Shown one piece after another: positions 1-64,000 of a stretch of DNA of 64,000 nucleotides. A program made the translations under genes and the position numbers. The notes below the pieces were generated by a model that did not search any database, had not been told where the DNA came from, and saw only the letters and a list, made by a program, of their open reading frames with translations. Positions within the stretch are counted from its first letter, which is position 1, and every line of letters begins with the position of its first letter. This DNA comes from Actinomycetes bacterium. GTDB taxonomy: Bacteria; Actinomycetota; Coriobacteriia; Coriobacteriales; Atopobiaceae. The stretch lies in contig JAKPQM010000023.1 of assembly GCA_029546925.1 (NCBI GenBank), positions 62,001-126,000 of the forward strand, in the 5' to 3' direction.

Positions 1-546
1 GCAGTTCGAGAAGGCGTTGAACCAGTAGTTGCAGTTTGTGATGCCGAGGCCGGCGATGGTCGAATCGATGTAGACCTTCTTCACCAACAGCTTGATGGAG
101 TCGTAGGAACGTGCCGAAGCCGACGAGTAGCCCGCCGGGTCGATCTCGAAGACCTGCACGATGCGCCCGCCGGTGACCGACGTGCGCCGCTCGTAGTAGT
201 TGATCTCCAGGGTGCCGTCGTCGAGCAGGAGCGCACGGATCTTGTAGCCCACGTCCCATTCGAGCGCCAGGATGGCGGCGGCCATGTCGCCCGGCGCGTA
301 GAGCGTGCTCTCGCCGTTCTGCCCGCGAATGGCGGAGGCGATGTCCGAGAACACCGACTCCGGCAGCACGCCGGATTCTAGCTGCATGTACGGCTGCTCC
401 TGGTAGTCGCCGGCGTCCGTGCCGTCGAGGGCAGAGACAGCGGCGGCCATCTCTCGCGGCTTGTACAGCGTGGCAACGCCCGCCTGGTAGCGGATCGCGT
501 TTGCGATGTCGGTGAGGATGCTCGTGGAAACGGTGCCTACGGCCAT
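1..546 (-). CDS. Phage tail-associated protein with internal repeats, 3' end outside window
   Basis: Open from an ATG at 546 to the left edge (182 codons, no stop). The ATG overlaps the stop of the preceding collagen-like gene in an ATGA junction, so it belongs to the same late operon. Residues about 10-40 and 64-94 are two copies of one motif, roughly ILTDIANAIR...LYKPREMAAAV and VFSDIASAIR...LYAPGDMAAAI. From memory such DIA-AIR...P-MAAAI units are common in tail-fibre and surface proteins of Firmicutes and Actinobacteria phages. The remainder looks like a beta-rich domain. Position after Tal and the collagen fibre suggests a tail-tip or receptor-binding part. No exact family can be named and the C-terminus is missing. 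Confidence 0.7.
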   Translation of the reverse strand, partial: MAVGTVSTSILTDIANAIRYQAGVATLYKPREMAAAVSALDGTDAGDYQEQPYMQLESGVLPESVFSDIASAIRGQNGESTLYAPGDMAAAILALEWDVGYKIRALLLDDGTLEINYYERRTSVTGGRIVQVFEIDPAGYSSASARSYDSIKLLVKKVYIDSTIAGLGITNCNYWFNAFSNC

Positions 547-1979
547 CAGAACTCCTCCTCTTCGAGGTTGGCGATCGCGGCGATGGCGTCGTCAACGTAC
601 AGCTTGGTCGCGTATGCAGACAGGTCAGGCGTCGTCCCCGCCGGTCCCTGCGGCCCGGTCGGTCCCGTCGCGCCTGTCTCGCCCTTGAGGTTGTGGAACG
701 CGAAGGCGAACGTCCTAGCGGAAGCCGTGCCGCCCAAAGTGACGTTGACGGAAGCCGTGCCGGTGGAAGAATCCACGGTCGCGCTCGCACCCATGATGGT
801 CGCATCCGCACCGTCGTCGCCTGTGTCGCCCTTGGGGCCCTGCGGTCCCGTGGCACCGGTCGCGCCGGTCTCGCCCTGCGGTCCCGTCTCGCCCTGTGGG
901 CCGGTAGCACCTTGGATTCCCTGTATGCCCTGCGGCCCGCGCAAATCAGCCGAGCTCGTACCCGACGCGCTCGTGACGGTCAGCACCGAGCCGTTCCATG
1001 AGTGCGTGCAGGAGACGCCGTCAGCACCGGAGGGGCCAGTCGCGCCCTGCGGCCCCGTGTCACCGGTGTCGCCCTTCGGCCCTTGGGCTCCAGTCGCGCC
1101 AGTGTCGCCTTTGTCGCCCTTGGGACCTTGAGGACCAGCAGCGCCCGTGGCACCCGTCTCTCCTTGGACGCCCTGCGGTCCTTGCGGCCCAGTTTCGCCC
1201 ACATCGCCCTTCGGTCCTTGCGGGCCAGATTCGCCCTGGATTCCCTGAGGACCCTGCTCGCCAGTGTCGCCCTTGGGACCCTGCGGCCCGACGTCACCCG
1301 TATCGCCCTTGTCACCCTTGACGCCCTTGGTCACGTCGGCCGTGGTCGTGCCATTCTTGTCCGTAATCGTGATGGTCGCTCCATCGGCGGTCTGAGTCAC
1401 AGTGGCCGTCGGGCTGAACCCGTCAACACCGTCGGCCCCGTCGAAGTCTCCACGCTCGGCCGCCGCCGTCAGGTTCTCCCGCGCCGTGTCGGCCAGCGCG
1501 GCCGCAGCGTTCGCAGCGTCGGCGGCATCCGTCGTTATCTCGGTCGCATGCTCGTAGGCGTTGATGGCGTCCACGAACAGTGTGAACCCGTCCTCGTGCT
1601 CCTCACCGCCGACGACCACGGGCTCCACCCGTATCGTGAACACGCGGGAAGAGATGTACGTATCGTCACCACGCGAGACCATGACCTGCGCCTGCACGGC
1701 ACCCTCGGCTTCCTGCATCGCCGCCGGGTAGTAGACCTCGAACGCCCCGACAGACGCATCGACGGCAGTGAAGGGCTCGGTCCCACGCTCGTCAGTCACC
1801 TTGTGCCGCCACAAGAAGTAGACGGCAGCCCCCGTCAGGTCGGCTGCAGAGCCGTCCTCCCTCACGGCAAGCGAGATTCCGCGCCCGCCAGCGTCGGCGG
1901 GGGAAGCCACCAGCACGTCGCCGAAACGCTCGTCGCAGGCGTCCCAAACAAGCTTATGAAGTCCGTATCCGTCGAGCAC
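546..1979 (-). CDS. Collagen-like tail fibre protein with BppU-type N-terminus
   Basis: 477 residues, GTG start at 1979 preceded by AGGAGGT about 8 bases upstream. Residues about 1-130 resemble the N-terminal domain of siphophage baseplate upper proteins (BppU-like; a VYYPAAM motif followed by an ISSRVFTIRVEP stretch). A short coiled or alpha-rich linker follows. Residues about 200-460 hold several runs of Gly-X-Y collagen repeats (GPQGPKGDTG type) interrupted by two non-collagen segments. A C-terminal tail ends in EEEEF. The likely role is a trimeric fibre joining the baseplate to a receptor-binding protein. It is the penultimate gene of a translationally coupled tail-tip block and overlaps the next gene by four bases. 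The collagen repeats could vary in number by slippage between relatives. Confidence 0.85.
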   Translation of the reverse strand: MLDGYGLHKLVWDACDERFGDVLVASPADAGGRGISLAVREDGSAADLTGAAVYFLWRHKVTDERGTEPFTAVDASVGAFEVYYPAAMQEAEGAVQAQVMVSRGDDTYISSRVFTIRVEPVVVGGEEHEDGFTLFVDAINAYEHATEITTDAADAANAAAALADTARENLTAAAERGDFDGADGVDGFSPTATVTQTADGATITITDKNGTTTADVTKGVKGDKGDTGDVGPQGPKGDTGEQGPQGIQGESGPQGPKGDVGETGPQGPQGVQGETGATGAAGPQGPKGDKGDTGATGAQGPKGDTGDTGPQGATGPSGADGVSCTHSWNGSVLTVTSASGTSSADLRGPQGIQGIQGATGPQGETGPQGETGATGATGPQGPKGDTGDDGADATIMGASATVDSSTGTASVNVTLGGTASARTFAFAFHNLKGETGATGPTGPQGPAGTTPDLSAYATKLYVDDAIAAIANLEEEEF

Positions 1980-2032
1980 GAAGCACCTCCTAGAGTCTCC
2001 GCTCAGGGTATGCCCTCGTCACAACCCCGCCG

Positions 2033-3253
2033 TCAGAAGTCGAGGTCCGCCAGCTCGTCCAGGTCATCGATTGCGGTGGTCACCGTGCTCTCGACCACCT
2101 GCACCGAGGTCGCCACGCTCAGGTTGCCGTCGATGCCCGCCACGTCGTCCTGCAGGGCGGCAACGTCGGCTGCAAGAGAGCTCGTCACCGCGTAGTCCAC
2201 CTGCTGCACCGTGCCGATGGTCACACGGCAGACGACGGCATCGCCGAACGTGCGCACGCGCTTCACGACCCGCGCCTTGAGCCGCCATTCGGGCGTCCTG
2301 CTCGAATCGACGACTGCAACCTCGTCGCCCAGCCCGCACTCGCCGCCGTCCAAGGCCGCGACGTCGATCTCGTAGCTCACCTTCGGCTGCACCGCATCCA
2401 CGAGCGCCTTCCTGGTGAGCGCGAGCAGTCTGGCAGGGTCGTCGCACTCCGAGAAGGTCACCTGCCCGAAGCTGTGCACCTTCGCCGTCCTGTCGGCGTT
2501 CCAGCGCCCCCAGACCAACCGTGCATTCTCGTCGCCGACCCAGTTGACGCCGCCGTTGACCTCGCCGAAGGTGAGCTTCTTGCGGTAGCCGCCCGTGTAG
2601 CGCCCGTCCTCGTCGGTCACGGGAAGGCCAGCGCCGAACCCGTAGAGCGCCGTGTAGACGTCCTGCTCCAGAACCGTCCTGGTGCAGCCCGCCATGTTCT
2701 TGCCGTAGGTGAAGCGAAGGCCCTTCCAACTCCCAAGCTGGCTCTTGAAACGGATGGCCCTTGAAGCCACCCGCCCGCCGGCGACCGTTATCACCGGCTC
2801 GACCTCGCCGTCCCAGACCTCGGCTACCCTCCGCAGCGCCCAGAGCGCGTTCACGTGGTAGAGCACGCAGCCAGCAGTGCCGGCCACGTCGCACGACGCG
2901 ATTGTCCAGCGTGTGGGTGCGAGCACGACCGCCAGAGCCTGCCGCGCCGTCTTCGAGACGAGGTGCTGCTCCTCGATGAAATCGTCCAGCAGTTCGCAAA
3001 GCGACGACTCCGCATACACCGAGCACAGGCCATCGAGCGGCTCATCTGTCCTCACAACGACGTGCTCGCGCCACACGCCGCCGTCCTGCCATAGCAGCCG
3101 GTCGCCCTTGGCGGGCACCTCGCGGCACTCGAACTCCAGCGTGTCCTCGCCGTTGAGCTCCTCGGTGTGGACCAGCTCGCCGACGACGGGGAGTATCCCG
3201 ATGCGCTCGTCGAAGCGGTCGAACCAGAAGATCGTGGGGACGGAGCCCGCCAT
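2033..3253 (-). CDS. Tail-tip (Tal/endopeptidase-like) protein
   Basis: 406 residues from the ATG at 3253, which overlaps the Dit stop codon (ATGA) and has a GAGAGGTGG ribosome site. An ATG 14 codons further upstream lies inside the Dit gene and is less likely. The protein directly follows Dit, as the tail-associated protein does in siphophages. It shows the usual arrangement of that family's N-terminal part: an opening FDRFDERIG strand, a beta-rich ring domain, and a region (about residues 290-370) with GDEVAVVDSSRTPEWRLKARV, typical of prophage endopeptidase tail proteins. It is short, with no clear peptidase or lysozyme domain after the ring domain, and ends in a short helical tail. Its place in the operon supports the call more than any single motif. 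Confidence 0.75.
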   Translation of the reverse strand: MAGSVPTIFWFDRFDERIGILPVVGELVHTEELNGEDTLEFECREVPAKGDRLLWQDGGVWREHVVVRTDEPLDGLCSVYAESSLCELLDDFIEEQHLVSKTARQALAVVLAPTRWTIASCDVAGTAGCVLYHVNALWALRRVAEVWDGEVEPVITVAGGRVASRAIRFKSQLGSWKGLRFTYGKNMAGCTRTVLEQDVYTALYGFGAGLPVTDEDGRYTGGYRKKLTFGEVNGGVNWVGDENARLVWGRWNADRTAKVHSFGQVTFSECDDPARLLALTRKALVDAVQPKVSYEIDVAALDGGECGLGDEVAVVDSSRTPEWRLKARVVKRVRTFGDAVVCRVTIGTVQQVDYAVTSSLAADVAALQDDVAGIDGNLSVATSVQVVESTVTTAIDDLDELADLDF

Positions 3254-3966
3254 CACAGCCACCTCTCGCGGAAGCTGGTCGTATGGGAGGAACATCCCGT
3301 GAAGCTCAGCTCGCAGCTGCCGGGAGAGAGCGAGAAGAAGTCGCTCGCCAGCGTAACGTCCGCACGGGCGTCAGCGCCGTCTATCGTCACGCCCTCGTTC
3401 GCGTAGTCGATGTGCACCACCTCGCCGCCGGAGAAGGCATGCTCCGCGCGCACGAACGCGTCACCGCAGCCGACCTGCACGGCAGAACCGGCAGAAGCGA
3501 CCAGCTCGAATGCCGGCCATGTGGGCCACGACCCGCCGACCTCGAAGGCCGCTCCGGTCTCGGTCCGTTCCCTACCGTAGGCCACGGGGTCGAGCAGCGT
3601 GAAGACGACCTCGCCCTCGCCGTCCTCGAAAAGCGACGACCACGACCCCGCATCGGTGCACACGGCGTCGCGGTACTCAAGCTCCGGCTCGTCGGGCAGC
3701 CGCAGCGTCCCGCCAGCCGTGGAGCACAGCGCCGAGTAGACCCTGTGCCGAATGTCGGCCAGCCCGTTGGTCCCCGGCCTGAACCCCGCGTCCATGAACA
3801 GCCGCACCCGCACCAGTCTTGGCGGTATGCGACCAGAAACGAGCAGCGCGCCCGCACGCCCGGGCATCACCATCGTGTCGGGCACGACGGGCATAGCGAC
3901 CTTCTCGACGACCTCGGCGCTGCACCATTCAGAGAGGTCAATGCCGTTGTAGACAATCGACCTCAT
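3253..3966 (-). CDS. Distal tail protein (Dit-like)
   Basis: 237 residues, ATG at 3966. Such proteins form the hexameric hub at the tip of long non-contractile tails. The opening (a YNGIDLSEW motif), the segment around residues 30-60 with the VMPGRAG and LVRVRLFMD motifs, and a middle FTLLDPVAYG match the usual Dit/siphovirus tail-component pattern. The C-terminal half looks like the galectin-like domain. It overlaps the small upstream gene and the downstream Tal-like gene by four bases each, so translation is coupled. Oddly, it is not preceded by a tape measure gene. Confidence 0.8.
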   Translation of the reverse strand: MRSIVYNGIDLSEWCSAEVVEKVAMPVVPDTMVMPGRAGALLVSGRIPPRLVRVRLFMDAGFRPGTNGLADIRHRVYSALCSTAGGTLRLPDEPELEYRDAVCTDAGSWSSLFEDGEGEVVFTLLDPVAYGRERTETGAAFEVGGSWPTWPAFELVASAGSAVQVGCGDAFVRAEHAFSGGEVVHIDYANEGVTIDGADARADVTLASDFFSLSPGSCELSFTGCSSHTTSFRERWL

Positions 3967-4130
3967 GCGTTGCCCCTGGCTCTTCCGTAGGCGATGGCAC
4001 GACGGCGAGACTCCAGGCTCATCTCGTCCACGGAGCCTTCTTTCCTGGGCTTCTGAGCCATCGATCCTGCGAGAAGCCTCAGCTCGTCGCCACGGCCATC
4101 CTCGCGTTTGTCCGCATCCTTCTTTTTCAC
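3963..4130 (-). CDS. Small charged protein between neck genes and Dit
   Basis: 55 residues if started at the GTG at 4130, which overlaps the previous stop (GTGA). An ATG at 4151 would give 62 residues. The N-terminal third is very rich in Lys, Asp and Glu (KKKDADKRED). The rest is helical with a basic end. It sits exactly where the major tail protein, tail assembly chaperones and tape measure protein are normally encoded, so it may be a residual chaperone fragment or the remains of a deletion joint. No family is recognised. Four-base overlaps on both sides show that it is an integrated operon member and not spacer. Confidence 0.5.
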   Translation of the reverse strand: MKKKDADKREDGRGDELRLLAGSMAQKPRKEGSVDEMSLESRRRAIAYGRARGNA

Positions 4131-4516
4131 AGCGACCTCACCACCGCGCACGTCACGTCGAACGCCCAGAGATACCGCCCGCTTGAGTCGCGCTCCTTGA
4201 ACGCTGGTTCCGTCGTGTCGATGCCTAGGATGCGGTAAGCGCCGGCGTCCGCATAAGGCTCCCAGTCGGCACGGCGAACCGCGTACTCAGCTGCCGTTGC
4301 AACGTTCTCCGCATACGCCAGAACCTCGCGAACGACCAGCACTGTGACGGTCACCGTCCCGCGCTCCTCCTCGGCCATCCGGGAATCGCGCTCGAACGCC
4401 CCCTCCGTCACCACGATGGGCTCAGCGCAGTCAAGCGCCGATGGCAGAACTTTTGTGAAGCAACTTGTGAAGTGGGCATCTACCAGCAGTTTCGCAATCG
4501 AGTCCGCGCAGCTCAT
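4127..4516 (-). CDS. Neck protein, tail-terminator-like position
   Basis: 129 residues from the ATG at 4516, which overlaps the stop of the previous gene (ATGA). A start 16 codons upstream would run deep into that gene. The chain has an N-terminal helix (IAKLLVDAHF), central strands (TVTVTVLVVRE) and a C-terminal strand pair ending WAFDVTCAVVRSL. Size and place (third small gene after the capsid) fit a tail-terminator or tail-completion protein. The family assignment is by position only. Confidence 0.55.
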   Translation of the reverse strand: MSCADSIAKLLVDAHFTSCFTKVLPSALDCAEPIVVTEGAFERDSRMAEEERGTVTVTVLVVREVLAYAENVATAAEYAVRRADWEPYADAGAYRILGIDTTEPAFKERDSSGRYLWAFDVTCAVVRSL

Positions 4517-4842
4517 CTCACCATCAGCTCCCAGTGGTGCACGTGCCCGTTGAAGTCCTCGCACCGCTTGCGCTCGGCCACGTAGTACGAATGCCCGCCG
4601 ATGTCGATGCGAGACCCCGCTGGCACCTCGAAGGCACCATCGCTGTTAAGCGCGTCGACGTAGACCTTGCCGCTGCCAGCATCGGCGCTCCTGTGCCCAT
4701 CGTCCACGACCGACTGCGTCCGCGCGAACCGCACGTGAGACACGGCCACGCCCTCGGCATAGCCGCCAGCACCATCCGGCACCCTCACCACGGCGTCCTC
4801 GGCCAACAAACGCAGCGGTATCGGCCGAAGGCCCCGCATCAT
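4513..4842 (-). CDS. Head-closure/stopper-like neck protein
   Basis: 109 residues, ATG at 4842 overlapping the previous gene by four bases (ATGATG context). It is a beta-rich small protein with RIDIGGHSYYVAERKRC near the middle-to-end. From memory this recalls minor capsid or head-closure proteins of the SPP1 gp16 kind, where a small barrel plugs the connector. It lies second after the capsid gene, the normal place for this role. Function is inferred from place, size and fold impression. Confidence 0.55.
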   Translation of the reverse strand: MMRGLRPIPLRLLAEDAVVRVPDGAGGYAEGVAVSHVRFARTQSVVDDGHRSADAGSGKVYVDALNSDGAFEVPAGSRIDIGGHSYYVAERKRCEDFNGHVHHWELMVR

Positions 4843-5180
4843 CGCACCCCGCAGAACGCGAGCGACGTACCGACGAGCTCCTTGAGCGCCGCGCCCGTGG
4901 CGATCTCCTCGCCGGTCGTGCCCTCGTCCTCGTAGTGGGTCACCTTGAAGTCCCCGAGCGAGAAGCCGCCGACCTGCCCCTCGCCGAACTCAGCGAAGGC
5001 GTCGACGGCCGCGCACACGGCCCGTTGGTAGGCTTCCAGCTCGTCATCGCCAGGCTCCGCGCCGCCCGCCAGCCACCGTATATGCCGCGTCGCTGCAGGC
5101 AGCGCAAGCCCGAAGGCGGACTCCGAAAGCCCGCCCCCATAGGTCTGCGAATACCACTCGTATGTCACCGCTGCGGCCAC
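4839..5180 (-). CDS. Head-tail connector (adaptor) protein
   Basis: 113 residues, ATG at 5180, five bases after the capsid stop. It opens with VTYEWYSQTYGG and has helices around residues 45-70 (DDELEAYQRAVCAAVDAF), the helical pattern of phage head-tail adaptors of the gp6/gp15 group. In such phages this protein forms a ring under the portal. It begins the run of four-base overlaps that continues down to the tail fibre genes. Confidence 0.6.
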   Translation of the reverse strand: MAAAVTYEWYSQTYGGGLSESAFGLALPAATRHIRWLAGGAEPGDDELEAYQRAVCAAVDAFAEFGEGQVGGFSLGDFKVTHYEDEGTTGEEIATGAALKELVGTSLAFCGVR

Positions 5181-5184
5181 GGAG

Positions 5185-6198
5185 CTACTCCGTGCTCGCG
5201 CTCACGTACACGCCGTCGAGCTTGTTCTCCAGCACGCTCACGATGCCGTACTTGCGGTACTTGAGCATGTAGGAGTCCAGCGCCTCCAGCTGGTCGGGGC
5301 TGAACACGCGCGACGCCACGTGCTTGTCATACTTAATCACGGCCGACTTCTCCACCACCATGAAGTTGATGTCGCGACCCGCGCCCACGAGCTCGTAGTA
5401 GTTCGCGAGCCCGCTCTTGGTGGGGGACGCCACGGCCGTGTACACACCGCCGCTCTCGGTGTAGTAGGTCTTCGAGGAGTCGACCTCGGTGTCGGCCGTC
5501 TTCTCGTAGCTGCCCGCCGCCTTCTGGTAGCCGAACTGGTCGTCATCGCCGCTGAGCAAGTCGATGGCCGTGTAGAAGCGCACCTGCGGCACCTCCACAA
5601 TGCGGCTGAACCGCTCGAGCACGCGGTTCGAGCGCGTGGGGTTCGCCAGCGAGAAGTCGTCCAGGACGCCGCGCAGCGTCGGCGTGATGAAGAGGTAGCG
5701 CGAGCCCGTCGACACCTGGCGCTCGTCCATCGCGTTGGTAACGGCACGCAGCGCCGCGAGCACGTCAACGGCGGACGCCTCGGAGAGGTCCTCGCCCTTC
5801 ACGGTCACGCCGTCGGCGGACGCGATCTGGCTGAACGTGTAGGCGTCGCCCTCGGGAGCCACCTGCGTGCGCTGCAGCTCCGCGCCCGCCTCGACGAAGC
5901 AGTCCAGGACGCCGCTCTCCTCCACGTCCATGACGTCCGCGAACAGGCGGATGGCCCGGTCGTAGCCGAAGCTGTGCGTCTCGTACTCGTAGGTGATGCT
6001 TCCGGTCTTGTAGCCCACGTTGCGGGTGTAGTCCCCGAGCCCCGTCACGGAGATCTTGGGGATGAGGATCTCCTTCGCGTTGCGACCGGCACGCACCATG
6101 CGCCCGCCGCTGTTCAGGCAGCGGGACACCGCCGCCCTCTGGTAGACCTCGTCGAGGATCCCGGTGTAGTTCTTCGCGAACTCGATGCTGTTGGCCAT
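5185..6198 (-). CDS. Major capsid protein
   Basis: 337 residues, ATG at 6198, directly after the scaffold gene. The sequence has the pattern of an HK97-fold capsid: an N-terminal arm, a LIPKISVTGLGDYTR strand, the long spine region with SITYEYETHSFGYDRA, and a C-terminal P-domain/A-domain part ending in KHVASRVFSPDQLEALD. About 45 residues around 225-270 (YEKTADTEVDSSKTYYTE...) look like an inserted Ser/Thr/Tyr-rich beta domain, as in decorated capsids. A decayed homologue lies at 50007-50401 on the same strand, about 60% identical by eye over the N-terminal part. The partnership with an upstream scaffold gene makes the call firm. Confidence 0.88.
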   Translation of the reverse strand: MANSIEFAKNYTGILDEVYQRAAVSRCLNSGGRMVRAGRNAKEILIPKISVTGLGDYTRNVGYKTGSITYEYETHSFGYDRAIRLFADVMDVEESGVLDCFVEAGAELQRTQVAPEGDAYTFSQIASADGVTVKGEDLSEASAVDVLAALRAVTNAMDERQVSTGSRYLFITPTLRGVLDDFSLANPTRSNRVLERFSRIVEVPQVRFYTAIDLLSGDDDQFGYQKAAGSYEKTADTEVDSSKTYYTESGGVYTAVASPTKSGLANYYELVGAGRDINFMVVEKSAVIKYDKHVASRVFSPDQLEALDSYMLKYRKYGIVSVLENKLDGVYVSASTE

Positions 6199-6210
6199 GT
6201 CTCAGCCCTC

Positions 6211-6705
6211 CTATGCTTCGTCGTTGGAATCGTCCAGGCCGGCGAGCCTGCGCCAGCGCCTCATGGTCTTGCCGGCATCCGTGCTGGTGCCTGCGTTGGG
6301 AAGCCCAGTCCTGCCGCCAGGCTGCTTGGCGGGGGCGTCGGAAAACAGCCACGGCTCTGCCTCCTTGAGCGCGTCGACGTCGCCGCCGTGGTCGGCCAAC
6401 ACAGCACGGGCGGCCTTCACGTTTCGCACGCCCTCGAGCTGAAGCCTGAAGTCGATCCGGTCAGACTCGCCCTGGGCCTTGAGCTCCGCAATCTCGCCGC
6501 GCAGCTGCTCTGCCGTCTCGGCGTTCTTGGCGGCCTCGGCAACCTGAGCCTCGAGCGCAGCGATCTTCTCGTCGCGCTCGGCGACGGCCTTCTCCCAGTC
6601 GGTGCCGTTCACCTGCGGCTGCCCTTGCGCCGCCTGCTGCTGCCCGAGGTTTTCCTGGGCTTGCGGCTCTTCCTGCGTCTTGTCGCCATGGTTATCACTG
6701 GCCAT
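6211..6705 (-). CDS. Capsid scaffolding protein (GP20-like)
   Basis: 164 residues from the ATG at 6705, chosen because AAAGGTGG lies 7 bases upstream. An ATG ten codons earlier lacks such a site. It is Gln/Glu-rich at the N-terminus and has a long coiled coil (about residues 45-100: EKAVAERDEKIAALEAQVAEA). A C-terminal section, ESDRIDFRLQLEGVRNVKAARAVL, is typical of scaffold proteins that bind the capsid. It ends 12 bases before the capsid gene. The broken scaffold at 50405-50653 keeps the same ESDRIDFKLQL motif, so both prophages share this gene pair. Confidence 0.85.
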   Translation of the reverse strand: MASDNHGDKTQEEPQAQENLGQQQAAQGQPQVNGTDWEKAVAERDEKIAALEAQVAEAAKNAETAEQLRGEIAELKAQGESDRIDFRLQLEGVRNVKAARAVLADHGGDVDALKEAEPWLFSDAPAKQPGGRTGLPNAGTSTDAGKTMRRWRRLAGLDDSNDEA

Positions 6706-6802
6706 GTCAGCCACCTTTCGTATCGTGGCCGACAAAACAGTTCGGCCTCTTAACCTGCAACAAGGCTAAGAGGCCGTCACAAAGTGCCTATGTCCTACTG
6801 GC

Positions 6803-7594
6803 TTACATGAAGAACTTCGAAATGAGCTCGCCGATAACGGGAAACAGTGTGGTGCCGAGTGTGGTCGTGCTCTTTACGATGGAAGCAGTGTTCTCCAGGA
6901 CATCCGCGAACTTCTCTATGTTGCCTTCTTTCGCTGCTTCGCCCATATCGATAACAGCGGCTTCGGCACTCTGCTTCACATCGTCATCAGCGTCACTCGC
7001 ACGGATCGCCTCGACCGCCATTTCGACGCTTATGGGCTCAGTCTTAGCGGTCGCGTTGGCCACACTGCCGACATTGGTGTTGTTGAAGGTCGGGCTGTTG
7101 CTTATGTTTATGCTCATCTTGCTCTCCTCGTCCATGAAGTCGCCCCTTATGTAGGAGAGGCCCTTCTCTGTTGTCGCAACGGCCCAAGGCACGTTATCAG
7201 CCCACTGGATATTGAGTAGCCCAGTTCGCGCCAGTTCCTGGTAGTCGGAAACGCGTCCGTCCACGATTTCAATGCTGGTGTCTTGACCCTTGCGACGATG
7301 AAATGCCGCTTCCGCATATGTCATACATACGAGCTCATCGGCTGTTTCGCTAAGGGACACGAAGCTCCTCCGGAACCGGTATGCGCGTTGATAGTGCTCC
7401 ACACCGGCGGGCAGAATAGACAGGACGATAAACATCTGGTGCCCCCAGTCGGTCTCGCCCTTGAGCATTTCTGCATCGCGCAGATCAAGGAGGGCTTTCA
7501 CGTACATTTCGTCCTCGGTGGTGTATGGCAAGTCATCTCGGTTGACCATAAGATAGGCAAGTGCGGCTTCGGCTGCGTCGGTAATCTCAAGCAA
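6803..7594 (-). CDS. Unknown protein, phage cargo or moron candidate
   Basis: 263 residues, ATG at 7594 preceded by GGAGGTAG. I do not recognise the family. The first 150 residues look like a folded helical/mixed domain (LEITDAAEAALAYLM..., KALLDLRDAEML). Around residue 160 there is an Asn/Ser-rich stretch, INISNSPTFNNTNVGSVANA. From memory this kind of linker occurs in several phage-defence and phage-exclusion proteins next to their effector or oligomerisation part. The C-terminus is helical with a hydrophobic end (TLGTTLFPVIGELISKFFM). It lies on the late strand between scaffold and the inverted IetAS genes. Membrane attachment by the last helix is possible but unproven. Confidence 0.6.
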   Translation of the reverse strand: MLEITDAAEAALAYLMVNRDDLPYTTEDEMYVKALLDLRDAEMLKGETDWGHQMFIVLSILPAGVEHYQRAYRFRRSFVSLSETADELVCMTYAEAAFHRRKGQDTSIEIVDGRVSDYQELARTGLLNIQWADNVPWAVATTEKGLSYIRGDFMDEESKMSINISNSPTFNNTNVGSVANATAKTEPISVEMAVEAIRASDADDDVKQSAEAAVIDMGEAAKEGNIEKFADVLENTASIVKSTTTLGTTLFPVIGELISKFFM

Positions 7595-7765
7595 GGTTTA
7601 CTACCTCCTATACTTTCTGCGCAGCAGGCGGGCTTGTGACAGCCCGGCAGAATTGCCAATGGGGGCTGGCTGCGCTAAAGTTTGCAGTTACACGAAGCGG
7701 AGGCGAGCCGCAAAACTACACCTCCGCTCCGCTCATGAGTGGGGTCTCAATCGCGAGTTGGGACC

Positions 7766-7873
7766 CTACTTCTTCTTGATGTGGACGTGGCGGGTGGTCG
7801 TGCCGGTCTTAACGATCCGACCAGTCCGCGTGACCTTGTAGCGCGGGATGCGCACGGTAACTGTGGTCTTCAT
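7766..7873 (-). CDS. Small basic protein, 35 residues
   Basis: ATG at 7873 to TAG at 7766, with a purine-rich AAAGGGGGAAA ribosome site just upstream. The product is strongly basic and beta-like (VTVRIPRYKVTRTGRIVK then HVHIKKK). Very short basic proteins of this form occur among phage head genes, but I cannot name a family. It lies in the spacer between the 263-residue gene and the start of IetA and is read in the late direction. A further small frame ending at its ATG (about 25 codons, GTG or ATT start) could be a leader and is too weak to list. Confidence 0.5.
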   Translation of the reverse strand: MKTTVTVRIPRYKVTRTGRIVKTGTTTRHVHIKKK

Positions 7874-8059
7874 CGCCGTTTCCCCCTTTCCGCAATCGAA
7901 GGCTCTCCGGCTTCGCCCACCCCGGCTCTTGCCGGACTATCTTGCACCCTAATCGCGTCACCTCCTAGCGGGTACTCTCGAGCGTTTGACCGCTCGTGGG
8001 CATACTACACCACTTCACGTTATTTCGCAAACCTCGTCCCGATTTCTTGTTTCTTGTCC

Positions 8060-8065
8060 TATAAT
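8060..8065 (+). promoter_or_regulatory. Probable -10 box for the IetAS-like operon
   Basis: A perfect TATAAT at 8060-8065 lies 31 bases before the AUG at 8097, which has an AAAGGAGG ribosome site. No good -35 box is present at 16-18 bases spacing, so an activator or an extended upstream region may be needed. Confidence 0.5.
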
Positions 8066-8096
8066 GTCTCTTAGAGTAAAGGAGGATGGGACACCC

Positions 8097-9146
8097 ATGA
8101 AAAAGCGCAGCGTCATCAACCTGATTCGCTACCACGCCGAGAACAACAACGCGGCGTTCCGCAACGAGGCGTACGATATCGCCCGCGACTTCGACGCTGC
8201 TGGTGACTACCAGCTGGCCGAGTACATAATGGCACTCATGTCGGACGCAAACGCATTCGTCCCTCAGTCGAACGACGGCAGCTCCGAGTTCTTCCGCAAG
8301 CTCGACCTTCCAACCAACCCGCTGCCTCTCCCAGAGAGCATATCCAACGACGTGACCGGCATCATCAACGCAATCGGACACAACGCCGGCGTGAACAAGT
8401 TCCTGTTCCAGGGCCCTCCTGGCACAGGCAAGACGGAGACGGCAAAGCAAATCGGCCGCATCGTGGGACGCGACGTCTACGCCGTTGACTTCAATACCGT
8501 AATCGACAGTAAGCTCGGCCAGACAGCAAAGAACATTCGCAGCCTCTTCATGGACATCAACTCGCTCGTCCATCCCGAGGGGGCAATCGTCCTCTTCGAC
8601 GAGATTGACGCACTCGCGCTCGACCGCATCAACCAGCACGACGTGAGGGAGATGGGCCGCGCTACCTCCGCGCTTCTTAAAGAGCTCGATTCCATGGGCG
8701 ACCAGGTGGTGCTCATTGCGACAACCAATCTCTACAGTTCTCTCGACAAGGCTTTGACCCGGCGTTTCGACACGAGCATCGATTTCGGGCGCTACTCGAA
8801 AGACGACCTGCTCGAGATCGCTGACGTGCTTATGGGTAACCTGCTCACGCGCTTCAAGTACGCGGGGAGAGACATGCGCCTGTTCCGCAAGGTCATGGCC
8901 TTGATGCCAGAGCTGCCCTATCCAGGGGACTTGCAGAACATGCTCAGGTCTGCCGTCGCGTTCAGTAACCCCGGTGACGAGTTCGACTACATGAGACGTC
9001 TGTACTCTATGGCGTGCCCGGAGGAATCTCTTACAGACTTGGCGGGCCTGCGGGAGCAGGGGTTCACCATCCGCGAGATTTCCACGCTTGCCAACGTACC
9101 GCGTAGCACGGTCTCCCGCGAGCTGAGGGGAGCCGACGATGAATGA
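8097..9146 (+). CDS. AAA+ ATPase, IetA-like, of an ATPase/subtilase defence pair
   Basis: 349 residues from the ATG at 8097, chosen for its AAAGGAGG site. Longer in-frame starts upstream have none. The AAA+ core spans about 80-250: Walker A GPPGTGKT at 106-113, Walker B IVLFDEID at 164-171, sensor-1 ATTN near 208-211 and arginine finger RR at 222-223. The C-terminal 35 residues (FTIREISTLANVPRSTVSREL) look like a helix-turn-helix, an unusual addition. The gene overlaps the downstream subtilase gene by eight bases. ATPase plus serine protease pairs are known as IetAS, described first as a plasmid-stability toxin-antitoxin pair of an Agrobacterium Ti plasmid and later as an anti-phage system, with IetA as the antitoxin/regulator. 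Assignment rests on the pair and the domains. Confidence 0.75.
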   Translation: MKKRSVINLIRYHAENNNAAFRNEAYDIARDFDAAGDYQLAEYIMALMSDANAFVPQSNDGSSEFFRKLDLPTNPLPLPESISNDVTGIINAIGHNAGVNKFLFQGPPGTGKTETAKQIGRIVGRDVYAVDFNTVIDSKLGQTAKNIRSLFMDINSLVHPEGAIVLFDEIDALALDRINQHDVREMGRATSALLKELDSMGDQVVLIATTNLYSSLDKALTRRFDTSIDFGRYSKDDLLEIADVLMGNLLTRFKYAGRDMRLFRKVMALMPELPYPGDLQNMLRSAVAFSNPGDEFDYMRRLYSMACPEESLTDLAGLREQGFTIREISTLANVPRSTVSRELRGADDE

Positions 9147-11361
9147 CCTGCTGCAACTCAAAGGGCAGTTCCAACACAACCGAGCGCCACAGCCGGGACC
9201 CGTCGAACTTCCAAGCGACGGCAAAGTTACCTCTGACAAGCTGCGGTCGCTTGCTAACGACCTGTATGTGATGAAGAGCTACTGGTCAGCGCGAAGCGTG
9301 CCGTTCAACCCGCTCATCAGTGTCTACTACAAAACGGTCGTAGCAAAAAGCAACCGAATTCGCAGGCTTCTCAGCGGAACCAAATCAGCCGCATCATCCG
9401 TGGTAGGCGCGAAGTTCGAGGGAGAGGAGCGCAGCCCCAGGCACATCATCACGCACTGCGTCGACATGGAGACTATCGATCGCACCATTGAACTGCTGGA
9501 ACGCTGCGCAGAGATCCTCGATAGCGACTACGACGGGTCGATGGATCGCGACAAGCTCAAGGACTTCAACAAGAAAGGCCTGCGCCGCTCCATCAAGGGC
9601 CTCACCAAGACCGCGTTTGCGCAGTGCATGCGCGATGCTTGCTACGTAAATCGATTTGGCGTGGAGGACAAGCCAGAGGCCATTGACGACGTTGCGGTGG
9701 TAACGCTTTACGACACGGGCTATGCGGACGATGTCATCGGCTTCATGCACGATCTCGGGTTCACCGTCACCTCGGATCGTGTTCTTGGTAACGCCGTGCG
9801 TCTGGACAAGGATGAATACACACGGCTTGTTGACCAGTATCCTTACCTCGTTTCCATGGCTGTCAAGGACTGGAGCGAGGTCGAACCAGAGGTGTTCCAG
9901 GTCGACAACCAAGGCGTGGCGACCATACCAGAGCCGACCAACGAGCCGGTCATTGGCGTCATAGACACCGCGTTCGACGAACGGGTATATTTCTCCGAAT
10001 GGGTCGATGTTGCCAAGTCTAAGCATGTCCTGCCGGAAGAGGTTATTGAGCCGCAGGACAGGATGCACGGCACTGCAGTAACCTCGCTCATCGTCGACGG
10101 CCCGCACATCAATCCCATGCTCGACGACGGTTGCGGAAGGTTCCGAGTACGGCATTTCTGCGTCGCCAAAGCCGGTCGCTTCAGCTCGTTCGCAGTCATG
10201 CGCAGCATTCGCGGCATCGTCAAGGAGAACAGGGACATCAAGGTGTGGAACCTCTCCCTTGGCTCACCAGCCGGCGTCTCTCGCAATTTTGTGTCGCCGG
10301 AAGCCGCGATTCTTGACGAGCTCCAAACCGAGTTCGATGACATCGTCTTCGTAGTCGCGGGTACCAACAAAGAGAACGCAAACAGCCCCGAGAAGATCGG
10401 GGCGCCGGCCGACTCAATCAACTCGCTCGTCGTGAACGCCACTGGCTTTGACGGCACTATCGCAAGCTACTCGCGCAGAGGCCCCATCCTCGAGTTCTTC
10501 AAGAAGCCCGATGTCTGCTGTGTGGGCGGAGAAATCGGAAAAGGAATGCACGTCTGCACCCCCACAGGTGAGTCGTGGCGTCCCGGCACCTCGTATGCAG
10601 CCCCCTGGATATCTCGGAAGATGGCTTACCTCATGCAAGTCATGAACCTGCCGCGTGAGGTCGCAAAGGCGCTCATCATCGACTCCGCCGCTGGATGGGA
10701 TTTCGAGGACGACCCCTATATGGGCTACGGGCGCGTCCCTCAACGCATATCCGACATCTTGGGCTCGTCGAACGACGAAATCAGGTTCATCCTAACCGGC
10801 TCATCAGAAGACTACGAGACCTATCACTACGGCATCCCTGTTCCAATCAACAAGGGCGGGCATCCCTACATAGCTCGCGCTACCATGTGTTACTTCCCGA
10901 AATGCGACCGTCGCCAGGGTGTCGACTACACTTCCACGGAAATGGATCTCCATTTCGGGCGCATCAACGACAAGGGCCGTATTCAGGCGCTAAACAAGAA
11001 TCCACAAGGTGAGCCCGGCGAGTACACCTACGAGGGGGAAGCCCGCAAGTTCTACCGCAAGTGGGACAATGTCAAGCACATCGGCGAGGTCCTGAAAGAC
11101 GGCGTCCGCACTCGGAAAGCGTACAGTACGGGTATGTGGGGCATCAAGATACGCACGACCGAGCGCAGCGATACGGAGAAGGCCGGACGAGGAATGAATT
11201 TCGGCGTCGTGGTGACGCTCAAGGAAATCAACGGTGTCAATCGAATCGATGACTTCATCCAGCAATGCTCGCTTCGCGGTTGGATCGTCACGCGCATCGA
11301 CATTGAGAGCCGTATCGACATCTATAACGCCGCCGAGGTGGACATTGAATTCGACGATTAG
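9139..11361 (+). CDS. Subtilisin-like serine protease, IetS-like
   Basis: 740 residues, ATG at 9139 inside the end of the ATPase gene. The S8 peptidase domain spans about 270-520, with the catalytic triad visible: Asp276 in GVIDTAF, His310 in MHGTAV, Ser485 in GTSYAAP, and the oxyanion Asn410 in VVAGTN. There is no signal peptide, so it acts in the cytoplasm. The 270-residue N-terminal region is helical and unlike a subtilisin propeptide. The C-terminal 220 residues are beta-rich and may be the target-sensing part. In the IetAS family this protein is the toxic effector held in check by the ATPase, and loss of the ATPase or phage infection would release proteolysis. That mechanism is knowledge of the family; here it is inferred. 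Confidence 0.8.
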   Translation: MNDLLQLKGQFQHNRAPQPGPVELPSDGKVTSDKLRSLANDLYVMKSYWSARSVPFNPLISVYYKTVVAKSNRIRRLLSGTKSAASSVVGAKFEGEERSPRHIITHCVDMETIDRTIELLERCAEILDSDYDGSMDRDKLKDFNKKGLRRSIKGLTKTAFAQCMRDACYVNRFGVEDKPEAIDDVAVVTLYDTGYADDVIGFMHDLGFTVTSDRVLGNAVRLDKDEYTRLVDQYPYLVSMAVKDWSEVEPEVFQVDNQGVATIPEPTNEPVIGVIDTAFDERVYFSEWVDVAKSKHVLPEEVIEPQDRMHGTAVTSLIVDGPHINPMLDDGCGRFRVRHFCVAKAGRFSSFAVMRSIRGIVKENRDIKVWNLSLGSPAGVSRNFVSPEAAILDELQTEFDDIVFVVAGTNKENANSPEKIGAPADSINSLVVNATGFDGTIASYSRRGPILEFFKKPDVCCVGGEIGKGMHVCTPTGESWRPGTSYAAPWISRKMAYLMQVMNLPREVAKALIIDSAAGWDFEDDPYMGYGRVPQRISDILGSSNDEIRFILTGSSEDYETYHYGIPVPINKGGHPYIARATMCYFPKCDRRQGVDYTSTEMDLHFGRINDKGRIQALNKNPQGEPGEYTYEGEARKFYRKWDNVKHIGEVLKDGVRTRKAYSTGMWGIKIRTTERSDTEKAGRGMNFGVVVTLKEINGVNRIDDFIQQCSLRGWIVTRIDIESRIDIYNAAEVDIEFDD

Positions 11362-11376
11362 TAAGAAGGGCGGGTT

Positions 11377-12558
11377 TTGTTGGTGATACCTTTCTCGGAG
11401 ACCGAGATTAATCGCTCGGATATAGATCAGTCGCTGCTTGATATCGACCAGCGCAGCAGGACTAGCTTATTCGCCTGGAATGGACAGTTCTCGCCACAGT
11501 TTATAGAAGCTCTGCTCGAGAAGTATGCAGACTCTTCCTCCGTGGTCTACGATCCGTTCGCTGGTTCGGGAACAGTACTAACGGAAAGTGCTCGCAAGGG
11601 ATTGTCCGCATATGGTGTCGAGCTTAATCCCGCAGCTTATTACATGGCGAAGTGCAACGAGCTCTGTGTGCTGTCACCCGAAGAGCGACAAACAGTCATC
11701 GATGAGGTTGGCACCAGTCTGACCTCAGCACTTAGCTACGATAACCAGGAGAAGGCTCTGTCAGAGTGGTACTCAAGCTTTGAGCCGAGTAAGCAAAAAG
11801 ACCTCGCAGCTCTACTCATCGTTCTCTGTGACCTATACAAGAACGAAGCAACTCCAATGCTCGTCTCTACGAAATGGGCTTCTCTGAGCGAGCTGGTCTG
11901 CACGCTGCCGCATACTGGCGGTGTCATCCGTGCAATCAACTCTGATTCGAGAAACGCCCCGTTAGAAGATAACCTGGCAAGCCTGGTTATAACCTCACCG
12001 CCATACATCAACGTAATGAACTATCACCAGCAATATCGTCGTTCGGTTGAAGTCCTTGGCTATAAGGTACTCGCTATTGCTAAAAGTGAACTGGGTTCTA
12101 ACAGGCGAAATAGGGGCAATCGATTCCTTACAGTAATCGAATACGCCATTGATATGGCCCTCTCGCTTATCGAAAGCAGCCGAATCGCCAAGCCAGGGTC
12201 ACGAATGATATACGTTGTCGGAAAAGAATCAACGGTGCTCGGTTCTACGTTCTCAAACAGCGAGATCGTCTATAGGGCTGCCTGTGAGATTGCTGGCCTC
12301 AGATATCTCATGCGTCAGCAGAGGGTTTTCAAAAACCGCTACGGTAAAATGATTTACGAGGATGTACTGCACTTCGAAAACGTTGACAGGTTCGAACTCA
12401 TCAGCGAGGAGAAGGCGATTGCCGACGCACGTCTTATCGCGCGTGATGCCATCATCGCGGCGAGGGACCTGCGCATCGAGAGCGAAGGCGATACGTCGGA
12501 AAAGGTCCTATTACTTAATCAGGCATTGGGAAAGCTTGAACAGGTCGGGAAGGCGTAG
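11377..12558 (+). CDS. DNA methyltransferase (amino-methyltransferase) of a restriction-modification pair
   Basis: 393 residues. The start is TTG at 11377 (TTG at 11380 or GTG at 11383 are alternatives), after AGAAGGG. Motif I DPFAGSGTV at about 59-67 binds S-adenosylmethionine. Motif IV TSPPY near 207 is the catalytic loop of N4-cytosine/N6-adenine methyltransferases, with motif I before motif IV. The gene lies 15 bases after the subtilase and 9 bases before the next gene. Base composition changes sharply at its start: it is clearly AT-richer than the prophage around it, with rarer codons, a sign of separate acquisition. It should protect host DNA against the partner product. The target base and site cannot be read from the sequence. 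Confidence 0.8.
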   Translation: MLVIPFSETEINRSDIDQSLLDIDQRSRTSLFAWNGQFSPQFIEALLEKYADSSSVVYDPFAGSGTVLTESARKGLSAYGVELNPAAYYMAKCNELCVLSPEERQTVIDEVGTSLTSALSYDNQEKALSEWYSSFEPSKQKDLAALLIVLCDLYKNEATPMLVSTKWASLSELVCTLPHTGGVIRAINSDSRNAPLEDNLASLVITSPPYINVMNYHQQYRRSVEVLGYKVLAIAKSELGSNRRNRGNRFLTVIEYAIDMALSLIESSRIAKPGSRMIYVVGKESTVLGSTFSNSEIVYRAACEIAGLRYLMRQQRVFKNRYGKMIYEDVLHFENVDRFELISEEKAIADARLIARDAIIAARDLRIESEGDTSEKVLLLNQALGKLEQVGKA

Positions 12559-12567
12559 GAGGAAAAG

Positions 12568-13491
12568 GTGGCACGCGGAGTACACGGCGAGAAGATAGTC
12601 GCTCTACTGACTAATGCGAAACTGCCAAAAAGTGATGTTGCGAGAGTAAATGCAGCTATAGCAAGATACGATGCTTGGATACACGAGCTGCAGACTGCCG
12701 ATGCGCCGACGCTGAGCAAGCTGGTCAGTGTGCTCGTCCACAACCTTACAATGTATAAGCTATACATTGACCTCGACTTCATCTTTGATAGTGAAGAGGA
12801 CTTCCTGTACAGACAAAAAGGCCAGCTCAAACTAGACAATACCGTGATGGAGGAATTCCTTCCCATTTTCGTCCGACGGTGCATCGAGAAGGAAACGGGA
12901 TCATGTGACCTGGTCATTAGTTCGCAGGCACAAGTCTTCTCCTCTGCATACTTCGAAAGCAGCTTAGCGGTGCCCGCCATTGGGGGCGGTCTTCAAATCA
13001 AAACGAAGGCACAGGACTTCTCGATTTCAAGGCCACTCCATCTGCTGGCTTCGTATTCCAGCGGTTTTGAAGACGACCAGACCCTGATGCGGACGACTTC
13101 GCTTGGCTATACGATGGCCGAACTAAAGACCAATCTCGATAAGACCATGTTTCAGGAGGCCGCTGCCACTGCACATGATGTGAAGATAGCCATACCAAGC
13201 TCGAAGTACTACCTGCTTTGTGACTTCCTCGATATGAAACCCATCAGCACGAGTACGACAGACATCGAGGCTATTTTTATCCTCCGAAAGGCTAAGCGCA
13301 TCTCGTCGAACGTTCGAAAGTCATATGCGACATACAGTGGTCGTGTTGCTGGTAGAGCCGCCTATAAAGACTACCTTTGGTCGCACCCGTATTCAGTCGA
13401 GCTTTTCGAGGATTTCATAGGTCGTATTTTGCAACAGCTCGCATTCGATGACCTTTCCGAAGAAGACGTGCTCAATCGCGGGTTGTTCTAA
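12568..13491 (+). CDS. Putative type II restriction endonuclease
   Basis: 307 residues, GTG at 12568 after TAGGAGGA, immediately behind the methyltransferase and with the same lower GC content. The middle contains DFIFDSEEDFLYRQKGQLKLDN and a following EEFLPIF. From memory this recalls the Bpu10I-type restriction endonuclease family, but I cannot confirm that, and no PD-(D/E)XK signature is certain. A basic stretch near residue 250-265 could bind DNA. Its pairing with a lone methyltransferase is the main reason for the call. It could instead be an unrelated accessory protein. Confidence 0.55.
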   Translation: MARGVHGEKIVALLTNAKLPKSDVARVNAAIARYDAWIHELQTADAPTLSKLVSVLVHNLTMYKLYIDLDFIFDSEEDFLYRQKGQLKLDNTVMEEFLPIFVRRCIEKETGSCDLVISSQAQVFSSAYFESSLAVPAIGGGLQIKTKAQDFSISRPLHLLASYSSGFEDDQTLMRTTSLGYTMAELKTNLDKTMFQEAAATAHDVKIAIPSSKYYLLCDFLDMKPISTSTTDIEAIFILRKAKRISSNVRKSYATYSGRVAGRAAYKDYLWSHPYSVELFEDFIGRILQQLAFDDLSEEDVLNRGLF

Positions 13492-14243
13492 AGGGACGAC
13501 AAGTTCTGTTTGAAGTCGCGCCAATTGTCGTGACTCTTGCATAGCAGATTTATTTTGCCGCCATCCCTGGCTGCTGGCCTGGCCGTGCGCTACCAACCTC
13601 GGGTTGTCCGCAGCCCGGCCGCCCACGCTCCGGGTGTGCGCTCGGGCCGTTCGTGCCACACGCAGCCCACGCGCCCATGGGAGTCTTCCGTACGGCCAGC
13701 CGTCGGCTTCGGTCGGTCTTCGCATACGCGCCTACAGCAGCCCGCTTCGCGGTCTGCTTCCGGCCGCGTGCTCAGCCCGCCCTACGCCGCCGTCCGGCCT
13801 AATGTAAGGTCAACGGGGGCGCGTGGTCAGCGTGCGTCACGCCCGGCCAGCGGCGCACACCCTACGCGCGGTCGTCCGGTCTGCTGCCGTCACGTGCTCG
13901 TCCGCGCCCGTCCAGTCCATCAGCCAGCGCGGGCGGCAAAGGCTCACTGCGGCGGCAACCCGGCAGCCACCGCACGCCGCCGGCAACCGTCTCCCAGTCG
14001 CTCCACCAGCAGCCGACACCCAGCAGCGCCCGCCAGAAGCCGTCCCGGGCCGCGACAACCCCTCTTGCAACCCGAACCGGCCAGCTCAACCAGTGAGCGC
14101 CTGCGGGCTCCTGACAGCCCACCTGATGCCGCTTGCCACCCCGGACGCCACCACACCTGAAGGCCGCTTCCCCCCGACGGAAGACGCCGCCCCAGCCGTT
14201 ACAATTGCACCTGCAAGCGTCCACCGAAAGCGAGGCGAGCCCC
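13492..14243. other. Long C-rich non-coding stretch with no supported gene
   Basis: About 750 bases lie between the restriction genes and the next plus-strand gene. The plus strand is strongly C-rich and the minus strand G-rich. Open frames exist on both strands, but their translations are low-complexity (Pro, Arg, Ser, Ala on plus; Gly, Trp, Arg, Cys on minus), lack good ribosome sites and look unlike proteins. The stretch contains many short GC-rich inverted repeats. It could be a structured RNA (if read on the minus strand), a decayed gene, or a replication or packaging region. I cannot decide. Confidence 0.4.
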
Positions 14244-14807
14244 ATGGCCATGCCCACCACCATAGACGGCCGAGCGGCCATACAGTCATCCCTCGTGCGG
14301 GCATGGGGACTCGAAGGCTACGCCCGCATACAGCGCACCGTGCGCGAGATTGACGTCAGCTCCGACGCCGACTTCCAGCGGTTCTACAACCGCTTCTACC
14401 GCGTGCGCAGGAATGCGGAGTGGCAGTCGAGCTACTACGCAATCATGGAGAGGGAGAAGGCCAGCCCCTCCATGGCGTTCGGGGACGTGCTGCGCGAGAT
14501 GCACGAGCTCACGGGCAATGTGGAGGCGTCCTTCACCAGCAAGATGATCGCCACGCTCCACCCCGACAGGCCGATATGGGACAGCCTGGTGCTCGCAAGG
14601 CTCGGCCTGAGGCTCAGTGGGACGACGGCGCAGGCCAAGCTCGAGAACGCCGTCGAGGTGTACGGACAGATCGCCTCCTGGTACGAGACCTACCTGGCTA
14701 CGGAGGATGCCGAGAAGAACATACGGCTCTTCGACGAGCTCCTTCCCGACTACGCTTGGCTCACCCCCGTGAAGAAGGTCGACTTCCTCCTTTGGAGCGA
14801 ACGCTAG
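14244..14807 (+). CDS. Unknown 187-residue protein, prophage cargo
   Basis: ATG at 14244 behind a GAGGCGAG site. In-frame starts further upstream would add only low-complexity sequence. The protein is soluble and mostly helical (RIQRTVREIDVSSDADFQRFYNRFY; EMHELTGNVEASFTSKMIATLHP), with no motif I recognise. Its stop codon overlaps the stop of the convergent portal gene within CTAG at 14804-14807. It stands on the opposite strand to the head genes, like the other cargo, so it probably has its own promoter in the C-rich region upstream. A role in phage defence or lysogenic conversion is only suggested by position. Confidence 0.6.
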   Translation: MAMPTTIDGRAAIQSSLVRAWGLEGYARIQRTVREIDVSSDADFQRFYNRFYRVRRNAEWQSSYYAIMEREKASPSMAFGDVLREMHELTGNVEASFTSKMIATLHPDRPIWDSLVLARLGLRLSGTTAQAKLENAVEVYGQIASWYETYLATEDAEKNIRLFDELLPDYAWLTPVKKVDFLLWSER

Positions 14808-16291
14808 GCGTCGTCGCCCTTTGGTGCCGTGCCCTTCGCGAGCCCACGTGCCCGCGCCTTGGCCGTCTTCTCGTCCTCGCCATACCACTTGGTGCGATAC
14901 TCCCAGGCGTTCATGGTGACGCCCACTTCGGCCATGTCCTGCGCCTTCTCGGCCGCCACGTCTTGGATGATGGAGTCGTCGTACATGACAGCCATGACGC
15001 CCTCGTCGGGGATGCCCTCGCCGAACCCGCGCGACACGGCCATGACCGCCCTGGCGATGGCGGTGATGGGGTCCTGCAACGCGTTCTCGTGCCTGCGGAT
15101 GTTGCGCATGAGCGCCGAGTTGTCCGAGCTCACCTCGGTGGCCGTGCGCACGTACCCATGGGACTCGTCGAAGTCGAAGTAGCCGATGCCGAAACCCGTC
15201 AAATCGCCGAGCATCTGGAGAGCGATGCGGAAGGCTTCGCTTTGCGAAGAGGTGCGCAGCGCCGGCGCGAACTCCTGGATCGTGTCCTCGGTCGACATGA
15301 CCTTGCGGAAGACGGTGCAGTCCTGTTTGCCGAAGGGTATGGAGATGGCCTTGTCCCCAGTCTTCTCGCGGTCGAAGAGCACGTCGGAGAGAAACACACG
15401 CATCTTAGAGACGTCAATCTCATTGATAAGAGCATCGAAGGTGAGGTCCACCGCCTGAACAGCGTCCACCGCATCCGCAAAGACTGACTGTCCATAGGGC
15501 GACATGTCCACGCGAGTGTTCGTCACTGCTGGCTTCACGATGCCGAAGGTGGGGAAAGGACAGTCTGTGTCGAAGACGGGAGCCACGCCCACAGGCGCGA
15601 GCTCGTTACCCTCATGGTCGAAGCAGACGGTGACGATCTTATGGGTCTCCTCGTCGTCCATGGTGAGAAGACCGTTTGATAATCCATGCGAAGATGAGGA
15701 AGGCAAAGATTGGGAAAGGTCTGCCGAGAAGCCCGCGCCGCCCTTGAGGTGCATCTGCAGCTGGTCGACGGCCTTCCCACGGTAGAACGCCCGCGTGACG
15801 AAGGCACACTCGGTAATGCCGTCCTCGTCCCACGTGAGCGGTATCACCATCCTAGCGTCGTAATGCCGGATGCGAACCTTCTTCCTGTCGAGGTCAACCC
15901 ACAGCGCCCAGGCACCCGTTCCGAGCCCGAAAGCCCGCACGACGGTTGCCTGCGCCTGTGCCATGAAGTTCGTGGAAGAGAAGAACGAGCCGATCCAGTC
16001 GGTCGCCTCCTGGTTCTCGCAAACAACCTTGACATCCTCGTTGAGGAGAAGAGAACCCCATTCCTTGCACACCCTCATTGCCGGGTGAATGCTACGCCGA
16101 TGAACCTCGTATACACGCCCAAGTCCGTCGCGGTCGTGATAGTCATAAAAGTCCCCGCGAGCCCCCATCCAGTCGTCCCAGCTGCGAATCCAAGGCTCCA
16201 TGTCGTCCAGGGGAAGAACAAACCCCAACCCGCGAAGATAGTCCTTCACATGCTCAGGCACCCAGTACTCGTCCATGGAATTCAAGCTCAC
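14804..16291 (-). CDS. Portal protein (SPP1 gp6-like)
   Basis: 495 residues from a GTG at 16291, which has GGAGGT six bases upstream. An ATG at 16321 is possible but lacks a site. Portal proteins form the dodecameric ring through which DNA enters the head. Typical features are the N-terminal DEYWVPEHV, helices around VYEVHRRSIHPAMRVCKEWGSLLL, the wing strand AWALWVDLDRKKVRIRHYDARMV, and the long crown/stem helices near 370-450 (RTATEVSSDNSALMRNIRRHENAL). A Ser-rich loop (about 230-250, LPSSSSHG) may be an insertion. No MuF-like minor head gene follows. Instead cargo interrupts the head operon before the scaffold gene. A deleted homologue is at 61050-61600. Confidence 0.88.
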   Translation of the reverse strand: MSLNSMDEYWVPEHVKDYLRGLGFVLPLDDMEPWIRSWDDWMGARGDFYDYHDRDGLGRVYEVHRRSIHPAMRVCKEWGSLLLNEDVKVVCENQEATDWIGSFFSSTNFMAQAQATVVRAFGLGTGAWALWVDLDRKKVRIRHYDARMVIPLTWDEDGITECAFVTRAFYRGKAVDQLQMHLKGGAGFSADLSQSLPSSSSHGLSNGLLTMDDEETHKIVTVCFDHEGNELAPVGVAPVFDTDCPFPTFGIVKPAVTNTRVDMSPYGQSVFADAVDAVQAVDLTFDALINEIDVSKMRVFLSDVLFDREKTGDKAISIPFGKQDCTVFRKVMSTEDTIQEFAPALRTSSQSEAFRIALQMLGDLTGFGIGYFDFDESHGYVRTATEVSSDNSALMRNIRRHENALQDPITAIARAVMAVSRGFGEGIPDEGVMAVMYDDSIIQDVAAEKAQDMAEVGVTMNAWEYRTKWYGEDEKTAKARARGLAKGTAPKGDDA

Positions 16292-16405
16292 GAGAAGACC
16301 TCCATCAGCCGCCGTAATCATCGTGATGAAGTGTCACCCATCGTCACAACCTCGCCCATGCCTTAAAATGCCGAGAAGAACGAATGCTTTAGAACAGGAC
16401 AAACC

Positions 16406-16963
16406 ATGGTCATTCTTGTAGCCGGCACGTCACACACGGGGAAGACCCTCCTGGCACAAAGGATGCTCGAAGTATTCGGATACCCCTATCTGTCCATCGA
16501 CCATCTGAAGATGGGCCTCATCCGCAGCGGAAACACAACCCTTACGCCCGAGGACGACGAAGAGCTCACGGAATACCTCTGGCCTATAGTTCGTGAAATG
16601 GTGAAGACGGCTATCGAGAACAAGCAGAACCTCATCGTCGAAGGCTGCTACATACCGCCTGCCTGGCGAAAGGATTTTGAAGAAGAATACCTGCGCTCCA
16701 TAGAGTTCGTCTGCCTGGGCATGTCGGACGCCTTCATCGACGCCCATTTCGGCGAGATAAGGGAAAACGCCTGCGCCATCGAAGCACGGCTGAACGATGC
16801 TGAATGCACGCCTGATGAGCTTAAGGAAGACAACCGTCGCTACATCGACGCCTTCAAGGAAGGCGGGGAGAAGGTCACGCTCATCGAGTCGGATTACGAA
16901 GAAACGATAAGGACCGTGCTAGAAGAGCTTCACCCACGCAACACGTCGTCCATTACCGCATAG
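16406..16963 (+). CDS. P-loop kinase-like protein, cargo between terL and portal
   Basis: 185 residues, ATG at 16406 with AGGACA upstream. Walker A-like GTSHTGKTLLAQRML at residues 7-21 is followed by a Asp/His pair (SIDHLKMGL) and the VEGCYIPP strand near 75. This arrangement is seen in adenylate kinase-like and 2-phosphoglycerate kinase-like P-loop proteins that phosphorylate small molecules. The Lys in GKT and later Arg residues (EARLNDAE region) are kept. It is encoded against the head genes and its 3' end overlaps the end of terL by 34 bases. Substrate unknown. It may modify a nucleotide, a sugar or an antibiotic as a lysogenic trait. Confidence 0.7.
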   Translation: MVILVAGTSHTGKTLLAQRMLEVFGYPYLSIDHLKMGLIRSGNTTLTPEDDEELTEYLWPIVREMVKTAIENKQNLIVEGCYIPPAWRKDFEEEYLRSIEFVCLGMSDAFIDAHFGEIRENACAIEARLNDAECTPDELKEDNRRYIDAFKEGGEKVTLIESDYEETIRTVLEELHPRNTSSITA

Positions 16964-18213
16964 CGCACCGCGTCTATGGAATGGTCGTCGCCGTCCGGGA
17001 TGATGTCGAGCCAGTTCCCGTCGCGGTCGCGCTCGTACTCCTTCATGGCGAACTCCTCGAAGGTGAGCGGGCACCGCACCGGGTCAATCACGATCTCCCG
17101 AAGCCCGGCCAGCCACTCGTAGGAAAGCTTGCGCATCCGCCCCTTGCGGGCAGGGCGCGCCCGGATGCCAAGATCTCGGCGATAAACGCTCGTCTGAACC
17201 TTGCCGTCGGGCGTGTCGTCCACCCACACCACCTGGTCATGGTAGTAGGGCTCCTCGCCGGGCTCGTCCGCGTAGGTGAGGGAATCGAGCACGATGCGCC
17301 CCGTCTCCTCGGGCGTCATCTTGTTGGCCGTGTGCTCCTCGAATATGATGAGCCGCCTAGAGCCAGGCTGCCATTCGCAGCGCACGAACCGCCACGGGTC
17401 GGGCCACCAACCCCAGTCCAACCCGTTCCTGATGCGCTCGAACGTGCGGATCTCCTCGTCGGTCACCTCGCGCTCCACGATGTTCGAGAAGACGTTGCCG
17501 CCGGTCCCCACCACATCGCCGAGGAACTCCCACCGCCACGCCGTCTCGTTCGCCTCTCGAAGGTACTCCGCCTCCTCGATGAACGGACCGCCCAGCCATT
17601 CGGGATGGGAAGCGACCACGTCGAGGTAAGAGGTCTTCCAGACGAGCGTGTCCTCGCGCTGCTTCCTCGCCAAGGTCTCCTTGTTCACCCAGCTCATCGC
17701 CGTCTTGGGCGGATTGAAGGAATAGAAGACCCAGAACCTGCTCCCGCCGCGCCGAAGCGAGTTGAGGACGGACCTCACGTCCTCGATGCTGCCGTGCTGG
17801 TCCAGCTCCTCGAACCATATGCAGGCGCAATACCCCTTGGCGAACTTGGTCGACTTCAGCTTCAGCGGGTCGTCGCAGCCGCGGAAGACGATGCGCTGCC
17901 CGGTCGGCAGGTACACGATCTCCAGCGGCGATATCTTCGCCTTGAAGTACTCGCTCAGCCCCAGCGCGTCGACGGCCCAGAGCACCTGCGTGTACACGGA
18001 GTCGCGAAGCGTGTTCCCGAACCTCCGCACCACGACCACGTTCACCTCGGGATTAGCCACAGTGAGAAGAACGAGACAAAGCGAGATGAACGAACTCTTC
18101 GTAGAGCCGCGCCCGCCGTGAAGCCAGTAATGCGTATGGCCGTGCATCATCACGTCGCCGAGCACGGGATGGAAGCGTTCGATGCAGAGGTCGGCCGCGC
18201 TAGTCGTCGCCAT
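16930..18213 (-). CDS. Terminase large subunit (TerL)
   Basis: 427 residues from the ATG at 18213, which overlaps terS by 14 bases. Longer frames upstream are read inside terS in another frame. The packaging ATPase is at the N-terminus, with a Walker A-like loop GGRGSTKSS near 38-46 and Walker B CIWFEELD near 130. The RNase H-like nuclease is at the C-terminus, with Asp residues in LDWGWWPDPW (about 270), VWVDDTPDG (about 335) and DDHSIDAVRYAV (about 415), the usual acidic triad. It belongs to the PBSX/SPP1 terminase type. A remnant of its last 25 codons occurs at 62308-62385. It pumps phage DNA through the portal and cuts it. Confidence 0.9.
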   Translation of the reverse strand: MATTSAADLCIERFHPVLGDVMMHGHTHYWLHGGRGSTKSSFISLCLVLLTVANPEVNVVVVRRFGNTLRDSVYTQVLWAVDALGLSEYFKAKISPLEIVYLPTGQRIVFRGCDDPLKLKSTKFAKGYCACIWFEELDQHGSIEDVRSVLNSLRRGGSRFWVFYSFNPPKTAMSWVNKETLARKQREDTLVWKTSYLDVVASHPEWLGGPFIEEAEYLREANETAWRWEFLGDVVGTGGNVFSNIVEREVTDEEIRTFERIRNGLDWGWWPDPWRFVRCEWQPGSRRLIIFEEHTANKMTPEETGRIVLDSLTYADEPGEEPYYHDQVVWVDDTPDGKVQTSVYRRDLGIRARPARKGRMRKLSYEWLAGLREIVIDPVRCPLTFEEFAMKEYERDRDGNWLDIIPDGDDHSIDAVRYAVMDDVLRG

Positions 18214-18598
18214 CGGAAGACCTCGCAACCTTGAGCTCCACGCCGAGCGTGATTTGCGGGACGTCCTCGCCCTCAGACTCGACCCTACGAGCCGTCTGCG
18301 CGTACTCGTCGGGGTACTTGCGCTCGAGCAGCCAGGCGGCAGCCGTCCACTGCGGGTTCTTCTCGCGGGTGGCCGTCGCCATGATGGACTGCAGCAGCGT
18401 CTCCTTGTACTCGGCCTCGGCCTTTTTGATGCCCTCAACTAACGCAACTTTCACCTTGCTGTCGGGGTCCTTGAGCCACTTGTACCAGGCGGTCTCGGAG
18501 ACGCCCAGCCCACGGCATATGTCGGCGTTGCTCATGCCATGCGACTTCATTTCTATGGCCTGCTCGACCATCTTGTACGTGAGCTTCGGCTTCCTCAT
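18200..18598 (-). CDS. Terminase small subunit (TerS)
   Basis: 132 residues from the ATG at 18598, picked because AAGGAGG lies 9 bases before it. Three ATG codons just upstream (18628 region) have none. The N-terminal helix-turn-helix (about 20-50: SNADICRGLGVSETAWYKWL) should recognise the pac or cos site. A coiled-coil oligomer part follows (ALVEGIKKAEAEYKETLLQSIM), then a C-terminal tail (PQITLGVELKV) that contacts TerL. It starts the packaging and head operon on the minus strand. Confidence 0.85.
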   Translation of the reverse strand: MRKPKLTYKMVEQAIEMKSHGMSNADICRGLGVSETAWYKWLKDPDSKVKVALVEGIKKAEAEYKETLLQSIMATATREKNPQWTAAAWLLERKYPDEYAQTARRVESEGEDVPQITLGVELKVARSSDGDD

Positions 18599-18663
18599 CG
18601 GGCGGAACCTCCTTCCCGTCATCATCATCGTTTCTGGAGGTATCGTCCCACCCGGTCACAAAC

Positions 18664-19092
18664 CTACAGGCGCTCCCGCTTGCCCTTCAGGCCGTGCTTG
18701 CGCATCAGGCGCGAGTTCTTCTGCCTGAGCTGCGCCCAGCGTCGGTGGAGCTCCTCGTACTCGGGGCCGCCGTCGCATCCTGCCGCCTCGGCTTCCAGCA
18801 GTTGGTTGAAGGCTTCCTCCTCGGCCACGTGCGCCTCCTCGGTGCAGCGTCTGCACATGCCTGACTGACGGTTGATGCTAACTCCCAGCGCATGGCACTC
18901 GGGGCACTCGTCGAGCACCTTCAGCGACGCGTGGATGCGGCAAGCCTGCGCCTCGATGGCGTGAAGGGTGTGCTCCACGCCGTAGCGGTCAAGGATCTCG
19001 TCGTGCACGGCCTGGACGCCCTTGTGCCCAAGCTCGCGGATCACGTCGTTCTGCCCGGTGCTCCACATCATGCGGCGCCACCGCTGAACCAT
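18664..19092 (-). CDS. Small zinc-binding phage protein of unknown role
   Basis: 142 residues from an ATG at 19092. The ATG codons at 19071 or 19068 are equally possible. Cys residues in CPECHALG and MCRRC (about residues 63-82) form a probable zinc ribbon. The C-terminal part is a basic helical tail (LRQKNSRLMRKHGLKGKRERL). It lies just before terS, where phages often encode an HNH nuclease or a late regulator, but no HNH motif is visible. A DNA-binding regulatory role is plausible and unproven. Confidence 0.6.
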   Translation of the reverse strand: MVQRWRRMMWSTGQNDVIRELGHKGVQAVHDEILDRYGVEHTLHAIEAQACRIHASLKVLDECPECHALGVSINRQSGMCRRCTEEAHVAEEEAFNQLLEAEAAGCDGGPEYEELHRRWAQLRQKNSRLMRKHGLKGKRERL

Positions 19093-19095
19093 GTT

Positions 19096-19416
19096 GTCTT
19101 GACCTGTGTCACGATGCCGTCACGGCAGGTTTTGTGCTGCGGTCGTGACTCCGTCATCGCAGCTAGGTGCCCTGCTTCGCATGCCCGTCTTGACCGTCTT
19201 GACCATCTACCAACAGAAGGCACCACAACGCTCCAGAAGGCAGGGAAGCCCGCATCATGAGCGCATGCCTGCGTCCCGCCGTCCACACGTACCCTCTCAT
19301 CAGTGAAGACAGTCAAGACGTCAAGACAACCAACGTAAATGCCAGCGCCTACCTGCATGTTCTCGTGTCTTGACCCACGCATCATGCCACCTCGGCGGGG
19401 CAAGACAGGTCAAGAC
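19096..19416. repeat. Cluster of seven GTCTTGAC octamers, candidate replication origin
   Basis: The octamer GTCTTGAC occurs on the plus strand at 19096, 19187, 19196 and 19367, and as GTCAAGAC at 19312, 19320 and 19409 (start positions). The two copies at 19187/19196 are in tandem (9-base period) and face the tandem pair at 19312/19320 (8-base period), so the middle of the region is a large inverted arrangement. The last copies lie within or at the very end of the primase-helicase gene. In P4, SaPI and other phage islands, iterons recognised by the primase-helicase flank its gene. This makes an origin the leading idea, with an operator as the alternative. Confidence 0.6.
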
Positions 19417-22060
19417 GCCGCTGCTCATGTGGCTTGGGTCCCTCAAGGAAGGCGTAGAGGGCGTCGCCGTCGATGCAGTAGCAGTGCGGCCTGCTGCCGT
19501 CGGCCATGCGCTTCTGCATGGTCAGCCCCTTGGCACCCGTGCGGATGAGCTTCTCCTCGCGCATCCTGCGGAAGGTCTTGTCACGGTCGTAGCCCGCCTG
19601 CGCCAGGGCGCTGCCGATCTCGTTGCTGAACACGTACCAGATGGTGCGCCCACTGATCTCGCTCTCGCGGATGCCGTAGCGGTCGGGAAGGCATTGGCCC
19701 TCGGGCTTGAAATGCCCCTCGCTTCTGGCCAACCACTCGCCGACGAACTGGATGGCCTTGCGGTCGGTGTCGCGGTCGTCGGCTCCCTTGGTGAGCTTCG
19801 CCAGGTCCAAAGCGAACCGCTTCGCGCCTGCGAAGGCCTCATTCCACGAGACCTTGCCGGGCGAGAACACGTGGTACTCGGCCAGCGCTTCCGCCAATGC
19901 CAGCAGCGCGATGTTCTCTGCCTGCGGGTTGTCATAGGCCATGGCGCACACGAAGTCGCGCATCTTGGCGTATTCCTCGCGGAAGAACTCGAGGTCATGG
20001 CCCTTGAGCGCAGCGATGTAGGCGCGTCCCGCCGTCCCATACTGCTCGGACACCAGGCGGTGCATCTCCTGCGCCATACGCGGGTCATCGAAGGGCTCGG
20101 CGTTGATCTCGAGCGTACGGTTCACAGCGCCCTGCTGCGTGTTGTCGATGATTATGGGAATCTCGCCGGTGGCGATGGTGAGCGCGCGCCAGGATCCGTA
20201 GCCCATCATCGTGCGGTTCGAGTTGAGGGCACCCCGCTCGTGTCCCAGTGAAAGTCCGTAGAGGAGGTCCTCCACGGCCTGCTGCTTGCCCCTCTGCCCA
20301 CCTGCAGCGCCCTTGCTCTGCAGCTCGTCGAGGAGAATGGGGACATCGCCCAGGAAGGTCGCCGAGCGGACGATCGACTTGGGCGTATCGGCGAAGGTGC
20401 GGTAGTAGGAGTCGGTGCCCTCGGAGGGATCGCCCCAGACGGAGCCAGCCGCCTTGAGCGTCGGGGTCTTGCCGGAGCGAGACTTGCCCCACAGGTAGAC
20501 GATAAAGGTCTGCACGCCAACGACCGCGATCAGCGGTGACGCGAAGCTTGCCGCCAGCACGGCGCGGAAGGCAACGCTGCCGTCTCTCGCGCCGGTCACT
20601 CCGGCCACCCATTCCTCGAGCGTGCCCTTGGGCTCAAGGAACGGCCTCGCCTTGCCCTGCGTGTCGAGCGCCGGGTCGAAGCGAACCGACGAGCCATCGG
20701 CATCGTAAGGCATGAACGGCCCGAGTGGCTGTTTCGCCCAACCCATACGGGCGACGCTTTCATAAGAGGGGCGCTCGCGCGCAAAGGCGCCGTCGCAGTC
20801 GGTGAGGTAAGAAACGACATCGCGGGCGTTAGAGGTCGAAACGTTGGCACCCAGCGGCGCGATGGCGGCAACAATCTTGGTGTTGGATAGCAGGGTGTCG
20901 CGGTCGAGCACGCACTCCCTGCCGTGCCCGTATACCTTCATGCCAACGAGGGCGCGCACCATCCCGCTGTCTACGTCGCGCAGGTTCGCCTTGATGAACG
21001 GAGGGGTGAAGGTGATGTGCCGGAAGTTCTCGCCGTCAGTGCTCTTCCAGAGCCTGCCCTGCTTGTCGACGAACCACGGGTCGAAGGACGGCGCAGCCTC
21101 CTCGTTCTTATCCTGGCTTGCCTTGCTGCCCGTCGCCCTGCGGAACTCGGCCGGTTTGTAGAAGTCCCTGCAGTCGGCTATGGCCTTGGCGATGGTCCGC
21201 TCGCCGTAGGTGGTTGCACCGCGCTTCTCGTCCCACTTGTCGCGCATGAGCCCGCTCGTGCGGAAGATCCGGTCCATCTGCGCCGCATCGCCGCCGGTCC
21301 AGAAGGCGAGGTGGTTGCAGAGCGCCTGATCAGCGCCGGAGTCGTCATCGCCGTGCATCGAGGTGTCGCCGTTCATGAGCGCCCGGATGATCACGCCCTT
21401 CTCGGATGCGCACATGCGCTCCACGACCTCAGAGTCGGTCAACGAGAGGGGCACGCCGCTCTCGTCGCGCCTGAGCTTGGGCTTCTCCACCTTCGGACGG
21501 CCGCCGGAGAGCCACATCTCGTAGGCTCTGGCCAGCGCATCCGGACTCTCGTGCACCTCGTCATGGACCTCGCCGTTAGCGTCAACGAAGAGGTTACCCG
21601 TCACCGTGAAGAACCGGTCGTGGTCGTACATCTCCACGACGCGCTTGTCGGGCTGCGTCCGCTTGCAGTGGTCGGACTCGGGCTTGCTGCCAAGGAAGAA
21701 GAGGTGGAGTCCATCGCCCGACGGTGACACCTCGGTATAGGTGTCAGCTGCGCCGACGACCCAGGCGTATTCCTCGGCCACCTGACCGTCGACGAGCACG
21801 TGATCGAGGTCGAGCCCCGTCACCTCGCGGTCGCCAGCGAATACGAATCCGACGCCGTCCAGGCCGTGCTCCTCGCATCCCGCGACGGCGGCGTCGAAGC
21901 CACACCACGTGGCGGGGTCCGTGCTCTTGGCGTTGCCGCCCGTGTCGGCGCGCTTCGGTACCTTGGTGGCCTTGCCGTTGCGCTCAACGCGCTCCCAACA
22001 GATCCACTGCTCACGCCGCCTGAGCTCTTCGGGGATGTTGTCAACATTGAAGCTAAGCAA
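19382..22060 (-). CDS. Primase-helicase (bifunctional primase/polymerase N-terminus, DUF927-type helicase)
   Basis: 892 residues, ATG at 22060. The N-terminal 200 residues have archaeo-eukaryotic primase-like signatures: VTGLDLDHVLVDG with paired acidic residues, EVSPSGDGLHLFFLG and YDHDRFFTVTGN. A linker follows. The C-terminal half (about 420-700) is a DUF927-like superfamily 3-type ATPase: Walker A WGKSRSGKTPTLK near 520 and Walker B VPILLDELQ near 570. It should unwind the phage origin and lay primers. It overlaps the excisionase-like gene by eight bases, so the early genes form one transcript. Its 3' end carries part of the GTCTTGAC octamer cluster. The layout int-regulators-xis-primase-origin is common in phage islands as well as prophages. 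Confidence 0.82.
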   Translation of the reverse strand: MLSFNVDNIPEELRRREQWICWERVERNGKATKVPKRADTGGNAKSTDPATWCGFDAAVAGCEEHGLDGVGFVFAGDREVTGLDLDHVLVDGQVAEEYAWVVGAADTYTEVSPSGDGLHLFFLGSKPESDHCKRTQPDKRVVEMYDHDRFFTVTGNLFVDANGEVHDEVHESPDALARAYEMWLSGGRPKVEKPKLRRDESGVPLSLTDSEVVERMCASEKGVIIRALMNGDTSMHGDDDSGADQALCNHLAFWTGGDAAQMDRIFRTSGLMRDKWDEKRGATTYGERTIAKAIADCRDFYKPAEFRRATGSKASQDKNEEAAPSFDPWFVDKQGRLWKSTDGENFRHITFTPPFIKANLRDVDSGMVRALVGMKVYGHGRECVLDRDTLLSNTKIVAAIAPLGANVSTSNARDVVSYLTDCDGAFARERPSYESVARMGWAKQPLGPFMPYDADGSSVRFDPALDTQGKARPFLEPKGTLEEWVAGVTGARDGSVAFRAVLAASFASPLIAVVGVQTFIVYLWGKSRSGKTPTLKAAGSVWGDPSEGTDSYYRTFADTPKSIVRSATFLGDVPILLDELQSKGAAGGQRGKQQAVEDLLYGLSLGHERGALNSNRTMMGYGSWRALTIATGEIPIIIDNTQQGAVNRTLEINAEPFDDPRMAQEMHRLVSEQYGTAGRAYIAALKGHDLEFFREEYAKMRDFVCAMAYDNPQAENIALLALAEALAEYHVFSPGKVSWNEAFAGAKRFALDLAKLTKGADDRDTDRKAIQFVGEWLARSEGHFKPEGQCLPDRYGIRESEISGRTIWYVFSNEIGSALAQAGYDRDKTFRRMREEKLIRTGAKGLTMQKRMADGSRPHCYCIDGDALYAFLEGPKPHEQRRLDLSCPAEVA

Positions 22061-22316
22061 CGCAGTATCCCTCCAGCCCCAGGAACTCGATCATCTCGTG
22101 CTTGGGGAAGTAGAGCCGGCGCCCGATTTTGCGGAACGGCAGTTCGTCCTTGTCGCAGAGGCGGTAGATGGTTCGCGTCGAGGTGTCCAGCAGCTCGGCC
22201 ATGTCGTCCACGGTCAGCAGGTCGCCATACTTCGAGAGCGGCGAGGGCAAGTCCGCCAGCGCCGGCGAACAGATCGATGAAGTATTCTTGGCATGGTTGG
22301 TTGCCGAAGACTTCAT
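22053..22316 (-). CDS. Excisionase-type helix-turn-helix protein
   Basis: 87 residues, ATG at 22316 directly after the stop of the upstream regulator (TAGATG), with AGGTG ahead. Residues 30-85 form a MerR/excisionase-like winged helix: LTVDDMAELLDTSTRTIYRLCDKDELPFRKIGRRLYFPKHEMIEFL. Such small proteins bend attachment-site DNA to favour excision, or act as a replication or transcription regulator. Place between the repressor-like gene and the primase suits both. It overlaps the primase gene by eight bases. Confidence 0.75.
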   Translation of the reverse strand: MKSSATNHAKNTSSICSPALADLPSPLSKYGDLLTVDDMAELLDTSTRTIYRLCDKDELPFRKIGRRLYFPKHEMIEFLGLEGYCVA

Positions 22317-22511
22317 CTAGCGCACCTGACCTTTCTCGAGACGGCTGAAAGCCGCGACTATCTTCTTCATCTGCCCGGGATAAGGGATGAGACGGCCGTT
22401 CTCGATCTGGGAAATTGTCGAGACGTGCAGTCCAGACTCGCGCCCGAACGCCGACTTGGAAAGCCCCAGACGCTCGCGCTTCTCCGTGATCTGCTCCCTC
22501 GTCAGTTCCAT
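22317..22511 (-). CDS. Small Cro/CI-type regulator
   Basis: 64 residues, ATG at 22511 with GGAAGGAG eight bases upstream. Almost the whole protein is an XRE-type helix-turn-helix (ITEKRERLGLSKSAFGRESGLHVSTISQIENGR). Size and place, first gene of the early leftward operon facing the integrase-side genes, suggest a Cro-like switch protein. Its promoter overlaps that of the rightward gene at 22614. Confidence 0.8.
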   Translation of the reverse strand: MELTREQITEKRERLGLSKSAFGRESGLHVSTISQIENGRLIPYPGQMKKIVAAFSRLEKGQVR

Positions 22512-22540
22512 ATTTCAACTCCTTCCCGCCAACTTAGGTG

Positions 22541-22594
22541 TTGACGTACGTCCTTGTCTACATCTATTATAGTCATGGCACGTGCCGCTGTAAG
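22541..22594. promoter_or_regulatory. Face-to-face lysogeny-switch promoters with palindromic operator
   Basis: Plus strand: TTGACG at 22541-22546, 18 bases, TATTAT at 22565-22570, leading to the gene at 22614. Minus strand: CTTACA (complement of 22589-22594), 17 bases, TATAAT (complement of 22566-22571), leading to the regulator at 22511. The two -10 boxes lie on the same AT stretch, so polymerase can occupy only one at a time. A perfect 10-base palindrome GACGTACGTC at 22543-22552 overlaps the plus -35 box and is a likely operator. Confidence 0.65.
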
Positions 22595-22613
22595 AATGTC
22601 ATTAGGGGTGACG

Positions 22614-23699
22614 ATGAGAGACAGGCAGAGGACCTACGCTGGTATCGAGATATACGAGCAGTGGAGGGATCGCGAAGGGAAGCGTTTCCCCAACAACGAG
22701 ACGCGGTCTATCGACCAAAAGGCGATTGAGGACCTCATCGCTGCAGACACGCCCGCCAAGATTCGTGAGTTCACGGCACAGTGGTTCCCATTCACGGACT
22801 ATTACGCTCATTGGAAGCATCCAGAGTTTGAGGAGGAGGTCAAGGCCGTATCCGACACGAGGGATTTGGTGATGCTCGTCCTCGAGCTCAAGCGGATGGC
22901 GGACGAGGAGGTCGACTCCCGCGAGGCGTTTGAAAGTCTCGGCATTCACTTCGCGCCAGACAAGGACGAAGGCTTCGAGATTGCCGAGATGTTCTACCTG
23001 GGCTCGTCGCACCGACTCCTGGACATCGTTCGTGCCGAGTGCGATTTCGACAAGGCGGAGCTTGCGCTTGTGCAGAGCATGCAAGAAGCGGGCATCACCA
23101 AGGAAGAGCTCGACGAAATGGGGTACCTGGAGGATGACGGGCACTTCTTTGACCCGTTCGTCTGCTCGTATGCGTCTGGCCGTATGGTGCAGAAATACAA
23201 GGCGTACCTCAATAGCCAGAAAGAAAGGGCTGGCGAGGTCACCCAGGATGGGCGATATCCCGTCTATTACTTCTTCGGGGGGCATCTCGGCGAGCAGTTC
23301 TCCGCCAAGAAAAACCGTGCCTTGTACTTCATAGACTCCATCTTCTGGATCTTCCTGCAGGGAGTGCGCATGCGAACCTTCAACGGGGTCCTGCGCCCTT
23401 CTGCCGACAGTAACCTCACCTCGCTCTGGGTGCGCCTGTCAGAGAGCTTCAGCGACTCTCGCATAACCGCGTGCAAGACCTGCGGGCTCCCCATCATCGT
23501 GTCGGGCGAGCGCGGGACTAAGCGTCTTTACTGTAACGACACCTGCAAGCGCAAGTACAAGCGCGCCCTCAAGTTCGCGTCACTCGTCAATGACGACGGC
23601 ATGGAACTTCAGGACGCCGCCAAGGCATCGGGGATGGCTGCCGCCACGGCAATGCGCATCCTCGAGCGCAACGGCATACGTGTTAACTCCGCCCAATAG
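22614..23699 (+). CDS. Lysogeny-region protein with C-terminal zinc finger, unknown
   Basis: 361 residues from the ATG at 22614 (AGGGGTGAC upstream). In-frame ATGs at 22575 or 22596 are possible. The first 270 residues are soluble and have no motif I know (IEIYEQWRDREGKRFPNN...; FFDPFVCSYASGRMVQKYKAYL). Residues about 300-330 have the pattern CKTCGLP...RLYCNDTCKRKYKRA, a treble-clef-like zinc site seen in CGNR-type and similar regulators. A HTH-like tail follows (DAAKASGMAAATAMRILERNGI). Its promoter faces that of the Cro-like gene, which suggests the lysogenic repressor role, although it does not look like a classic CI. That role is inferred from position. Confidence 0.6.
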   Translation: MRDRQRTYAGIEIYEQWRDREGKRFPNNETRSIDQKAIEDLIAADTPAKIREFTAQWFPFTDYYAHWKHPEFEEEVKAVSDTRDLVMLVLELKRMADEEVDSREAFESLGIHFAPDKDEGFEIAEMFYLGSSHRLLDIVRAECDFDKAELALVQSMQEAGITKEELDEMGYLEDDGHFFDPFVCSYASGRMVQKYKAYLNSQKERAGEVTQDGRYPVYYFFGGHLGEQFSAKKNRALYFIDSIFWIFLQGVRMRTFNGVLRPSADSNLTSLWVRLSESFSDSRITACKTCGLPIIVSGERGTKRLYCNDTCKRKYKRALKFASLVNDDGMELQDAAKASGMAAATAMRILERNGIRVNSAQ

Positions 23700-23755
23700 G
23701 GCGTAGTGATAGTCATCGAAGAAGGGCTGCGAGAAGGTAGAGAGGAGGTAACCAA

Positions 23756-25234
23756 ATGAGATTCACAGGAGGAAGCGTAACCGAGGAGAAGCGCCGCAAC
23801 GGCAAGAGCTTCAACCCCAAGCACTGGCGCATCTGCCTGTCGTTCACCTACGACGAGGAGCAGGAGGACAGCAGCACCAAGAAGAAGCGCAAGCGCGTCA
23901 CCCGCATCGTGGAGGGCACCAAGACCCACGCCTACGAGGAGCGCGACAAGCTCATCGCCGAGCTCGACGGCAAGGGCGAGACCCTTGACGAGGTGGTCCA
24001 GCAGCAAAAGGAGCAGGAGAAGGTCGACAACATGACCCTCACCAAGCTCATCGAGTTGTGGGACGCCGCCCGCCGCACCGCCAGCAAGGCATCCGAACGC
24101 ACGCTCACGGAGGACCGCAACCGTCTGCGCCACGTGGAGCGCCATCTGGGCAACGTGCCCGTCAAGGACATCACCATCCAGATGGTCGAGCAGACTTACG
24201 CCGCCATCCGCAAGGAGACCGGCCTTTCCGGCACGTCGATGAACCAGATCCACACCCTGCTCAAAAACGTCTTCGAGAAGGGCATCGACTACGACTACAT
24301 CTACCGGAACCCCTGCACGCGCGTCACGGCACCACGCCGCAACAAGCCCAACCGCCGAGCCCTCACCGCAGAGGAGGGCACCACGCTGCTCACCGCCGTG
24401 GACGAGTCCGAGGCGGAAGCCTTCAAGTCGCTCGACGAGAAGGAAGCCCGCCGCGCGTACCGCGAGAAGCTCGGCATCGCGAAGGAGCGCCACTTCATGC
24501 GCGGGCTGCACGACATCAGCTGCATCATGGCCGTTCGCATCGGCCTGGCCACGGGCCAGCGCAGGGGCGAGGTGTTCGCGCTCACATGGGGAGACGTCGA
24601 CCTCGACGAAGGCACTATCCACGTCGGGCACAACGTCACCTACCAGGACGTGGTCAAGACCCCGAAGACCGACTCGGGTGTCCGCACCATTGCCATCGAC
24701 CCCACGACTGTCGAGCACCTCAGCATGTGGAAGGACCGCCAGGCGGAAGAGCTCGCCAAGATCTGCGTCAAGCAGACCGACGAGACACCGGTGTGCTGTT
24801 CGAGCACGGGTGGGCGCATCCGCATCGACAACTTCAGCCACTGGTGGGGAATCTGGCGCACGGAGCACGGCTTCGACGGGCTCAAGTTCCACGAGCTCCG
24901 GCACACACAGGCCACATTGCTCCTCGCCAACGGCGTCGACGTCAAGACCGTCCAGACCAGGCTCGGCCACGCCAGCGCGAGCATCACGCTCGACTGGTAC
25001 GCCCACGCCATCCCGCAGAACGACCACGCGGCGGCAACGATGCTCGGCAACCTGCTCAACAGCAAGCAAAAGGAAGACGAACCGAAAGACCCGCAGGAAA
25101 ACGCTGCTCAGACCCAAGAAGAATCATTCCGGTTGCTCCCTCACGAGAACCTTCCCAAAGTCACGGCAAAGTCACGGCAGAAGGCTCGAAGGGGGCATAC
25201 GAAAACAGGCCAGCTCGTCCAATTAGTGAGCTGA
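23756..25234 (+). CDS. int: Tyrosine recombinase (prophage integrase)
   Basis: 492 residues, ATG at 23756 with AGAGGAGG upstream. An N-terminal arm-binding part with a Lys/Arg-rich strand (KKKRKRVTRIVEG) comes first. The SAM-like core-binding domain is at about 95-190, and the catalytic domain from about 200 has Arg in GQRRGE, Lys in VVKTPKTDSG, HELRHTQ, LGHAS and the nucleophile Tyr in TLDWYAH. The Lys/Gln-rich C-terminal tail (about 440-492) is long for the family. The stop codon is 14 bases from the tRNA gene used as attachment site. An imperfect hairpin (25207-25237, nine pairs, no T tract) covers the stop codon. Confidence 0.93.
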   Translation: MRFTGGSVTEEKRRNGKSFNPKHWRICLSFTYDEEQEDSSTKKKRKRVTRIVEGTKTHAYEERDKLIAELDGKGETLDEVVQQQKEQEKVDNMTLTKLIELWDAARRTASKASERTLTEDRNRLRHVERHLGNVPVKDITIQMVEQTYAAIRKETGLSGTSMNQIHTLLKNVFEKGIDYDYIYRNPCTRVTAPRRNKPNRRALTAEEGTTLLTAVDESEAEAFKSLDEKEARRAYREKLGIAKERHFMRGLHDISCIMAVRIGLATGQRRGEVFALTWGDVDLDEGTIHVGHNVTYQDVVKTPKTDSGVRTIAIDPTTVEHLSMWKDRQAEELAKICVKQTDETPVCCSSTGGRIRIDNFSHWWGIWRTEHGFDGLKFHELRHTQATLLLANGVDVKTVQTRLGHASASITLDWYAHAIPQNDHAAATMLGNLLNSKQKEDEPKDPQENAAQTQEESFRLLPHENLPKVTAKSRQKARRGHTKTGQLVQLVS

Positions 25235-25247
25235 CCTGCGTCAATGT

Positions 25248-25324
<77 letters not shown>

Positions 25325-25348
25325 CTATGGGCGCTTGCGCGAATACCT

Positions 25349-25376
25349 ATCATACCATCCAATCACCTGATGTCAA
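25349..25376 (-). promoter_or_regulatory. Promoter of the initiator tRNA gene
   Basis: On the minus strand TTGACA (complement of 25371-25376), a 16-base spacer and TATGAT (complement of 25349-25354) stand about 25 bases before the tRNA 5' end. Both boxes are near consensus. Confidence 0.75.
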
Positions 25377-25439
25377 ACGGGAATTGCTGGGCTATCATGA
25401 TCCCAATCGTGCCCCACCTCGGCCAAGAAGGAGCGATCC

Positions 25440-26432
25440 GTGGTCCAGCCCCTCGAAACACGCAAGCTCATCGATCTCCACCTCCACTTCGATGGCTCGC
25501 TGACCTGCGCTATCGCACGCCGTCTCGGAGAGATCGGCACCATGGAGCTGCCCGACTCGGATGACGCTCTCTGGGATGAGTTGAGCGTGGGGGAGGATTG
25601 TACGGATCTCAACGAGTACCTCGCCAAGTTCTCGTTCCCGCTCGCGCTCCTGCAGACGCCCGAGCAGCTCTCCGAGGGGATCTACCTTGTGCAGGAGCAT
25701 CTCAAAGATCTCGGACTCGCCTATGCAGAGCTGCGCTTCGCTCCGCAGAGCCACGGCGAGAAGGGCATGTGCCAGCGCGCGGTGATCGAGGCGGCCCTCG
25801 ACGGCCTCGCTCGTTCGGACTTCTCCGCCCAGCTCATCCTCTGCTGCATGCGCGGCAATACCAACGCCGAAGCCAATCGCGAGACCGTGGCGCTCGCCCA
25901 CGAGTATCTGGGTCGTGGTGTCTGCGCGGTCGATCTCGCCGGTGCCGAAGCCCTCTTCCCGACCTCCGACTTCGCCGATCTCTTCGCCTATGCCCGTGCG
26001 CTCGAGGTACCCTTCACCATCCACGCGGGCGAAGCCGGCGGTCCGGAAAGCATCCGCGCGGCCCTCTCGTTCGGTGCCACGCGGATCGGCCACGGGGTGC
26101 GTGCGGTCGAGGATCCCGCTCTGCTTGCCGAGCTTGCGGAGCGCGGGACCGTCCTCGAGGTCTGCCCCACGAGCAACATCCATACGCGCGTGGCGAAATC
26201 CTATGCCGATTGCCCGCTGCGGGCGCTGATCGATGCGGGCGTCTGCGTGACGCTCAATTCCGACAACATGGCGGTTTCGAACACAGATGTGCGCCGCGAG
26301 CTCTCTGCGATGCGGGAGGCGTTCGCGCTCGGCGATGTGGAGATCGACCAGCTTGTGTGCAACTCCATCGCGGCGTCGTTCACCGACGATGCGACCAAGC
26401 AGCGCCTGTATGCCGAGGCGGGGTTGGCGTGA
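25440..26432 (+). CDS. add: Adenosine deaminase
   Basis: 330 residues, GTG at 25440 after AAGGAGCGA. Converts adenosine to inosine in purine salvage in the cytoplasm. Metal and catalytic motifs are all present: HLHFDGS (His pair) near 14, HAGEAGG near 200 (His and catalytic Glu), IGHGVRA near 220, CPTSN near 245 and LNSDN near 280 (Asp). The length matches short bacterial enzymes of about 330 residues. It is the first host gene to the right of the prophage integration site, and its 3' end faces helD with an 11-base gap. Confidence 0.92.
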   Translation: MVQPLETRKLIDLHLHFDGSLTCAIARRLGEIGTMELPDSDDALWDELSVGEDCTDLNEYLAKFSFPLALLQTPEQLSEGIYLVQEHLKDLGLAYAELRFAPQSHGEKGMCQRAVIEAALDGLARSDFSAQLILCCMRGNTNAEANRETVALAHEYLGRGVCAVDLAGAEALFPTSDFADLFAYARALEVPFTIHAGEAGGPESIRAALSFGATRIGHGVRAVEDPALLAELAERGTVLEVCPTSNIHTRVAKSYADCPLRALIDAGVCVTLNSDNMAVSNTDVRRELSAMREAFALGDVEIDQLVCNSIAASFTDDATKQRLYAEAGLA

Positions 26433-26442
26433 TGGCGAGCGC

Positions 26443-28539
26443 TCAATCCAATAACGGCGTCAAGGCACCCTGCGCGAGCAGGGTGATCCGATGCGTCGCG
26501 CGCGAGATGGCGGTGTAGAGGCGCCTTCTCGCAAGCGGCGTGTCGGGATAATCGCGCCCATCCGCATCTGCAATGATCACGTGGTCGAACTCGAGTCCCT
26601 TCGCCATCGCCAGGGTGAGGAGCACCACGCCCGAGGCGGGGAGGATATCGGTGGGCTCGAGCACGCGTACGCGGTCGCCGAGCTGTTTCTTGAGCCAACG
26701 CACGGTCTCCCTGCGCTGGACGATGAGGGCGGTCAGCCCGCCGTCGGCATCGGATCCGCCGATCAGGCGCTCGAGCTCCGTAAGATAGCTCTGGGTATCG
26801 GGACACACGAGCTTCTCGGGCAGCGTGCCCTCGCGCTGCACGGAGGAGAGATTCATGGCAACGCCCTCATCGAGCAGGCTGGCGAAGAGCTCGGTGATCT
26901 CCGGGCTCGAGCGGTAGCTCGTGGTGAGCGAGCATTCGGCCACAGCTCCGTGGGTGGCCTCGAAGATCTCGCGCAGATCGGCAAAGCTCGCCGTATGCTC
27001 GAAAATAGCCTGGTCCTCATCGCCTAGGAGTAGAAAATGCGCGTTCGAAAAGTAGCGTGCGAGCACCATGAGCTGGACCTTGGTATAGTCTTGGACCTCG
27101 TCGATCATGACATAGCGCACGTGCTTGGCTTGTCCGCCCGCTACGAGAAGCTTGGTGTAGAGCCACTCGGCTGCCGAGAGGTTCCCCTTGCCCAGAAGGC
27201 GCATGCCAATGCGGTCGATCCGCAGCCATGCTGCGGAATCTATGCTGTCATGGGCGCGGGCGAAACGTTTGGCCGCATAGATGCGCGCGAGTGCGCGGGT
27301 CTCCTCCTCGTCGTAGGGTGCGATGGTCGAGTCGAAGTACTCGAGCTGCTCATCCACATCGAGGCCGAGCATCTCCTCTTGGATCTCATCGTCTTTTGCA
27401 AGCTGGTCGAAGCGCCGCTCGAGTTTTTCGTGGAGCTCCTCTTCGACAAGGGCGACAAGCCTCGGGCCTGCCGGAATGCGTTTGAATTTGTCGAGCGAGT
27501 TCTTGATCTGGGCTATCGAGAGCAACCTGACGTTGTCTATGCGGATCTCGCGGAGATCGCCTACCTCGAGTTCCATATGCGCGACGAGATCCTCGAGCTC
27601 TGCAAGTTCGTCCGCATCGGCGTGCGCTCCCGAATCGCGGCCCGAAAGCCCCAGCGAGTCGAGGAATGCGTCCCACGTCACGGTCTGCGGATTGGATTCG
27701 CCGAGCGTGGGCAGCACGGTGTCGATATAGTGCACGAACATCTGGTTCGGCGTGAAGAGGAAGACCTGTTTGGGGTCGAGCGTGGTGCGCATGCGGTAGA
27801 AGAGGTAGGCGATGCGTTGGAGCATGACGCTTGTCTTGCCCGAGCCCGCGATGCCGCTCACGAGGAGCACGGGCACATCCTCGTGGCGCACTGCCGTGTT
27901 CTGCTCGCGCTGGATGGTGGCGGTGATGGCTTGGAGCTTCTCCGTGTGGTTGGCCTTGAGCGCGGCGAGCAGAAGCGAATCCTCGATGGCGACCGTGGTG
28001 TCGAAATACAGGTTGAGCCGATCGCGCACGATGTCGAATTGGCGGCGCAACATCAGCTCCACGGTGCGCAGCTTGCCGTCCACGAGATAGCTCGTCTCAC
28101 CCATCTGCTGGTTGTAGTAGGTCTCTGCGACCGGGCTCCGCCAGTCCACGATGAAGGGGATGGAGCGTCCGTCGGTCATGCCCGCAGCGCCGATGTAGAC
28201 GTCGCGTGGGGGTCGATCGGGCCGCATCTTCAGGGTGACCTTGGCGAAATAGGGCTGGCGCAGCAGCAGGATCGCGCGCCTGAGCTCGTCGAGCTTGATA
28301 TCGTGGTATTGGTTGTAGGCATCGATGACGCTGTTCAAGGTTTCGATGGCCGCCAACGTTTCCATGGTCTCGTCGGCGCTGTTGAAGTTCAGACGGATCT
28401 CCTCGCTCATGTCGATGAGATCCTGGGCTGCACCGGCGTGGTCGGTCTCGAGGTCTGCGGTGAGCGCCTCGCGGATCTCCTCGAGCTTGGCGTAAACCTC
28501 CGAGAGGTGTGCCTGTTCCTGTTCGAATACCTCGTCCAC
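26443..28539 (-). CDS. helD: HelD-type superfamily 1 helicase, RNA polymerase recycling factor
   Basis: 698 residues, ATG at 28539. HelD removes stalled RNA polymerase from DNA using ATP. The N-terminal antiparallel coiled coil (1-110, EQAHLSEVYAKLEEIREAL) reaches into the polymerase. Walker A GIAGSGKTSV lies near 240, with VMIDEVQDYTKVQ (Walker B) near 475. The later SF1 motifs are LTTSYRSSPEI, VLLTLAMAKGLEFDHVI and YTAISRATHRI. The WRSPVAETYYNQQMGETSY motif near 130 is typical of HelD/UvrD-like HelD proteins. It has its own upstream spacer with a long hairpin element. Confidence 0.88.
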   Translation of the reverse strand: MDEVFEQEQAHLSEVYAKLEEIREALTADLETDHAGAAQDLIDMSEEIRLNFNSADETMETLAAIETLNSVIDAYNQYHDIKLDELRRAILLLRQPYFAKVTLKMRPDRPPRDVYIGAAGMTDGRSIPFIVDWRSPVAETYYNQQMGETSYLVDGKLRTVELMLRRQFDIVRDRLNLYFDTTVAIEDSLLLAALKANHTEKLQAITATIQREQNTAVRHEDVPVLLVSGIAGSGKTSVMLQRIAYLFYRMRTTLDPKQVFLFTPNQMFVHYIDTVLPTLGESNPQTVTWDAFLDSLGLSGRDSGAHADADELAELEDLVAHMELEVGDLREIRIDNVRLLSIAQIKNSLDKFKRIPAGPRLVALVEEELHEKLERRFDQLAKDDEIQEEMLGLDVDEQLEYFDSTIAPYDEEETRALARIYAAKRFARAHDSIDSAAWLRIDRIGMRLLGKGNLSAAEWLYTKLLVAGGQAKHVRYVMIDEVQDYTKVQLMVLARYFSNAHFLLLGDEDQAIFEHTASFADLREIFEATHGAVAECSLTTSYRSSPEITELFASLLDEGVAMNLSSVQREGTLPEKLVCPDTQSYLTELERLIGGSDADGGLTALIVQRRETVRWLKKQLGDRVRVLEPTDILPASGVVLLTLAMAKGLEFDHVIIADADGRDYPDTPLARRRLYTAISRATHRITLLAQGALTPLLD

Positions 28540-28654
28540 GTGACCCCGTTTCGCTGTGTGGTAACTATGTATCGTAACGCAAGGGGTGCGCGTGCAGGCT
28601 CTGATTCACGCTGTGGAATCCCGCATACAAGCCTTTGTCGAGAGCCGTCGTGAC

Positions 28655-28809
28655 GGGGTACCTGCGAGCAATTTGGAGTTGTAGGAAGATTTATCCGCAG
28701 ATATCGTCGAACCCCCCGAGATCGCATGCAAAAGGCCTGTTGGCGGCGAGCGGCAGCCGGAGGTTCTCCCCAAATCTTCCTACAACTCCAAATTGCTCGC
28801 AGGTACCCC
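28655..28809. repeat. Perfect 38-base inverted repeat element in intergenic region
   Basis: Arms at 28655-28692 and 28772-28809 are exact reverse complements over 38 bases, with a 79-base loop. The right arm lies 97 bases before the HAD gene and the left arm 115 bases past the helD start. Such long perfect arms resemble a miniature inverted-repeat element (MITE) or a palindromic extragenic repeat. No other copy is visible in this window and no gene is in the loop. The remaining spacer (28540-28905) shows nothing else. Confidence 0.85.
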
Positions 28810-28905
28810 TCGTCTTCATACGCAGGTCGCGATAAGCATCGGGGTATCTCGCGTATACTGATGAGGAGAACCCCCAATCGATAGGGTGCGCGCATAATCA
28901 AGCTT

Positions 28906-29742
28906 GTGATGACAGATCTTGATGACACGCTCATCCCGTTCGGCAGTCCCGGGGTGAGCGACTACGCACGCGCTGCAATCCATACGTTGCTCGATGCCGG
29001 CGTGCGCTTTGGACCCGTGTCCGGGCGCCCGCCGCAGGCGATGGAGTGGATGTTCGGCGACGATCCTGCCCTCTACGCCACGGGAGCTTTCGCCAACGGG
29101 ATGATCATCTATGCCGATGGCAGGCATGTCCGCACGATCGATATCGCTCCGGAGCTGGTCGAACGCGCATACGAAGAGGTCGATCTGCTGGAGGATGTCT
29201 TCTTCTTCCGCTACGATATCGGCGGCGATAGGGGGAGCACCTATATCACGAGCCGCCCGGAATCCATCGAGAAGCACCGGGAGCAGATGCCCGCCGTACG
29301 CTACAGCACCGAGTTGGGGAGCGGACCATTCGTCAAGGTGGGCCTCCATTTTATGGTGAATGACCCCGATTATGTTGTCGAGGTGCGCGATCTTCTGAGC
29401 GCGCGCATTCCCGAGCTGCTGTTTTTCCGCCCGAGCACTACGGTGCCGGCAATCGATATCACGCCTGTGGGCTGGGGCAAGGGCACTGCGGTGCTTGCCG
29501 TGGGCAAGGAGCTGGGAATCGCTCCCGAGGAGATCGTCGTGTTCGGCGATTCCGAGAACGATCTGGACATGTTCTCCGCCGTTCCCCATTCGGTTGCGGT
29601 GGCAAATGCGATTGCCGAGGTACGCGACGCAGCGAGCAGCGTGATCGGCGACTGCCGCGATGAGGCGGTTGCAGATGCGCTGCTCGAAATCGCAGGGGCT
29701 TCGTCTGCGGGCCGCCTCCCCGCATTCCTGTGCGAGAGCTGA
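28906..29742 (+). CDS. HAD-family (Cof-type) phosphatase
   Basis: 278 residues if started at the GTG at 28906; the next codon is an ATG. Motif I TDLDDTLIPFG (nucleophile Asp and general acid Asp), motif II SGRPP near 40, Lys in GWGKGTAV near 190, and motif IV GDSENDLDMF near 210 define a type IIB cap HAD hydrolase, acting on sugar phosphates or similar small molecules. Family members usually begin M-I-K-L-V/I-x-TDLDGTL. Here the codons before the GTG read ATA ATC AAG CTT, so the natural start may be the non-standard ATA or has mutated. No ribosome site fits GTG well. Real start uncertain. Confidence 0.8.
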   Translation: MMTDLDDTLIPFGSPGVSDYARAAIHTLLDAGVRFGPVSGRPPQAMEWMFGDDPALYATGAFANGMIIYADGRHVRTIDIAPELVERAYEEVDLLEDVFFFRYDIGGDRGSTYITSRPESIEKHREQMPAVRYSTELGSGPFVKVGLHFMVNDPDYVVEVRDLLSARIPELLFFRPSTTVPAIDITPVGWGKGTAVLAVGKELGIAPEEIVVFGDSENDLDMFSAVPHSVAVANAIAEVRDAASSVIGDCRDEAVADALLEIAGASSAGRLPAFLCES

Positions 29743-29890
29743 GGCGCATTCTCGCGGAGCCAGAGCAACACGCTTTAGCGCGCACGTATGTTTTAATATT
29801 TCATGTGTCGTACTATCTCCAATGAAATGATGATTACATCTGGAAGGCGACAACGCACCGCACTCGCTCGTATTGATAGTAGGAGGTTGG

Positions 29891-30385
29891 ATGGCGCGCG
29901 GCACCATCAGCATAGAAGGTATCTACCGCCGCCATGTGCAGACGGTCTACCGCTTGTGCTACTCCTACCTAGGCTCGTCCGCAGAGGCCGAGGATGCGAC
30001 CCAAGCCCTGTTCATGAAGCTGGTGGAGCATCCGCGCAGTTTCGAGAGCGAGGAGCACGAGAAGGCGTGGCTCATCGTTGCGGCCAAGAACCACTGCCTC
30101 GACGTGCTCAAGAGCGCAGCGCGGAGCCGCGTGGTCGCGCTCGACGAGCGCGTGCCCGAGCCGAGCGTCGAGGACGAGGTCTTCAAAGACGAGCCGAGCG
30201 AGATCATGCAGGCGATCATGCGCCTGCCCGAGAAGTACAAGGACGTGCTCGTGCTGTTCTACTACGAGAACCGTCAGACCGACGAGATCGCCGGTATGCT
30301 GGGCTCGCCGCCCTCGACCATCAGGAATCGGCTAGCTGATGCGCGGGTACTGCTGAAGAAGGAGTTGGGAGGTGGCAGGACATGA
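29891..30385 (+). CDS. ECF-type RNA polymerase sigma factor
   Basis: 164 residues from the ATG at 29891 with AGTAGGAGG just upstream. Region 2 (about 8-75: EGIYRRHVQTVYRLCYSYLGSSAEAEDATQALFMKLV) binds the -10 element and core polymerase. Region 4 (about 105-160: EIMQAIMRLPEKYKDVLVLFYYENRQTDEIAGML) is the helix-turn-helix for the -35 element. It overlaps the next gene by four bases (ATGA), the typical sigma/anti-sigma couple. The signal it answers is unknown. Confidence 0.88.
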   Translation: MARGTISIEGIYRRHVQTVYRLCYSYLGSSAEAEDATQALFMKLVEHPRSFESEEHEKAWLIVAAKNHCLDVLKSAARSRVVALDERVPEPSVEDEVFKDEPSEIMQAIMRLPEKYKDVLVLFYYENRQTDEIAGMLGSPPSTIRNRLADARVLLKKELGGGRT

Positions 30386-31011
30386 CGGACGAGCAGCTTG
30401 ACGAGCAGATCCGCGACGCATATGCGAGCGCAGAGCTTTCGCCTGAGGCTGAAGAGCGCATCCTCGCCAACCTCCTTGCCGCAGAGGCTTCACGCGATGG
30501 GAGTGCCAGGGCAGAGGAGCATGAGGCAAAGATCGTACCCCTCCCGTCCAAGCGCGGGCGCCGCAGACATGCTTGGATTGCCCCGGCTATTGCGGCGAGC
30601 TTGCTCGTTGCGGCATTCTTGGGCACCCGGATCATGTTCTCGTCCGGTGCACGAGATGCAGCAAGCGTGGGAAACGATGCCGCCGAATACGCCGTCTCTG
30701 GTGAGGGGGGCAATGCCGCAGAGAGCGAAAGCGTACCGCTCGACATGAAATCCGAGGACGTGGATGCAGCAGATCAGGACGCCGCCCCGCAAGACGTTAT
30801 TGCGGAGGTGGTCGTCCTCGAGGACGGCCGCCGCTTTTCCATCGAGGATGTCGCGGTTGACGTGGACAACCCCGATGGGCTGGTATGGGAGGGCGCCGTC
30901 ATCGAGTCGACGGGCGGTCCCTGCGAGGCTGTCCTGCTCGAAGACGGCACTATGCTCGTGCGTTTCGAGGGCGAGGACGTTCTCTATAGGGCGTTCGAGC
31001 TATCCCGGTAA
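30382..31011 (+). CDS. Single-pass membrane protein, probable anti-sigma factor
   Basis: 209 residues, ATG at 30382 overlapping the sigma gene. The cytoplasmic N-terminus (1-60) is helical (EQIRDAYASAELSPEAEERILANLLA), as expected for a sigma-binding domain. One transmembrane helix follows (about 70-85: IAPAIAASLLVAAFLGTRI). The exported part has a Ser/Glu/Asp-rich linker and a C-terminal beta domain (IAEVVVLEDGRRFSIEDVAV...). No zinc-binding HxxxCxxC anti-sigma motif is present, so it is not of the ZAS type. Function is inferred from coupling and topology. It ends 6 bases from the convergent atpC. Confidence 0.7.
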   Translation: MTDEQLDEQIRDAYASAELSPEAEERILANLLAAEASRDGSARAEEHEAKIVPLPSKRGRRRHAWIAPAIAASLLVAAFLGTRIMFSSGARDAASVGNDAAEYAVSGEGGNAAESESVPLDMKSEDVDAADQDAAPQDVIAEVVVLEDGRRFSIEDVAVDVDNPDGLVWEGAVIESTGGPCEAVLLEDGTMLVRFEGEDVLYRAFELSR

Positions 31012-31017
31012 GCGAAG

Positions 31018-32824
<1,807 letters not shown>

Positions 32825-33679
32825 TTACAGTGCGCTCACGGTGCCGATGATCTCCGTCAGCTCTTGTGTGATTGCTGCCTGGCGTGCCTGGTTGAATTGC
32901 AGAACGAGCTTTTCCTCGAGCTCCTCGGCGTTGTCTGTGGCCGTTTCCATGGCCAGACGTCTCGAGCCCTGCTCGGCTGTCTTGGTCTCCAACGAGCTCG
33001 CGTGGGCGACGTCGTGGGTCATCTGGATGATCAGCTGGTCGAGCACCTCGTCGACGCTGGGGTCGAAGATGATGTCGAGGACCTTCTCCGACTCGTCTGC
33101 CGCCGCCTCCGGATCATCGGAGTAGGGGAGCAGCACGTTGAGCGCGGGCTCGAAGGTCATGGTGTTGACGAAGCGCGTATAGCAGATCTGGAGCTTGCCG
33201 ATCTCGTCGTTGAGGTAGAGATCGATGGCCGCATCGACGGCATGGGCCAGCGTCGTAGCATCCAGCGCGTCTATGGAGATGAGCCTCTTGTTGACGATGT
33301 TGAATCCCTCGCGCTCCATCTGGGCGTAGGAGTGCGTCCCGATGATCAGGATGGGATCCTCTTTCCGGAGGTTCTGCAGGGCGAACTTGGTGACGTTGGA
33401 GTTGTAGCCGCCGCACAGGCCCAAATCGGAGCAGAAGAAGATCGTGTAGGCGCGCTCGTTCTCATGTTCCTTGAGAAACTCCGAGTTCAGGGGCAAGTCG
33501 GAGCGCAAGATCTCGCTGACGAGCTTCTGGAGCTCGCCTGAGTAGAAGCGGTTGGCCTCCATCAGCTTGCGCTGCTTCGACAGCTTCGCGTTGGCGATCA
33601 TCTGCATCGCCTTCGTGATCTTCTTGGTCGATCTGACCGAGTGGATCCGCGATTGTATGGCCTGTCGATTGCTTGCCAT
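32825..33679 (-). CDS. atpG: ATP synthase gamma subunit
   Basis: 284 residues, ATG at 33679, one base after the atpA stop. The central rotor shaft: N-terminal helix (SRIHSVRSTKKITKAMQMIANAKLSK), Rossmann-like middle with FFCSDLGLCGGYNSN, and C-terminal helix (DNAEELEEKLVLQFNQARQAAITQELTEI). The family signature at the C-terminus is present in full. Normal length. Confidence 0.95.
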   Translation of the reverse strand: MASNRQAIQSRIHSVRSTKKITKAMQMIANAKLSKQRKLMEANRFYSGELQKLVSEILRSDLPLNSEFLKEHENERAYTIFFCSDLGLCGGYNSNVTKFALQNLRKEDPILIIGTHSYAQMEREGFNIVNKRLISIDALDATTLAHAVDAAIDLYLNDEIGKLQICYTRFVNTMTFEPALNVLLPYSDDPEAAADESEKVLDIIFDPSVDEVLDQLIIQMTHDVAHASSLETKTAEQGSRRLAMETATDNAEELEEKLVLQFNQARQAAITQELTEIIGTVSAL

Positions 33680-33680
33680 G

Positions 33681-35204
33681 CTACTGTGCTCCGGTGACCA
33701 TCAGGTAGTTGTTCAGCACCTCTGCGATTCCCGCCCGCAGCTCTTCCTCCATGCTGTTATCGAGCACGCCCTTCTCCTCGATCGCATCGAGGAGGCCCGC
33801 GTGGTTCGCCTGCATATCGCGGTGAAGCGCACGCTCGAAGTCGAGGACCTTCTCGACATCGATCTTATCGAGGAAGCCGTTCTCGACCGCATAGAGCGAG
33901 ACGACCTGTAAAGACATCCTGAGCGGAGAATACTGGGGCTGGATCAGAATGGCTTGCAGACGCGCGCCATGGTCGATGGTCTTCTGGGTGATCGCGTCGA
34001 GGGCGCTGCCGAACTGCGTGAAGCTCAGGAGCTCGTTGTACTGGGCGAGCTCGAGCTTCAGCGACTTGGCGATGGCCTTCATCGCCTTGGTCTGGGCGGC
34101 GGAACCGACGCGCGAGACCGACAGGCCCGAGTCGACGGCGGGCCTGATGCCCGCATTGAACAGCTCTGCCTGCAGGAACAGCTGGCCGTCGGTGATGGAG
34201 ATCACGTTCGTGGGGATATATGCGGAGATATCGCCCGCCTGAGTCTCGATGATCGGCAGGGCGGTGATGGAGCCTCCGCCAAGGTCGTCGTTGAGCTTGC
34301 AGGCACGCTCGAGCAGGCGCGAATGCAGGTAGAAGACGTCGCCGGGGAAGGCCTCGCGCCCAGGCGGCCTTCTCAGCAGCAGCGACATGGTGCGGTATGC
34401 GACGGCATGCTTGGAGAGGTCATCGTAGACGATCAGGACGTGCTTGCCCTGCTCCATCCACTCCTCGCCGATGGCGCAGCCCGCATACGGGGCGATGTAG
34501 AGCATCGGAGCCGACTCGGATGCCGTTGCGACGACGACCGTGGTGTAGTCCATGGCGCCGTTCTGCTTGAGCTTCTCGACGAGTTGGGCGATGGTCGAGG
34601 CCTTCTGGCCGATGGCGACGTAGATGCAGAGGACGTCCTTGCCCTTCTGGTTGATGATCGTGTCGATGGCGATGGCCGTCTTGCCGGTCTGGCGGTCGCC
34701 GATGATGAGCTCGCGTTGGCCCTTGCCGATGGGGATCATCGAGTCGATGACCTTGAGGCCCGTCATCAGGGGTTGGTGGACGCTCTTGCGGGTCATGACG
34801 CCCGGGGCGACGCGCTCGATGGGGCGGTATGCGTCGCTCTCGATGGGTCCGCGCCCGTCGATCGGCTCGCCCAGCGCGTTGACGACGCGGCCGAGCATGG
34901 CGTCGCCGACCTTGACCTCGGCGATCTGCTTGACGCGCTTGACGGATTGGCCTTCCTTGATGTTGCGGTCGCTGCCGAGGATGACGATACCGACGGACTC
35001 CTCCTCGAGGTTGAGGATCATGCCCATGGTGCCGTCTTCGAACTCGACGAGCTCGGAGGACATGGCCTTCTCGAGGCCCTGTGCCAGCGCGATGCCGTCG
35101 CCGACGGTGATCACGCGGCCGATGTCATCGGTCTCGATCTTGTCCTCGTAATGCTTGATGCGTTCTTTGATCAGAGCGCTTATTTCCTGCGGCTTGAGAT
35201 CCAC
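33681..35204 (-). CDS. atpA: ATP synthase alpha subunit
   Basis: 507 residues, ATG at 35204. Non-catalytic nucleotide-binding F1 subunit with Walker [10 protein letters not shown] near 170, [11 protein letters not shown] near 265 and the arginine finger region [13 protein letters not shown] near 365. The N-terminal helix that binds the delta subunit and the beta-barrel are intact. It begins four bases after atpH ends. Confidence 0.96.
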
Positions 35205-35208
35205 TCTC

Positions 35209-35739
35209 TCACCAGCTTTCTTTCAGTAGCTCTTCTTTCAGAGACCTGACCTTGGCCTTCAAAGACGAGTCGTACACGCGGTCGTTGATGAAGATGCGCG
35301 TTCCCGCCAGAAGGCTCTCGTCGATCCTGTTGGTGATCTCGACGGCCTTCCCCAGCTTGCCGCTGATGGCGTCGCCGATCTCCGCGTGCTCCTTCTCGGT
35401 GAGGGGACGTGCGGAGTAGACCATGACCTCCTGGATGTTCAGGTCCTCGTTGCAGTAGGAGACGAACCCGTCGAGGATCTCCAGAAGGTAATGGCCCCTG
35501 CCCTCGTCGATTAGCAGGTAGAGGAGGTTCATCAGGTTCCGGTCGGCGCCGTGGAGGCTTTCGCGGAAGATGGCCTTCTTCTCGTCCTTGGTGATCGAGC
35601 GGTTGTCCAGCAGGCGGATCAGATCGCGGTCGCAGACGGTTTTGAGGACCGCCGCCTCGCTTTTGAGCTCAGCGACCGTGCCCTCGTCCTTGGCCAGCGA
35701 GAAGAACGCCTGGGCGTATCGCTCAGCGACCTGATTCAT
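35209..35739 (-). CDS. atpH: ATP synthase delta subunit
   Basis: 176 residues, ATG at 35739, overlapping atpF by 17 bases. Part of the peripheral stalk. It shows the N-terminal six-helix domain ([16 protein letters not shown]) and the C-terminal signature region ([26 protein letters not shown]). Normal length for the family. Confidence 0.93.
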
Positions 35740-36238
35740 CCTGGATCTCCTTCACGAAGGATTCGAGCGCTCGCTGATCCTGCTCCTCGAGCTCGTCTTT
35801 GCCCATCAGCTTCGTGCTGGCGGCAAGTGCGACGTCGACGATCTCCTTCTGGAGATCCTTGCGCATTCCGGCCTTCTGCTTCTCGATGGTCGCGTGAGCC
35901 TTCTCCAAGGTGGCCTCCGCCTGGCGGTTGGCCTCCTCGAGGATACGCTCCTTCTCGACGTCGGCCTCGCTCTTGGCGTTCTCCATCATGCTCTTGACGC
36001 GGGTCTGCATGCTCTTGAGCTCTTCCTCGGCATGCGCCTTGTCCTCCGCAGCTGCCTCTTTGAGTTTCTCGGCATCGGTGATCCTGCTCTGCATGAGCTC
36101 CTGCCGCTTGGCGATCATCTCGCGCCCGGGTTTCCAGAGGAACTTCTTGGCGAAGAACAGCAGCACGCCGGTGGCGCAGAGCTGCGTGATGACCGTCAGA
36201 ATATTCGGAAGGAGTTGCTCGGCAACTTCGATATCCAC
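35723..36238 (-). CDS. atpF: ATP synthase b subunit
   Basis: 171 residues, ATG at 36238. One N-terminal membrane helix (ILTVITQLCATGVLLFFAKKFLW) is followed by a long charged coiled coil (about 40-150, REMIAKRQELMQSRITDAEKLKEAAAEDKAHAEEELK). It forms the peripheral stalk linking the a subunit to delta/alpha. Overlaps the following atpH gene by 17 bases. Confidence 0.93.
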   Translation of the reverse strand: MDIEVAEQLLPNILTVITQLCATGVLLFFAKKFLWKPGREMIAKRQELMQSRITDAEKLKEAAAEDKAHAEEELKSMQTRVKSMMENAKSEADVEKERILEEANRQAEATLEKAHATIEKQKAGMRKDLQKEIVDVALAASTKLMGKDELEEQDQRALESFVKEIQDESGR

Positions 36239-36252
36239 GCCTTGCCTCCGCC

Positions 36253-36486
36253 TTATGCGAACACGAAGATGAGAAGGATCGCGATCAGCAGGCCGTAGAT
36301 GGCGCAGGTCTCGGAGATGGCGTCGCCGAGAATCATCATGGAGCGGATCTGGTTGAAGGCTTCCGGGTTCTTCCCCACGGACTCAACTGCCTGCGTACCG
36401 ATCTTGCCCTCGCCGACGCCGGTCGAGAAGCCGGTGAATACAGCGATGGCGGCTGCGATGGCAACCAAACCCCTAGCGATATCCAT
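36253..36486 (-). CDS. atpE: ATP synthase c subunit with two-carboxylate, Na+-type ion site
   Basis: 77 residues, ATG at 36486. Two membrane helices make the rotor ring subunit, joined by a polar loop (VESVGKNPEAFNQI). In the outer helix Glu59 is the ion-binding carboxylate, followed by Thr60 and, five residues after Glu59, Tyr64 (ISETCAIYG). In the first helix Glu26 takes the place of Gln32 of the Na+-binding Ilyobacter c subunit. The spacing Glu26-Glu59 (33 residues) is the same. Proteins with Glu at that position plus Glu and Ser/Thr are the two-carboxylate type known from Fusobacterium, which translocates Na+. So Na+ coupling is likely here, though not proven. Confidence 0.93.
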   Translation of the reverse strand: MDIARGLVAIAAAIAVFTGFSTGVGEGKIGTQAVESVGKNPEAFNQIRSMMILGDAISETCAIYGLLIAILLIFVFA

Positions 36487-36498
36487 ACGTGTTTCCTC

Positions 36499-37191
36499 CT
36501 ATTCGTAGCCCAATTCGTTGGACACAAACGCCATGGTGAGTGAGATGAAGATATACATCTGGATGAATCCGGCGAATACATCGAAATATGCGTGGAAGAG
36601 AGGTGCAAGGAAGATGCCGAAGACGTTGAAGTCGATGCCAGTCCAGCCCAAGAGGAGGTTGGATAGGTTGCCGGTTGCCGTATAGATGAGCGACATGAGG
36701 ATCGAGCCGGCGAGGATGTTGCCGAATAGACGCATCGACAGCGAGATCAGCGGGGAGAACTTGCCGATGACGTTGCCGAGGAACAGGAACGGCACCGGTT
36801 CGAAGAGGCCCTTGAAGTAGCCCAAGAATCCGTTGGTCTTGAACGTGGCGGCTTGGATGAGGAACCAGGTGATCAGCGCCAGCGCCAGCGTCACGCTCAG
36901 GTTCATGGTGGGCGTGTTGAACCCGAAGAGGCCGGAGAGGTTCGCGCTGACCAAATACATCGCGAGCGAGCCGATGTAAGGCCCCAGCTTCTCGACATAT
37001 GCGGGACGGACGGTGGATGCCACCATGCCGTCGATCCACTCGATGAACGCGAGGGCCGCGAAGACGATGCCCTTGGGCTTCTCATAGGGATCGGCCTTCT
37101 TGATCTTGCTGCCTGCATAGACGCACAGGATGCACAGCAGAGCCGTGATGATGATGATCGAAGGCACCTCTTTTTGGACTGTCAGGGTCAT
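36499..37191 (-). CDS. atpB: ATP synthase a subunit
   Basis: 230 residues, ATG at 37191. About five or six membrane helices. The essential Arg lies in SLSMRLFGNILAG (about 150), and the C-terminal helix has AYFDVFAGFIQMYIFISLTMAF. It forms the ion half-channels next to the c ring. It overlaps the AtpI-like gene by four bases and is followed by atpE after 12 bases. Confidence 0.93.
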   Translation of the reverse strand: MTLTVQKEVPSIIIITALLCILCVYAGSKIKKADPYEKPKGIVFAALAFIEWIDGMVASTVRPAYVEKLGPYIGSLAMYLVSANLSGLFGFNTPTMNLSVTLALALITWFLIQAATFKTNGFLGYFKGLFEPVPFLFLGNVIGKFSPLISLSMRLFGNILAGSILMSLIYTATGNLSNLLLGWTGIDFNVFGIFLAPLFHAYFDVFAGFIQMYIFISLTMAFVSNELGYE

Positions 37192-37544
37192 ACCGCCCGC
37201 TCCCCTCGGGCATATAGTATATAGGTCAGAAGGTGATTGATGAACAGCGGCGCGAACGCGGCAAATAAATTGAAATGCTGCGGGAATCTTGCGGCGATGA
37301 GCAACGGCGATGCCAATACGATGACGCGCACGGCAAAGCCCGCAGGGAAGGGCCTCTTATTGCCGATAGCTGCCGATAGCTGCGCTGTCACCGTTTTGGT
37401 GAGCACGAGGAGATAGACGTAGTAGAGGGCCGCTCCGAGCAGAAGCCCCAGACTGACCGTGCGGTCATAGAAGAGGAACAGGGCAGCCGCTGCAAGCACC
37501 AAGGCAAGCGACAGCCTGTAGATCCTCCTGTGTTCCCCGATCAT
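37188..37544 (-). CDS. AtpI-like membrane protein at the head of the atp operon
   Basis: 118 residues from the ATG at 37544 (GAAGGTG upstream). A GTG at 37580 would leave no room for the ribosome site. There are four predicted membrane helices and little soluble sequence. Small four-helix proteins encoded first in atp operons (ATP synthase I) help c-ring assembly in several bacteria. Sequence is weakly conserved, so the call rests on topology and place. A TAGAAT (complement of 37581-37586) could be the operon's -10 box, but no good -35 box was found. Confidence 0.7.
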   Translation of the reverse strand: MIGEHRRIYRLSLALVLAAAALFLFYDRTVSLGLLLGAALYYVYLLVLTKTVTAQLSAAIGNKRPFPAGFAVRVIVLASPLLIAARFPQHFNLFAAFAPLFINHLLTYILYARGERAV

Positions 37545-37656
37545 GCGCGACACCTTCGATAGTCGACCAGCCAGAGTCACATTCTACGATAAAAGCGGCC
37601 GGAATGCTCTATGTTTTGCGTCTGTCGAACAGCCTTGGAGGCGCGTATCTGCATAC

Positions 37657-37695
37657 AAAAAGCGGCTCTCCTGCGAAAGCGCACAAGAGCCGCTT
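37657..37695 (-). terminator. Intrinsic terminator after trpB2
   Basis: A perfect 10-base stem (37660-37669 with 37686-37695) with a 16-base loop is followed on the minus strand by a run of five T. It lies 66 bases after the trpB2 stop. Confidence 0.85.
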
Positions 37696-37760
37696 GTCTT
37701 AAGATAGCCGTTCTATCGTGCCGCGACAAATCGGATGGTCAAGCTGTCGATTCGTCCGCG

Positions 37761-39167
37761 TTAGAGCGCGAGGCCGCCTGCGGCTTGGATGCCGGGAACG
37801 GCGGGGATGGTCGCGAAGCCGCTCTCGAGCTCCTCGTCGGTGGGGGTGTGGTCGACCATCTCGCCCCGGTTGTACGCATCGTAGGCGGTCATGTCGAAGT
37901 AGCCCGTTCCGGTGAGTCCGAAGAGGATGACCCGCTCCTCGCCGGCCTCCTTGGCGGCGAGCGCCTCCCGGATGGCCTGGAGGATGGCGTGGCTCGACTC
38001 GGGCGCGGGCAGGATGGTCTCGAGCTTGGCGAAGCGCTCGGCGGCTTCGAATACGTCGGTCTGCAGGACGGCCACGGCTTCGAGCAGGCCGTCTGCCTTG
38101 AGCTGGGAGAGGATGGGGCTCATGCCGTGGTAGCGCAGGCCTCCGGCGTGATCGGGGCTGGGGATGAAGCCGTTGCCGAGGGTGTACATCTTCGCGAGCG
38201 GGCAGGTCTGGCCCGTATCGGCGAAGTCGTAGGCGAAGCGGCCGCGCGTGAGGCTGGGGCAGCTGGCGGGCTCGACGGCCACGAAGCGCGTGCGGGGATG
38301 GGTGCCGAGGATCTTATCGCGCATGAAGGGCGAGATGAGGCCGCCCAGGTTTGAGCCGCCGCCCGCGCAGCCGATGACCACGTCGGGGTACTCGCCCAGC
38401 TCCTCGAAGGCTGCGTATGACTCGAGGCCGATGATGCTCTGGTGCAGAAGGACCTGGTTCAGGACCGAACCCAGCTGGTAGCGGCCGCGGTTCTCGGGTA
38501 CATGCAGCGCGCGCTCGACGGCCTCGGAGATGGCGGTCCCCAACGACCCGGTGCGGTTCTCGGGATTCTCGAGCATCTTGCGGCCGATCTCGGTGGTATC
38601 GGAGGGGGAGGGGGTGACCTCGGCGCCGAAGGTCTGCATGACCGTGCGGCGGAACGGCTTCTGGTCGTAGGATGCGCGTACCATGAAGACATCGCAGTCC
38701 ACGCCGAAGTGAGCTGCCGCCTCGGCGAGGGCGGTGCCCCACTGGCCGGCGCCCGTCTCGGTGGTGATGGTGGAAAGCCCCTGCTCGTGGGCATAATACG
38801 CCTGCGCGAGGGCCGAGTTGAGCTTGTGCGATCCGCTCGTGTTGTTGCCCTCGTACTTGTAGTAGATCTTGGCTGGGGTGTCGAGCGCGCGCTCGAGGTT
38901 GTAGGCGCGGCAGAGCGGCGAGGGACGGTAGATCTTGTACATCTCGGCAACGCCGGCGGGAATCTCGAAGTAGGCGGTGTCGTTATCGAGTTCTTGGCGG
39001 ATGAGCTCGTCGCAGAAAACGGGCTGCAGATGCTCGAAACGGGCGACCTCGCCGTTGGGGAGGCGCATGGGCTCGGGCTTGGTGACCATATCGGCGCGGA
39101 GGTTATACCACGCGGTCGGGATCTGCTGCTCGGAGAGATACAGGCGATACGGTGCATATCCGGTCAT
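37761..39167 (-). CDS. trpB: Tryptophan synthase beta chain, TrpB2 type
   Basis: 468 residues from the ATG at 39167, with GAAAGGAAC upstream. Joins indole (or related substrate) with serine using PLP. The PLP lysine lies in TSGSHKLNSA near 110 and the phosphate-binding loop GCAGGGSNLGG near 260. Length and the long N-terminal part (a YNLRADM motif, then LPNGEVARFEHLQPVF) fit the TrpB2 subfamily (about 450 residues) rather than TrpB1 (about 400). No trpA or other trp gene is nearby, so it may salvage indole. It is preceded by a leader peptide with a Trp codon and a transcription terminator, so control by attenuation is likely. Confidence 0.9.
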   Translation of the reverse strand: MTGYAPYRLYLSEQQIPTAWYNLRADMVTKPEPMRLPNGEVARFEHLQPVFCDELIRQELDNDTAYFEIPAGVAEMYKIYRPSPLCRAYNLERALDTPAKIYYKYEGNNTSGSHKLNSALAQAYYAHEQGLSTITTETGAGQWGTALAEAAAHFGVDCDVFMVRASYDQKPFRRTVMQTFGAEVTPSPSDTTEIGRKMLENPENRTGSLGTAISEAVERALHVPENRGRYQLGSVLNQVLLHQSIIGLESYAAFEELGEYPDVVIGCAGGGSNLGGLISPFMRDKILGTHPRTRFVAVEPASCPSLTRGRFAYDFADTGQTCPLAKMYTLGNGFIPSPDHAGGLRYHGMSPILSQLKADGLLEAVAVLQTDVFEAAERFAKLETILPAPESSHAILQAIREALAAKEAGEERVILFGLTGTGYFDMTAYDAYNRGEMVDHTPTDEELESGFATIPAVPGIQAAGGLAL

Positions 39168-39263
39168 GATGGTTCCTTTCGGTAGTTGAAGAGGGCGTGC
39201 ACACGATGCGCGCGTATCTGATAGCTTGCCTTGTGGCTGGGATGAGCGTATGCCCGCGGCAAG

Positions 39264-39290
39264 AAAAAAAGCCCCCGGATCACCGGAGGC
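39264..39290 (-). terminator. Attenuator terminator in the trpB2 leader
   Basis: On the minus strand GCCTCCGG (39290-39283), loop TGAT and CCGGGGGC (39278-39271) form an eight-pair stem with one G:T pair, followed by seven T. It lies about 97 bases before the trpB2 ATG and 38 bases after the leader-peptide stop, so it can stop transcription before the gene. Confidence 0.75.
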
Positions 39291-39328
39291 CGCCCTGCGC
39301 GCATCGGCTAGAGCCCCAGAAATCCGAG

Positions 39329-39406
39329 TCAGGCTTTTCCCAGGTGCCATCGACCAACGCAGCGCACGGGCGCAGCGTTCGCAAGCGATGAGGCGTTCAC
39401 GGTCAT
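39329..39406 (-). CDS. trpB2 leader peptide
   Basis: 25 codons, ATG at 39406 to TGA at 39329, with GGAAGGAAC six bases before the start. A single Trp codon stands at position 20 (GRWHLGKA). Placement before an intrinsic terminator and trpB2 is that of a ribosome-mediated attenuation leader. One Trp codon is fewer than usual, so the regulatory link is plausible but not certain. The 5' part of the leader (39407-39560) has no clear promoter by eye. Confidence 0.55.
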   Translation of the reverse strand: MTVNASSLANAAPVRCVGRWHLGKA

Positions 39407-39576
39407 GGCGTTCCTTCCAAACGGATAGGGCTTGCATCGAGTATGGCAATGATGCGCATAGCGGGCCGATCAGTTAAGGAAACCGTAACAATCGGCTTTT
39501 CTCCGTGCGGCTGCGCATAATGTATCGGTCGCGTTACGATGGCCTGCCGTCCCGGCTGCCGGGCATAGAATAAGCG

Positions 39577-39613
39577 AGTCCTTTAAGAGCGGTACTGTGA
39601 GACCGAGAAGGCG
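39577..39613 (+). promoter_or_regulatory. PyrR-type RNA binding element upstream of carA
   Basis: The segment reads AGTCCTTTAAGAGCGG, then TACTGTGAGACCGAGAAGG. This matches from memory the PyrR anti-antiterminator hairpin (a GTCC...TTTAA bulge, a loop with C-TGTGAG, closing GAGAAGG). PyrR with UMP bound would stabilise it and favour the terminator at 39647-39680, so transcription of carAB falls when pyrimidines are plentiful. Confidence 0.65.
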
Positions 39614-39646
39614 TCACTGCACATACGCAGCGTATCGGCTATTACG

Positions 39647-39680
39647 GAGCATCCGCCCACCGAGGGAGGATGCTTTCTCT
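39647..39680 (+). terminator. Attenuation terminator upstream of carA
   Basis: AGCATCC (39648-39654) pairs with GGATGCT (39668-39674), with inner CC/GG pairs, and TTTCTCTT follows. It is the likely output of the PyrR switch about 50 bases before the carA start. Confidence 0.65.
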
Positions 39681-39726
39681 TAAAGCGGGCACGCTGCATG
39701 CGCGGGCGGGAAAGCGTGGTGTTGCC

Positions 39727-40207
39727 ATGAATCTGCTGCTGGACGTATCCGATTGCATGCAGGCACTGCTTGTGCTCGAAGACGGGACGGCTTTCCTGGG
39801 AAGGTCGTGCGGGGCCGAGGGCGAGGCGATCGGCAGGATCACCTTCGATACGGATATCTTCGGCTACCAAGCCGCGCTTGCAGATGAGCGGTACCGTGGT
39901 GCCATCGTTGCGTTCACCTACCCGCAAGCGGGGAACTTCGGCATCAATGCCGAGGCACCTGCGCATGCGCTGCCGGCGGGCATCGTGGTGCACGATATGA
40001 TCTACACCCCCTCCAACTGGCAATGCGAGAAGAGCCTGCCCGCCTACCTTGCCGAACAGGGTATCGTGGGCATCGAGGATATCGATGTGCGCGCGCTGGT
40101 CGCCCATCTCCGCGAACATCCCGGCACGCGTGCCGCCCTCTCCACACGCACGCTCGATGCAAAGGCGCTTGCCGCCCGCTTGAGCGCCGGGAAGGGCGGT
40201 GGGGCCC

Positions 40208-40215
<8 letters not shown>
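39727..40215 (+). CDS. carA: Carbamoyl-phosphate synthase small subunit, N-terminal domain only
   Basis: 162 residues from the ATG at 39727. An upstream ATG at 39670 lies within the attenuation terminator. The sequence covers the CarA N-terminal domain: [56 protein letters not shown] and [19 protein letters not shown]. It ends in [20 protein letters not shown]. Normal CarA is about 360-390 residues, with a class I glutamine amidotransferase domain after this point. That domain is absent, and carB begins eight bases before the stop. Either the enzyme uses free ammonia or another protein supplies the amidotransferase. It is not a frameshift, because carB leaves no space for the missing domain. 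Confidence 0.85.
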
Positions 40216-43417
<3,202 letters not shown>

Positions 43418-43484
43418 TGCGCACCCTGTTGCGCAGTCGCTATACTGTTCCCTGTTGACAGGTTCGACTGCAAGGAGACTCTGC

Positions 43485-44468
43485 ATGGACTTCGCTTCCA
43501 ATCATCGACCCGACGGTATGTCCCGCATCACCACGCCCGAGTTGGCGCAGGCTTTCATCGATGAGGCTATCGCCTTCACGCGCGCGCAGGTGGGGGATGG
43601 CAAGGTGCTGCTGGCGCTTTCCGGCGGTGTGGACTCGTCGGTTGTCGCAGCGCTGCTCATCAAGGCCATCGGCAGGCAGCTCGTGTGCGTGCACGTGAAC
43701 CACGGCCTCATGCGCAAGGGCGAGTCCGAGCAGGTCTTCGATGTGTTCCAGAACCAGATGGGCGCCGAGCTCGTCTTCGTGGATGCCACCGACCGTTTCC
43801 TCGATAAGCTGGCCGGCGTGGCCGACCCCGAGGCCAAGCGCCACATCATCGGCGAGGAGTTCATCAAGGTCTTCGCCGAGGAGGCTGCCAAGCTCGAGGG
43901 CATCTCCTTCCTCGGCCAGGGCACCATCTATCCCGATATCCTCGAGTCCGAGGCCGGGGTCAAGGCCCACCACAACGTGGGCGGCCTGCCTAAGGATCTG
44001 GATTTCGAGCTCGTCGAACCCATCAAGCTGCTCTTCAAGGACGAGGTCCGCATGGTGGGCAAGCAGCTCGGTCTGCCCGATGGCATGGTCTACCGCCAGC
44101 CCTTCCCCGGTCCGGGCCTCGGCGTGCGCTGTCTCGGTGCTATTACCCGCGATCGTCTCGCCGCCCTGCGCGAGGCCGATGCGATCGTCCGCGAGGAGAT
44201 CGGTGCCGCCGGCCTCGACATCTGGCAGTACTTCTGCGTGGTGCCCGACATGCGGGCGACGGGCGTGCGCGATGGCAGGCGCGCCTACGAGTGGCCCTGC
44301 ATCATCCGCTGCGTCGACAGCATCGATGTCATGACGGCCGAGGTCCGCGAGCTGGACTGGGCGCTGCTCAAGAAGATCACCGGCCGCATCCTAGCCGAGG
44401 TGCCGGGCATCTGCCGCGTGTGCTACGACCTTACGCCCAAGCCCATCGGCACGGTTGAGTGGGAATAA
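43485..44468 (+). CDS. guaA: GMP synthase, synthetase part only (GuaAb-type)
   Basis: 327 residues from the ATG at 43485 with AAGGAG upstream. It contains the ATP pyrophosphatase domain (LLALSGGVDSSVVAALL near 45), the HVNHGLMRKGE and FLGQGTIYPDILES motifs, and the C-terminal dimerisation domain (RQPFPGPGLGVR; PKPIGTVEWE). Bacterial GuaA is about 510-530 residues, with an N-terminal glutamine amidotransferase. That domain is missing, as in archaeal two-protein GMP synthases. The preceding carA is short in the same way. The N-terminal 45 residues before the PP-loop match the family's ATP-domain start, so no sequence is lost from the synthetase itself. Confidence 0.92.
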   Translation: MDFASNHRPDGMSRITTPELAQAFIDEAIAFTRAQVGDGKVLLALSGGVDSSVVAALLIKAIGRQLVCVHVNHGLMRKGESEQVFDVFQNQMGAELVFVDATDRFLDKLAGVADPEAKRHIIGEEFIKVFAEEAAKLEGISFLGQGTIYPDILESEAGVKAHHNVGGLPKDLDFELVEPIKLLFKDEVRMVGKQLGLPDGMVYRQPFPGPGLGVRCLGAITRDRLAALREADAIVREEIGAAGLDIWQYFCVVPDMRATGVRDGRRAYEWPCIIRCVDSIDVMTAEVRELDWALLKKITGRILAEVPGICRVCYDLTPKPIGTVEWE

Positions 44469-44482
44469 AAAATTCGGAAAAA

Positions 44483-44512
44483 TTGACGTTTGCGTCATAA
44501 ATACCGTATAAT
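44483..44512 (+). promoter_or_regulatory. Promoter with inverted repeat for the DUF4143-type ATPase gene
   Basis: TTGACG at 44483-44488, 18-base spacer and TATAAT at 44507-44512. A short inverted repeat TGACGTTTGCGTCA covers the -35 box and could bind a repressor. The ATG at 44540 follows 27 bases after the -10 box. Confidence 0.7.
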
Positions 44513-44539
44513 TTCTCGTGTACAGAGGAGATGTGCGGC

Positions 44540-45826
44540 ATGGAGATTAGACGTGACAAGTATCTGAACGACCTTGTCGTCCGCAAGGGCAACGGGATGA
44601 TCAAGGTTGTCACGGGCGTCAGGCGCTGTGGGAAGACCTTTCTGGTATTCGACTTGTTTGTCCGCCATCTCATCGAGTCGGGGGTCCCAGAAGACCACAT
44701 AATCGCTCTGGCTCTCGACGACAGGGCTAACGCGCGCTACCGAGACGTCGACACCCTCTATGACTACCTCATGGAGAAGATCGACAGCGATCGAGAGACC
44801 TATTACGTCCTTCTCGACGAGATACAGTATGCCATCACGGCGAAGGAGCTCAGGAGCAAGGGCGAGCCCCCCGCGCTCTACGGCGTGCTCAACGGCCTGC
44901 TTCATCGTCGTAACGTCGACGTTTACGTGACCGGAAGCAACTCCAGGCTGCTCTCCACGGACGTGATGACCGAGTTCAGGGGTAGGGGCGACGAGGTCCG
45001 CATCCGCCCGCTGACCTTCGCGGAGTTCATGCAGGCGTTCGACGGCGACCGTCAGGAGGGCTGGGCCGAGTACGTCATGTACGGCGGGCTGCCCCTCGTG
45101 CTCTCCATGCGGACTCCTGAGCAGAAAGCGTCCTACCTTGCAGGCCTTTTCGATGAGGTCTATCTCTCGGACGTTGTCGAGCGAAACCACCTCACCAAGT
45201 CGCAGGAGCTCGAAGATTTAGTGGACGTGCTCGCTTCCTCCATCGGAGCCCTCACGAACCCTTCGAAGATCGAGGCGACGTTCAGGAGCGAGCTGCGCTC
45301 GAGACTCGACGCCGACACCATCAAGCGCTATCTCGGACATCTTGAAGAGGCGTTCCTCGTGAGCGAGGCGACCCGCTACGATGTGAAGGGGCGCAGGTAC
45401 ATCGGCACGCCTAAGAAGTACTACTTCGAGGACATGGGGCTCCGGAACGCACGGCTGGGGTTCAGGCAGGTCGAGGAGTCGCACATCATGGAGAACGTCA
45501 TCTACAACGAGCTGCGTGCCCGGGGGTTCTCTGTGGATGTCGGCGTGGTGGACAGGCGCATGAAAAACAACGGTCGTGACGAGCGCCGCCGCTACGAGGT
45601 GGACTTTGTGGCGAACCTCGGCTATCGCCGCTACTACATCCAATCTGCGCTGCAGCTCGATACCCCGGAGAAGGTCGCGCAGGAGAAGCGCTCTCTTACG
45701 CTCATCGACGACAGCTTCAGGAAGATCGTGGTGGTGAACCGCGTCATGCGGCCCTACATGGACGACGACGGCATCCTTACCATGGGGCTGTTCGATTTCC
45801 TGCTCGACCCAAACAGCCTTGACTGA
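44540..45826 (+). CDS. AAA_14/DUF4143-type ATPase
   Basis: 428 residues from the ATG at 44540, ten bases after AGAGGAG. An ATG at 44531 is too close to the site. Walker A GVRRCGKTF near 27-35, Walker B VLLDEIQYA near 90, and the DVYVTGSNSRLL sensor motif near 130 mark the family. The C-terminal half has the DUF4143 pattern (LDADTIKRYLGHLEEAFLV; KKYYFEDMGLRNARL) and ends with a restriction-endonuclease-like fold segment (VDFVANLGYRRYYIQSAL). Such proteins are widespread in gut bacteria and their physiological job is not established. A second member is at 62804. Confidence 0.85.
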   Translation: MEIRRDKYLNDLVVRKGNGMIKVVTGVRRCGKTFLVFDLFVRHLIESGVPEDHIIALALDDRANARYRDVDTLYDYLMEKIDSDRETYYVLLDEIQYAITAKELRSKGEPPALYGVLNGLLHRRNVDVYVTGSNSRLLSTDVMTEFRGRGDEVRIRPLTFAEFMQAFDGDRQEGWAEYVMYGGLPLVLSMRTPEQKASYLAGLFDEVYLSDVVERNHLTKSQELEDLVDVLASSIGALTNPSKIEATFRSELRSRLDADTIKRYLGHLEEAFLVSEATRYDVKGRRYIGTPKKYYFEDMGLRNARLGFRQVEESHIMENVIYNELRARGFSVDVGVVDRRMKNNGRDERRRYEVDFVANLGYRRYYIQSALQLDTPEKVAQEKRSLTLIDDSFRKIVVVNRVMRPYMDDDGILTMGLFDFLLDPNSLD

Positions 45827-45828
45827 TG

Positions 45829-46080
45829 GGCGCATGCTCTGGCGGGGATCTCCTGCCGTTCGGTGAGCTTGCAGACCGACGTCTCCGATACGCGCGGGTA
45901 ATCGGCGACCTGCGGCGCGTCCATGAAGCCGTCGGGCAGGTCGCTCGCTTCGGATGCCGAGGAGCCAGCAGACCCCCGTATCTCCGCCCCGGCATTCTCG
46001 CGGCATTCGGAATCAGTATCCGATATTTCAGGGTGCGCCGGGAACGCGTCGTGTGGCATCTGGAGGATGTCGTCTTTCAT
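45829..46080 (-). pseudogene. Decayed excisionase-type HTH gene fragment
   Basis: On the minus strand the frame from 46080 gives an acidic leader and then DAPQVADYPRVSETSVCKLTERQEIPAR, clearly the start of a MerR/excisionase-like helix-turn-helix (typically VADYLRVSERTVYKLV-RGEIPA). After that point the frame loses its meaning and runs into the 3' end of the ATPase gene. It is therefore a truncated remnant, perhaps of a mobile element. Next to it (46110-46143) is an eight-pair hairpin, CTCGGGTC with GACCCGAG. The rest of 46081-46410 shows no gene. Confidence 0.55.
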
Positions 46081-46410
46081 GGGATGGCCCTACCGCCTCT
46101 CGTCTTGCATCTGGCGCCCTCGGGTCGCAAGAAGACCCGAGGAGTCGCGTCTCTTGGACGGATAAGCAGAGAGATACCTGCTGGGAGACGTGCGCGCAAA
46201 GCCTGGCGGGGCTTTAGGCCACGCTAAGGCTCGCTAGGCTGCGGATGCATTCAACCACACGACTTTACCGAAGCTCTGTGGCGACAACGCTCCGATAATC
46301 GCGTCCTGTCACATGCACGGAAAACGATGACCATAAGCACGGCGAGCAAGGGCGACATACCCGCAGTGACGCCCCGCCCCCAGCGCTTCCAGCCGCACCG
46401 ACCGCATCTT

Positions 46411-46440
46411 TTGATTGCCCTATCTGTCACACGATATACT
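46411..46440 (+). promoter_or_regulatory. Promoter of the ApeA-like gene
   Basis: TTGATT at 46411-46416, 18-base spacer, TATACT at 46435-46440. The mRNA would start near 46447, leaving a 90-base leader before the chosen start. Confidence 0.6.
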
Positions 46441-46537
46441 GGACTCTATAAGATAATCTGACATGATGGCAATATCGGAAAGCCCGATGACGACATCCAT
46501 GCCCACGTATAAGCAAGCAACCAAGGGAATCTGCATT

Positions 46538-47926
46538 ATGAGCGCTGACATCCAATACGCTGGCCACTGGAAGATTCCTGGTACAGACGAGGTCTTCGAG
46601 GGCACCCTCCATTACAACGAAGAAACAAGGGTGATCGTTCTCCTGTTGATACAACCGTCCGACGTCCAGACGCTCGGCTCGCATATCCTCGTATCGTCTC
46701 GAGCCCCCGTTATCTGCGGCAAACTATTCTCGGGCGCTTACGTCGCACTTCTCGGATGCCTCAGAACCAACACCCATACGCACATAGGCAGCCATACCAC
46801 AGAGACTATCTATGCGGACTATGCCCTCTGGGGTCTTGAGGAGGGTGACTGCGAATCCCCCTTGTTTCAGGGTTGCACAATCGACTATGGGGCCGTCCTC
46901 GAGTGGGCCGGGCTCTGCTATTACGACCTAGATACCAAGGAAGGACACCTCGGCGAGATAATCAGGTGGTCGCACGAGAACGACATCAAACTCGACGTTA
47001 GCGGAGGCCTCCATCTGCGATTCTCTCCAGAACAGGGCTCAATGAGCTTCGTGGACTACCACAACGACGTGACTTTTCACCAACGCATTGAGGCGCGTCT
47101 CTTCTACGACGAGCCTAGACGCTGGCAGGAAATCATGCACGATGTGGACTGGCTCAGGCGGCTGATTGAGCTCGGCAAGGGCCGTGAGGTCGGCATCAGA
47201 GGTGCGCGATATCTGCATCCCTCACATCTTCTGCCAGAGGAATACGGTGCCGAGGGGCAAGATCGGTATAGGCCTGCTGACGTCCTACTCGGAACTGAAC
47301 AGAGGGACGTTGCCGATGAAAATTCTCGCCGCTGGACGTTCCTGTTCAGCCTCTCAGAGGCATACGAGTGCGGGGCACTACGTGCATGGTTTGAGAAACG
47401 CGACGAGCTAGAGCCGGTCGTCGACCTCTACACGCTTGCCTATACGCACAAGATTCCCTCTGCGATGGCCCTCTTCCTCAACCTCATGCAGGCTTTGGAG
47501 GCCTATCACGCCCGATTTGTGTGCGACAGCGGCCAAGACTACAAGAAGCGTGTTGACTGCCTAGTTGATAATGCATCCGATGCCGGCTTTGATGTCCGTG
47601 ACTTCCTATGCGACAGTGGCCAGCAAGCTTCAAAGAAAAAACTGTACCTCAAGAGCAGGATAAGCGACCTCCTATACGCTGGGGGAAGACGCCCCGTCTC
47701 GCCAAAGCATATGAGCTTTCTCGATTTTCCCCAGAAGCTGGTGGACACGAGGAACTACTACACCCACTTCAGCCCGGATAAGAGGGGCAAGGCTTTCGGA
47801 AAAGAAGAGCTGCCCATAATCAACGCCGAGCTAATGGCGTTACTCGAATACCACCTGATGCTGACACTGGGCTTCGACGACGGGACCACCTTGACGAACG
47901 TGCAGCGTAGACTCAAAAATCGATAA
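46538..47926 (+). CDS. ApeA-like HEPN anti-phage protein
   Basis: 462 residues from the ATG at 46538 (AAGGGAA upstream). ATGs at 46463 and 46487 would only add an unconserved tail. The N-terminal beta-rich part (YAGHWKIPGTDEVFEGTLHY; HTTETIYADYALWG) recalls the ApeA N-terminal domain. The C-terminal helical part is a HEPN domain with the RNase motif R-x4-H in LVDTRNYYTHFS near residue 405. ApeA is a one-gene anti-phage defence that kills or stops infected cells by RNA cleavage. Here the gene stands alone beside other accessory genes. The assignment is from motif and architecture, without a database check. Confidence 0.75.
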   Translation: MSADIQYAGHWKIPGTDEVFEGTLHYNEETRVIVLLLIQPSDVQTLGSHILVSSRAPVICGKLFSGAYVALLGCLRTNTHTHIGSHTTETIYADYALWGLEEGDCESPLFQGCTIDYGAVLEWAGLCYYDLDTKEGHLGEIIRWSHENDIKLDVSGGLHLRFSPEQGSMSFVDYHNDVTFHQRIEARLFYDEPRRWQEIMHDVDWLRRLIELGKGREVGIRGARYLHPSHLLPEEYGAEGQDRYRPADVLLGTEQRDVADENSRRWTFLFSLSEAYECGALRAWFEKRDELEPVVDLYTLAYTHKIPSAMALFLNLMQALEAYHARFVCDSGQDYKKRVDCLVDNASDAGFDVRDFLCDSGQQASKKKLYLKSRISDLLYAGGRRPVSPKHMSFLDFPQKLVDTRNYYTHFSPDKRGKAFGKEELPIINAELMALLEYHLMLTLGFDDGTTLTNVQRRLKNR

Positions 47927-48021
47927 GCCAGTAACCATCTGCCTTCGCTTCGTTATGCCTCTTGAATCCGAGTGCCACCCGATTTTGTTGACGGTTGGCT
48001 TCCGTACTGTGGGTATGCAGC

Positions 48022-48328
48022 CATGTAGTCACCTTGCAAGCAGGAAAGCAAGTATTCCCAGTTCAATGCCGTCACTCTTCACTCGGGAATTGTCATTCTT
48101 GGGTCGGGGAGCAACCCACTCCGCCGGCACCGTTTTCGTCCATGTAGTCAGTTGCGCACAATTGAACCGTGTTTCCGCAGTTCAACCGTGTCACTCTCCG
48201 GTCGGGCGAAAATACTCTCCCCAGGTGACTACAGAGCATGTAGTCACCGCTGACTACAGGGCGACTACACGGTTTTTGCGATATGAGAGTGGAGGTAACT
48301 CCAGCTCACCCACCTCGCTGACTACATG
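48022..48328. repeat. Cluster of TGTAGTCA octamers in a non-coding region
   Basis: TGTAGTCA occurs at 48024-48031, 48143-48150 and 48239-48246, and its complement TGACTACA at 48226-48233, 48251-48258 and 48319-48326, plus CGACTACA at 48262. Copies at 48224-48233 and 48239-48248 form a perfect ten-base inverted repeat with a five-base gap. Around the first two copies a longer, degenerate duplication of about 119 bases is visible (shared AGTTCAA...GTCACTCT...TCGGG). No gene lies between 47927 and 48576. Confidence 0.75.
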
Positions 48329-48363
48329 GAAACGGGCTATGCAACGATTGAGTGGGAGTAGGC

Positions 48364-48410
48364 CATCTAGCGCACTCTTTTAGCATCTAGCCGCATCTTT
48401 TGGCATCTAT
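48364..48410. repeat. Short tandem repeat, 20-base period
   Basis: About 2.4 copies of a 20-base unit starting CATCTAG (48364, 48384, 48404), the first two differing at a few bases. It sits just before a strong terminator and has no coding sense. Confidence 0.7.
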
Positions 48411-48411
48411 T

Positions 48412-48452
48412 GTACCGCCCCGATCATTCCCATGGAGTGATCGGGGCGGTAC
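48412..48452. terminator. Strong hairpin, probable bidirectional terminator
   Basis: A perfect 15-base stem (48412-48426 with 48438-48452) and 11-base loop, very GC-rich, with TTTACC after it on the plus strand. It separates the ApeA-like region from the Fic gene. Confidence 0.7.
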
Positions 48453-48525
48453 TTTACCGTGAGCGTATTCATCCGAAGTGCATCGGGGAATATCGAAATC
48501 TCATGCGGCTATGGGAAGGCATCCC

Positions 48526-48563
48526 TAATATACCGCCAATGGCGGTATATTATTGGCGGTAAT
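48526..48563 (+). promoter_or_regulatory. Palindromic operator of the Fic gene
   Basis: A perfect palindrome with 12-base arms (48526-48537 and 48541-48552, centre AAT) built on ACCGCC/GGCGGT. A third half-site TTGGCGGTAAT follows at 48553-48563. It lies 14 bases before the Fic ATG and covers the likely -10 region (TATATT). The Fic protein has its own winged-helix domain and may bind here. Confidence 0.75.
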
Positions 48564-48576
48564 GAAAGGATACGCT

Positions 48577-49533
48577 ATGGCATATGAACCTCCGTTCCAA
48601 CGCAACGACACGATAGATTCGCTTTGCATGGAGATCGCAGAACTCGTGGGCATGCTCTCCCCGCAGGCGCCGTTGGCAAAGAGCCCCACACTGCATCGAG
48701 AGCTCAGGATAAAGACGATTCACTCCTCCCTCATGATCGAGGGCAATAAGCTCGACGAGGAGACCGTGACCGCCATCTTGGACGGAAAGCGCGTTCTCGG
48801 CGACAGCCACGACATCTTGGAGGTGGAGAACGCCAAGCGCGCCTACGACCTCATCCCCGAGCTGGACCCCTACTCCATAGACGACCTGTTAAGAGCCCAT
48901 CGCGCGATGATGGAGGGTCTGATCCCCGAAGCCGGACGTTTCCGTAGCGGAAACGTCGGCGTGTTCGATAGGGGCGTCCTCATCCACGCGGGCACTCCCG
49001 CAGCATACGTCCCCGAGGTGATGGCAGACATCTTCGGCTGGCTCGGAGGAACGAGCGTTCACCCCCTTCTTGCCTCGTGCATCTTCCATTTCGAGTTCGA
49101 GTTCCGCCATCCCTTCTCCGACGGCAATGGGAGGACGGGGCGGCTGTGGCACACGCTGCTTTTGTCAAAGTGGAGACCCGTGCTCGCATGGCTGCCCATC
49201 GAGAGCGCCATCAGGCAACGACAGGCAGACTACTACAAGGCGCTCGCGGATTCGGATGCAACGGGATCCAGCGAACTGTTCGTCAAGTTCATGTTGGAGG
49301 CGATACGCGATTCGATCATGCCGTTCGCCAGCCCCGTAAGCGAGAAGGAGCTGACTCGAGCCAAAGCGCTCGAATTCTTCAGGGAGCACGGCGACGGAAA
49401 CGTTGCCCGGCTCGCGGACATCCTCGGGTGTTCGAAGAGAAGCGCCGAGCGCATAGTCGCCGAGCTGAAGGAGGAAGGCGCTCTCTCGAGGAAAGGAAGC
49501 GCCAGATCGGGCATCTGGATCGTTGGGGATTAG
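48577..49533 (+). CDS. Fic-family protein with N-terminal inhibitory motif and C-terminal winged helix
   Basis: 318 residues from the ATG at 48577 with AAAGGA eight bases upstream. ATGs at 48553 and 48562 fall inside the operator. The AMPylation motif HPFSDGNGRTGR is near 178-189. The inhibitory helix SLMIEG ([ST]xxxE[GN]) near 51 makes it a class II, self-inhibited Fic protein. The C-terminal 70 residues (LEFFREHGDGNVARLADILGCSKRSAERIVAELKEEGAL) form a winged helix. Its role may be to modify a host or phage protein with AMP and also to control its own gene. Likely autoregulation is read from the adjacent palindrome. Confidence 0.85.
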   Translation: MAYEPPFQRNDTIDSLCMEIAELVGMLSPQAPLAKSPTLHRELRIKTIHSSLMIEGNKLDEETVTAILDGKRVLGDSHDILEVENAKRAYDLIPELDPYSIDDLLRAHRAMMEGLIPEAGRFRSGNVGVFDRGVLIHAGTPAAYVPEVMADIFGWLGGTSVHPLLASCIFHFEFEFRHPFSDGNGRTGRLWHTLLLSKWRPVLAWLPIESAIRQRQADYYKALADSDATGSSELFVKFMLEAIRDSIMPFASPVSEKELTRAKALEFFREHGDGNVARLADILGCSKRSAERIVAELKEEGALSRKGSARSGIWIVGD

Positions 49534-50006
49534 CAGAGATCGCGTCCCGATATGGACAGATGGGGAGCACCGCACGGACTATCGGATCAGGCACATCGCG
49601 CAATGCGAATATGCGTTGCCTGAAGATTTCCCCTATGAGGCGGTATTCATCTCTGAGCGTTGGAAAGGATCACCCCAATCAGAGTTACGGCTCCCGTGTT
49701 GCACGCGATGATGATCGCTCCATAAAAGAGCTGCCTCCCAAGTTTTGCCTTCGTCCCTCGGAAGGCAGTAGCTGATGTCATCGCATGGTGGAAAGGCGAT
49801 GGCGTTTATCAGCCTTTCTCGCAGTATGGGCAACCCCTGCCAGCGTTAATCCTAGAAGTAGTCGTGGCCGTCCAGATATGCTCGGGATTAACCGAGCATA
49901 TCCATTCTGGCTTGAATTTGAGGGCTCCACATGGTTTGGTATTCCAAGGGCTGACGGGATTGTTGGGACTCCACCGAGTCCCGTGTACTTACATGAAGAG
50001 ATGCGG
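49534..50006. other. Spacer and degraded prophage sequence
   Basis: A plus-strand frame at 49523-49711 (62 codons, RIRHIAQCEYALPEDFPYEAVFISERWKG) looks protein-like but has no known family, no clear ribosome site and overlaps the Fic stop. I see it as a possible gene fragment. An 11-pair hairpin lies at 49875-49885/49892-49902 and a smaller one near 49965. The rest is unrecognised and presumably decayed phage DNA downstream of the capsid remnant. Confidence 0.4.
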
Positions 50007-50401
50007 CTACCCGTGGTCATCTGCCTCGTCCATGACGCCCGTGACCTCGCGCAGGCTCTCCAGGATGTCGGTGGCGTCAGCCTCGGGTGCGATCTGTGTG
50101 CGCTGTAGCTCGGCTCTGCCTCTTCGATGTCCATGATATCGACGAACGGGCGGATGTCCTGGTCGTAGTTGAGGGTCTTGCTCTTGAACTCGTAGGTGAC
50201 GGTGCTAGTCTTGTAGTCCACGCTGCGCGTGTGGTCACCCAGATCCGTCACAGAGGTTTTCGGGATGAGGACCTCCTTTGCGTTGTGGTCGGCACGCACC
50301 ATGCGGCGCCCGGAGTTCAGGATGTTGTTCACCCCGGCACGCTGATAGACCTCGTCCATTACGGTCACGTAGTTCTTTGCGTATGCGATGCTGCTAGATA
50401 T
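50007..50401 (-). pseudogene. Decayed major capsid gene of prophage 2
   Basis: Minus-strand translation gives IAYAKNY then VTVMDEVYQRAGVNNILNSGRR and on to FVDIMDIEEA, homologous to the intact capsid gene at 5185-6198 (about 60% identical by eye). The start codon position now reads ATA (50401-50399). After EEA a deletion joins, in another frame, to AELQRTQIAPEADATDILES...GVMDEADDHG, ending at a stop at 50007. So the start codon is lost, an internal segment is missing, there is a frameshift, and the C-terminal half is gone. Confidence 0.85.
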
Positions 50402-50404
50402 GGC

Positions 50405-50653
50405 TTAGCCCTCCTTCTTGATGTCGTCGTCTTCGAAGATCAACGGCCCGGCTTCTTTCGGCTTGTCGATGTCGTTGTCGTGATCCGCGAGAATCGCGCA
50501 TGCCGCCTTCACGTCGCACACGTTCGCGAGCTGCAGCTTGAAGTCGATCCGGTCGGACTCACCCTAGGCCTGCGCGCCTTCCTGTTGCTGTTCTTACGCC
50601 CGGTTCTCCGCACCCTGCGTGGTTCCCTGGCTGCCATTGGTCTTGCCGTTCAT
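50405..50653 (-). pseudogene. Decayed scaffold gene of prophage 2
   Basis: From an ATG at 50653 the frame reads MNGKTNGSQGTTQGAENRA and then meets a TAA, later a TAG, both in frame. The remaining sequence ESDRIDFKLQLANVCDVKAACAILADHDNDIDKPKEA...LIFEDDDIKKEG matches the C-terminal part of the intact scaffold (6211-6705). Most of the coiled coil is deleted. The order scaffold-capsid and the strand are the same as in prophage 1. Confidence 0.85.
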
Positions 50654-50760
50654 GCTGTAGCACCTTTTGTTTCGTCTCATGGGGCGGGCAGAGACGAACA
50701 ATGCCCGCACCTGTTACCGGTACGGGCATCATCCCAATGCGTCACAAAGTCGAGCTTGCT

Positions 50761-53022
50761 CTAGCCTTTGTAGCTGTCTTCTCCTTGGCTCAACAAGGCA
50801 AAGTCAATCGAAGACGCGATAAGTTGGCCTGGATACCTCTCGTGGACATGGGTGAGAACTGACCAACAGGCCCTTCTTATCGCCTCATCATCTGGTGCCT
50901 GATCTCTGTCGAACAGCGAAGCTCCGTGCGATTGGTCTTGGCAGACAGAATAGATGTACTCGCAATCTTTGAGTACAGAGCATTCGGGTGTATTGAGGTA
51001 TTCGAGCAAATCCTTCGAGGCGGGATTGTCGAATCGCCAGAGTGATTCTATGACCTGCCGTATGGAGTTGCCAGTCGTGTGCATTGGGGTGGATTCGCCG
51101 AGTGCGACCTTGTAAAGGTCCTTAAGGTGCTCGTTGTAGGGGGTTATGTAGTGGCTTTTGCACACCTCAAAGGTACCGTCGTGGAAGACGAAGCATTCCT
51201 TCGCAACGCCGTTCCTGGCAAGCATGTTGAAGAACGCGCTGTTGTGCGTCATAAGTAGGAATCGCACGCGGTTGAGGTCAAAGGCCACGTTAAGGTCCCT
51301 GATAATCTGCAGCACACTGTAGACGTAGTGATAGTCAAGGCTTGAGATCGGGTCGTCGATGATGAAGAACAGATTGTCGGCGTCATCATCACTTCCGAGT
51401 AGATTCCATGTGGACGCGACGTAATGGCAGAAGGCAAGTGCCGACTTCTCGCCGTCGCTCATTACATTCTCGGCATCGTCACCGAGCAAGGAATCGCCAA
51501 GCGAAATTGTGAACTGCTCAGGGTCGAAGACGTACCTGTCTCCGAAGACCGCGTGAATCATATTCGCAAGCATTTGCGCGATTGCAGCTCGCTTTGGCCT
51601 GCGGCCCTTGACCTCATCTGCCTTTATCTCGGCATCGAGCTGCTTGTAATCTTGTGCAATTGCTTCGCTCTCTGCTATCACGGCATCGCACTCGGCTCTG
51701 ACCTTGCGGGCCATTTCGGCGCACAGGTCCCGTTTGACGTTAGTGAGCGTCTTTGAGGCGTCGGCGGCAAGTCTATCGAATTGGGCGAGGTAGTTATCGG
51801 CGGTGGTGATAGCGGTGCCAATGTCGTCTAAGAGTCCAAGAAGTTTCGTCGCTGGATCGGCATCATAGGCAATCGAGATGTCTTCCATCTTGCTCGTCAA
51901 AGACTCGACGACGTCATCGATTGCCTCTTTCATGTCGGTTGAGCCCACAATGTCGGGAAACTCTGTCTGGCTGATGCTGGCAAAGGCGGGTTTCAGGGCA
52001 TCATACTGGGTCTTCTTCGCCTGGTAAGTAAGGATGAACTGCTCGAATGAGGTATACAGCGAGCTCAACGCGCGGATGTGTCCCTCTATTTCGGCGATGG
52101 CTTTAGCCTCTGCGCCGCGTATGTATTCCTCGTAGTTGAGGATAAGCGCCTTCACGTCGCTGTCGTTGTCGTAGGGCCTGCCGCAGTAGGGGCATTTGCC
52201 GTCTTTGGTTAGCTGCAGGCCACGGCTGATGAAATCCCTCTTTGGTTGCACCTCTGCCAGAAACTCGTCAGCGAAACTGTCTCGAGTGTAGCGATTCGGA
52301 AGCAATGCACGTATGCTCTCAAGGTCGACTTGCCCCGCATCGAACCTGAGACCGGCCAGGGTTGGTATGGGCTCTGGTAGCCCGTGCAGGGCCTCGAACT
52401 CTCTGAGCTTGCTTTCGTAATCCGACTCGCATTGCGCCATAGCCAGTATGTTCTGCGTGGTGAGATCGGTGTAACCCCTGAGTCTTGATAGCCCAAGGTC
52501 CGAAAGCGTTCTGCGTGCCGTTTGCACAGCCTTTTCGATGGCGTCGAATTTCTCTTGCCTGCGCCTGTTCAATTCCGCTAGCTGGTCCTTCTTGTCGGAA
52601 ACGTCGATGTTCTCCTTGCCGATGATGTAACCGGTGAAGCCGTCACCGCTCGGGGAAAAGTGGCGAGTGCTGAGGTTGTCTCTGATGTAGTCGCTATTGA
52701 ACACGTGAAATATATAGCCGGTGCTGTTTGCGACAGCTGCGGAGCCGCCATGGGCCATAGTCACATGCAGCTCCTTTGACTGCGAGCTTCCGTCTGCTAC
52801 ACGGAAGTCAAATGTCCCGTTGCTGCCGGTGCGGTTAATCACGCTGTCCGTCAAGGGCTGCGCGTCTGCATCTGCTGTGCGGAATAGTCGGCTGATGCAG
52901 GTCTTGCCCTGGCCGTTTCCAGAGTAGATGGCGACACGTGAGTTGTTAAGTGACATCAAGCCGCCAGCCTGCGTGGCAAACGGTCCGAAGCCTTTGATCT
53001 TGATCTCCCAGCTAAATTCCAA
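50761..53022 (-). CDS. RloC/PrrC-like ABC ATPase with zinc hook, putative anticodon nuclease
   Basis: 753 residues, TTG start at 53022 behind AAGGAGGGG. The ATPase is split as in Rad50/RloC: Walker A SGNGQGKTC at 34-42, then a coiled coil interrupted by CPYCGRPY near 280 (zinc-hook-like), then signature VMSDGEKSALAF near 517, Walker B LFFIIDDPISSLD near 548 and the His switch MTHNSAFF near 590. The C-terminal domain has R-x3-E (RQVIE, about 655-659) and a His about 40 residues on (SHG). This resembles the Arg-Glu-His set of PrrC/RloC anticodon nucleases. RloC cuts tRNA when DNA is damaged or restriction is disturbed. Last gene of a four-gene methyltransferase operon, separated from the previous gene by 71 bases. 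Confidence 0.75.
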   Translation of the reverse strand: MEFSWEIKIKGFGPFATQAGGLMSLNNSRVAIYSGNGQGKTCISRLFRTADADAQPLTDSVINRTGSNGTFDFRVADGSSQSKELHVTMAHGGSAAVANSTGYIFHVFNSDYIRDNLSTRHFSPSGDGFTGYIIGKENIDVSDKKDQLAELNRRRQEKFDAIEKAVQTARRTLSDLGLSRLRGYTDLTTQNILAMAQCESDYESKLREFEALHGLPEPIPTLAGLRFDAGQVDLESIRALLPNRYTRDSFADEFLAEVQPKRDFISRGLQLTKDGKCPYCGRPYDNDSDVKALILNYEEYIRGAEAKAIAEIEGHIRALSSLYTSFEQFILTYQAKKTQYDALKPAFASISQTEFPDIVGSTDMKEAIDDVVESLTSKMEDISIAYDADPATKLLGLLDDIGTAITTADNYLAQFDRLAADASKTLTNVKRDLCAEMARKVRAECDAVIAESEAIAQDYKQLDAEIKADEVKGRRPKRAAIAQMLANMIHAVFGDRYVFDPEQFTISLGDSLLGDDAENVMSDGEKSALAFCHYVASTWNLLGSDDDADNLFFIIDDPISSLDYHYVYSVLQIIRDLNVAFDLNRVRFLLMTHNSAFFNMLARNGVAKECFVFHDGTFEVCKSHYITPYNEHLKDLYKVALGESTPMHTTGNSIRQVIESLWRFDNPASKDLLEYLNTPECSVLKDCEYIYSVCQDQSHGASLFDRDQAPDDEAIRRACWSVLTHVHERYPGQLIASSIDFALLSQGEDSYKG

Positions 53023-53093
53023 TACCCCTCCTTAGCGCCCGCATTGAGCAGCATGCTCGTGCCATTTGAGCCTTAATCGTGTTCACGTGCACA

Positions 53094-56000
53094 CTAAATA
53101 GTATCAATACACGCCCTGTTAAGCTCATCGAACTCCGGCAGAGCTTTATAGTGCTGCTGGAAAACTTTTCGACGTCTACTCAACGTGCCTCTTGACGGGT
53201 CAAGTAGAGCGGCGAGCCGAGTATCGGACGCACAGTCATCTGCCAGTTTTGCTTGCAGTATTCTGGTTGCCTCTACGACTTTCAGGTGCCTTTCGTCTGT
53301 AGGGTCAAATTCGCTTATCAGACTGAGAGGCAACGTGTGTATATGCCTCTTCCCGAAGTTTCCTTCGGGCTGGAACTCCTTAATGGCGTCGTTTATGGCA
53401 TCGCTGTTTAAAAGTCCCACGTAGTACAGCGCTTCGTCCTCGCTGGCAGCACCGCGCCAATAGAGCGTTTGATCTATCGCAAGTTTGTGCGGCCGGCTCA
53501 ACTCGTTGCAGTTGATAGCGGCTGCGCTTATGTTGCTGCCGCCAGCGCCGTAGAGAATGCGCCAAGTTGAGGTGTCCTGAAGGGTGTGAGACAACTTGCT
53601 CCTTGTGTCGATATAGGCGAGGTAGCCACCCTTTTCGGCATAGAACTCCGTGCCGCCCTCAGAGCAATGCCTAATTTTGTCGGCAAGCACCTTATTGCTT
53701 CTTCCAAGCAAGGTGAGCTCACGATCGCTCAGTTCTACCGCACCCTGCCCCGGGGCGTGCTTTACGGGCATGAAAGCTTTAAGAGGATATACCGGCGCGA
53801 AAGGCATGACCTGGTTGGACGTAATCATATCGTAGAGCAAGGATCCATCGATGTTGGTCGCAGTGCCCACGCTGAATGTCTTGCACTTCTTGCCATCCTT
53901 AACGGCAAATGATAAGGCATCGCCAGAAGTGGGTATTGAGCTAACGGTCCAGAGATCGTTAGGCTGTCTATTACACTTGAATATGACGGCAGTGCGCGGC
54001 ATCCCGTCAAAACCCTGATTAAACGTTATCGAATCGAGTGTCTGCTCGACATTCTGCGCTCTGTAGGAATAGGCTGTTGCCCTTCCATTTGTGATGAGCT
54101 TGAAAGTGACGGGGGTCTCTTGTAGATCGGCGTCGAGGACGCAGCCTTGTACCTCTTCTGCGACATGGGTGGAAGGCTCTTTTACGCCGAAAAGCACTGC
54201 AGCCCGGTTGTTGAAAGCCTCCTTGGGCAGCTCCCAAATTCCGGTCAGCTTGAAGCCGGTCGGAATGGGGGCCTTCAAATACTCGCCGGTCCTGAATGGC
54301 TCTTCATGTCTTCCGTTCAGCATGCTATGAGGCATGATGCACGCAATGATTCCGCCTTCGGTAACATATCGCTGTATCGAGGCGACAAAGAAAATCGTAG
54401 CGAGTTCGACATGTAGGAAAGCACTTCCGCGCGGCATGATGCCGTGCGCGTTTGCGAGGCGCGCAAGCGCGTCATGATACGGGTTGCCACGCAGCCTGCT
54501 CAGAGCTAGCCATGGCGGATTCGACACTATTCCGTTGAACTGCCCTGACGCAAAGGCGGGCTTGAAGGAGTTGCTTAAGACGAAGGGCCAAATGCCGTTC
54601 CTGTCTCGGCCCCGAAGGTCGCTGAGTACTTGAATAAGGTCGCCATAGGTTCTCGTGGCATCGGCGGCTTCCCGTTCGCCAAGCGTTACGGCAGCCCTTT
54701 TCGCGAGGTTCGAAAAAGATAAGCTAACGTATTCATCGTCAACTGCATGGCCGTTGTCCGAGCAATCGGCGGCTATGCTATCAGCCTTGACCATCATTTC
54801 GTCAAATAGCTGCCGATACGGCCTGCTGATTAGGAATTGCGGGATGACAACGGTCCTGTCGTAAAGTCTTGCCTCAAGCTCGTTACGCCCAGCGGGGTCG
54901 TGTACGCTTACGGGAGTTCTGGTGAAGAGCGAGTCGGCGTGATAGACGGGGATATGTACAGCCCCGATGAAGTAATGGATGTAGGGTTTCATTACTAGAA
55001 CCCAGTTGACCTTCGATAGAAGGACTGCCAGCGGGTCGACGTCGAATCCATAGATGGATTCCGCTAATAGCGTAAACTGGTCCTGGGTTATCACTTCCGG
55101 CTTTCCGATAGAGTCGATGAGCTGTGAAAGCGTCTCCACCACGAAAATGCCTGATCCGCAACACATGTCGACAAGGTGGGGCCTTCTGTCTCCAAGATTG
55201 TCAAGCACTTGCGCGACCATCTTTGAGGCGATTGGCTGAGGGGTAGGAGCTTGGCCTAGGAGTATCTTCTTGTCCACGCCAGCCATTTGCGAAATGAGCC
55301 TGCCGAAGAGGTCGGTTGTGGCGACGTTAGCGAAGTCGTAGACCATAAGGTCTCTCTGGATTTCGGTTGCGCGTTCCACCAGGTCATCCACATAAGGGTC
55401 GGTGTTCAGCCATCCGAAATAGTCGTACTCGACAAGGTTGTCTATTCCCATGCTTACGAAGAAGCTGCCGTCAAGTATGTCGCGAATCTGGTTAGCGTCC
55501 CTCTCGGGCGCACTCGACTCAAGGATGTTTGCAGCGATGAGCTTTGCAAGGGTAATGATGTATAGCTCGTGCGAGTAGTCCTTGACAAATCCGCTTCCTG
55601 CTCCAGTAACGCCTTCCACGAAGCTGGTCCATAGTCCTTCTACAAGCTTGGCGTAGCCGGGGTTATTGTCGCATGCTTTTAGCACGAGTTCTCTAATTGC
55701 GTCGGTCCTCATCTTTGTGCTGCCGCAGTTGAGGCCGAAATCGGAGACGAGTGCCTTGGGCGTCAGCTTCTTTGAGCCGATTCGTCCGTAGTATCTGTTG
55801 ATGAATAACTCAAACCTCCTGAGGTTTTCGTCGGAGGTGTCCGTCATGTCCAGGCGGTCAATTTCTTCAAGCTCGAGGTCATCACGTCCCCAGAGGCCGT
55901 TGTCCGCCATGGGGCGCCCGTCATATTCGATCGTCACCTTGTACGCGTACCAGTGGACCGTGTCAGAAAGAACTCCGACTATGTTCTCCTGGTCAACGTT

Positions 56001-56363
56001 TTTGTTTAGGAGGCCGGCACAATAGTCTTCTGCCTGTTCGTATCCATGGTCGAAGATGGCCTGTCGAGTGAGGTTCTTCTCGTACTCCACCGCCGTGTAG
56101 CCGATAAGCGCGTCAGCAAAACCGCTCTTTCTGGTGTTATCGACGCTGTAAGTCTCGTTCGCCTCGGCTTTTCTCGCATGTTCGTCAATCCACCACGGCT
56201 TGCTCGGAAACATGATTGGCAGTCGTGTGCAGAATAGGTATCGAAGGGGATCTTCCTTGGAACTGTCCGTTATATCCTGGCTGGCCTGGACGAAAAAATC
56301 CCTTGCTGCATCGTAGTCGAGCTCCGCTCGAAGCTCATAGTCGTCGCTGAGCATGGCTGTCAC
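53094..56363 (-). CDS. N6-adenine-type DNA methyltransferase with probable N-terminal nuclease domain
   Basis: 1089 residues. The start is GTG at 56363 overlapping the previous stop (GTGA), or ATG at 56354. Motif I LVDMCCGSGIFVVE near 398-411 and motif IV SNPPWLAL near 612 mark a gamma-class N6 methyltransferase of the Eco57I kind. The C-terminal part (DKIRHCSEGGTEFYAEKGGYLAYIDT; RGAASEDEALYYVGLLNSDAIN) resembles target-recognition regions. At residues 80-100, SGFADALIGYTAVEYEKNLT followed by QAEDYCAGL and GVLSDTVHWYAY looks like a PD-(D/E)XK nuclease start (Asp84, Glu93, Glu95/Lys96). A single chain that both cuts and methylates, as in type IIG enzymes, is therefore likely but unproven. Confidence 0.8.
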   Translation of the reverse strand: MTAMLSDDYELRAELDYDAARDFFVQASQDITDSSKEDPLRYLFCTRLPIMFPSKPWWIDEHARKAEANETYSVDNTRKSGFADALIGYTAVEYEKNLTRQAIFDHGYEQAEDYCAGLLNKNVDQENIVGVLSDTVHWYAYKVTIEYDGRPMADNGLWGRDDLELEEIDRLDMTDTSDENLRRFELFINRYYGRIGSKKLTPKALVSDFGLNCGSTKMRTDAIRELVLKACDNNPGYAKLVEGLWTSFVEGVTGAGSGFVKDYSHELYIITLAKLIAANILESSAPERDANQIRDILDGSFFVSMGIDNLVEYDYFGWLNTDPYVDDLVERATEIQRDLMVYDFANVATTDLFGRLISQMAGVDKKILLGQAPTPQPIASKMVAQVLDNLGDRRPHLVDMCCGSGIFVVETLSQLIDSIGKPEVITQDQFTLLAESIYGFDVDPLAVLLSKVNWVLVMKPYIHYFIGAVHIPVYHADSLFTRTPVSVHDPAGRNELEARLYDRTVVIPQFLISRPYRQLFDEMMVKADSIAADCSDNGHAVDDEYVSLSFSNLAKRAAVTLGEREAADATRTYGDLIQVLSDLRGRDRNGIWPFVLSNSFKPAFASGQFNGIVSNPPWLALSRLRGNPYHDALARLANAHGIMPRGSAFLHVELATIFFVASIQRYVTEGGIIACIMPHSMLNGRHEEPFRTGEYLKAPIPTGFKLTGIWELPKEAFNNRAAVLFGVKEPSTHVAEEVQGCVLDADLQETPVTFKLITNGRATAYSYRAQNVEQTLDSITFNQGFDGMPRTAVIFKCNRQPNDLWTVSSIPTSGDALSFAVKDGKKCKTFSVGTATNIDGSLLYDMITSNQVMPFAPVYPLKAFMPVKHAPGQGAVELSDRELTLLGRSNKVLADKIRHCSEGGTEFYAEKGGYLAYIDTRSKLSHTLQDTSTWRILYGAGGSNISAAAINCNELSRPHKLAIDQTLYWRGAASEDEALYYVGLLNSDAINDAIKEFQPEGNFGKRHIHTLPLSLISEFDPTDERHLKVVEATRILQAKLADDCASDTRLAALLDPSRGTLSRRRKVFQQHYKALPEFDELNRACIDTI

Positions 56364-58210
56364 TCTCTCCTAATCTTCAATCTCAGATCGAGCTCGTCTC
56401 TCCACTTTGTAATGGTGTCGCTCACGTTTTCCGCTGACATCATTGCTTGGGCGATTGCAAGGTCGATTTCGTCCTGCGCCTTATCTGTATCGCTTGGCCT
56501 ATTCGACTTTGCTATCTGCATGCCTAGGTCACTCAATCGCTTCCTGAGCTCTGAGCTTGGTGCGGGCAGCGCCATCTTACGTATGGATACGGCCTCACAC
56601 TTGAGTGCGCCGCCACCGAGCACATTGCATGTCGTCTCAAGACCCAGCCTAACGTAGGTCGAGTTCAGCAAAGCCAAGGCGGCATAGGCGTCAGCTCTAT
56701 CTCTCGAATCAACCCATAGGGTAGAGAAATTTGCATCTACGACGCCGCCCTGTCCTTCTGGCAATAGGTACGCTCGCACCGGCCCTCCGTTAATCCGAGG
56801 TATTACGAGGTCGGGCATGTGTCGGTCTTTAAGCTCGGGCAACATGTACCAATATCGATCGCTTTCACATGTTTCGCTTGTCGGCCCATTCGTCCTTACC
56901 GCTGACAGTTGCGGTATGCGCTGCTTTCGCCCGTTCTGTACAACGTCATGGGTCTCGCAGTAGGCAATATACCTTGCGAGTGCGTTGTAAGCTCCACCGT
57001 TCTCAACCGCATCGTCAAAATTGATAGGCTCTATGATGCGGAGAAGGAGATGGGCGGGCCTTCGGTTGTCGATGAGGCATCCTCCTGTGATTTCATCTTG
57101 GTAGCGTAGGGCCGGAATTAGCGGTAATTCGTTTGGATCGACTGGTTCGTTGCCTACAATCTCGCTCCAAATCGCATTGCTCGCACGGCCGTTTTCGCTC
57201 AATGAGAAATAGAAGAATCCGTTGGCGCCGGTACGGAGACCTTGTCCTACGCTGATATGCCAATCTCGTAGTGTTGCGCCGCTATTCGCATGTTCTTGTA
57301 CGCCTTCCATCCGTATGTCCCATGCGTACAAGGGCTCGTCTCTGACCCAGACGCTTTCATCTGCGAACTGAGCCTCGTTGACGCAAACGCTCTTGAAAGC
57401 ATCAGTTCCGATCGTACCGCTGTAGGAAAGATTGCCCACAAGGGATTCGGAATTAGCTGCATGTTTGGTCAGACCAACGTGACGGACGTCTTTCTGTGTC
57501 ATCTGCGTAGCCCAGTGCTGATTCTTAGTGGCTACGAGTAGGCTTGTTTTGACTTGCGCGTCCGCGAACCATGACCGACTCTCGTCGATGATTACCCGTT
57601 CCACAGTGAAGTTTGCCGCAAGAATCTCGTGTATGGCGGCAGAATACTCTCTCTTAAGCCAAGAGTCGGGAAGTACCATCGCCAACTTGCCGCCTGGCTT
57701 GACGAGATATGCGCAGAGTATCCAGCAGGGTACAGCCAGGTCCGCAAGGCCCGAATAGGATCTTGCCGCATTGAGGTAATGCCTCTTGGCGCCGTTATCG
57801 TCAAGGGCATCGATGACCTTTCCGAGAAGCCCCCTCACAGTGTCAACAGGGTCGTCACCGTACATCGCACTCAGCTTTTGATATCGGACGTATGGTGGGT
57901 TGGTAATGACAAGATCCCATTCGCGTGCTCGGTAAACATCCGTAGCCTCGCTGCTGAATGCATCAGTCGCAAGTAGGTTGTGTCCGGGTATTGCCGTTGT
58001 GGCACCGGCAATAGCCGAACCGTCAATATCAATTCCAAATAGGTTCTCTGGTTTTGCGCCGGCTCTCCGCAAAGCTTCAAGCATGTCAGCCTTGCCAACC
58101 ATGGGGTCAATCGCATTTATGCTCTCGCTGCTTTGGATGTCAGCGGCGCTAACAAGAAGGTCGGACACTAGGGGACCAGAAAAGAATTGCCCGATTGACT
58201 TGTTGCTCAT
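56360..58210 (-). CDS. N6-adenine DNA methyltransferase, TaqI/Eco57I-like
   Basis: 616 residues, ATG at 58210, overlapping the upstream gene by four bases. The GQFFSGPLVSDLLVSA opening, motif I AIDPMVGKADML near 33-44, NPPY at 104-107 (ITNPPYVRY) and LPDSWLKREYSAAIHEILAANFTVERVI near 180 are family features. A C-terminal specificity-like region (about 300-560, TLWVDSRDRADAYAALALLNSTYVRL) probably binds DNA. No nuclease signature is visible. It is the second of three methyltransferases in the operon, which is unusual. Confidence 0.85.
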   Translation of the reverse strand: MSNKSIGQFFSGPLVSDLLVSAADIQSSESINAIDPMVGKADMLEALRRAGAKPENLFGIDIDGSAIAGATTAIPGHNLLATDAFSSEATDVYRAREWDLVITNPPYVRYQKLSAMYGDDPVDTVRGLLGKVIDALDDNGAKRHYLNAARSYSGLADLAVPCWILCAYLVKPGGKLAMVLPDSWLKREYSAAIHEILAANFTVERVIIDESRSWFADAQVKTSLLVATKNQHWATQMTQKDVRHVGLTKHAANSESLVGNLSYSGTIGTDAFKSVCVNEAQFADESVWVRDEPLYAWDIRMEGVQEHANSGATLRDWHISVGQGLRTGANGFFYFSLSENGRASNAIWSEIVGNEPVDPNELPLIPALRYQDEITGGCLIDNRRPAHLLLRIIEPINFDDAVENGGAYNALARYIAYCETHDVVQNGRKQRIPQLSAVRTNGPTSETCESDRYWYMLPELKDRHMPDLVIPRINGGPVRAYLLPEGQGGVVDANFSTLWVDSRDRADAYAALALLNSTYVRLGLETTCNVLGGGALKCEAVSIRKMALPAPSSELRKRLSDLGMQIAKSNRPSDTDKAQDEIDLAIAQAMMSAENVSDTITKWRDELDLRLKIRRE

Positions 58211-59970
58211 GTCCGTACCCCACGTGCTGCAAACTGCGCATATACGTCCCGTGCATCTAGCTCTACCCTTAAGCCGTTCTCAAGACAATGATTCACGTAG
58301 GCGGCGTAAGCATCGCGTGCGCCCTCATGCCCTGCAAGCAGGTCGTAGGAAGCGCCCTCTTCGACCTTGCGGTCATCTATGCAATCATTTGCGCTCAGCA
58401 GAATGAGGGAGTCGTTCTTGACGCCGCCTGCAGAGACGACCTGCTTGAAGCTCTCCTGTGCTTTTGCGAGATGAGATGTCGTTTCCACGGAGAACCCCGC
58501 GTCGTCCATTGCCTTTGAAAGCGCCTGCCATACGCCAGCTTTAGAGGAATGAAAGACGAGCGTCATCAGGCCGTTGTCCGTAAGTACACGTTTGGCCTCA
58601 CGAAGCGAGGCGCATATGCGTGCTCCGTAATCGCCGGCATCTTTGTTTTGCGAGGGGCTTATGATCGCCTCGCAAGTCCTATCAGTTGTCGCATCTAGCC
58701 ACAGCTCGTTTATCTGATTGACCTCGGCATAGGGTATGAAATCGCCAAATGGTGGGTCTGTGAAAACGTATGAGATGGAATCGTCGGGTTCTATCAATTT
58801 GTCACTGCTCTGGTTGCGCACTTCTACGTGGCCAGAGCAGCCGTTGATATAGGAGAAAGCCCTGACAAAAGGCTTAATTTTGCGAGTGAGCCCCTTCAGG
58901 ATGTTCTTCTCGACAGGCAGATTGCTAACGTAGAGCACTCCACTTTGAGCCCCAGTCAAAACGAGATCTCTCGAATCGTGCTTTGCGACCACTCTTGTCA
59001 TGATTGTCGAATGCGAGGCGTTGTAGCTGAGAATTAGCAACCTCAGAGCGTCGCGCATGGCTGGTTCGTATGCTTCGGTCGCACGCCAAAGGGCATCGGT
59101 AACTAGGTAGTTTCGCTTGGTGTAGAAGTGGTGCAAGTGCGTTATGCCGCAGTGATATCCGCTTCTATGCAGCTCTCCCCATTTGATTGCTCGGGGCGCT
59201 GTGCCTGGGAGGAAGTCTAGTTCTTCGATTCGCGCCACGGTTTGCACGTCTATGCTATTTGCAGCTCGACGCCAATTGTTACCGTCGGTTTCGCCGTAAA
59301 GCAATACAGGAACACGCCGCCTTCGCGTCACATTTTTCTGCAAAAGCTGATCGTAATAAACTTCAGTAGAGAACTCGTTATCTGAAGTGGTCGCCGAAGC
59401 TCCGCAGTGCGGGCAGGCTCCTACCGACTTTATAGTGAGCGGATCCCATCCGACCATGCCGTCGTAGAAGGTGAACTCTTTTCTGCAGCTCTTACAAGTG
59501 AGTACGCTCGACCAGACAACATGTCGAAGCGTGGATTGTTTTCCGTGCTCATCGACAGTCTCGTATAAATGGCCGTAGTTCTCTTCAACGCCATGAATCA
59601 GTGCCTCTGCAGCCTCAGCAAAATCGGAGGCAATGGGCGGGTTGGTCATCACTCTGGCCGCAAAGGTGCCGTAGGTGCTGATGTCATATAACACAGCATT
59701 TCTTGGACCCCAAACCGGTGCAGCCCCCAGCTTCTCTGCAATGCTAAGCATTGCCGGCGTAGGATTCTCGCACATTTGTGCAGCAAGGCCGGTTGCTCCG
59801 CTTCCGGAAAAAGAGTCGAGAATCGTATCGCCAGGGTCAGTATGAGTCGCGATGTAGACCGCAATAGATTCCGGTGCTATCTTCGTGGGATATGCATACG
59901 TATTGAAGAAAACGCCCGACCTGAATGAAGGCAGTGCACGTTGGTATAGAGTTGCGAGATCGTCCCTCAC
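58207..59970 (-). CDS. DNA methyltransferase with zinc ribbon
   Basis: 587 residues, GTG at 59970 after AAGGTGA. Motif I LDSFSGSGATGL at 51-62 and catalytic motif TDPPFGDFIPYAE near 403 show an amino-methyltransferase. Between them a zinc ribbon (LTCKSCRKEF...ACPHCGAS, about 155-195) is inserted. From memory this recalls the Zn-ribbon adenine-specific methylase group (COG1743/DUF1156). First gene of the operon. Its stop overlaps the next start (ATGA). Codon use is AT-richer than the chromosome's core genes, as for the whole operon. Confidence 0.82.
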   Translation of the reverse strand: MRDDLATLYQRALPSFRSGVFFNTYAYPTKIAPESIAVYIATHTDPGDTILDSFSGSGATGLAAQMCENPTPAMLSIAEKLGAAPVWGPRNAVLYDISTYGTFAARVMTNPPIASDFAEAAEALIHGVEENYGHLYETVDEHGKQSTLRHVVWSSVLTCKSCRKEFTFYDGMVGWDPLTIKSVGACPHCGASATTSDNEFSTEVYYDQLLQKNVTRRRRVPVLLYGETDGNNWRRAANSIDVQTVARIEELDFLPGTAPRAIKWGELHRSGYHCGITHLHHFYTKRNYLVTDALWRATEAYEPAMRDALRLLILSYNASHSTIMTRVVAKHDSRDLVLTGAQSGVLYVSNLPVEKNILKGLTRKIKPFVRAFSYINGCSGHVEVRNQSSDKLIEPDDSISYVFTDPPFGDFIPYAEVNQINELWLDATTDRTCEAIISPSQNKDAGDYGARICASLREAKRVLTDNGLMTLVFHSSKAGVWQALSKAMDDAGFSVETTSHLAKAQESFKQVVSAGGVKNDSLILLSANDCIDDRKVEEGASYDLLAGHEGARDAYAAYVNHCLENGLRVELDARDVYAQFAARGVRT

Positions 59971-60431
59971 GTGCAGTCACCTTTCCAATCGAGTCTGAGC
60001 TTCTTGTCAGTACAACCTATAAATTCTACCACCCGCAAGGTCATCTCGAGGGGAAGGACGCTTGATAAGCGCGGAAGGGTGCAGGTCGCTCACGTGAACG
60101 AACGCCCGGCTTGACATTGCGGGCCCAAAACTAAGAAGAGCATATACCGAGATGACTGCAACGGTTTTCCAACCGACGAACCTGCGACCGTTCCGTTGCT
60201 GAGACCGTGACCGCACCAGCAAGCGTCACGCCGTTGAGTTTAGTCTGCCGCCGACCTGCGCCCCACGGCACTCCAGCCCCATGGCGCGGCCCAACAACGA
60301 TGACGCTGCGCTTGCGCGGCCTGTGCGCACGGCCCGGCGGCAGACACCCAGCGCAGCCACATGGCAGAGGGCGACCCGAAGGCCGCCCCCGAAGATCGCT
60401 CGTATGCCGTTGTGCCGGTGGCTGTGGCCGC
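59971..60431. other. Spacer upstream of the methyltransferase operon
   Basis: About 460 bases. The part next to the operon is AT-richer and probably holds its promoter, but no convincing -35/-10 pair on the minus strand was found by eye. The right part is GC-rich degraded sequence without a supported gene. Confidence 0.4.
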
Positions 60432-60693
60432 TTACTTCACCAGGCGGAACCCCACGAACCCGTCAGGCGTCGCGGTGTGCACGCGAGCCTGCGGCCGCGT
60501 TCATGCTCTCCAGGTCCTCCCAGGCCCCGAAGGCCCAGAGCAGGTCCTCGAGCATGGTCTAGTCGGTCGGGATGAGATCGGGGTCCACGCCGTCGAGCAT
60601 CTGGCCCAAGGTTATCGGCTCGTGGTCCTCCAGGCGGTAGACCGTGTCCAGATCGGGGAGCTTCCAGGTGGTGGCTGTCGTGGTGGTGGTCAT
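60432..60693 (-). pseudogene. Broken small gene divergent from the HTH gene
   Basis: Minus strand, ATG at 60693 with GGAGGACC. The frame gives WKLPDLDTVYRLEDHEPITLGQMLDGVDPDLIPTD and stops at a TAG (60559). The same frame continues with sensible sequence (TMLEDLLWAFGAWEDLESMN). A shifted frame then ends TPDGFVGFRLVK at a TAA (60432). So an original protein of about 85-90 residues has one nonsense change and one frameshift. No family is recognised. It faces the HTH gene across a shared operator, which suggests a toxin-antitoxin-like or regulator-target pair. Confidence 0.5.
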
Positions 60694-60713
60694 GGGGTCC
60701 TCCAATCGGTAGG

Positions 60714-60782
60714 GATTAGCAACTGATAATCTGCCATCCATAGAGATTACATATTGCTAATCTGTTCCAGGTAGGATAGACT
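60714..60782 (+). promoter_or_regulatory. Operator and promoter between the divergent small genes
   Basis: GATTAGCAA (60714-60722) and TTGCTAATC (60754-60762) are exact nine-base inverted repeats 31 bases apart. TTGCTA at 60754-60759 with TAGACT at 60777-60782 (17-base spacer) is a plausible promoter for the HTH gene, so the right half-site overlaps its -35 box. Confidence 0.6.
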
Positions 60783-60819
60783 TGAGCCGGACAACCAGCG
60801 GATAGAGAGCGAGTTTACC

Positions 60820-61038
60820 ATGAAGATCACCGAGGCCGTCAAGCACATGTGCGAGGAGAGCGGCGACGGAGTCGTGAGCGTCTCCCAGGCGCTCGGTAAG
60901 TCCAGGCTGTACCTGTCCGCCCTCATCAGCCGCGGGAGCTACCCGCGCACCGACACCCTCGTCCAGATTGCCCAGGCATGCGGCTACAGCGTCGTGCTCG
61001 TGCGTGGTGACGAGAGGATCCAGCTGGAGGCGGAGTAG
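60820..61038 (+). CDS. Small helix-turn-helix regulator
   Basis: 72 residues, ATG at 60820. Most of the chain is an XRE-type HTH (GDGVVSVSQALGKSRLYLSALISRGSYPRTDTLVQIAQACGYSVVLV), ending in a short strand (VRGDERIQLEAE). Similar short proteins regulate phage cargo or toxin-antitoxin units. It lies inside the prophage 2 remnant between the methyltransferase operon and the portal remnant, and probably binds the GATTAGCAA repeats upstream. Confidence 0.65.
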   Translation: MKITEAVKHMCEESGDGVVSVSQALGKSRLYLSALISRGSYPRTDTLVQIAQACGYSVVLVRGDERIQLEAE

Positions 61039-61049
61039 CCTATACCCCC

Positions 61050-61600
61050 CTCATGCGAGCCCAACTCGCTCTTGACGTTGACAGTGCCGACACCGATTTC
61101 CGATGCACGCGCCGTCGCCTCGTCTTCTCCCATCCACCTCACGCGGTACTCATAGGGGTCGAGAGTGATGCCCACCTCCTGCGTGTCCTGGGCCTTCTCC
61201 GTTACAGCGTCCTGAATGATTGAGCTGTCGAACTGAACAGTTATGGCGCCTTCGTCCGGGATCCTCTCGTCTGAGAATCGACATGCACATGACAGCCCTA
61301 GCGATGTCAACGATGGCACCCCCCAGGCCGATCTCGCGCCGACGGATATTCTCCTTAAGGGCGTTATTTGGCGAATATAAACCTTCTGGTTCCCTCACAC
61401 CGCAGCCCCCCCTCATTGGGGAGAAGAGGATCACGCTCCTTGCAAGCGCGCATAGCCGGGCGGATGGACCGCCTGCGCGCTTCGCACGCGCCCTCATCCA
61501 GTCACCCCGGCCGCGTATCCGGCGGGAGGATGAACCCGATCCTGCGCAGACAGACCCCCACATGCTCCGGGATCCAATACTCATCCAGCCCGTTCGCGCC
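61050..61600 (-). pseudogene. Decayed portal gene of prophage 2, ends fused
   Basis: On the minus strand the right end encodes GLDEYWIPEHVGVCLRRIGFILPPD, matching the portal N-terminus at 16276. Further left are ENIRRREIGLGGAIVDIARAVMCMS and then DERIPDEGAITVQFDSSIIQDAVTEKAQDTQEVGITLDPYEYRVRWMGEDEATARA, matching the portal C-terminus. These pieces lie in different frames and about 300 codons of the middle are missing. A portal gene has thus suffered a large internal deletion and frameshifts. Confidence 0.85.
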
Positions 61601-61703
61601 CACGCGAACACCCCCGCAAGTCCTGCCAATAAGGCCAGATGGAGGATCCGCCCGTGATATAGAATCTTGCCGAGGCGGCAGGACGGGATTTGCGGAGGGA
61701 TCT

Positions 61704-62150
61704 GTGGTAGAGCTCAGGGCGATAACAGAGGATAATTTCATCGACGCATTCAACCTCAGGCTTGCGCCGGGACAGGAGGATTACGTCTCGCACCCCGTGC
61801 GGAGCCTCGCGCAGGCGTACGTCTACAGGGACCAGTGCCAGCCGTTCGGCATCTACGCGGCGGGGAAGATGGTCGGATACGTAATGGTGATCTACGACCA
61901 TGACGTTCCCGAGTATGACATCTGGCATATGATGGTCGACGAGTCGATGCAGGGGCGCGGCTACGGTGGCGAGGCTTTGGACCGAGTCATCGAATACATC
62001 AGGTCGAAACCGCTCGGCGATTCGGGCAGAGTCGCCCTGACCTGCAACAAACGCAATCCCGCTGCAAGGAAGCTGTACGAGAGCAGGGGCTTCTCAGCAA
62101 CCGGGAACGAGGACGAGGACGAGATGGAGCTTGTCATGACGGTTGGGTGA
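61704..62150 (+). CDS. GNAT-family N-acetyltransferase, cargo between terL and portal remnants
   Basis: 148 residues, GTG at 61704 behind GGAGGG. The acetyl-CoA binding motif is MMVDESMQGRGYGGEALDRVIEYI (Q/R-x-x-G-x-G/A) near 78-101. Strand beta5 with the NKRNPAARKLYESRGF motif near 115-130 is complete. The N-terminal VELRAITEDNFIDAFNLRLAPGQEDYVSHP recalls spermidine/diamine acetyltransferases such as PaiA or BltD, but the substrate is unknown. It is intact while the phage genes around it are broken. In prophage 1 the same position holds the P-loop kinase. Confidence 0.82.
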   Translation: MVELRAITEDNFIDAFNLRLAPGQEDYVSHPVRSLAQAYVYRDQCQPFGIYAAGKMVGYVMVIYDHDVPEYDIWHMMVDESMQGRGYGGEALDRVIEYIRSKPLGDSGRVALTCNKRNPAARKLYESRGFSATGNEDEDEMELVMTVG

Positions 62151-62307
62151 CGGGTTCCGCATCGGTCTCGCGGCAGAAGGACCGGTGTTCGATGGGGGCG
62201 GGAAAGATAGACGTCGCCAGCCCGCATGCCGAGGGCCGCACGGGCTCCGCGGGGGCAAGAGCGACAAGGATGGTGAGAGCAACGGGAATGACCAGCGGAA
62301 CCATCGT

Positions 62308-62385
62308 CTAAGCTCGCAAAATGCCGTCCGTCACGGCATAGCGCGCCGCATCGATGGAATGGTTGTATCCCATTCTGCGGGCACA
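62308..62385 (-). pseudogene. C-terminal remnant of terL, prophage 2
   Basis: Minus-strand codons read RRMGYNHSIDAARYAVTDGILRA then stop (62308), matching the end of the intact TerL (DDHSIDAVRYAVMDDVLRG). Upstream of this the homology stops, so only about 25 codons survive. It marks the right end of recognisable prophage 2 structural genes. Confidence 0.8.
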
Positions 62386-62440
62386 TGATGTGCATCGAAG
62401 GCATCGATGCGCACGGGGGCGCCGCGGGGAAGGGGTTCGC

Positions 62441-62545
62441 GTGAGATTCAGGGACAACCTACTGCATCTGCACCAGCAGAGGAACATGACGCAGGAGCAG
62501 CTCTCCATGTTGGTTGGCGTGTCGCGTCGAGCGTCACGTCATTGA
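62441..62545 (+). pseudogene. Truncated XRE helix-turn-helix gene
   Basis: GTG at 62441, then FRDNLLHLHQQRNMTQEQLSMLVGVSRRASRH and a stop. The first 28 residues are a typical XRE-type HTH start. The frame breaks just before the recognition-helix end, where ISKWE-like sequence is expected. A frameshift or truncation is likely. The following 62546-62740 is AT-rich and has no gene. Confidence 0.6.
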
Positions 62546-62740
62546 GAAGGTTACGATGCGGTTTGCGGTCAACGTTTTCCAAGGCGCTTCCCCTCGTGTC
62601 GGAGTCGGACACGATTTTTCATAAGCGGTGTCCCTTTCGAACTGCATCGAAACACCAGTGCTCTGACTTGAGCAACTATGAAAAGTTATTCCAACTCCCT
62701 TGCGTCTCTGAGTGTGATTATATTATTTGGAATATAAATC

Positions 62741-62775
62741 CATAATTTACAAATTATGAACTGGCGTGATAAAAT
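62741..62775 (+). promoter_or_regulatory. Promoter with palindrome for the second DUF4143-type ATPase
   Basis: TTTACA at 62746-62751, 18-base spacer, TAAAAT at 62770-62775. The -35 box lies within the exact inverted repeat CATAATTTACAAATTATG (62741-62758), a likely operator. The surrounding 100 bases are unusually AT-rich. Confidence 0.65.
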
Positions 62776-62803
62776 GCGTCCTATAGAGACGGGGGGCATT
62801 CCC

Positions 62804-64000
62804 ATGTATATCGACCGCGAAATCGAGAAGATCCTGCACGCTTGTCTGGCTCAGTTCAAGTGCGTGCTCGTTACGGGTGCAAGACAGACCGGAAAAACCA
62901 CGATGCTCAAACATGTCCTGGGAAGCGAATACGATTACGTCACGCTCGACGATATCAACGAGCTTGGTAACGCGATCGACGACCCGGGCACATTCCTCAA
63001 TTCTTCGTCGACGCCCATCATCATCGACGAGATCCAGCTTGCCCCGAACCTTTTCCGGCAAGTGAAATTGGTGGTCGACGCCGAAGATGCGTACGGCTCC
63101 GTTGTGCTGACCGGGTCGCAGACCTACAACCTCATGCAGGGCGTGAGCGAGTCGCTGGCCGGCCGCGTCGGCATACTCGAACTGGGGTCGCTTTCCCTGA
63201 GGGAGATTGCAGGCAATGCGAAGGGCGTTCCCTTCGTTCCCCGCCAGCTGCGACGCAGGGAGGCACCGAAGGCACCTGAGGGATTCGACCTGTGGTCCCA
63301 TATCCAGCGAGGTTCCATGCCGCGACTTCAAGATACAGAAGTTGATCGGTACTCCTTTTACAGCAGCTATATCCAGACCTATCTGGAACGCGACGTGCGG
63401 CAGATAATCAACCTGAAGAACCAGCGCAAGTTCTACAATTTCATGATAGCAGCTGCTGCCCGCACGGGGCAGCTGGTCAATGCCAGCGACATGGCAAACG
63501 ATGTGGATGTCGACGTGAAGACCATCCAGGGCTGGATATCGGTCCTTGAGGCAAGCGGCGTTGTCCGCATCCTGCAGCCTTTTTGGGCCAATACCGCCAA
63601 GCGTTTGGCGAAGACCCCGAAGCTGTACTTCATGGATACGGGACTGGCATGCCATCTCACGGGCTGGAATACATCCGATCAGCTGAGGCGTGGCGCAATG
63701 GCGGGCCATATGTTCGAGACCTTTGTCGTCTCGGAAGTCCTCAAGAGCTATATGAACGCGGGCCGCGACCCACGCAACGTCTGCTTTTACCGCGATGCGC
63801 AGAAGAGGGAAATCGATCTGGTAATCCAAGATGGGAGGACCCTGCACCCCATCGAAATCAAGGCGGGGGCGAATGTTCGTGTCGAGGCGATAAGGAATTT
63901 CGAAGTGCTCGAATCCTTCAAGGATTACGAAGCGGGGTTCGGATGCGTCATCTGCCAGACAGACACTCCGTATATGCTCGCCGATCGCGTGCAAGCCATG
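62804..64000 (+). CDS. AAA_14/DUF4143-type ATPase, 3' end outside window
   Basis: 399 codons from the ATG at 62804 (GGGGGG upstream), open to the right edge. An in-frame ATG at 62774 overlaps the -10 box. Walker A TGARQTGKTTML near 24-35, Walker B PIIIDEIQLAP near 70, and VVLTGSQTYNLMQGVSESLAGRVG near 100-123 are the family signatures. Then come FWANTAKRLAKTPKLYFMDTGLACHL (DUF4143) and a C-terminal nuclease-like segment, REIDLVIQDGRTLHPIEIKAG. The last has Asp, Glu and Lys in a PD-(D/E)XK-like spacing. Only distantly related to the ATPase at 44540. The antisense strand has a long open frame because of codon bias, which is not a gene. Confidence 0.88.
   Translation, partial: MYIDREIEKILHACLAQFKCVLVTGARQTGKTTMLKHVLGSEYDYVTLDDINELGNAIDDPGTFLNSSSTPIIIDEIQLAPNLFRQVKLVVDAEDAYGSVVLTGSQTYNLMQGVSESLAGRVGILELGSLSLREIAGNAKGVPFVPRQLRRREAPKAPEGFDLWSHIQRGSMPRLQDTEVDRYSFYSSYIQTYLERDVRQIINLKNQRKFYNFMIAAAARTGQLVNASDMANDVDVDVKTIQGWISVLEASGVVRILQPFWANTAKRLAKTPKLYFMDTGLACHLTGWNTSDQLRRGAMAGHMFETFVVSEVLKSYMNAGRDPRNVCFYRDAQKREIDLVIQDGRTLHPIEIKAGANVRVEAIRNFEVLESFKDYEAGFGCVICQTDTPYMLADRVQAM

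Follow-up and report, generated by a model that had tools for sequence, protein, structure and literature searches.

Prophages of Coriobacteriia without tail-tube genes: a probable stub-tailed lineage built from siphophage parts

In siphophages of the SPP1/TP901-1 type, genes for a tail-completion protein, a tube protein, two chaperones and a tape measure lie between the stopper and the distal tail protein Dit. What kind of virus, then, is a prophage that encodes a head, a neck and a tail tip but lacks this block? The question is raised by prophage 1, which occupies the minus strand at the left end of the window (the 64,000-nucleotide stretch of DNA analysed here, bases 62001-126000 of contig C25 in a 2.4-Mb draft genome) and runs past the window edge; its remainder was read from the contig. 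Judged by the organisms that carry its closest relatives, the genome falls within or close to Atopobiaceae, in the Coriobacteriia. The initial annotation offered two readings: either a clean deletion had left the phage tail-defective, or a satellite-like phage makes its own head and tip and borrows a tube.

Extent and gene content of the prophage

A tyrosine integrase gene (23756..25234, plus strand; Pfam Phage_integrase, E 2e-22) adjoins a tRNA-Met (cat; 25248..25324, minus strand; ARAGORN) that forms the attachment site at one end of the element, and an imperfect copy (~45 bp) of the 3' half of this tRNA lies near -4.6 kb, outside the window, at the other. Together with the direct repeats AGTCACGGCA flanking both ends, these features delimit an element of ~29.9 kb. 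Prophage 1 is complete. Besides the integrase it encodes, all on the minus strand, an excisionase-like HTH_17 protein (22053..22316; Pfam HTH_17, E 1e-14), a primase-helicase (19382..22060; Pfam NrS1-1_pol-like_HBD and DUF927; PHROG 1829, E 6e-88), the small terminase subunit TerS (18200..18598; PHROG 4102, E 1e-23), the large subunit TerL (16930..18213; Pfam Terminase_3, E 2e-39) and a portal that is kept in relatives (14804..16321; PHROG 533, E 2.5e-74). The head and neck genes continue with a scaffold, assigned by position, PHROG 31118 and a Pfam Phage_scaffold match below the cut-off (6211..6735; E 1e-3), the major capsid protein (MCP; 5185..6198; PHROG 422, E 2e-68), a head-tail adaptor (connector 1; 4839..5180; PHROG 541, E 4e-12), a head-closure or stopper-type connector (connector 2; 4513..4842; Pfam Minor_capsid_1, E 2e-6; PHROG 793) and a tail terminator of 129 aa (4127..4516; AlphaFold, Foldseek and hhalign). 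After a small ORF come the tip genes: Dit with both of its domains (3253..3966; Pfam SPP1_Dit, E 6e-22), a short tail-tip protein Tal (2033..3250, 406 aa, or 2033..3295, 420 aa; PF06605, E 6e-22), in which Prophage_tail was the sole family and no separate hydrolase domain was recognised by Pfam, and a baseplate-upper-like protein with BppU_N and collagen repeats (546..1979; PF10651, E 1e-7; PF01391, E 6e-26). The last is a fibre/adhesin of 463 aa (PHROG 29123; BspA-like repeats by eye), whose N-terminal part lies at 1..546 and which continues to -845; its gene is conserved in all relatives having that region. Genes were called with a simple codon-usage caller, and starts and some small ORFs are approximate.

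Left of position 1 we read the end of the fibre gene (to -845), cargo, a small conserved gene and then the att site near -4.6 kb. The initial annotation had pointed to this side as a place to look for missing tail genes and would have given up its view had a tape measure turned up elsewhere in the prophage; neither a tube nor a tape measure was found left of position 1, and none was found in the interval between portal and scaffold. As separate observations, a ~103-aa gene (PHROG 36731; L003:12592-12915, corresponding to about -4408 to -4085 in window coordinates) is the last before the att site in many members and is oriented opposite to the structural genes, and in L063 (17397-17705) a 102-aa ORF begins like a member of the orf107 family and ends as an integrase C-terminus, perhaps a product of nested insertion or recombination at the att end.

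The portal-scaffold interval holds cargo (6803..14807; PADLOC and Pfam): an IetA/IetS-like pair of ATPase and subtilase (PADLOC IetA, E 2e-40; IetS, E 1e-63), a DNA methyltransferase (PADLOC) with a Bpu10I-type endonuclease (Pfam RE_Bpu10I, E 1e-76), and unknown genes. Restriction and other defence genes were recognised in it, and no tail genes. In the members seen (L006, L012 and L115, for example), cargo likewise occupies this interval, and many of 47 large cargo proteins have matches in defence families, among them restriction-modification and BREX/DISARM-type helicase families. The window also contains, at 50025-62370, a second copy of this prophage family in a decayed state, with scaffold and MCP fragments at 50025-50563 and portal and TerL fragments at 61086-62370; between its portal and scaffold remnants it keeps a PglX-like methyltransferase, a type IIG-like restriction enzyme, a methyltransferase and a PDC-S06-like gene.

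The neck-to-Dit junction in relatives and cousins

Successive genes at the junction overlap by four bases, connector 2 and terminator at 4513-4516, terminator and small ORF at 4127-4130, and small ORF and Dit at 3963-3966. These coordinates bear out the initial description of a single 55-residue gene (55 or 62 residues by our calls) between neck and Dit, joined by neat overlaps rather than by a ragged deletion joint, and the gene content agrees with its picture of an element that encodes head, neck and tip itself but no tube block. Fold predictions bear on the two proteins that normally bound the tube. The AlphaFold model of the terminator (pLDDT 94.7) matched lambda gpU, T5 p142 and the SaPI1 neck terminator in Foldseek, and that of Dit (pLDDT 90) matched SPP1 gp19.1 (E 1.7e-15, TM 0.73), so that both proteins are present and ordinary; the predicted folds agree with solved terminator and Dit structures of SPP1/TP901-1-type siphophages.

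Relatives were collected by scanning viral contigs, genomes of the family and named genomes, followed by gene calling and profile labelling. This search, which the initial annotation had proposed, yielded 64 distinct relatives with the same junction, counted as different Dit proteins accompanied by a same-strand terminator (identical Dit proteins are excluded from this count and from that of 34 given below, near-identical elements remain, and loci from different scans overlap). The terminator-Dit gap in these is 70-331 nt (median 164), and the order adaptor-stopper-terminator-small ORF-Dit-Tal-BppU-fibre is common to the relatives. A junction shared so regularly among 64 distinct relatives is neither a chance deletion nor one peculiar to this strain. 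Nor did we find the situation that would have overturned the initial view, in which relatives keep the tube block and this strain alone has lost it: the relatives are tube-less too, and the tubed phages are distant cousins.

These cousins are Eggerthella phage PMBT5 and prophages in three genomes (G107, G084 and G008), with homologous MCPs (~29-39% identical) and, in G107, a homologous Dit (34%). Their block comprises a tail-completion-like protein, a terminator, a tube, two chaperones and a tape measure of 770-815 aa (770-900 aa for siphophages of this type), followed by Dit in G107 and PMBT5; the order portal, scaffold, MCP, adaptor, stopper, terminator, Dit, Tal is shared between siphophages of this type and prophage 1. 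In hhalign, the terminator matched that of the cousins from end to end (E 1.4e-5) and none of their other neck or tail genes, and the Dit protein gave no match when compared with named phages.

We searched the 3,617 predicted proteins of the tube-less loci with ten tube, six tape-measure, two tail-completion-protein and two chaperone queries (cut-off E 0.01) and found no homologue of any of the four. Most of the same queries match relatives in the tubed cousin set, and not every tube query caught every tubed phage. Compared with what defines a siphovirus, the elements have the Dit/Tal hub and the tail terminator (Pfam and fold matches), gave no major tail (tube) protein gene with the ten tube queries in those 3,617 proteins, and carry upstream of Dit only an ORF of ~49-71 aa, or none, in the place of a full-length tape-measure gene. 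The absence of tube and tape-measure genes is as expected of a podovirus, apart from the mini tape measure proposed below. In 11 layouts compared, the integrase, regulators, primase, a ~135-aa gene upstream of TerS, TerS, TerL, portal, scaffold, MCP, neck, Dit, Tal and fibres are conserved, and no long ORF fit for a tape measure is conserved across them.

The tube-less family spans Atopobiaceae, Coriobacteriaceae, Eggerthellaceae and Kribbibacterium, its hosts including Olsenella, Collinsella, Thermophilibacter, Slackia sp. ZJ119, Gordonibacter sp. An230, Eggerthella sinensis DSM 16107 and Kribbibacterium absianum. An MCP tree unites the 31 tube-less rows in a single clade (100/99) and leaves the five tubed rows outside it, on long branches. 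Given this single clade and the lack of tube-block homologues in the tube-less loci, loss of the tube looks ancestral and single. In pairwise comparison with close relatives, the window's Tal gene has a dN/dS of ~0.1, its Dit and terminator genes have ~0.2 and its small ORF has ~0.3; judged from these sequence comparisons, Dit, Tal and the terminator are under purifying selection. Prophage 1 belongs to a widespread, still-selected virus family of gut and rumen Coriobacteriia, and the earlier suggestion of a clean deletion that made the phage tail-defective is not supported by dozens of conserved elements with low dN/dS in one MCP-tree clade. Text searches of the literature found no earlier description of the tube-less family. 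A survey of Eggerthella lenta prophages recorded a tape measure in only six of ten prophage clades and assigned siphovirus-like morphology nonetheless (PMC8778435). In a spacer search by DNA match in 140 genomes, homologous prophages dominate among the matches listed; a 36-bp match in the genome's own contig C80 was rejected as a CRISPR spacer, since the surrounding sequence is coding and repetitive and shows no array of repeats and spacers.

The small ORF and the proposed stub tail

The ORF between terminator and Dit (3963..4130, 55 aa with a GTG start, or 3963..4151, 62 aa; minus strand) matches no Pfam or PHROG family. In most members it has ~49-71 residues, start codons being uncertain; nearly all members share the ending RRA.AYGRARG.(A/L), and in most the ORF overlaps Dit by four bases. 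No small ORF is present in L237, the most divergent member, whose Dit begins at the terminator stop; this 35-kb viral contig also carries the integrase directly after the lysis genes (18539-20656), the arrangement that a circular or concatemeric element would show. In the cousins, the position of the small ORF is taken by the C-terminus of the tape measure. When a small-ORF profile (narrow, with an effective number of about 4-6) was scored ungapped from the C-terminus, the tails of 21 Coriobacteriia siphophage tape measures outscored 1,465 control tails (p 4e-7) as well as shuffled versions of themselves (p 8e-4). No control scored as high as the G107 tape-measure tail, and in a separate scan of that protein the C-terminus gave the best-scoring window. 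The small ORF of L126, a divergent tube-less locus, ends DVDQVDEEIARRSNRELRARGSA, close to DVDKIARRIAEMVKTRRRAMGTA in the G107 tape measure. Several tape measures do not score against the profile, the reverse profile test is weak, with only three sequences behind it, and the likeness is short and was not detected by Pfam/PHROG family search. Position at the cousins' tape-measure end and the shared C-terminal motif nevertheless suggest that the small ORF (orf62) is probably a collapsed tape measure that keeps only its C-terminal segment. A role as tail chaperone was considered and set aside, since a phmmer search of the tube-less loci with both chaperones of the cousins gave no hit.

Studies of other siphophages provide a scale for such a protein. 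In TP901-1 the length of the tail depends linearly on that of the tape measure, with an extrapolated tail length of zero at 127 residues, and its infectivity needs the C-terminal 60 residues of the tape measure (PMC5099701). The last 20 residues of the 80alpha tape measure are bound in Tal (PMC7048315), and the 80alpha tail-completion protein is found in the neck with the tape measure and DNA (PMC11661146).

We propose that an ancestor with the order adaptor, stopper, tail-completion protein, terminator, tube, chaperones, tape measure, Dit, Tal would have lost the tail-completion protein, the tube, the chaperones and nearly all of the tape measure, and would have kept the C-terminal tape-measure segment of ~50-70 residues that lies inside the Dit/Tal hub in ordinary siphophages. 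With no tube protein and a tape measure too short to reach the zero-length intercept, the neck's terminator hexamer would bind the Dit hexamer and dock on it directly, which would be the simplest assembly. The particle would be podovirus-like, with a head, a neck, a Dit-Tal hub and fibres of BppU/collagen and BspA-like type, and would be infectious without a helper. With the tube lost and the tape measure at about 50-70 residues, the family probably builds a tail of near-zero length, a morphology predicted from gene content. Podoviruses of the phi29 type have a short non-contractile tail and a small genome, and both are likewise predicted here; on general knowledge, the lineage differs from them in tail parts that are siphophage Dit, Tal and terminator, in its tyrosine integrase and in its primase-helicase replication. 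Against this reading, no ejection protein or virion lysin that would carry DNA from a stub tail across the Gram-positive wall was recognised in the element.

Our judgement is that this is likely to be a conserved temperate lineage of Coriobacteriia tailed phages whose tail has been cut to a stub, built from siphophage parts and derived once. We lean slightly towards the specific route, from siphovirus to podovirus, in which the tape measure became a plug of ~50-70 residues in the Dit/Tal hub (nothing in one branch), the tube was lost and the terminator ring came to sit on Dit.

Lysis genes, helpers and other readings

Whether such a particle would act alone depends in part on lysis. A GH25 endolysin is encoded in 21 of the 34 relatives with the right end seen, usually after two small holin-like genes; the example at L061:11250-12887 combines GH25 with an endolysin-like domain and three CW_7 repeats. 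No recognisable lysis cassette was found in the window's clade or in the An290-type clade, where other genes occupy that place. Two queries of limited sensitivity (PF10145 and the G128 tape measure) revealed tape measures, indicative of long-tailed phages, in 3 of 22 element-bearing genomes; that some of these genomes do harbour such phages counts against the stub-tail reading. Since an endolysin is present in most relatives and resident tape measures were detected in so few genomes, lysis-positive members are best regarded as autonomous stub-tailed phages, and the window's clade, which has no endolysin cassette, may depend on a helper for lysis.

Capsid-forming PICIs (cf-PICIs) are mobilised only with a helper phage and are not known to carry lysis genes; in the lineage here such genes are absent from the window's clade and an endolysin is present in 21 of 34 relatives. 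Prophage 1 resembles them in being compact, with integrase, primase, its own capsid, connector and terminase genes, and cargo. cf-PICIs make their own capsid and depend on a helper for the tail (PMC10690885), whereas the lineage here has tip genes of its own (Dit, Tal, BppU and fibre, the first two of them under selection) and mostly an endolysin. In the borrowed-tube reading of the initial annotation, a satellite with its own head and tip would recruit the tube and full-length tape measure of a helper siphophage and so make a tail of helper length with satellite adhesins. Its kept terminator and Dit, the two tube-contacting proteins, its capsid and packaging genes of the kind described for cf-PICIs (PMC10690885), its defence cargo and the missing lysis genes of the window's clade speak for such a life. 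A mini tape measure in the Dit/Tal hub would, however, oppose a borrowed full-length one, the small gene looks like a collapsed tape measure and not like an adaptor to a helper tail, and a tip that accepts foreign tubes in three bacterial families would be demanding. With endolysin in most relatives and tape measures in only 3 of 22 genomes, we regard tube borrowing as possible in principle and unlikely in fact. If a helper did supply the tube, satellites retargeting a helper's tail with their own tip would also be new.

A stub tail could also belong to a satellite whose fibres attach to, or co-enter with, a helper that supplies induction or lysis. MiniFlayer, satellite of the Streptomyces phage MindFlayer, is the nearest precedent for tube-less virions with their own adhesins: it too is actinobacterial, has its own small capsid and short tail fibres and apparently no long tail, and depends on a siphovirus helper; its podovirus look was seen by electron microscopy (PMC10690885). 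It is virulent, without integration or primase, and attaches to the helper neck, the description drawn on here mentions no Dit/Tal hub, and the Mulch/Flayer satellite genomes lack primases (PMC10690885), whereas prophage 1 integrates and has a primase-helicase. The absence of a recognisable lysis cassette from the window's and An290-type clades speaks for helper dependence; with an endolysin in most other relatives and no helper identified, we give it a small chance of being right. It is improbable that the tube is encoded by an unrecognised gene or its role filled by another protein of the element: very divergent tube proteins do escape sequence searches, and our tube queries missed some tubed phages, but among the conserved genes only the terminator and Dit have a tube-like fold or position, and no conserved long ORF could be the tape measure. 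Least of all do we expect dead or domesticated remnants that no longer make functional particles, a view that could cite decayed copies such as that at 50025-62370, many MCP fragments and broken Tal or MCP genes at some loci, and that is countered by dozens of intact elements in several families, low dN/dS of the structural genes, the intact att sites and integrase in the window, and conserved gene order within a single clade.

On the current view the tape measure dictates how long a tail becomes, and nature appears here to have gone past the 127-residue zero point of TP901-1 and to have kept the result in three or more bacterial families. If true, the lineage would show clearly how a long-tailed phage can turn short-tailed when a single module is lost; it would put the tape-measure rule to a natural zero-length test and offer a minimal Dit-Tal delivery machine for study. 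It would also warn that a real morphotype may lie behind prophage annotations of the kind 'siphovirus-like, tape measure not found'.

Follow-up and report, generated by a model that had tools for sequence, protein, structure and literature searches.

Judging from the sequence, the three adjacent methyltransferase genes of this locus (MT1, MT2, and MT3) most likely encode a self-contained type IIG restriction-modification (R-M) system, behind whose operon an RloC-type anticodon nuclease gene has been added in the lineage of the window, i.e., the whole stretch of 64,000 nucleotides that was analyzed. In the open reading frame (ORF) list of the window, the locus appears as four long minus-strand ORFs (Table 1). 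As described in the original prediction, MT1 and MT2 overlap in ATGA and MT2 and MT3 in GTGA, and the ATPase gene starts with TTG 71 nt past MT3, with AAGGAGG, a strong ribosome site, ahead of this codon. A scan of the locus based on ORFs, Pfam, and PADLOC revealed no HsdR/Res helicase and no HsdS, i.e., no type I or type III partner, and the anticipated lack of BREX, DISARM, and Pgl partners at the locus was likewise borne out; the host genome has one HsdR-like gene, which is situated on another contig. The assertion that a classical restriction partner is missing was not confirmed, given that MT3 bears a candidate N-terminal PD-(D/E)xK-type nuclease signature and is type IIG by profile.

Table 1. 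Coordinates of the genes and sites at the locus (positions in the window).
Feature	Position	Strand	Description
MT1	58207-59970	(-)	587 aa; BrxXI/PglXI-like amino-methyltransferase, motif I near N-terminus, 4-Cys insert, DPPF near residue 405
4-Cys Zn-ribbon of MT1	59404-59496	(-)	residues 159-189; C159, C162, C186, C189 in 28/28
MT2	56360-58210	(-)	616 aa; adenine methyltransferase of the gamma class (M.BseCI/M.Eco57I type), recognition domain at the C-terminus
MT3	53094-56363	(-)	1089 aa; predicted type IIG nuclease, helical linker, gamma-MTase, recognition domain
MT3 candidate nuclease active site	56022-56255	(-)	E37, D84, E93-x-E95, Q110-x3-Y114
MT3 methyltransferase domain (DMCCGSG, NPPW)	54264-55376 (approximate limits)	(-)	Pfam N6_Mtase/Eco57I
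RloC-like zinc-hook ATPase, predicted anticodon nuclease	50761-53022	(-)	753 aa; accessory, not core
ATPase zinc hook CPYC	52183-52194	(-)	residues 277-280
ATPase ACNase triad R655-x3-E659-x39-(S)H699	50926-51060	(-)	RloC definition

An unbiased scan for relatives, in which MT3 alone served as the query, recovered 33 loci in approximately 10 phyla. Isolates bearing the triad include Adlercreutzia sp. ZJ141 and ZJ304, Luteimonas saliphila, and Youngiibacter fragilis. MT2 preceded MT3 in all 33 of them, and MT1 preceded MT2 in every locus whose contig reaches that far; the recurrence of this order in every relative found places the set far from chance. The distance matrices of the three proteins were correlated (r 0.944-0.966, p = 1e-4), and at one locus (L061) MT1 and MT2 form a single protein of 1324 aa. 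Where enough sequence upstream was available, MT1 was directly preceded in about half of the loci by a small HTH or RHH gene, which may be likened to R-M controller proteins. Defence genes among the neighbours of the triad include Gabija, McrBC-like, Druantia, RloC, and PD-Lambda-4, and beyond the triad no gene was common to all neighbourhoods. The three genes form the core unit and the ATPase is optional. The expectation that all four genes travel together was thus upheld by the neighbourhood survey for the first three, which do so across phyla in defence islands, and failed for the ATPase. When Buttiauxella DNA was used as a query against complete genomes of E. coli, the triad gave no match, while phage and plasmid searches for MT3 returned only distant type IIG-like enzymes, with the exception of Hymenobacter. 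A windowed conservation run, which asked whether the recognition domains, and hence the target, are constant, decided neither way. No published description of the triad was found in a literature search.

MT1 matched the PADLOC profile PglXI (PDLC02541, 1.7e-111), and its motif I, DSFSGSG, is located near the N-terminus. Residues D52, F54, G56, G58, C159, C162, C186, C189, and DPPF405-408 were invariant in the alignment of 28 members. The predicted Zn-ribbon is real, and by its sequence it appears to be the counterpart of the insert-TRD Zn finger of BrxXI (PMC12839542). In the tree, the MT1 clade is separate from the PglXI-type homologues and sister to them. We classify MT1 by its features as a BrxXI-like (BREX type 3) methyltransferase, yet one lying outside any BREX locus, which places a BrxXI insert-methyltransferase where a 2026 survey had found no insert-TRD homologues (PMC12839542). 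Speaking against the restriction reading, a frameshift interrupts MT1 on the plasmid from Hymenobacter, whereas MT3 is undamaged there, a state expected to be lethal if MT1 were essential for protection, unless the frameshift is a sequencing error. MT2, with Pfam matches to Eco57I (7.3e-10) and N6_Mtase (1.9e-8), a profile match to M.BseCI (5.2e-15), and NPPY in 29 of 29 relatives, belongs by these matches to the gamma-class methyltransferases, alongside M.BseCI and M.Eco57I.

In MT3, predicted nuclease, gamma-MTase, and recognition domains follow one another in type IIG order within one polypeptide, as seen with the PADLOC IIG profiles (REase_MTase_IIG PDLC03630, 1.3e-46), an AlphaFold2 model (pLDDT 82.6), and Foldseek. 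The best Foldseek matches were MmeI, DrdV, M.BseCI, BpuSI, LlaBIII, and PglX, and type IIL/IIG structures were matched over about 1000 columns. Its NPPW motif, the third of the motif types named in the original prediction besides DPPF and NPPY, is near-invariant (one Pro varies in 4 of 30 relatives), and the other methyltransferase motifs are invariant or nearly so. The residues E37, D84, E93, E95, Q110, and Y114 were invariant in 30/30 relatives, and the N-terminal topology was alpha-beta-beta-beta-alpha-beta in two models. The usual ExK lysine is replaced by Glu (ExE); among stand-alone type IIG relatives, four of five have ExK at the aligned position, and most align as D...ExK...QxxxY. MT3 is described here as a predicted type IIG nuclease-methyltransferase with a candidate N-terminal PD-(D/E)xK-type active site; the departure from ExK and the negative Foldseek and Pfam results for the isolated N-terminal region, given below, speak against this reading.

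The ATPase matched Pfam AAA_13 (1.7e-39) and, over its full length, PADLOC PDC-S06 (PDLC04898, 676 bits). It bears the motifs SGNGQGKT, SDGEK, and DDP, the hook CPYC at residue 277, which agrees with the zinc hook originally noticed, and a triad composed of R655, E659, and S698-H699, with 39 residues between E659 and H699. RloC is defined by R-x3-E-x36-52-H, often with Ser before the His (PMC2610378), and the ATPase combines, as RloC does, an ABC ATPase with a CxxC zinc hook and the C-terminal triad. It is predicted to be a wobble-nucleotide-excising anticodon nuclease of the RloC type. The idea that RloC normally guards type I systems is at odds with the founding paper, according to which linkage to such systems is rare (PMC2610378).

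In the mechanism that we infer for cleavage, target, strand marking by each enzyme, and the RloC trigger, MT3 would recognize an asymmetric site and methylate one strand through its gamma-MTase domain, while its N-terminal PD-(D/E)xK-type domain would cut unmodified DNA at a distance, with Glu in place of Lys as in BamHI. MT2 (gamma-class, m6A) and MT1 (BrxXI-like) would write the marks protecting host DNA on both strands, with MT1 acting on the strand that lacks the target A and leaving either m4C or m6A there. As long as restriction works, the RloC-type nuclease would remain inactive; phage counter-defence, or the DNA breaks that result, would switch it on to cut tRNA. We give this RloC step about even chances.

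The sister-group position of MT1 relative to the PglXI-type methyltransferases, the 4-Cys insert they have in common, and the resemblance of the MT3 methyltransferase domain to BrxX/PglX would suit a BREX-like exclusion module, in which MT1 would label the cell's own DNA, with the remaining genes halting phage replication by means other than cleavage. This is very unlikely. PglZ is missing from the whole host genome, while it lies 4-6 kb downstream of the PglXI genes in three relatives, and a BREX identity was rejected on the absence of PglZ; moreover, no BREX component was found among the scanned neighbours, no further gene accompanies the triad everywhere, MT1 has the core and the 4-Cys insert without the C-terminal HTH region of 280-300 aa present in BrxXI, and MT3 has a conserved nuclease-type site. 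That same site bears on the view that the three proteins are orphan methyltransferases or act in epigenetic regulation and that the nuclease domain is dead, which the Glu at the ExK lysine would favour, as would the failure of the isolated N-terminal model to match any solved structure significantly in Foldseek (best E 0.5); the Pfam scan likewise matched no nuclease family in this region. Nevertheless, four acidic residues and QxxxY are invariant over about 10 phyla, BamHI uses Glu at the same active-site place (PMC4081073), the triad is often placed beside defence genes, and restriction-like small regulators lie upstream of it; we consider this view highly improbable.

The original proposal of a four-gene system with RloC as obligate effector draws on the RloC-like genes that do occur at triad loci. 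Intact genes directly downstream of MT3 are found in the window and in only one relative (L039 of genome G076), whose protein is 17% identical; a decayed copy lies directly behind MT3 in Adlercreutzia ZJ304 (L041), and in Stenotrophomonas (L064) the gene is upstream of MT1. However, the search of the remaining triad loci turned up no RloC-like gene, the RloCs present are mutually 17-25% identical and were therefore acquired separately, and a 63% homologue of the window RloC is situated behind McrBC in another genome (G077). RloC is exchangeable and not a core component, and the obligate four-gene unit, for which we see little likelihood, was rejected because RloC is absent or different in most triads.

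Under the preferred reading, a type IIG system with an added RloC-type nuclease, the triad is a cohesive three-gene restriction system spanning about 10 phyla, which the PADLOC models used had split into unrelated PglXI, type II MTase, and type IIG matches. The findings suggest RloC as an add-on guard that can serve several kinds of restriction (type IIG triad, McrBC), so that the long-standing question of what it watches becomes open to direct testing; in this gut bacterium, the ATPase of the window, an interchangeable predicted tRNA-cutting enzyme, may serve as a backup against phages. A bolder proposal, which we consider rather unlikely, is that the triad represents a restriction lineage of its own, which licenses DNA only when it carries three different methyl marks, one of them from a BREX-type BrxXI enzyme. 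Such a lineage would be an evolutionary link from the modification of BREX type 3 to restriction of type IIG, and its interchangeable RloC guards would sense its inhibition or its DNA breaks.

A defence module backed by tRNA cleavage, as originally suggested, is a plausible reading in view of the joint occurrence of the three methyltransferases in defence islands, the lack of BREX, DISARM, Pgl, type I, and type III partners at the locus, and the complete set of RloC motifs. Its composition, taken at first as undescribed, corresponds to a known organization of a type IIG enzyme with two companions (PMC3874165). By the refutation test set in the original prediction, the idea is half refuted. BpuSI (R~gammaM~S & M1 & M2) and BseRI (R~gammaM~S & M1~M2) likewise consist of one nuclease-methyltransferase-recognition polypeptide and two companion methyltransferases of different classes, separate or fused, a likeness of described organization and not of compared sequences. 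In BseRI, the order m4C-MTase~gammaM is also that of the MT1~MT2(gamma) fusion at L061; a Rhizobium 945-aa methyltransferase beside an enzyme annotated as 'BseRI' was ruled out as such a fusion on testing. The triad differs from both systems in that its MT1 is of the BrxXI/4-Cys-insert lineage, its nuclease site reads ExE where ExK would be usual, and its genes are kept as a block across phyla. Eco57I (RM.Eco57I + M.Eco57I) also pairs a gamma-class companion with a bifunctional RM enzyme, and MT2 falls in the Eco57I Pfam family, but Eco57I has one companion methyltransferase and the triad two. BrxXI/PglXI of BREX type 3 share with MT1 the core and the insert with the 4-Cys ribbon, although they comprise 830-1000 aa with a C-terminal HTH region, compared to about 590 aa without it in MT1. 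RloC (PMC2610378) resembles the ATPase of the window in its ABC ATPase motifs, the zinc hook (CxxC) that sits within a coiled-coil insert, and the R-x3-E-x39-SH triad; it stands alone or beside type I systems, whereas here it is linked to a type IIG triad. The triad is probably a variant of the known type IIG R-M organization with two companion methyltransferases, complemented in the window by a modular RloC as putative backup.

The triad of methyltransferase genes MT1-MT2-MT3 is a predicted type IIG system that includes a BrxXI-like companion; it occurs in about ten phyla and is joined in a few lineages by a putative modular RloC backup, with cleavage and methyl marks predicted from sequence and by analogy. 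The four open reading frames were confirmed at their given positions, all on the minus strand, together with the ATGA overlap at MT1/MT2, the GTGA overlap at MT2/MT3, and the ATPase 71 nt downstream of MT3, which has a TTG start and an AAGGAGG ribosome site. A scan for MT3 with two peptide patterns across 84,980 species genomes yielded 33 loci, a lower bound. MT2 lay upstream of MT3 on the same strand in 33/33, although it was fused to MT1 in L061, separated from MT3 by an extra gene in L063, and apparently frameshifted in the MAG of L057, while MT1 preceded MT2 wherever the contig was long enough. A Hymenobacter plasmid and six IMG/VR contigs showed the same order. Hosts included Actinomycetota, Bacillota, Chloroflexota, Acidobacteriota, Bacteroidota, Pseudomonadota, Myxococcota, Thermodesulfobacteriota, and Verrucomicrobiota, among others. 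For our host (2.4 Mb assembly), the nearest relatives were two isolates of Adlercreutzia and a MAG from an uncultured Coriobacteriaceae member, which suggests that it probably belongs to Eggerthellaceae/Coriobacteriia. The pairwise distance matrices of the three proteins were correlated (r = 0.966, 0.944, and 0.951; Mantel p = 1e-4), indicating inheritance as a block. When 396 genomes from the phylum were sampled, a triad-type MT1 turned up in that of the window alone (884 bits vs. 338 for the next best), which marks the system as rare but cohesive.

Coordinates of the triad operon, its neighbours, and related loci
Feature	Location	Remark
MT1	window 58207-59970	minus strand
MT2	window 56360-58210	minus strand
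MT3	window 53094-56363	minus strand
RloC-like ATPase	window 50761-53022	minus strand
Remainder of the defence island	window 44531-49533	DUF4143 AAA protein (PADLOC PDC-S01), ApeA-like HEPN, SoFic-like Fic
ApeA-like HEPN protein	window 46463-47926	Pfam 7.7e-30 and 1.4e-17
SoFic-like Fic protein	window 48553-49533	
Protease-methyltransferase cluster	window 7986-13491	SPPY methyltransferase at 11377-12558
Terminase- and portal-like ORFs	window 14.8-18.4 kb	prophage genes
PLD-like protein	L063:8759-9838; L045:4494-5567; L067:9233-10321; L089 and L091:11189-12274	beside triad
Fused MT1-MT2	L061:6025-9999	BRC1 bacterium, 1324 aa
Split MT1	L009:8107-9902	Hymenobacter plasmid
Orphan MT1	L100:7767-9797	phage; L096 is the same phage
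RloC homologue	L101 (G077 contig C66):569-4354	directly behind McrB/McrC fragments
HsdR-like gene	G000 contig C53:3178-3570	host genome

The original prediction saw no classical restriction partner, but MT3 is itself a predicted type IIG enzyme according to its profile match (PADLOC REase_MTase_IIG PDLC03630, 1.3e-46, hmmscan), invariant motifs, and modelled topology. In a 30-member alignment, E37, D84, E93, E95, Q110, and Y114 were kept without exception, and the methyltransferase motifs DxCCGSG and NPPW were nearly invariant. AlphaFold models of the full-length protein (mean pLDDT 82.6) and of residues 1-331 (84.7) both placed the conserved E/D/E/E/Q/Y positions within a core of alpha-beta-beta-beta-alpha-beta order, which is the topology of PD-(D/E)xK nucleases. 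Alignment to the MT3 profile put D...ExK...QxxxY at matching positions in stand-alone type IIG-like relatives from Salinibacter, Rhodococcus, Corynebacterium, and Rhizobium plasmids, and ExE, as in the window, in a Methylocystis relative; Glu replacing the Lys is already known from BamHI (PMC4081073). The top structural matches of the full model were MmeI, DrdV, M.BseCI, BpuSI, LlaBIII, and BREX PglX. Since the isolated N-terminal domain had no significant match among PDB entries and no Pfam family match, the predicted nuclease assignment is based on conserved motifs, the modelled topology, and relatedness to type IIG enzymes rather than on a fold match.

Of the other two enzymes, MT2 belongs to the gamma class of methyltransferases, matching Pfam Eco57I/N6_Mtase and, in a profile search against PDB entries, M.BseCI (5.2e-15), and MT1 matched PADLOC PglXI (1.7e-111). 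The four cysteines of MT1, invariant in 28/28, correspond to the 4-Cys insert of BREX type 3 BrxXI, described as its hallmark with no homologue found outside BREX (PMC12839542); unlike BrxXI, MT1 lacks the C-terminal HTH region of 280-300 residues. In a maximum-likelihood tree, triad MT1s and one phage orphan split from all sampled PglXI-type homologues (SH-aLRT 100, branch 0.73). PglXI genes in three same-family genomes had PglZ 4-6 kb away, and PglZ was absent from the entire genome of the window. The phage orphan, 40% identical and without MT2 or MT3, sits on an IMG/VR contig with terminase-like and integrase-like genes and is nested beside viral triads; it is a candidate anti-restriction methyltransferase protecting the phage itself.

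The ATPase fits the RloC motif definition (CxxC at 277, R655-x3-E659-x39-S698-H699, ABC motifs; PMC2610378), from which we infer RloC activity. The original prediction grouped it with the triad as a possible four-gene module and took RloC-like nucleases normally to guard type I systems; the triad held together wherever the contig reached, but RloC did not travel with it, and the founding paper calls type I linkage rare (PMC2610378). At L039 (G076), the RloC in the same place is just 17% identical to the window's; Adlercreutzia ZJ304 (L041) bears a decayed copy of that type, L040 has none behind its triad, and Stenotrophomonas L064 carries a third type upstream. Additionally, a 63% homologue of the window RloC follows McrBC in G077, where it would guard type IV restriction. 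RloC is thus an exchangeable add-on, repeatedly found beside restriction systems. DNA breaks can activate it (PMC3874168, PMC12707154), which would fit a nuclease partner; it could also work in trans with a type I system, given the HsdR-like gene on another contig.

Triads elsewhere neighbour Gabija GajA, McrBC-like, QatC, DruH, PD-Lambda-4, PDC-S53, and PDC-S68 genes, and in the window the operon lies next to genes of the ApeA-like HEPN, Fic, and DUF4143 types. In about half of the loci with sufficient upstream sequence, a 70-110 aa HTH (Cro/C1) or ribbon-helix-helix gene, resembling R-M controller proteins, directly precedes MT1; the window has none there. A recurrent PLD-like protein of ~360 aa (FHPK...GSANLT), whose gene lies in one case between MT2 and MT3 and in two cases overlaps the stop of MT3, is a possible optional second nuclease. 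Elsewhere in the window, beside prophage genes, an overlapping AAA ATPase and subtilisin-like protease are followed by an SPPY DNA methyltransferase and, as its possible restriction partner, a protein of 307 aa; these domains were named by sequence reading, with a family-search match for the methyltransferase only.

In the proposed mechanism, MT3 would cut and mark one strand, MT2 would mark adenine, and MT1 would mark the other strand. The Hymenobacter plasmid is a counter-observation, as its MT1 is split into two overlapping frames, through sequencing error or true loss, with MT2 and MT3 intact. This proposed division of marking and cutting draws on BpuSI and BseRI, in which a nuclease-methyltransferase is paired with two methyltransferases and both strands of an asymmetric site are modified together (PMC3874165), a layout that the triad shares as far as the organisation described for them goes. 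It also draws on the BseRI companion, in which an m4C-MTase and a gamma-MTase are joined in one protein (PMC3874165), in the same order as MT1 and MT2 in L061.
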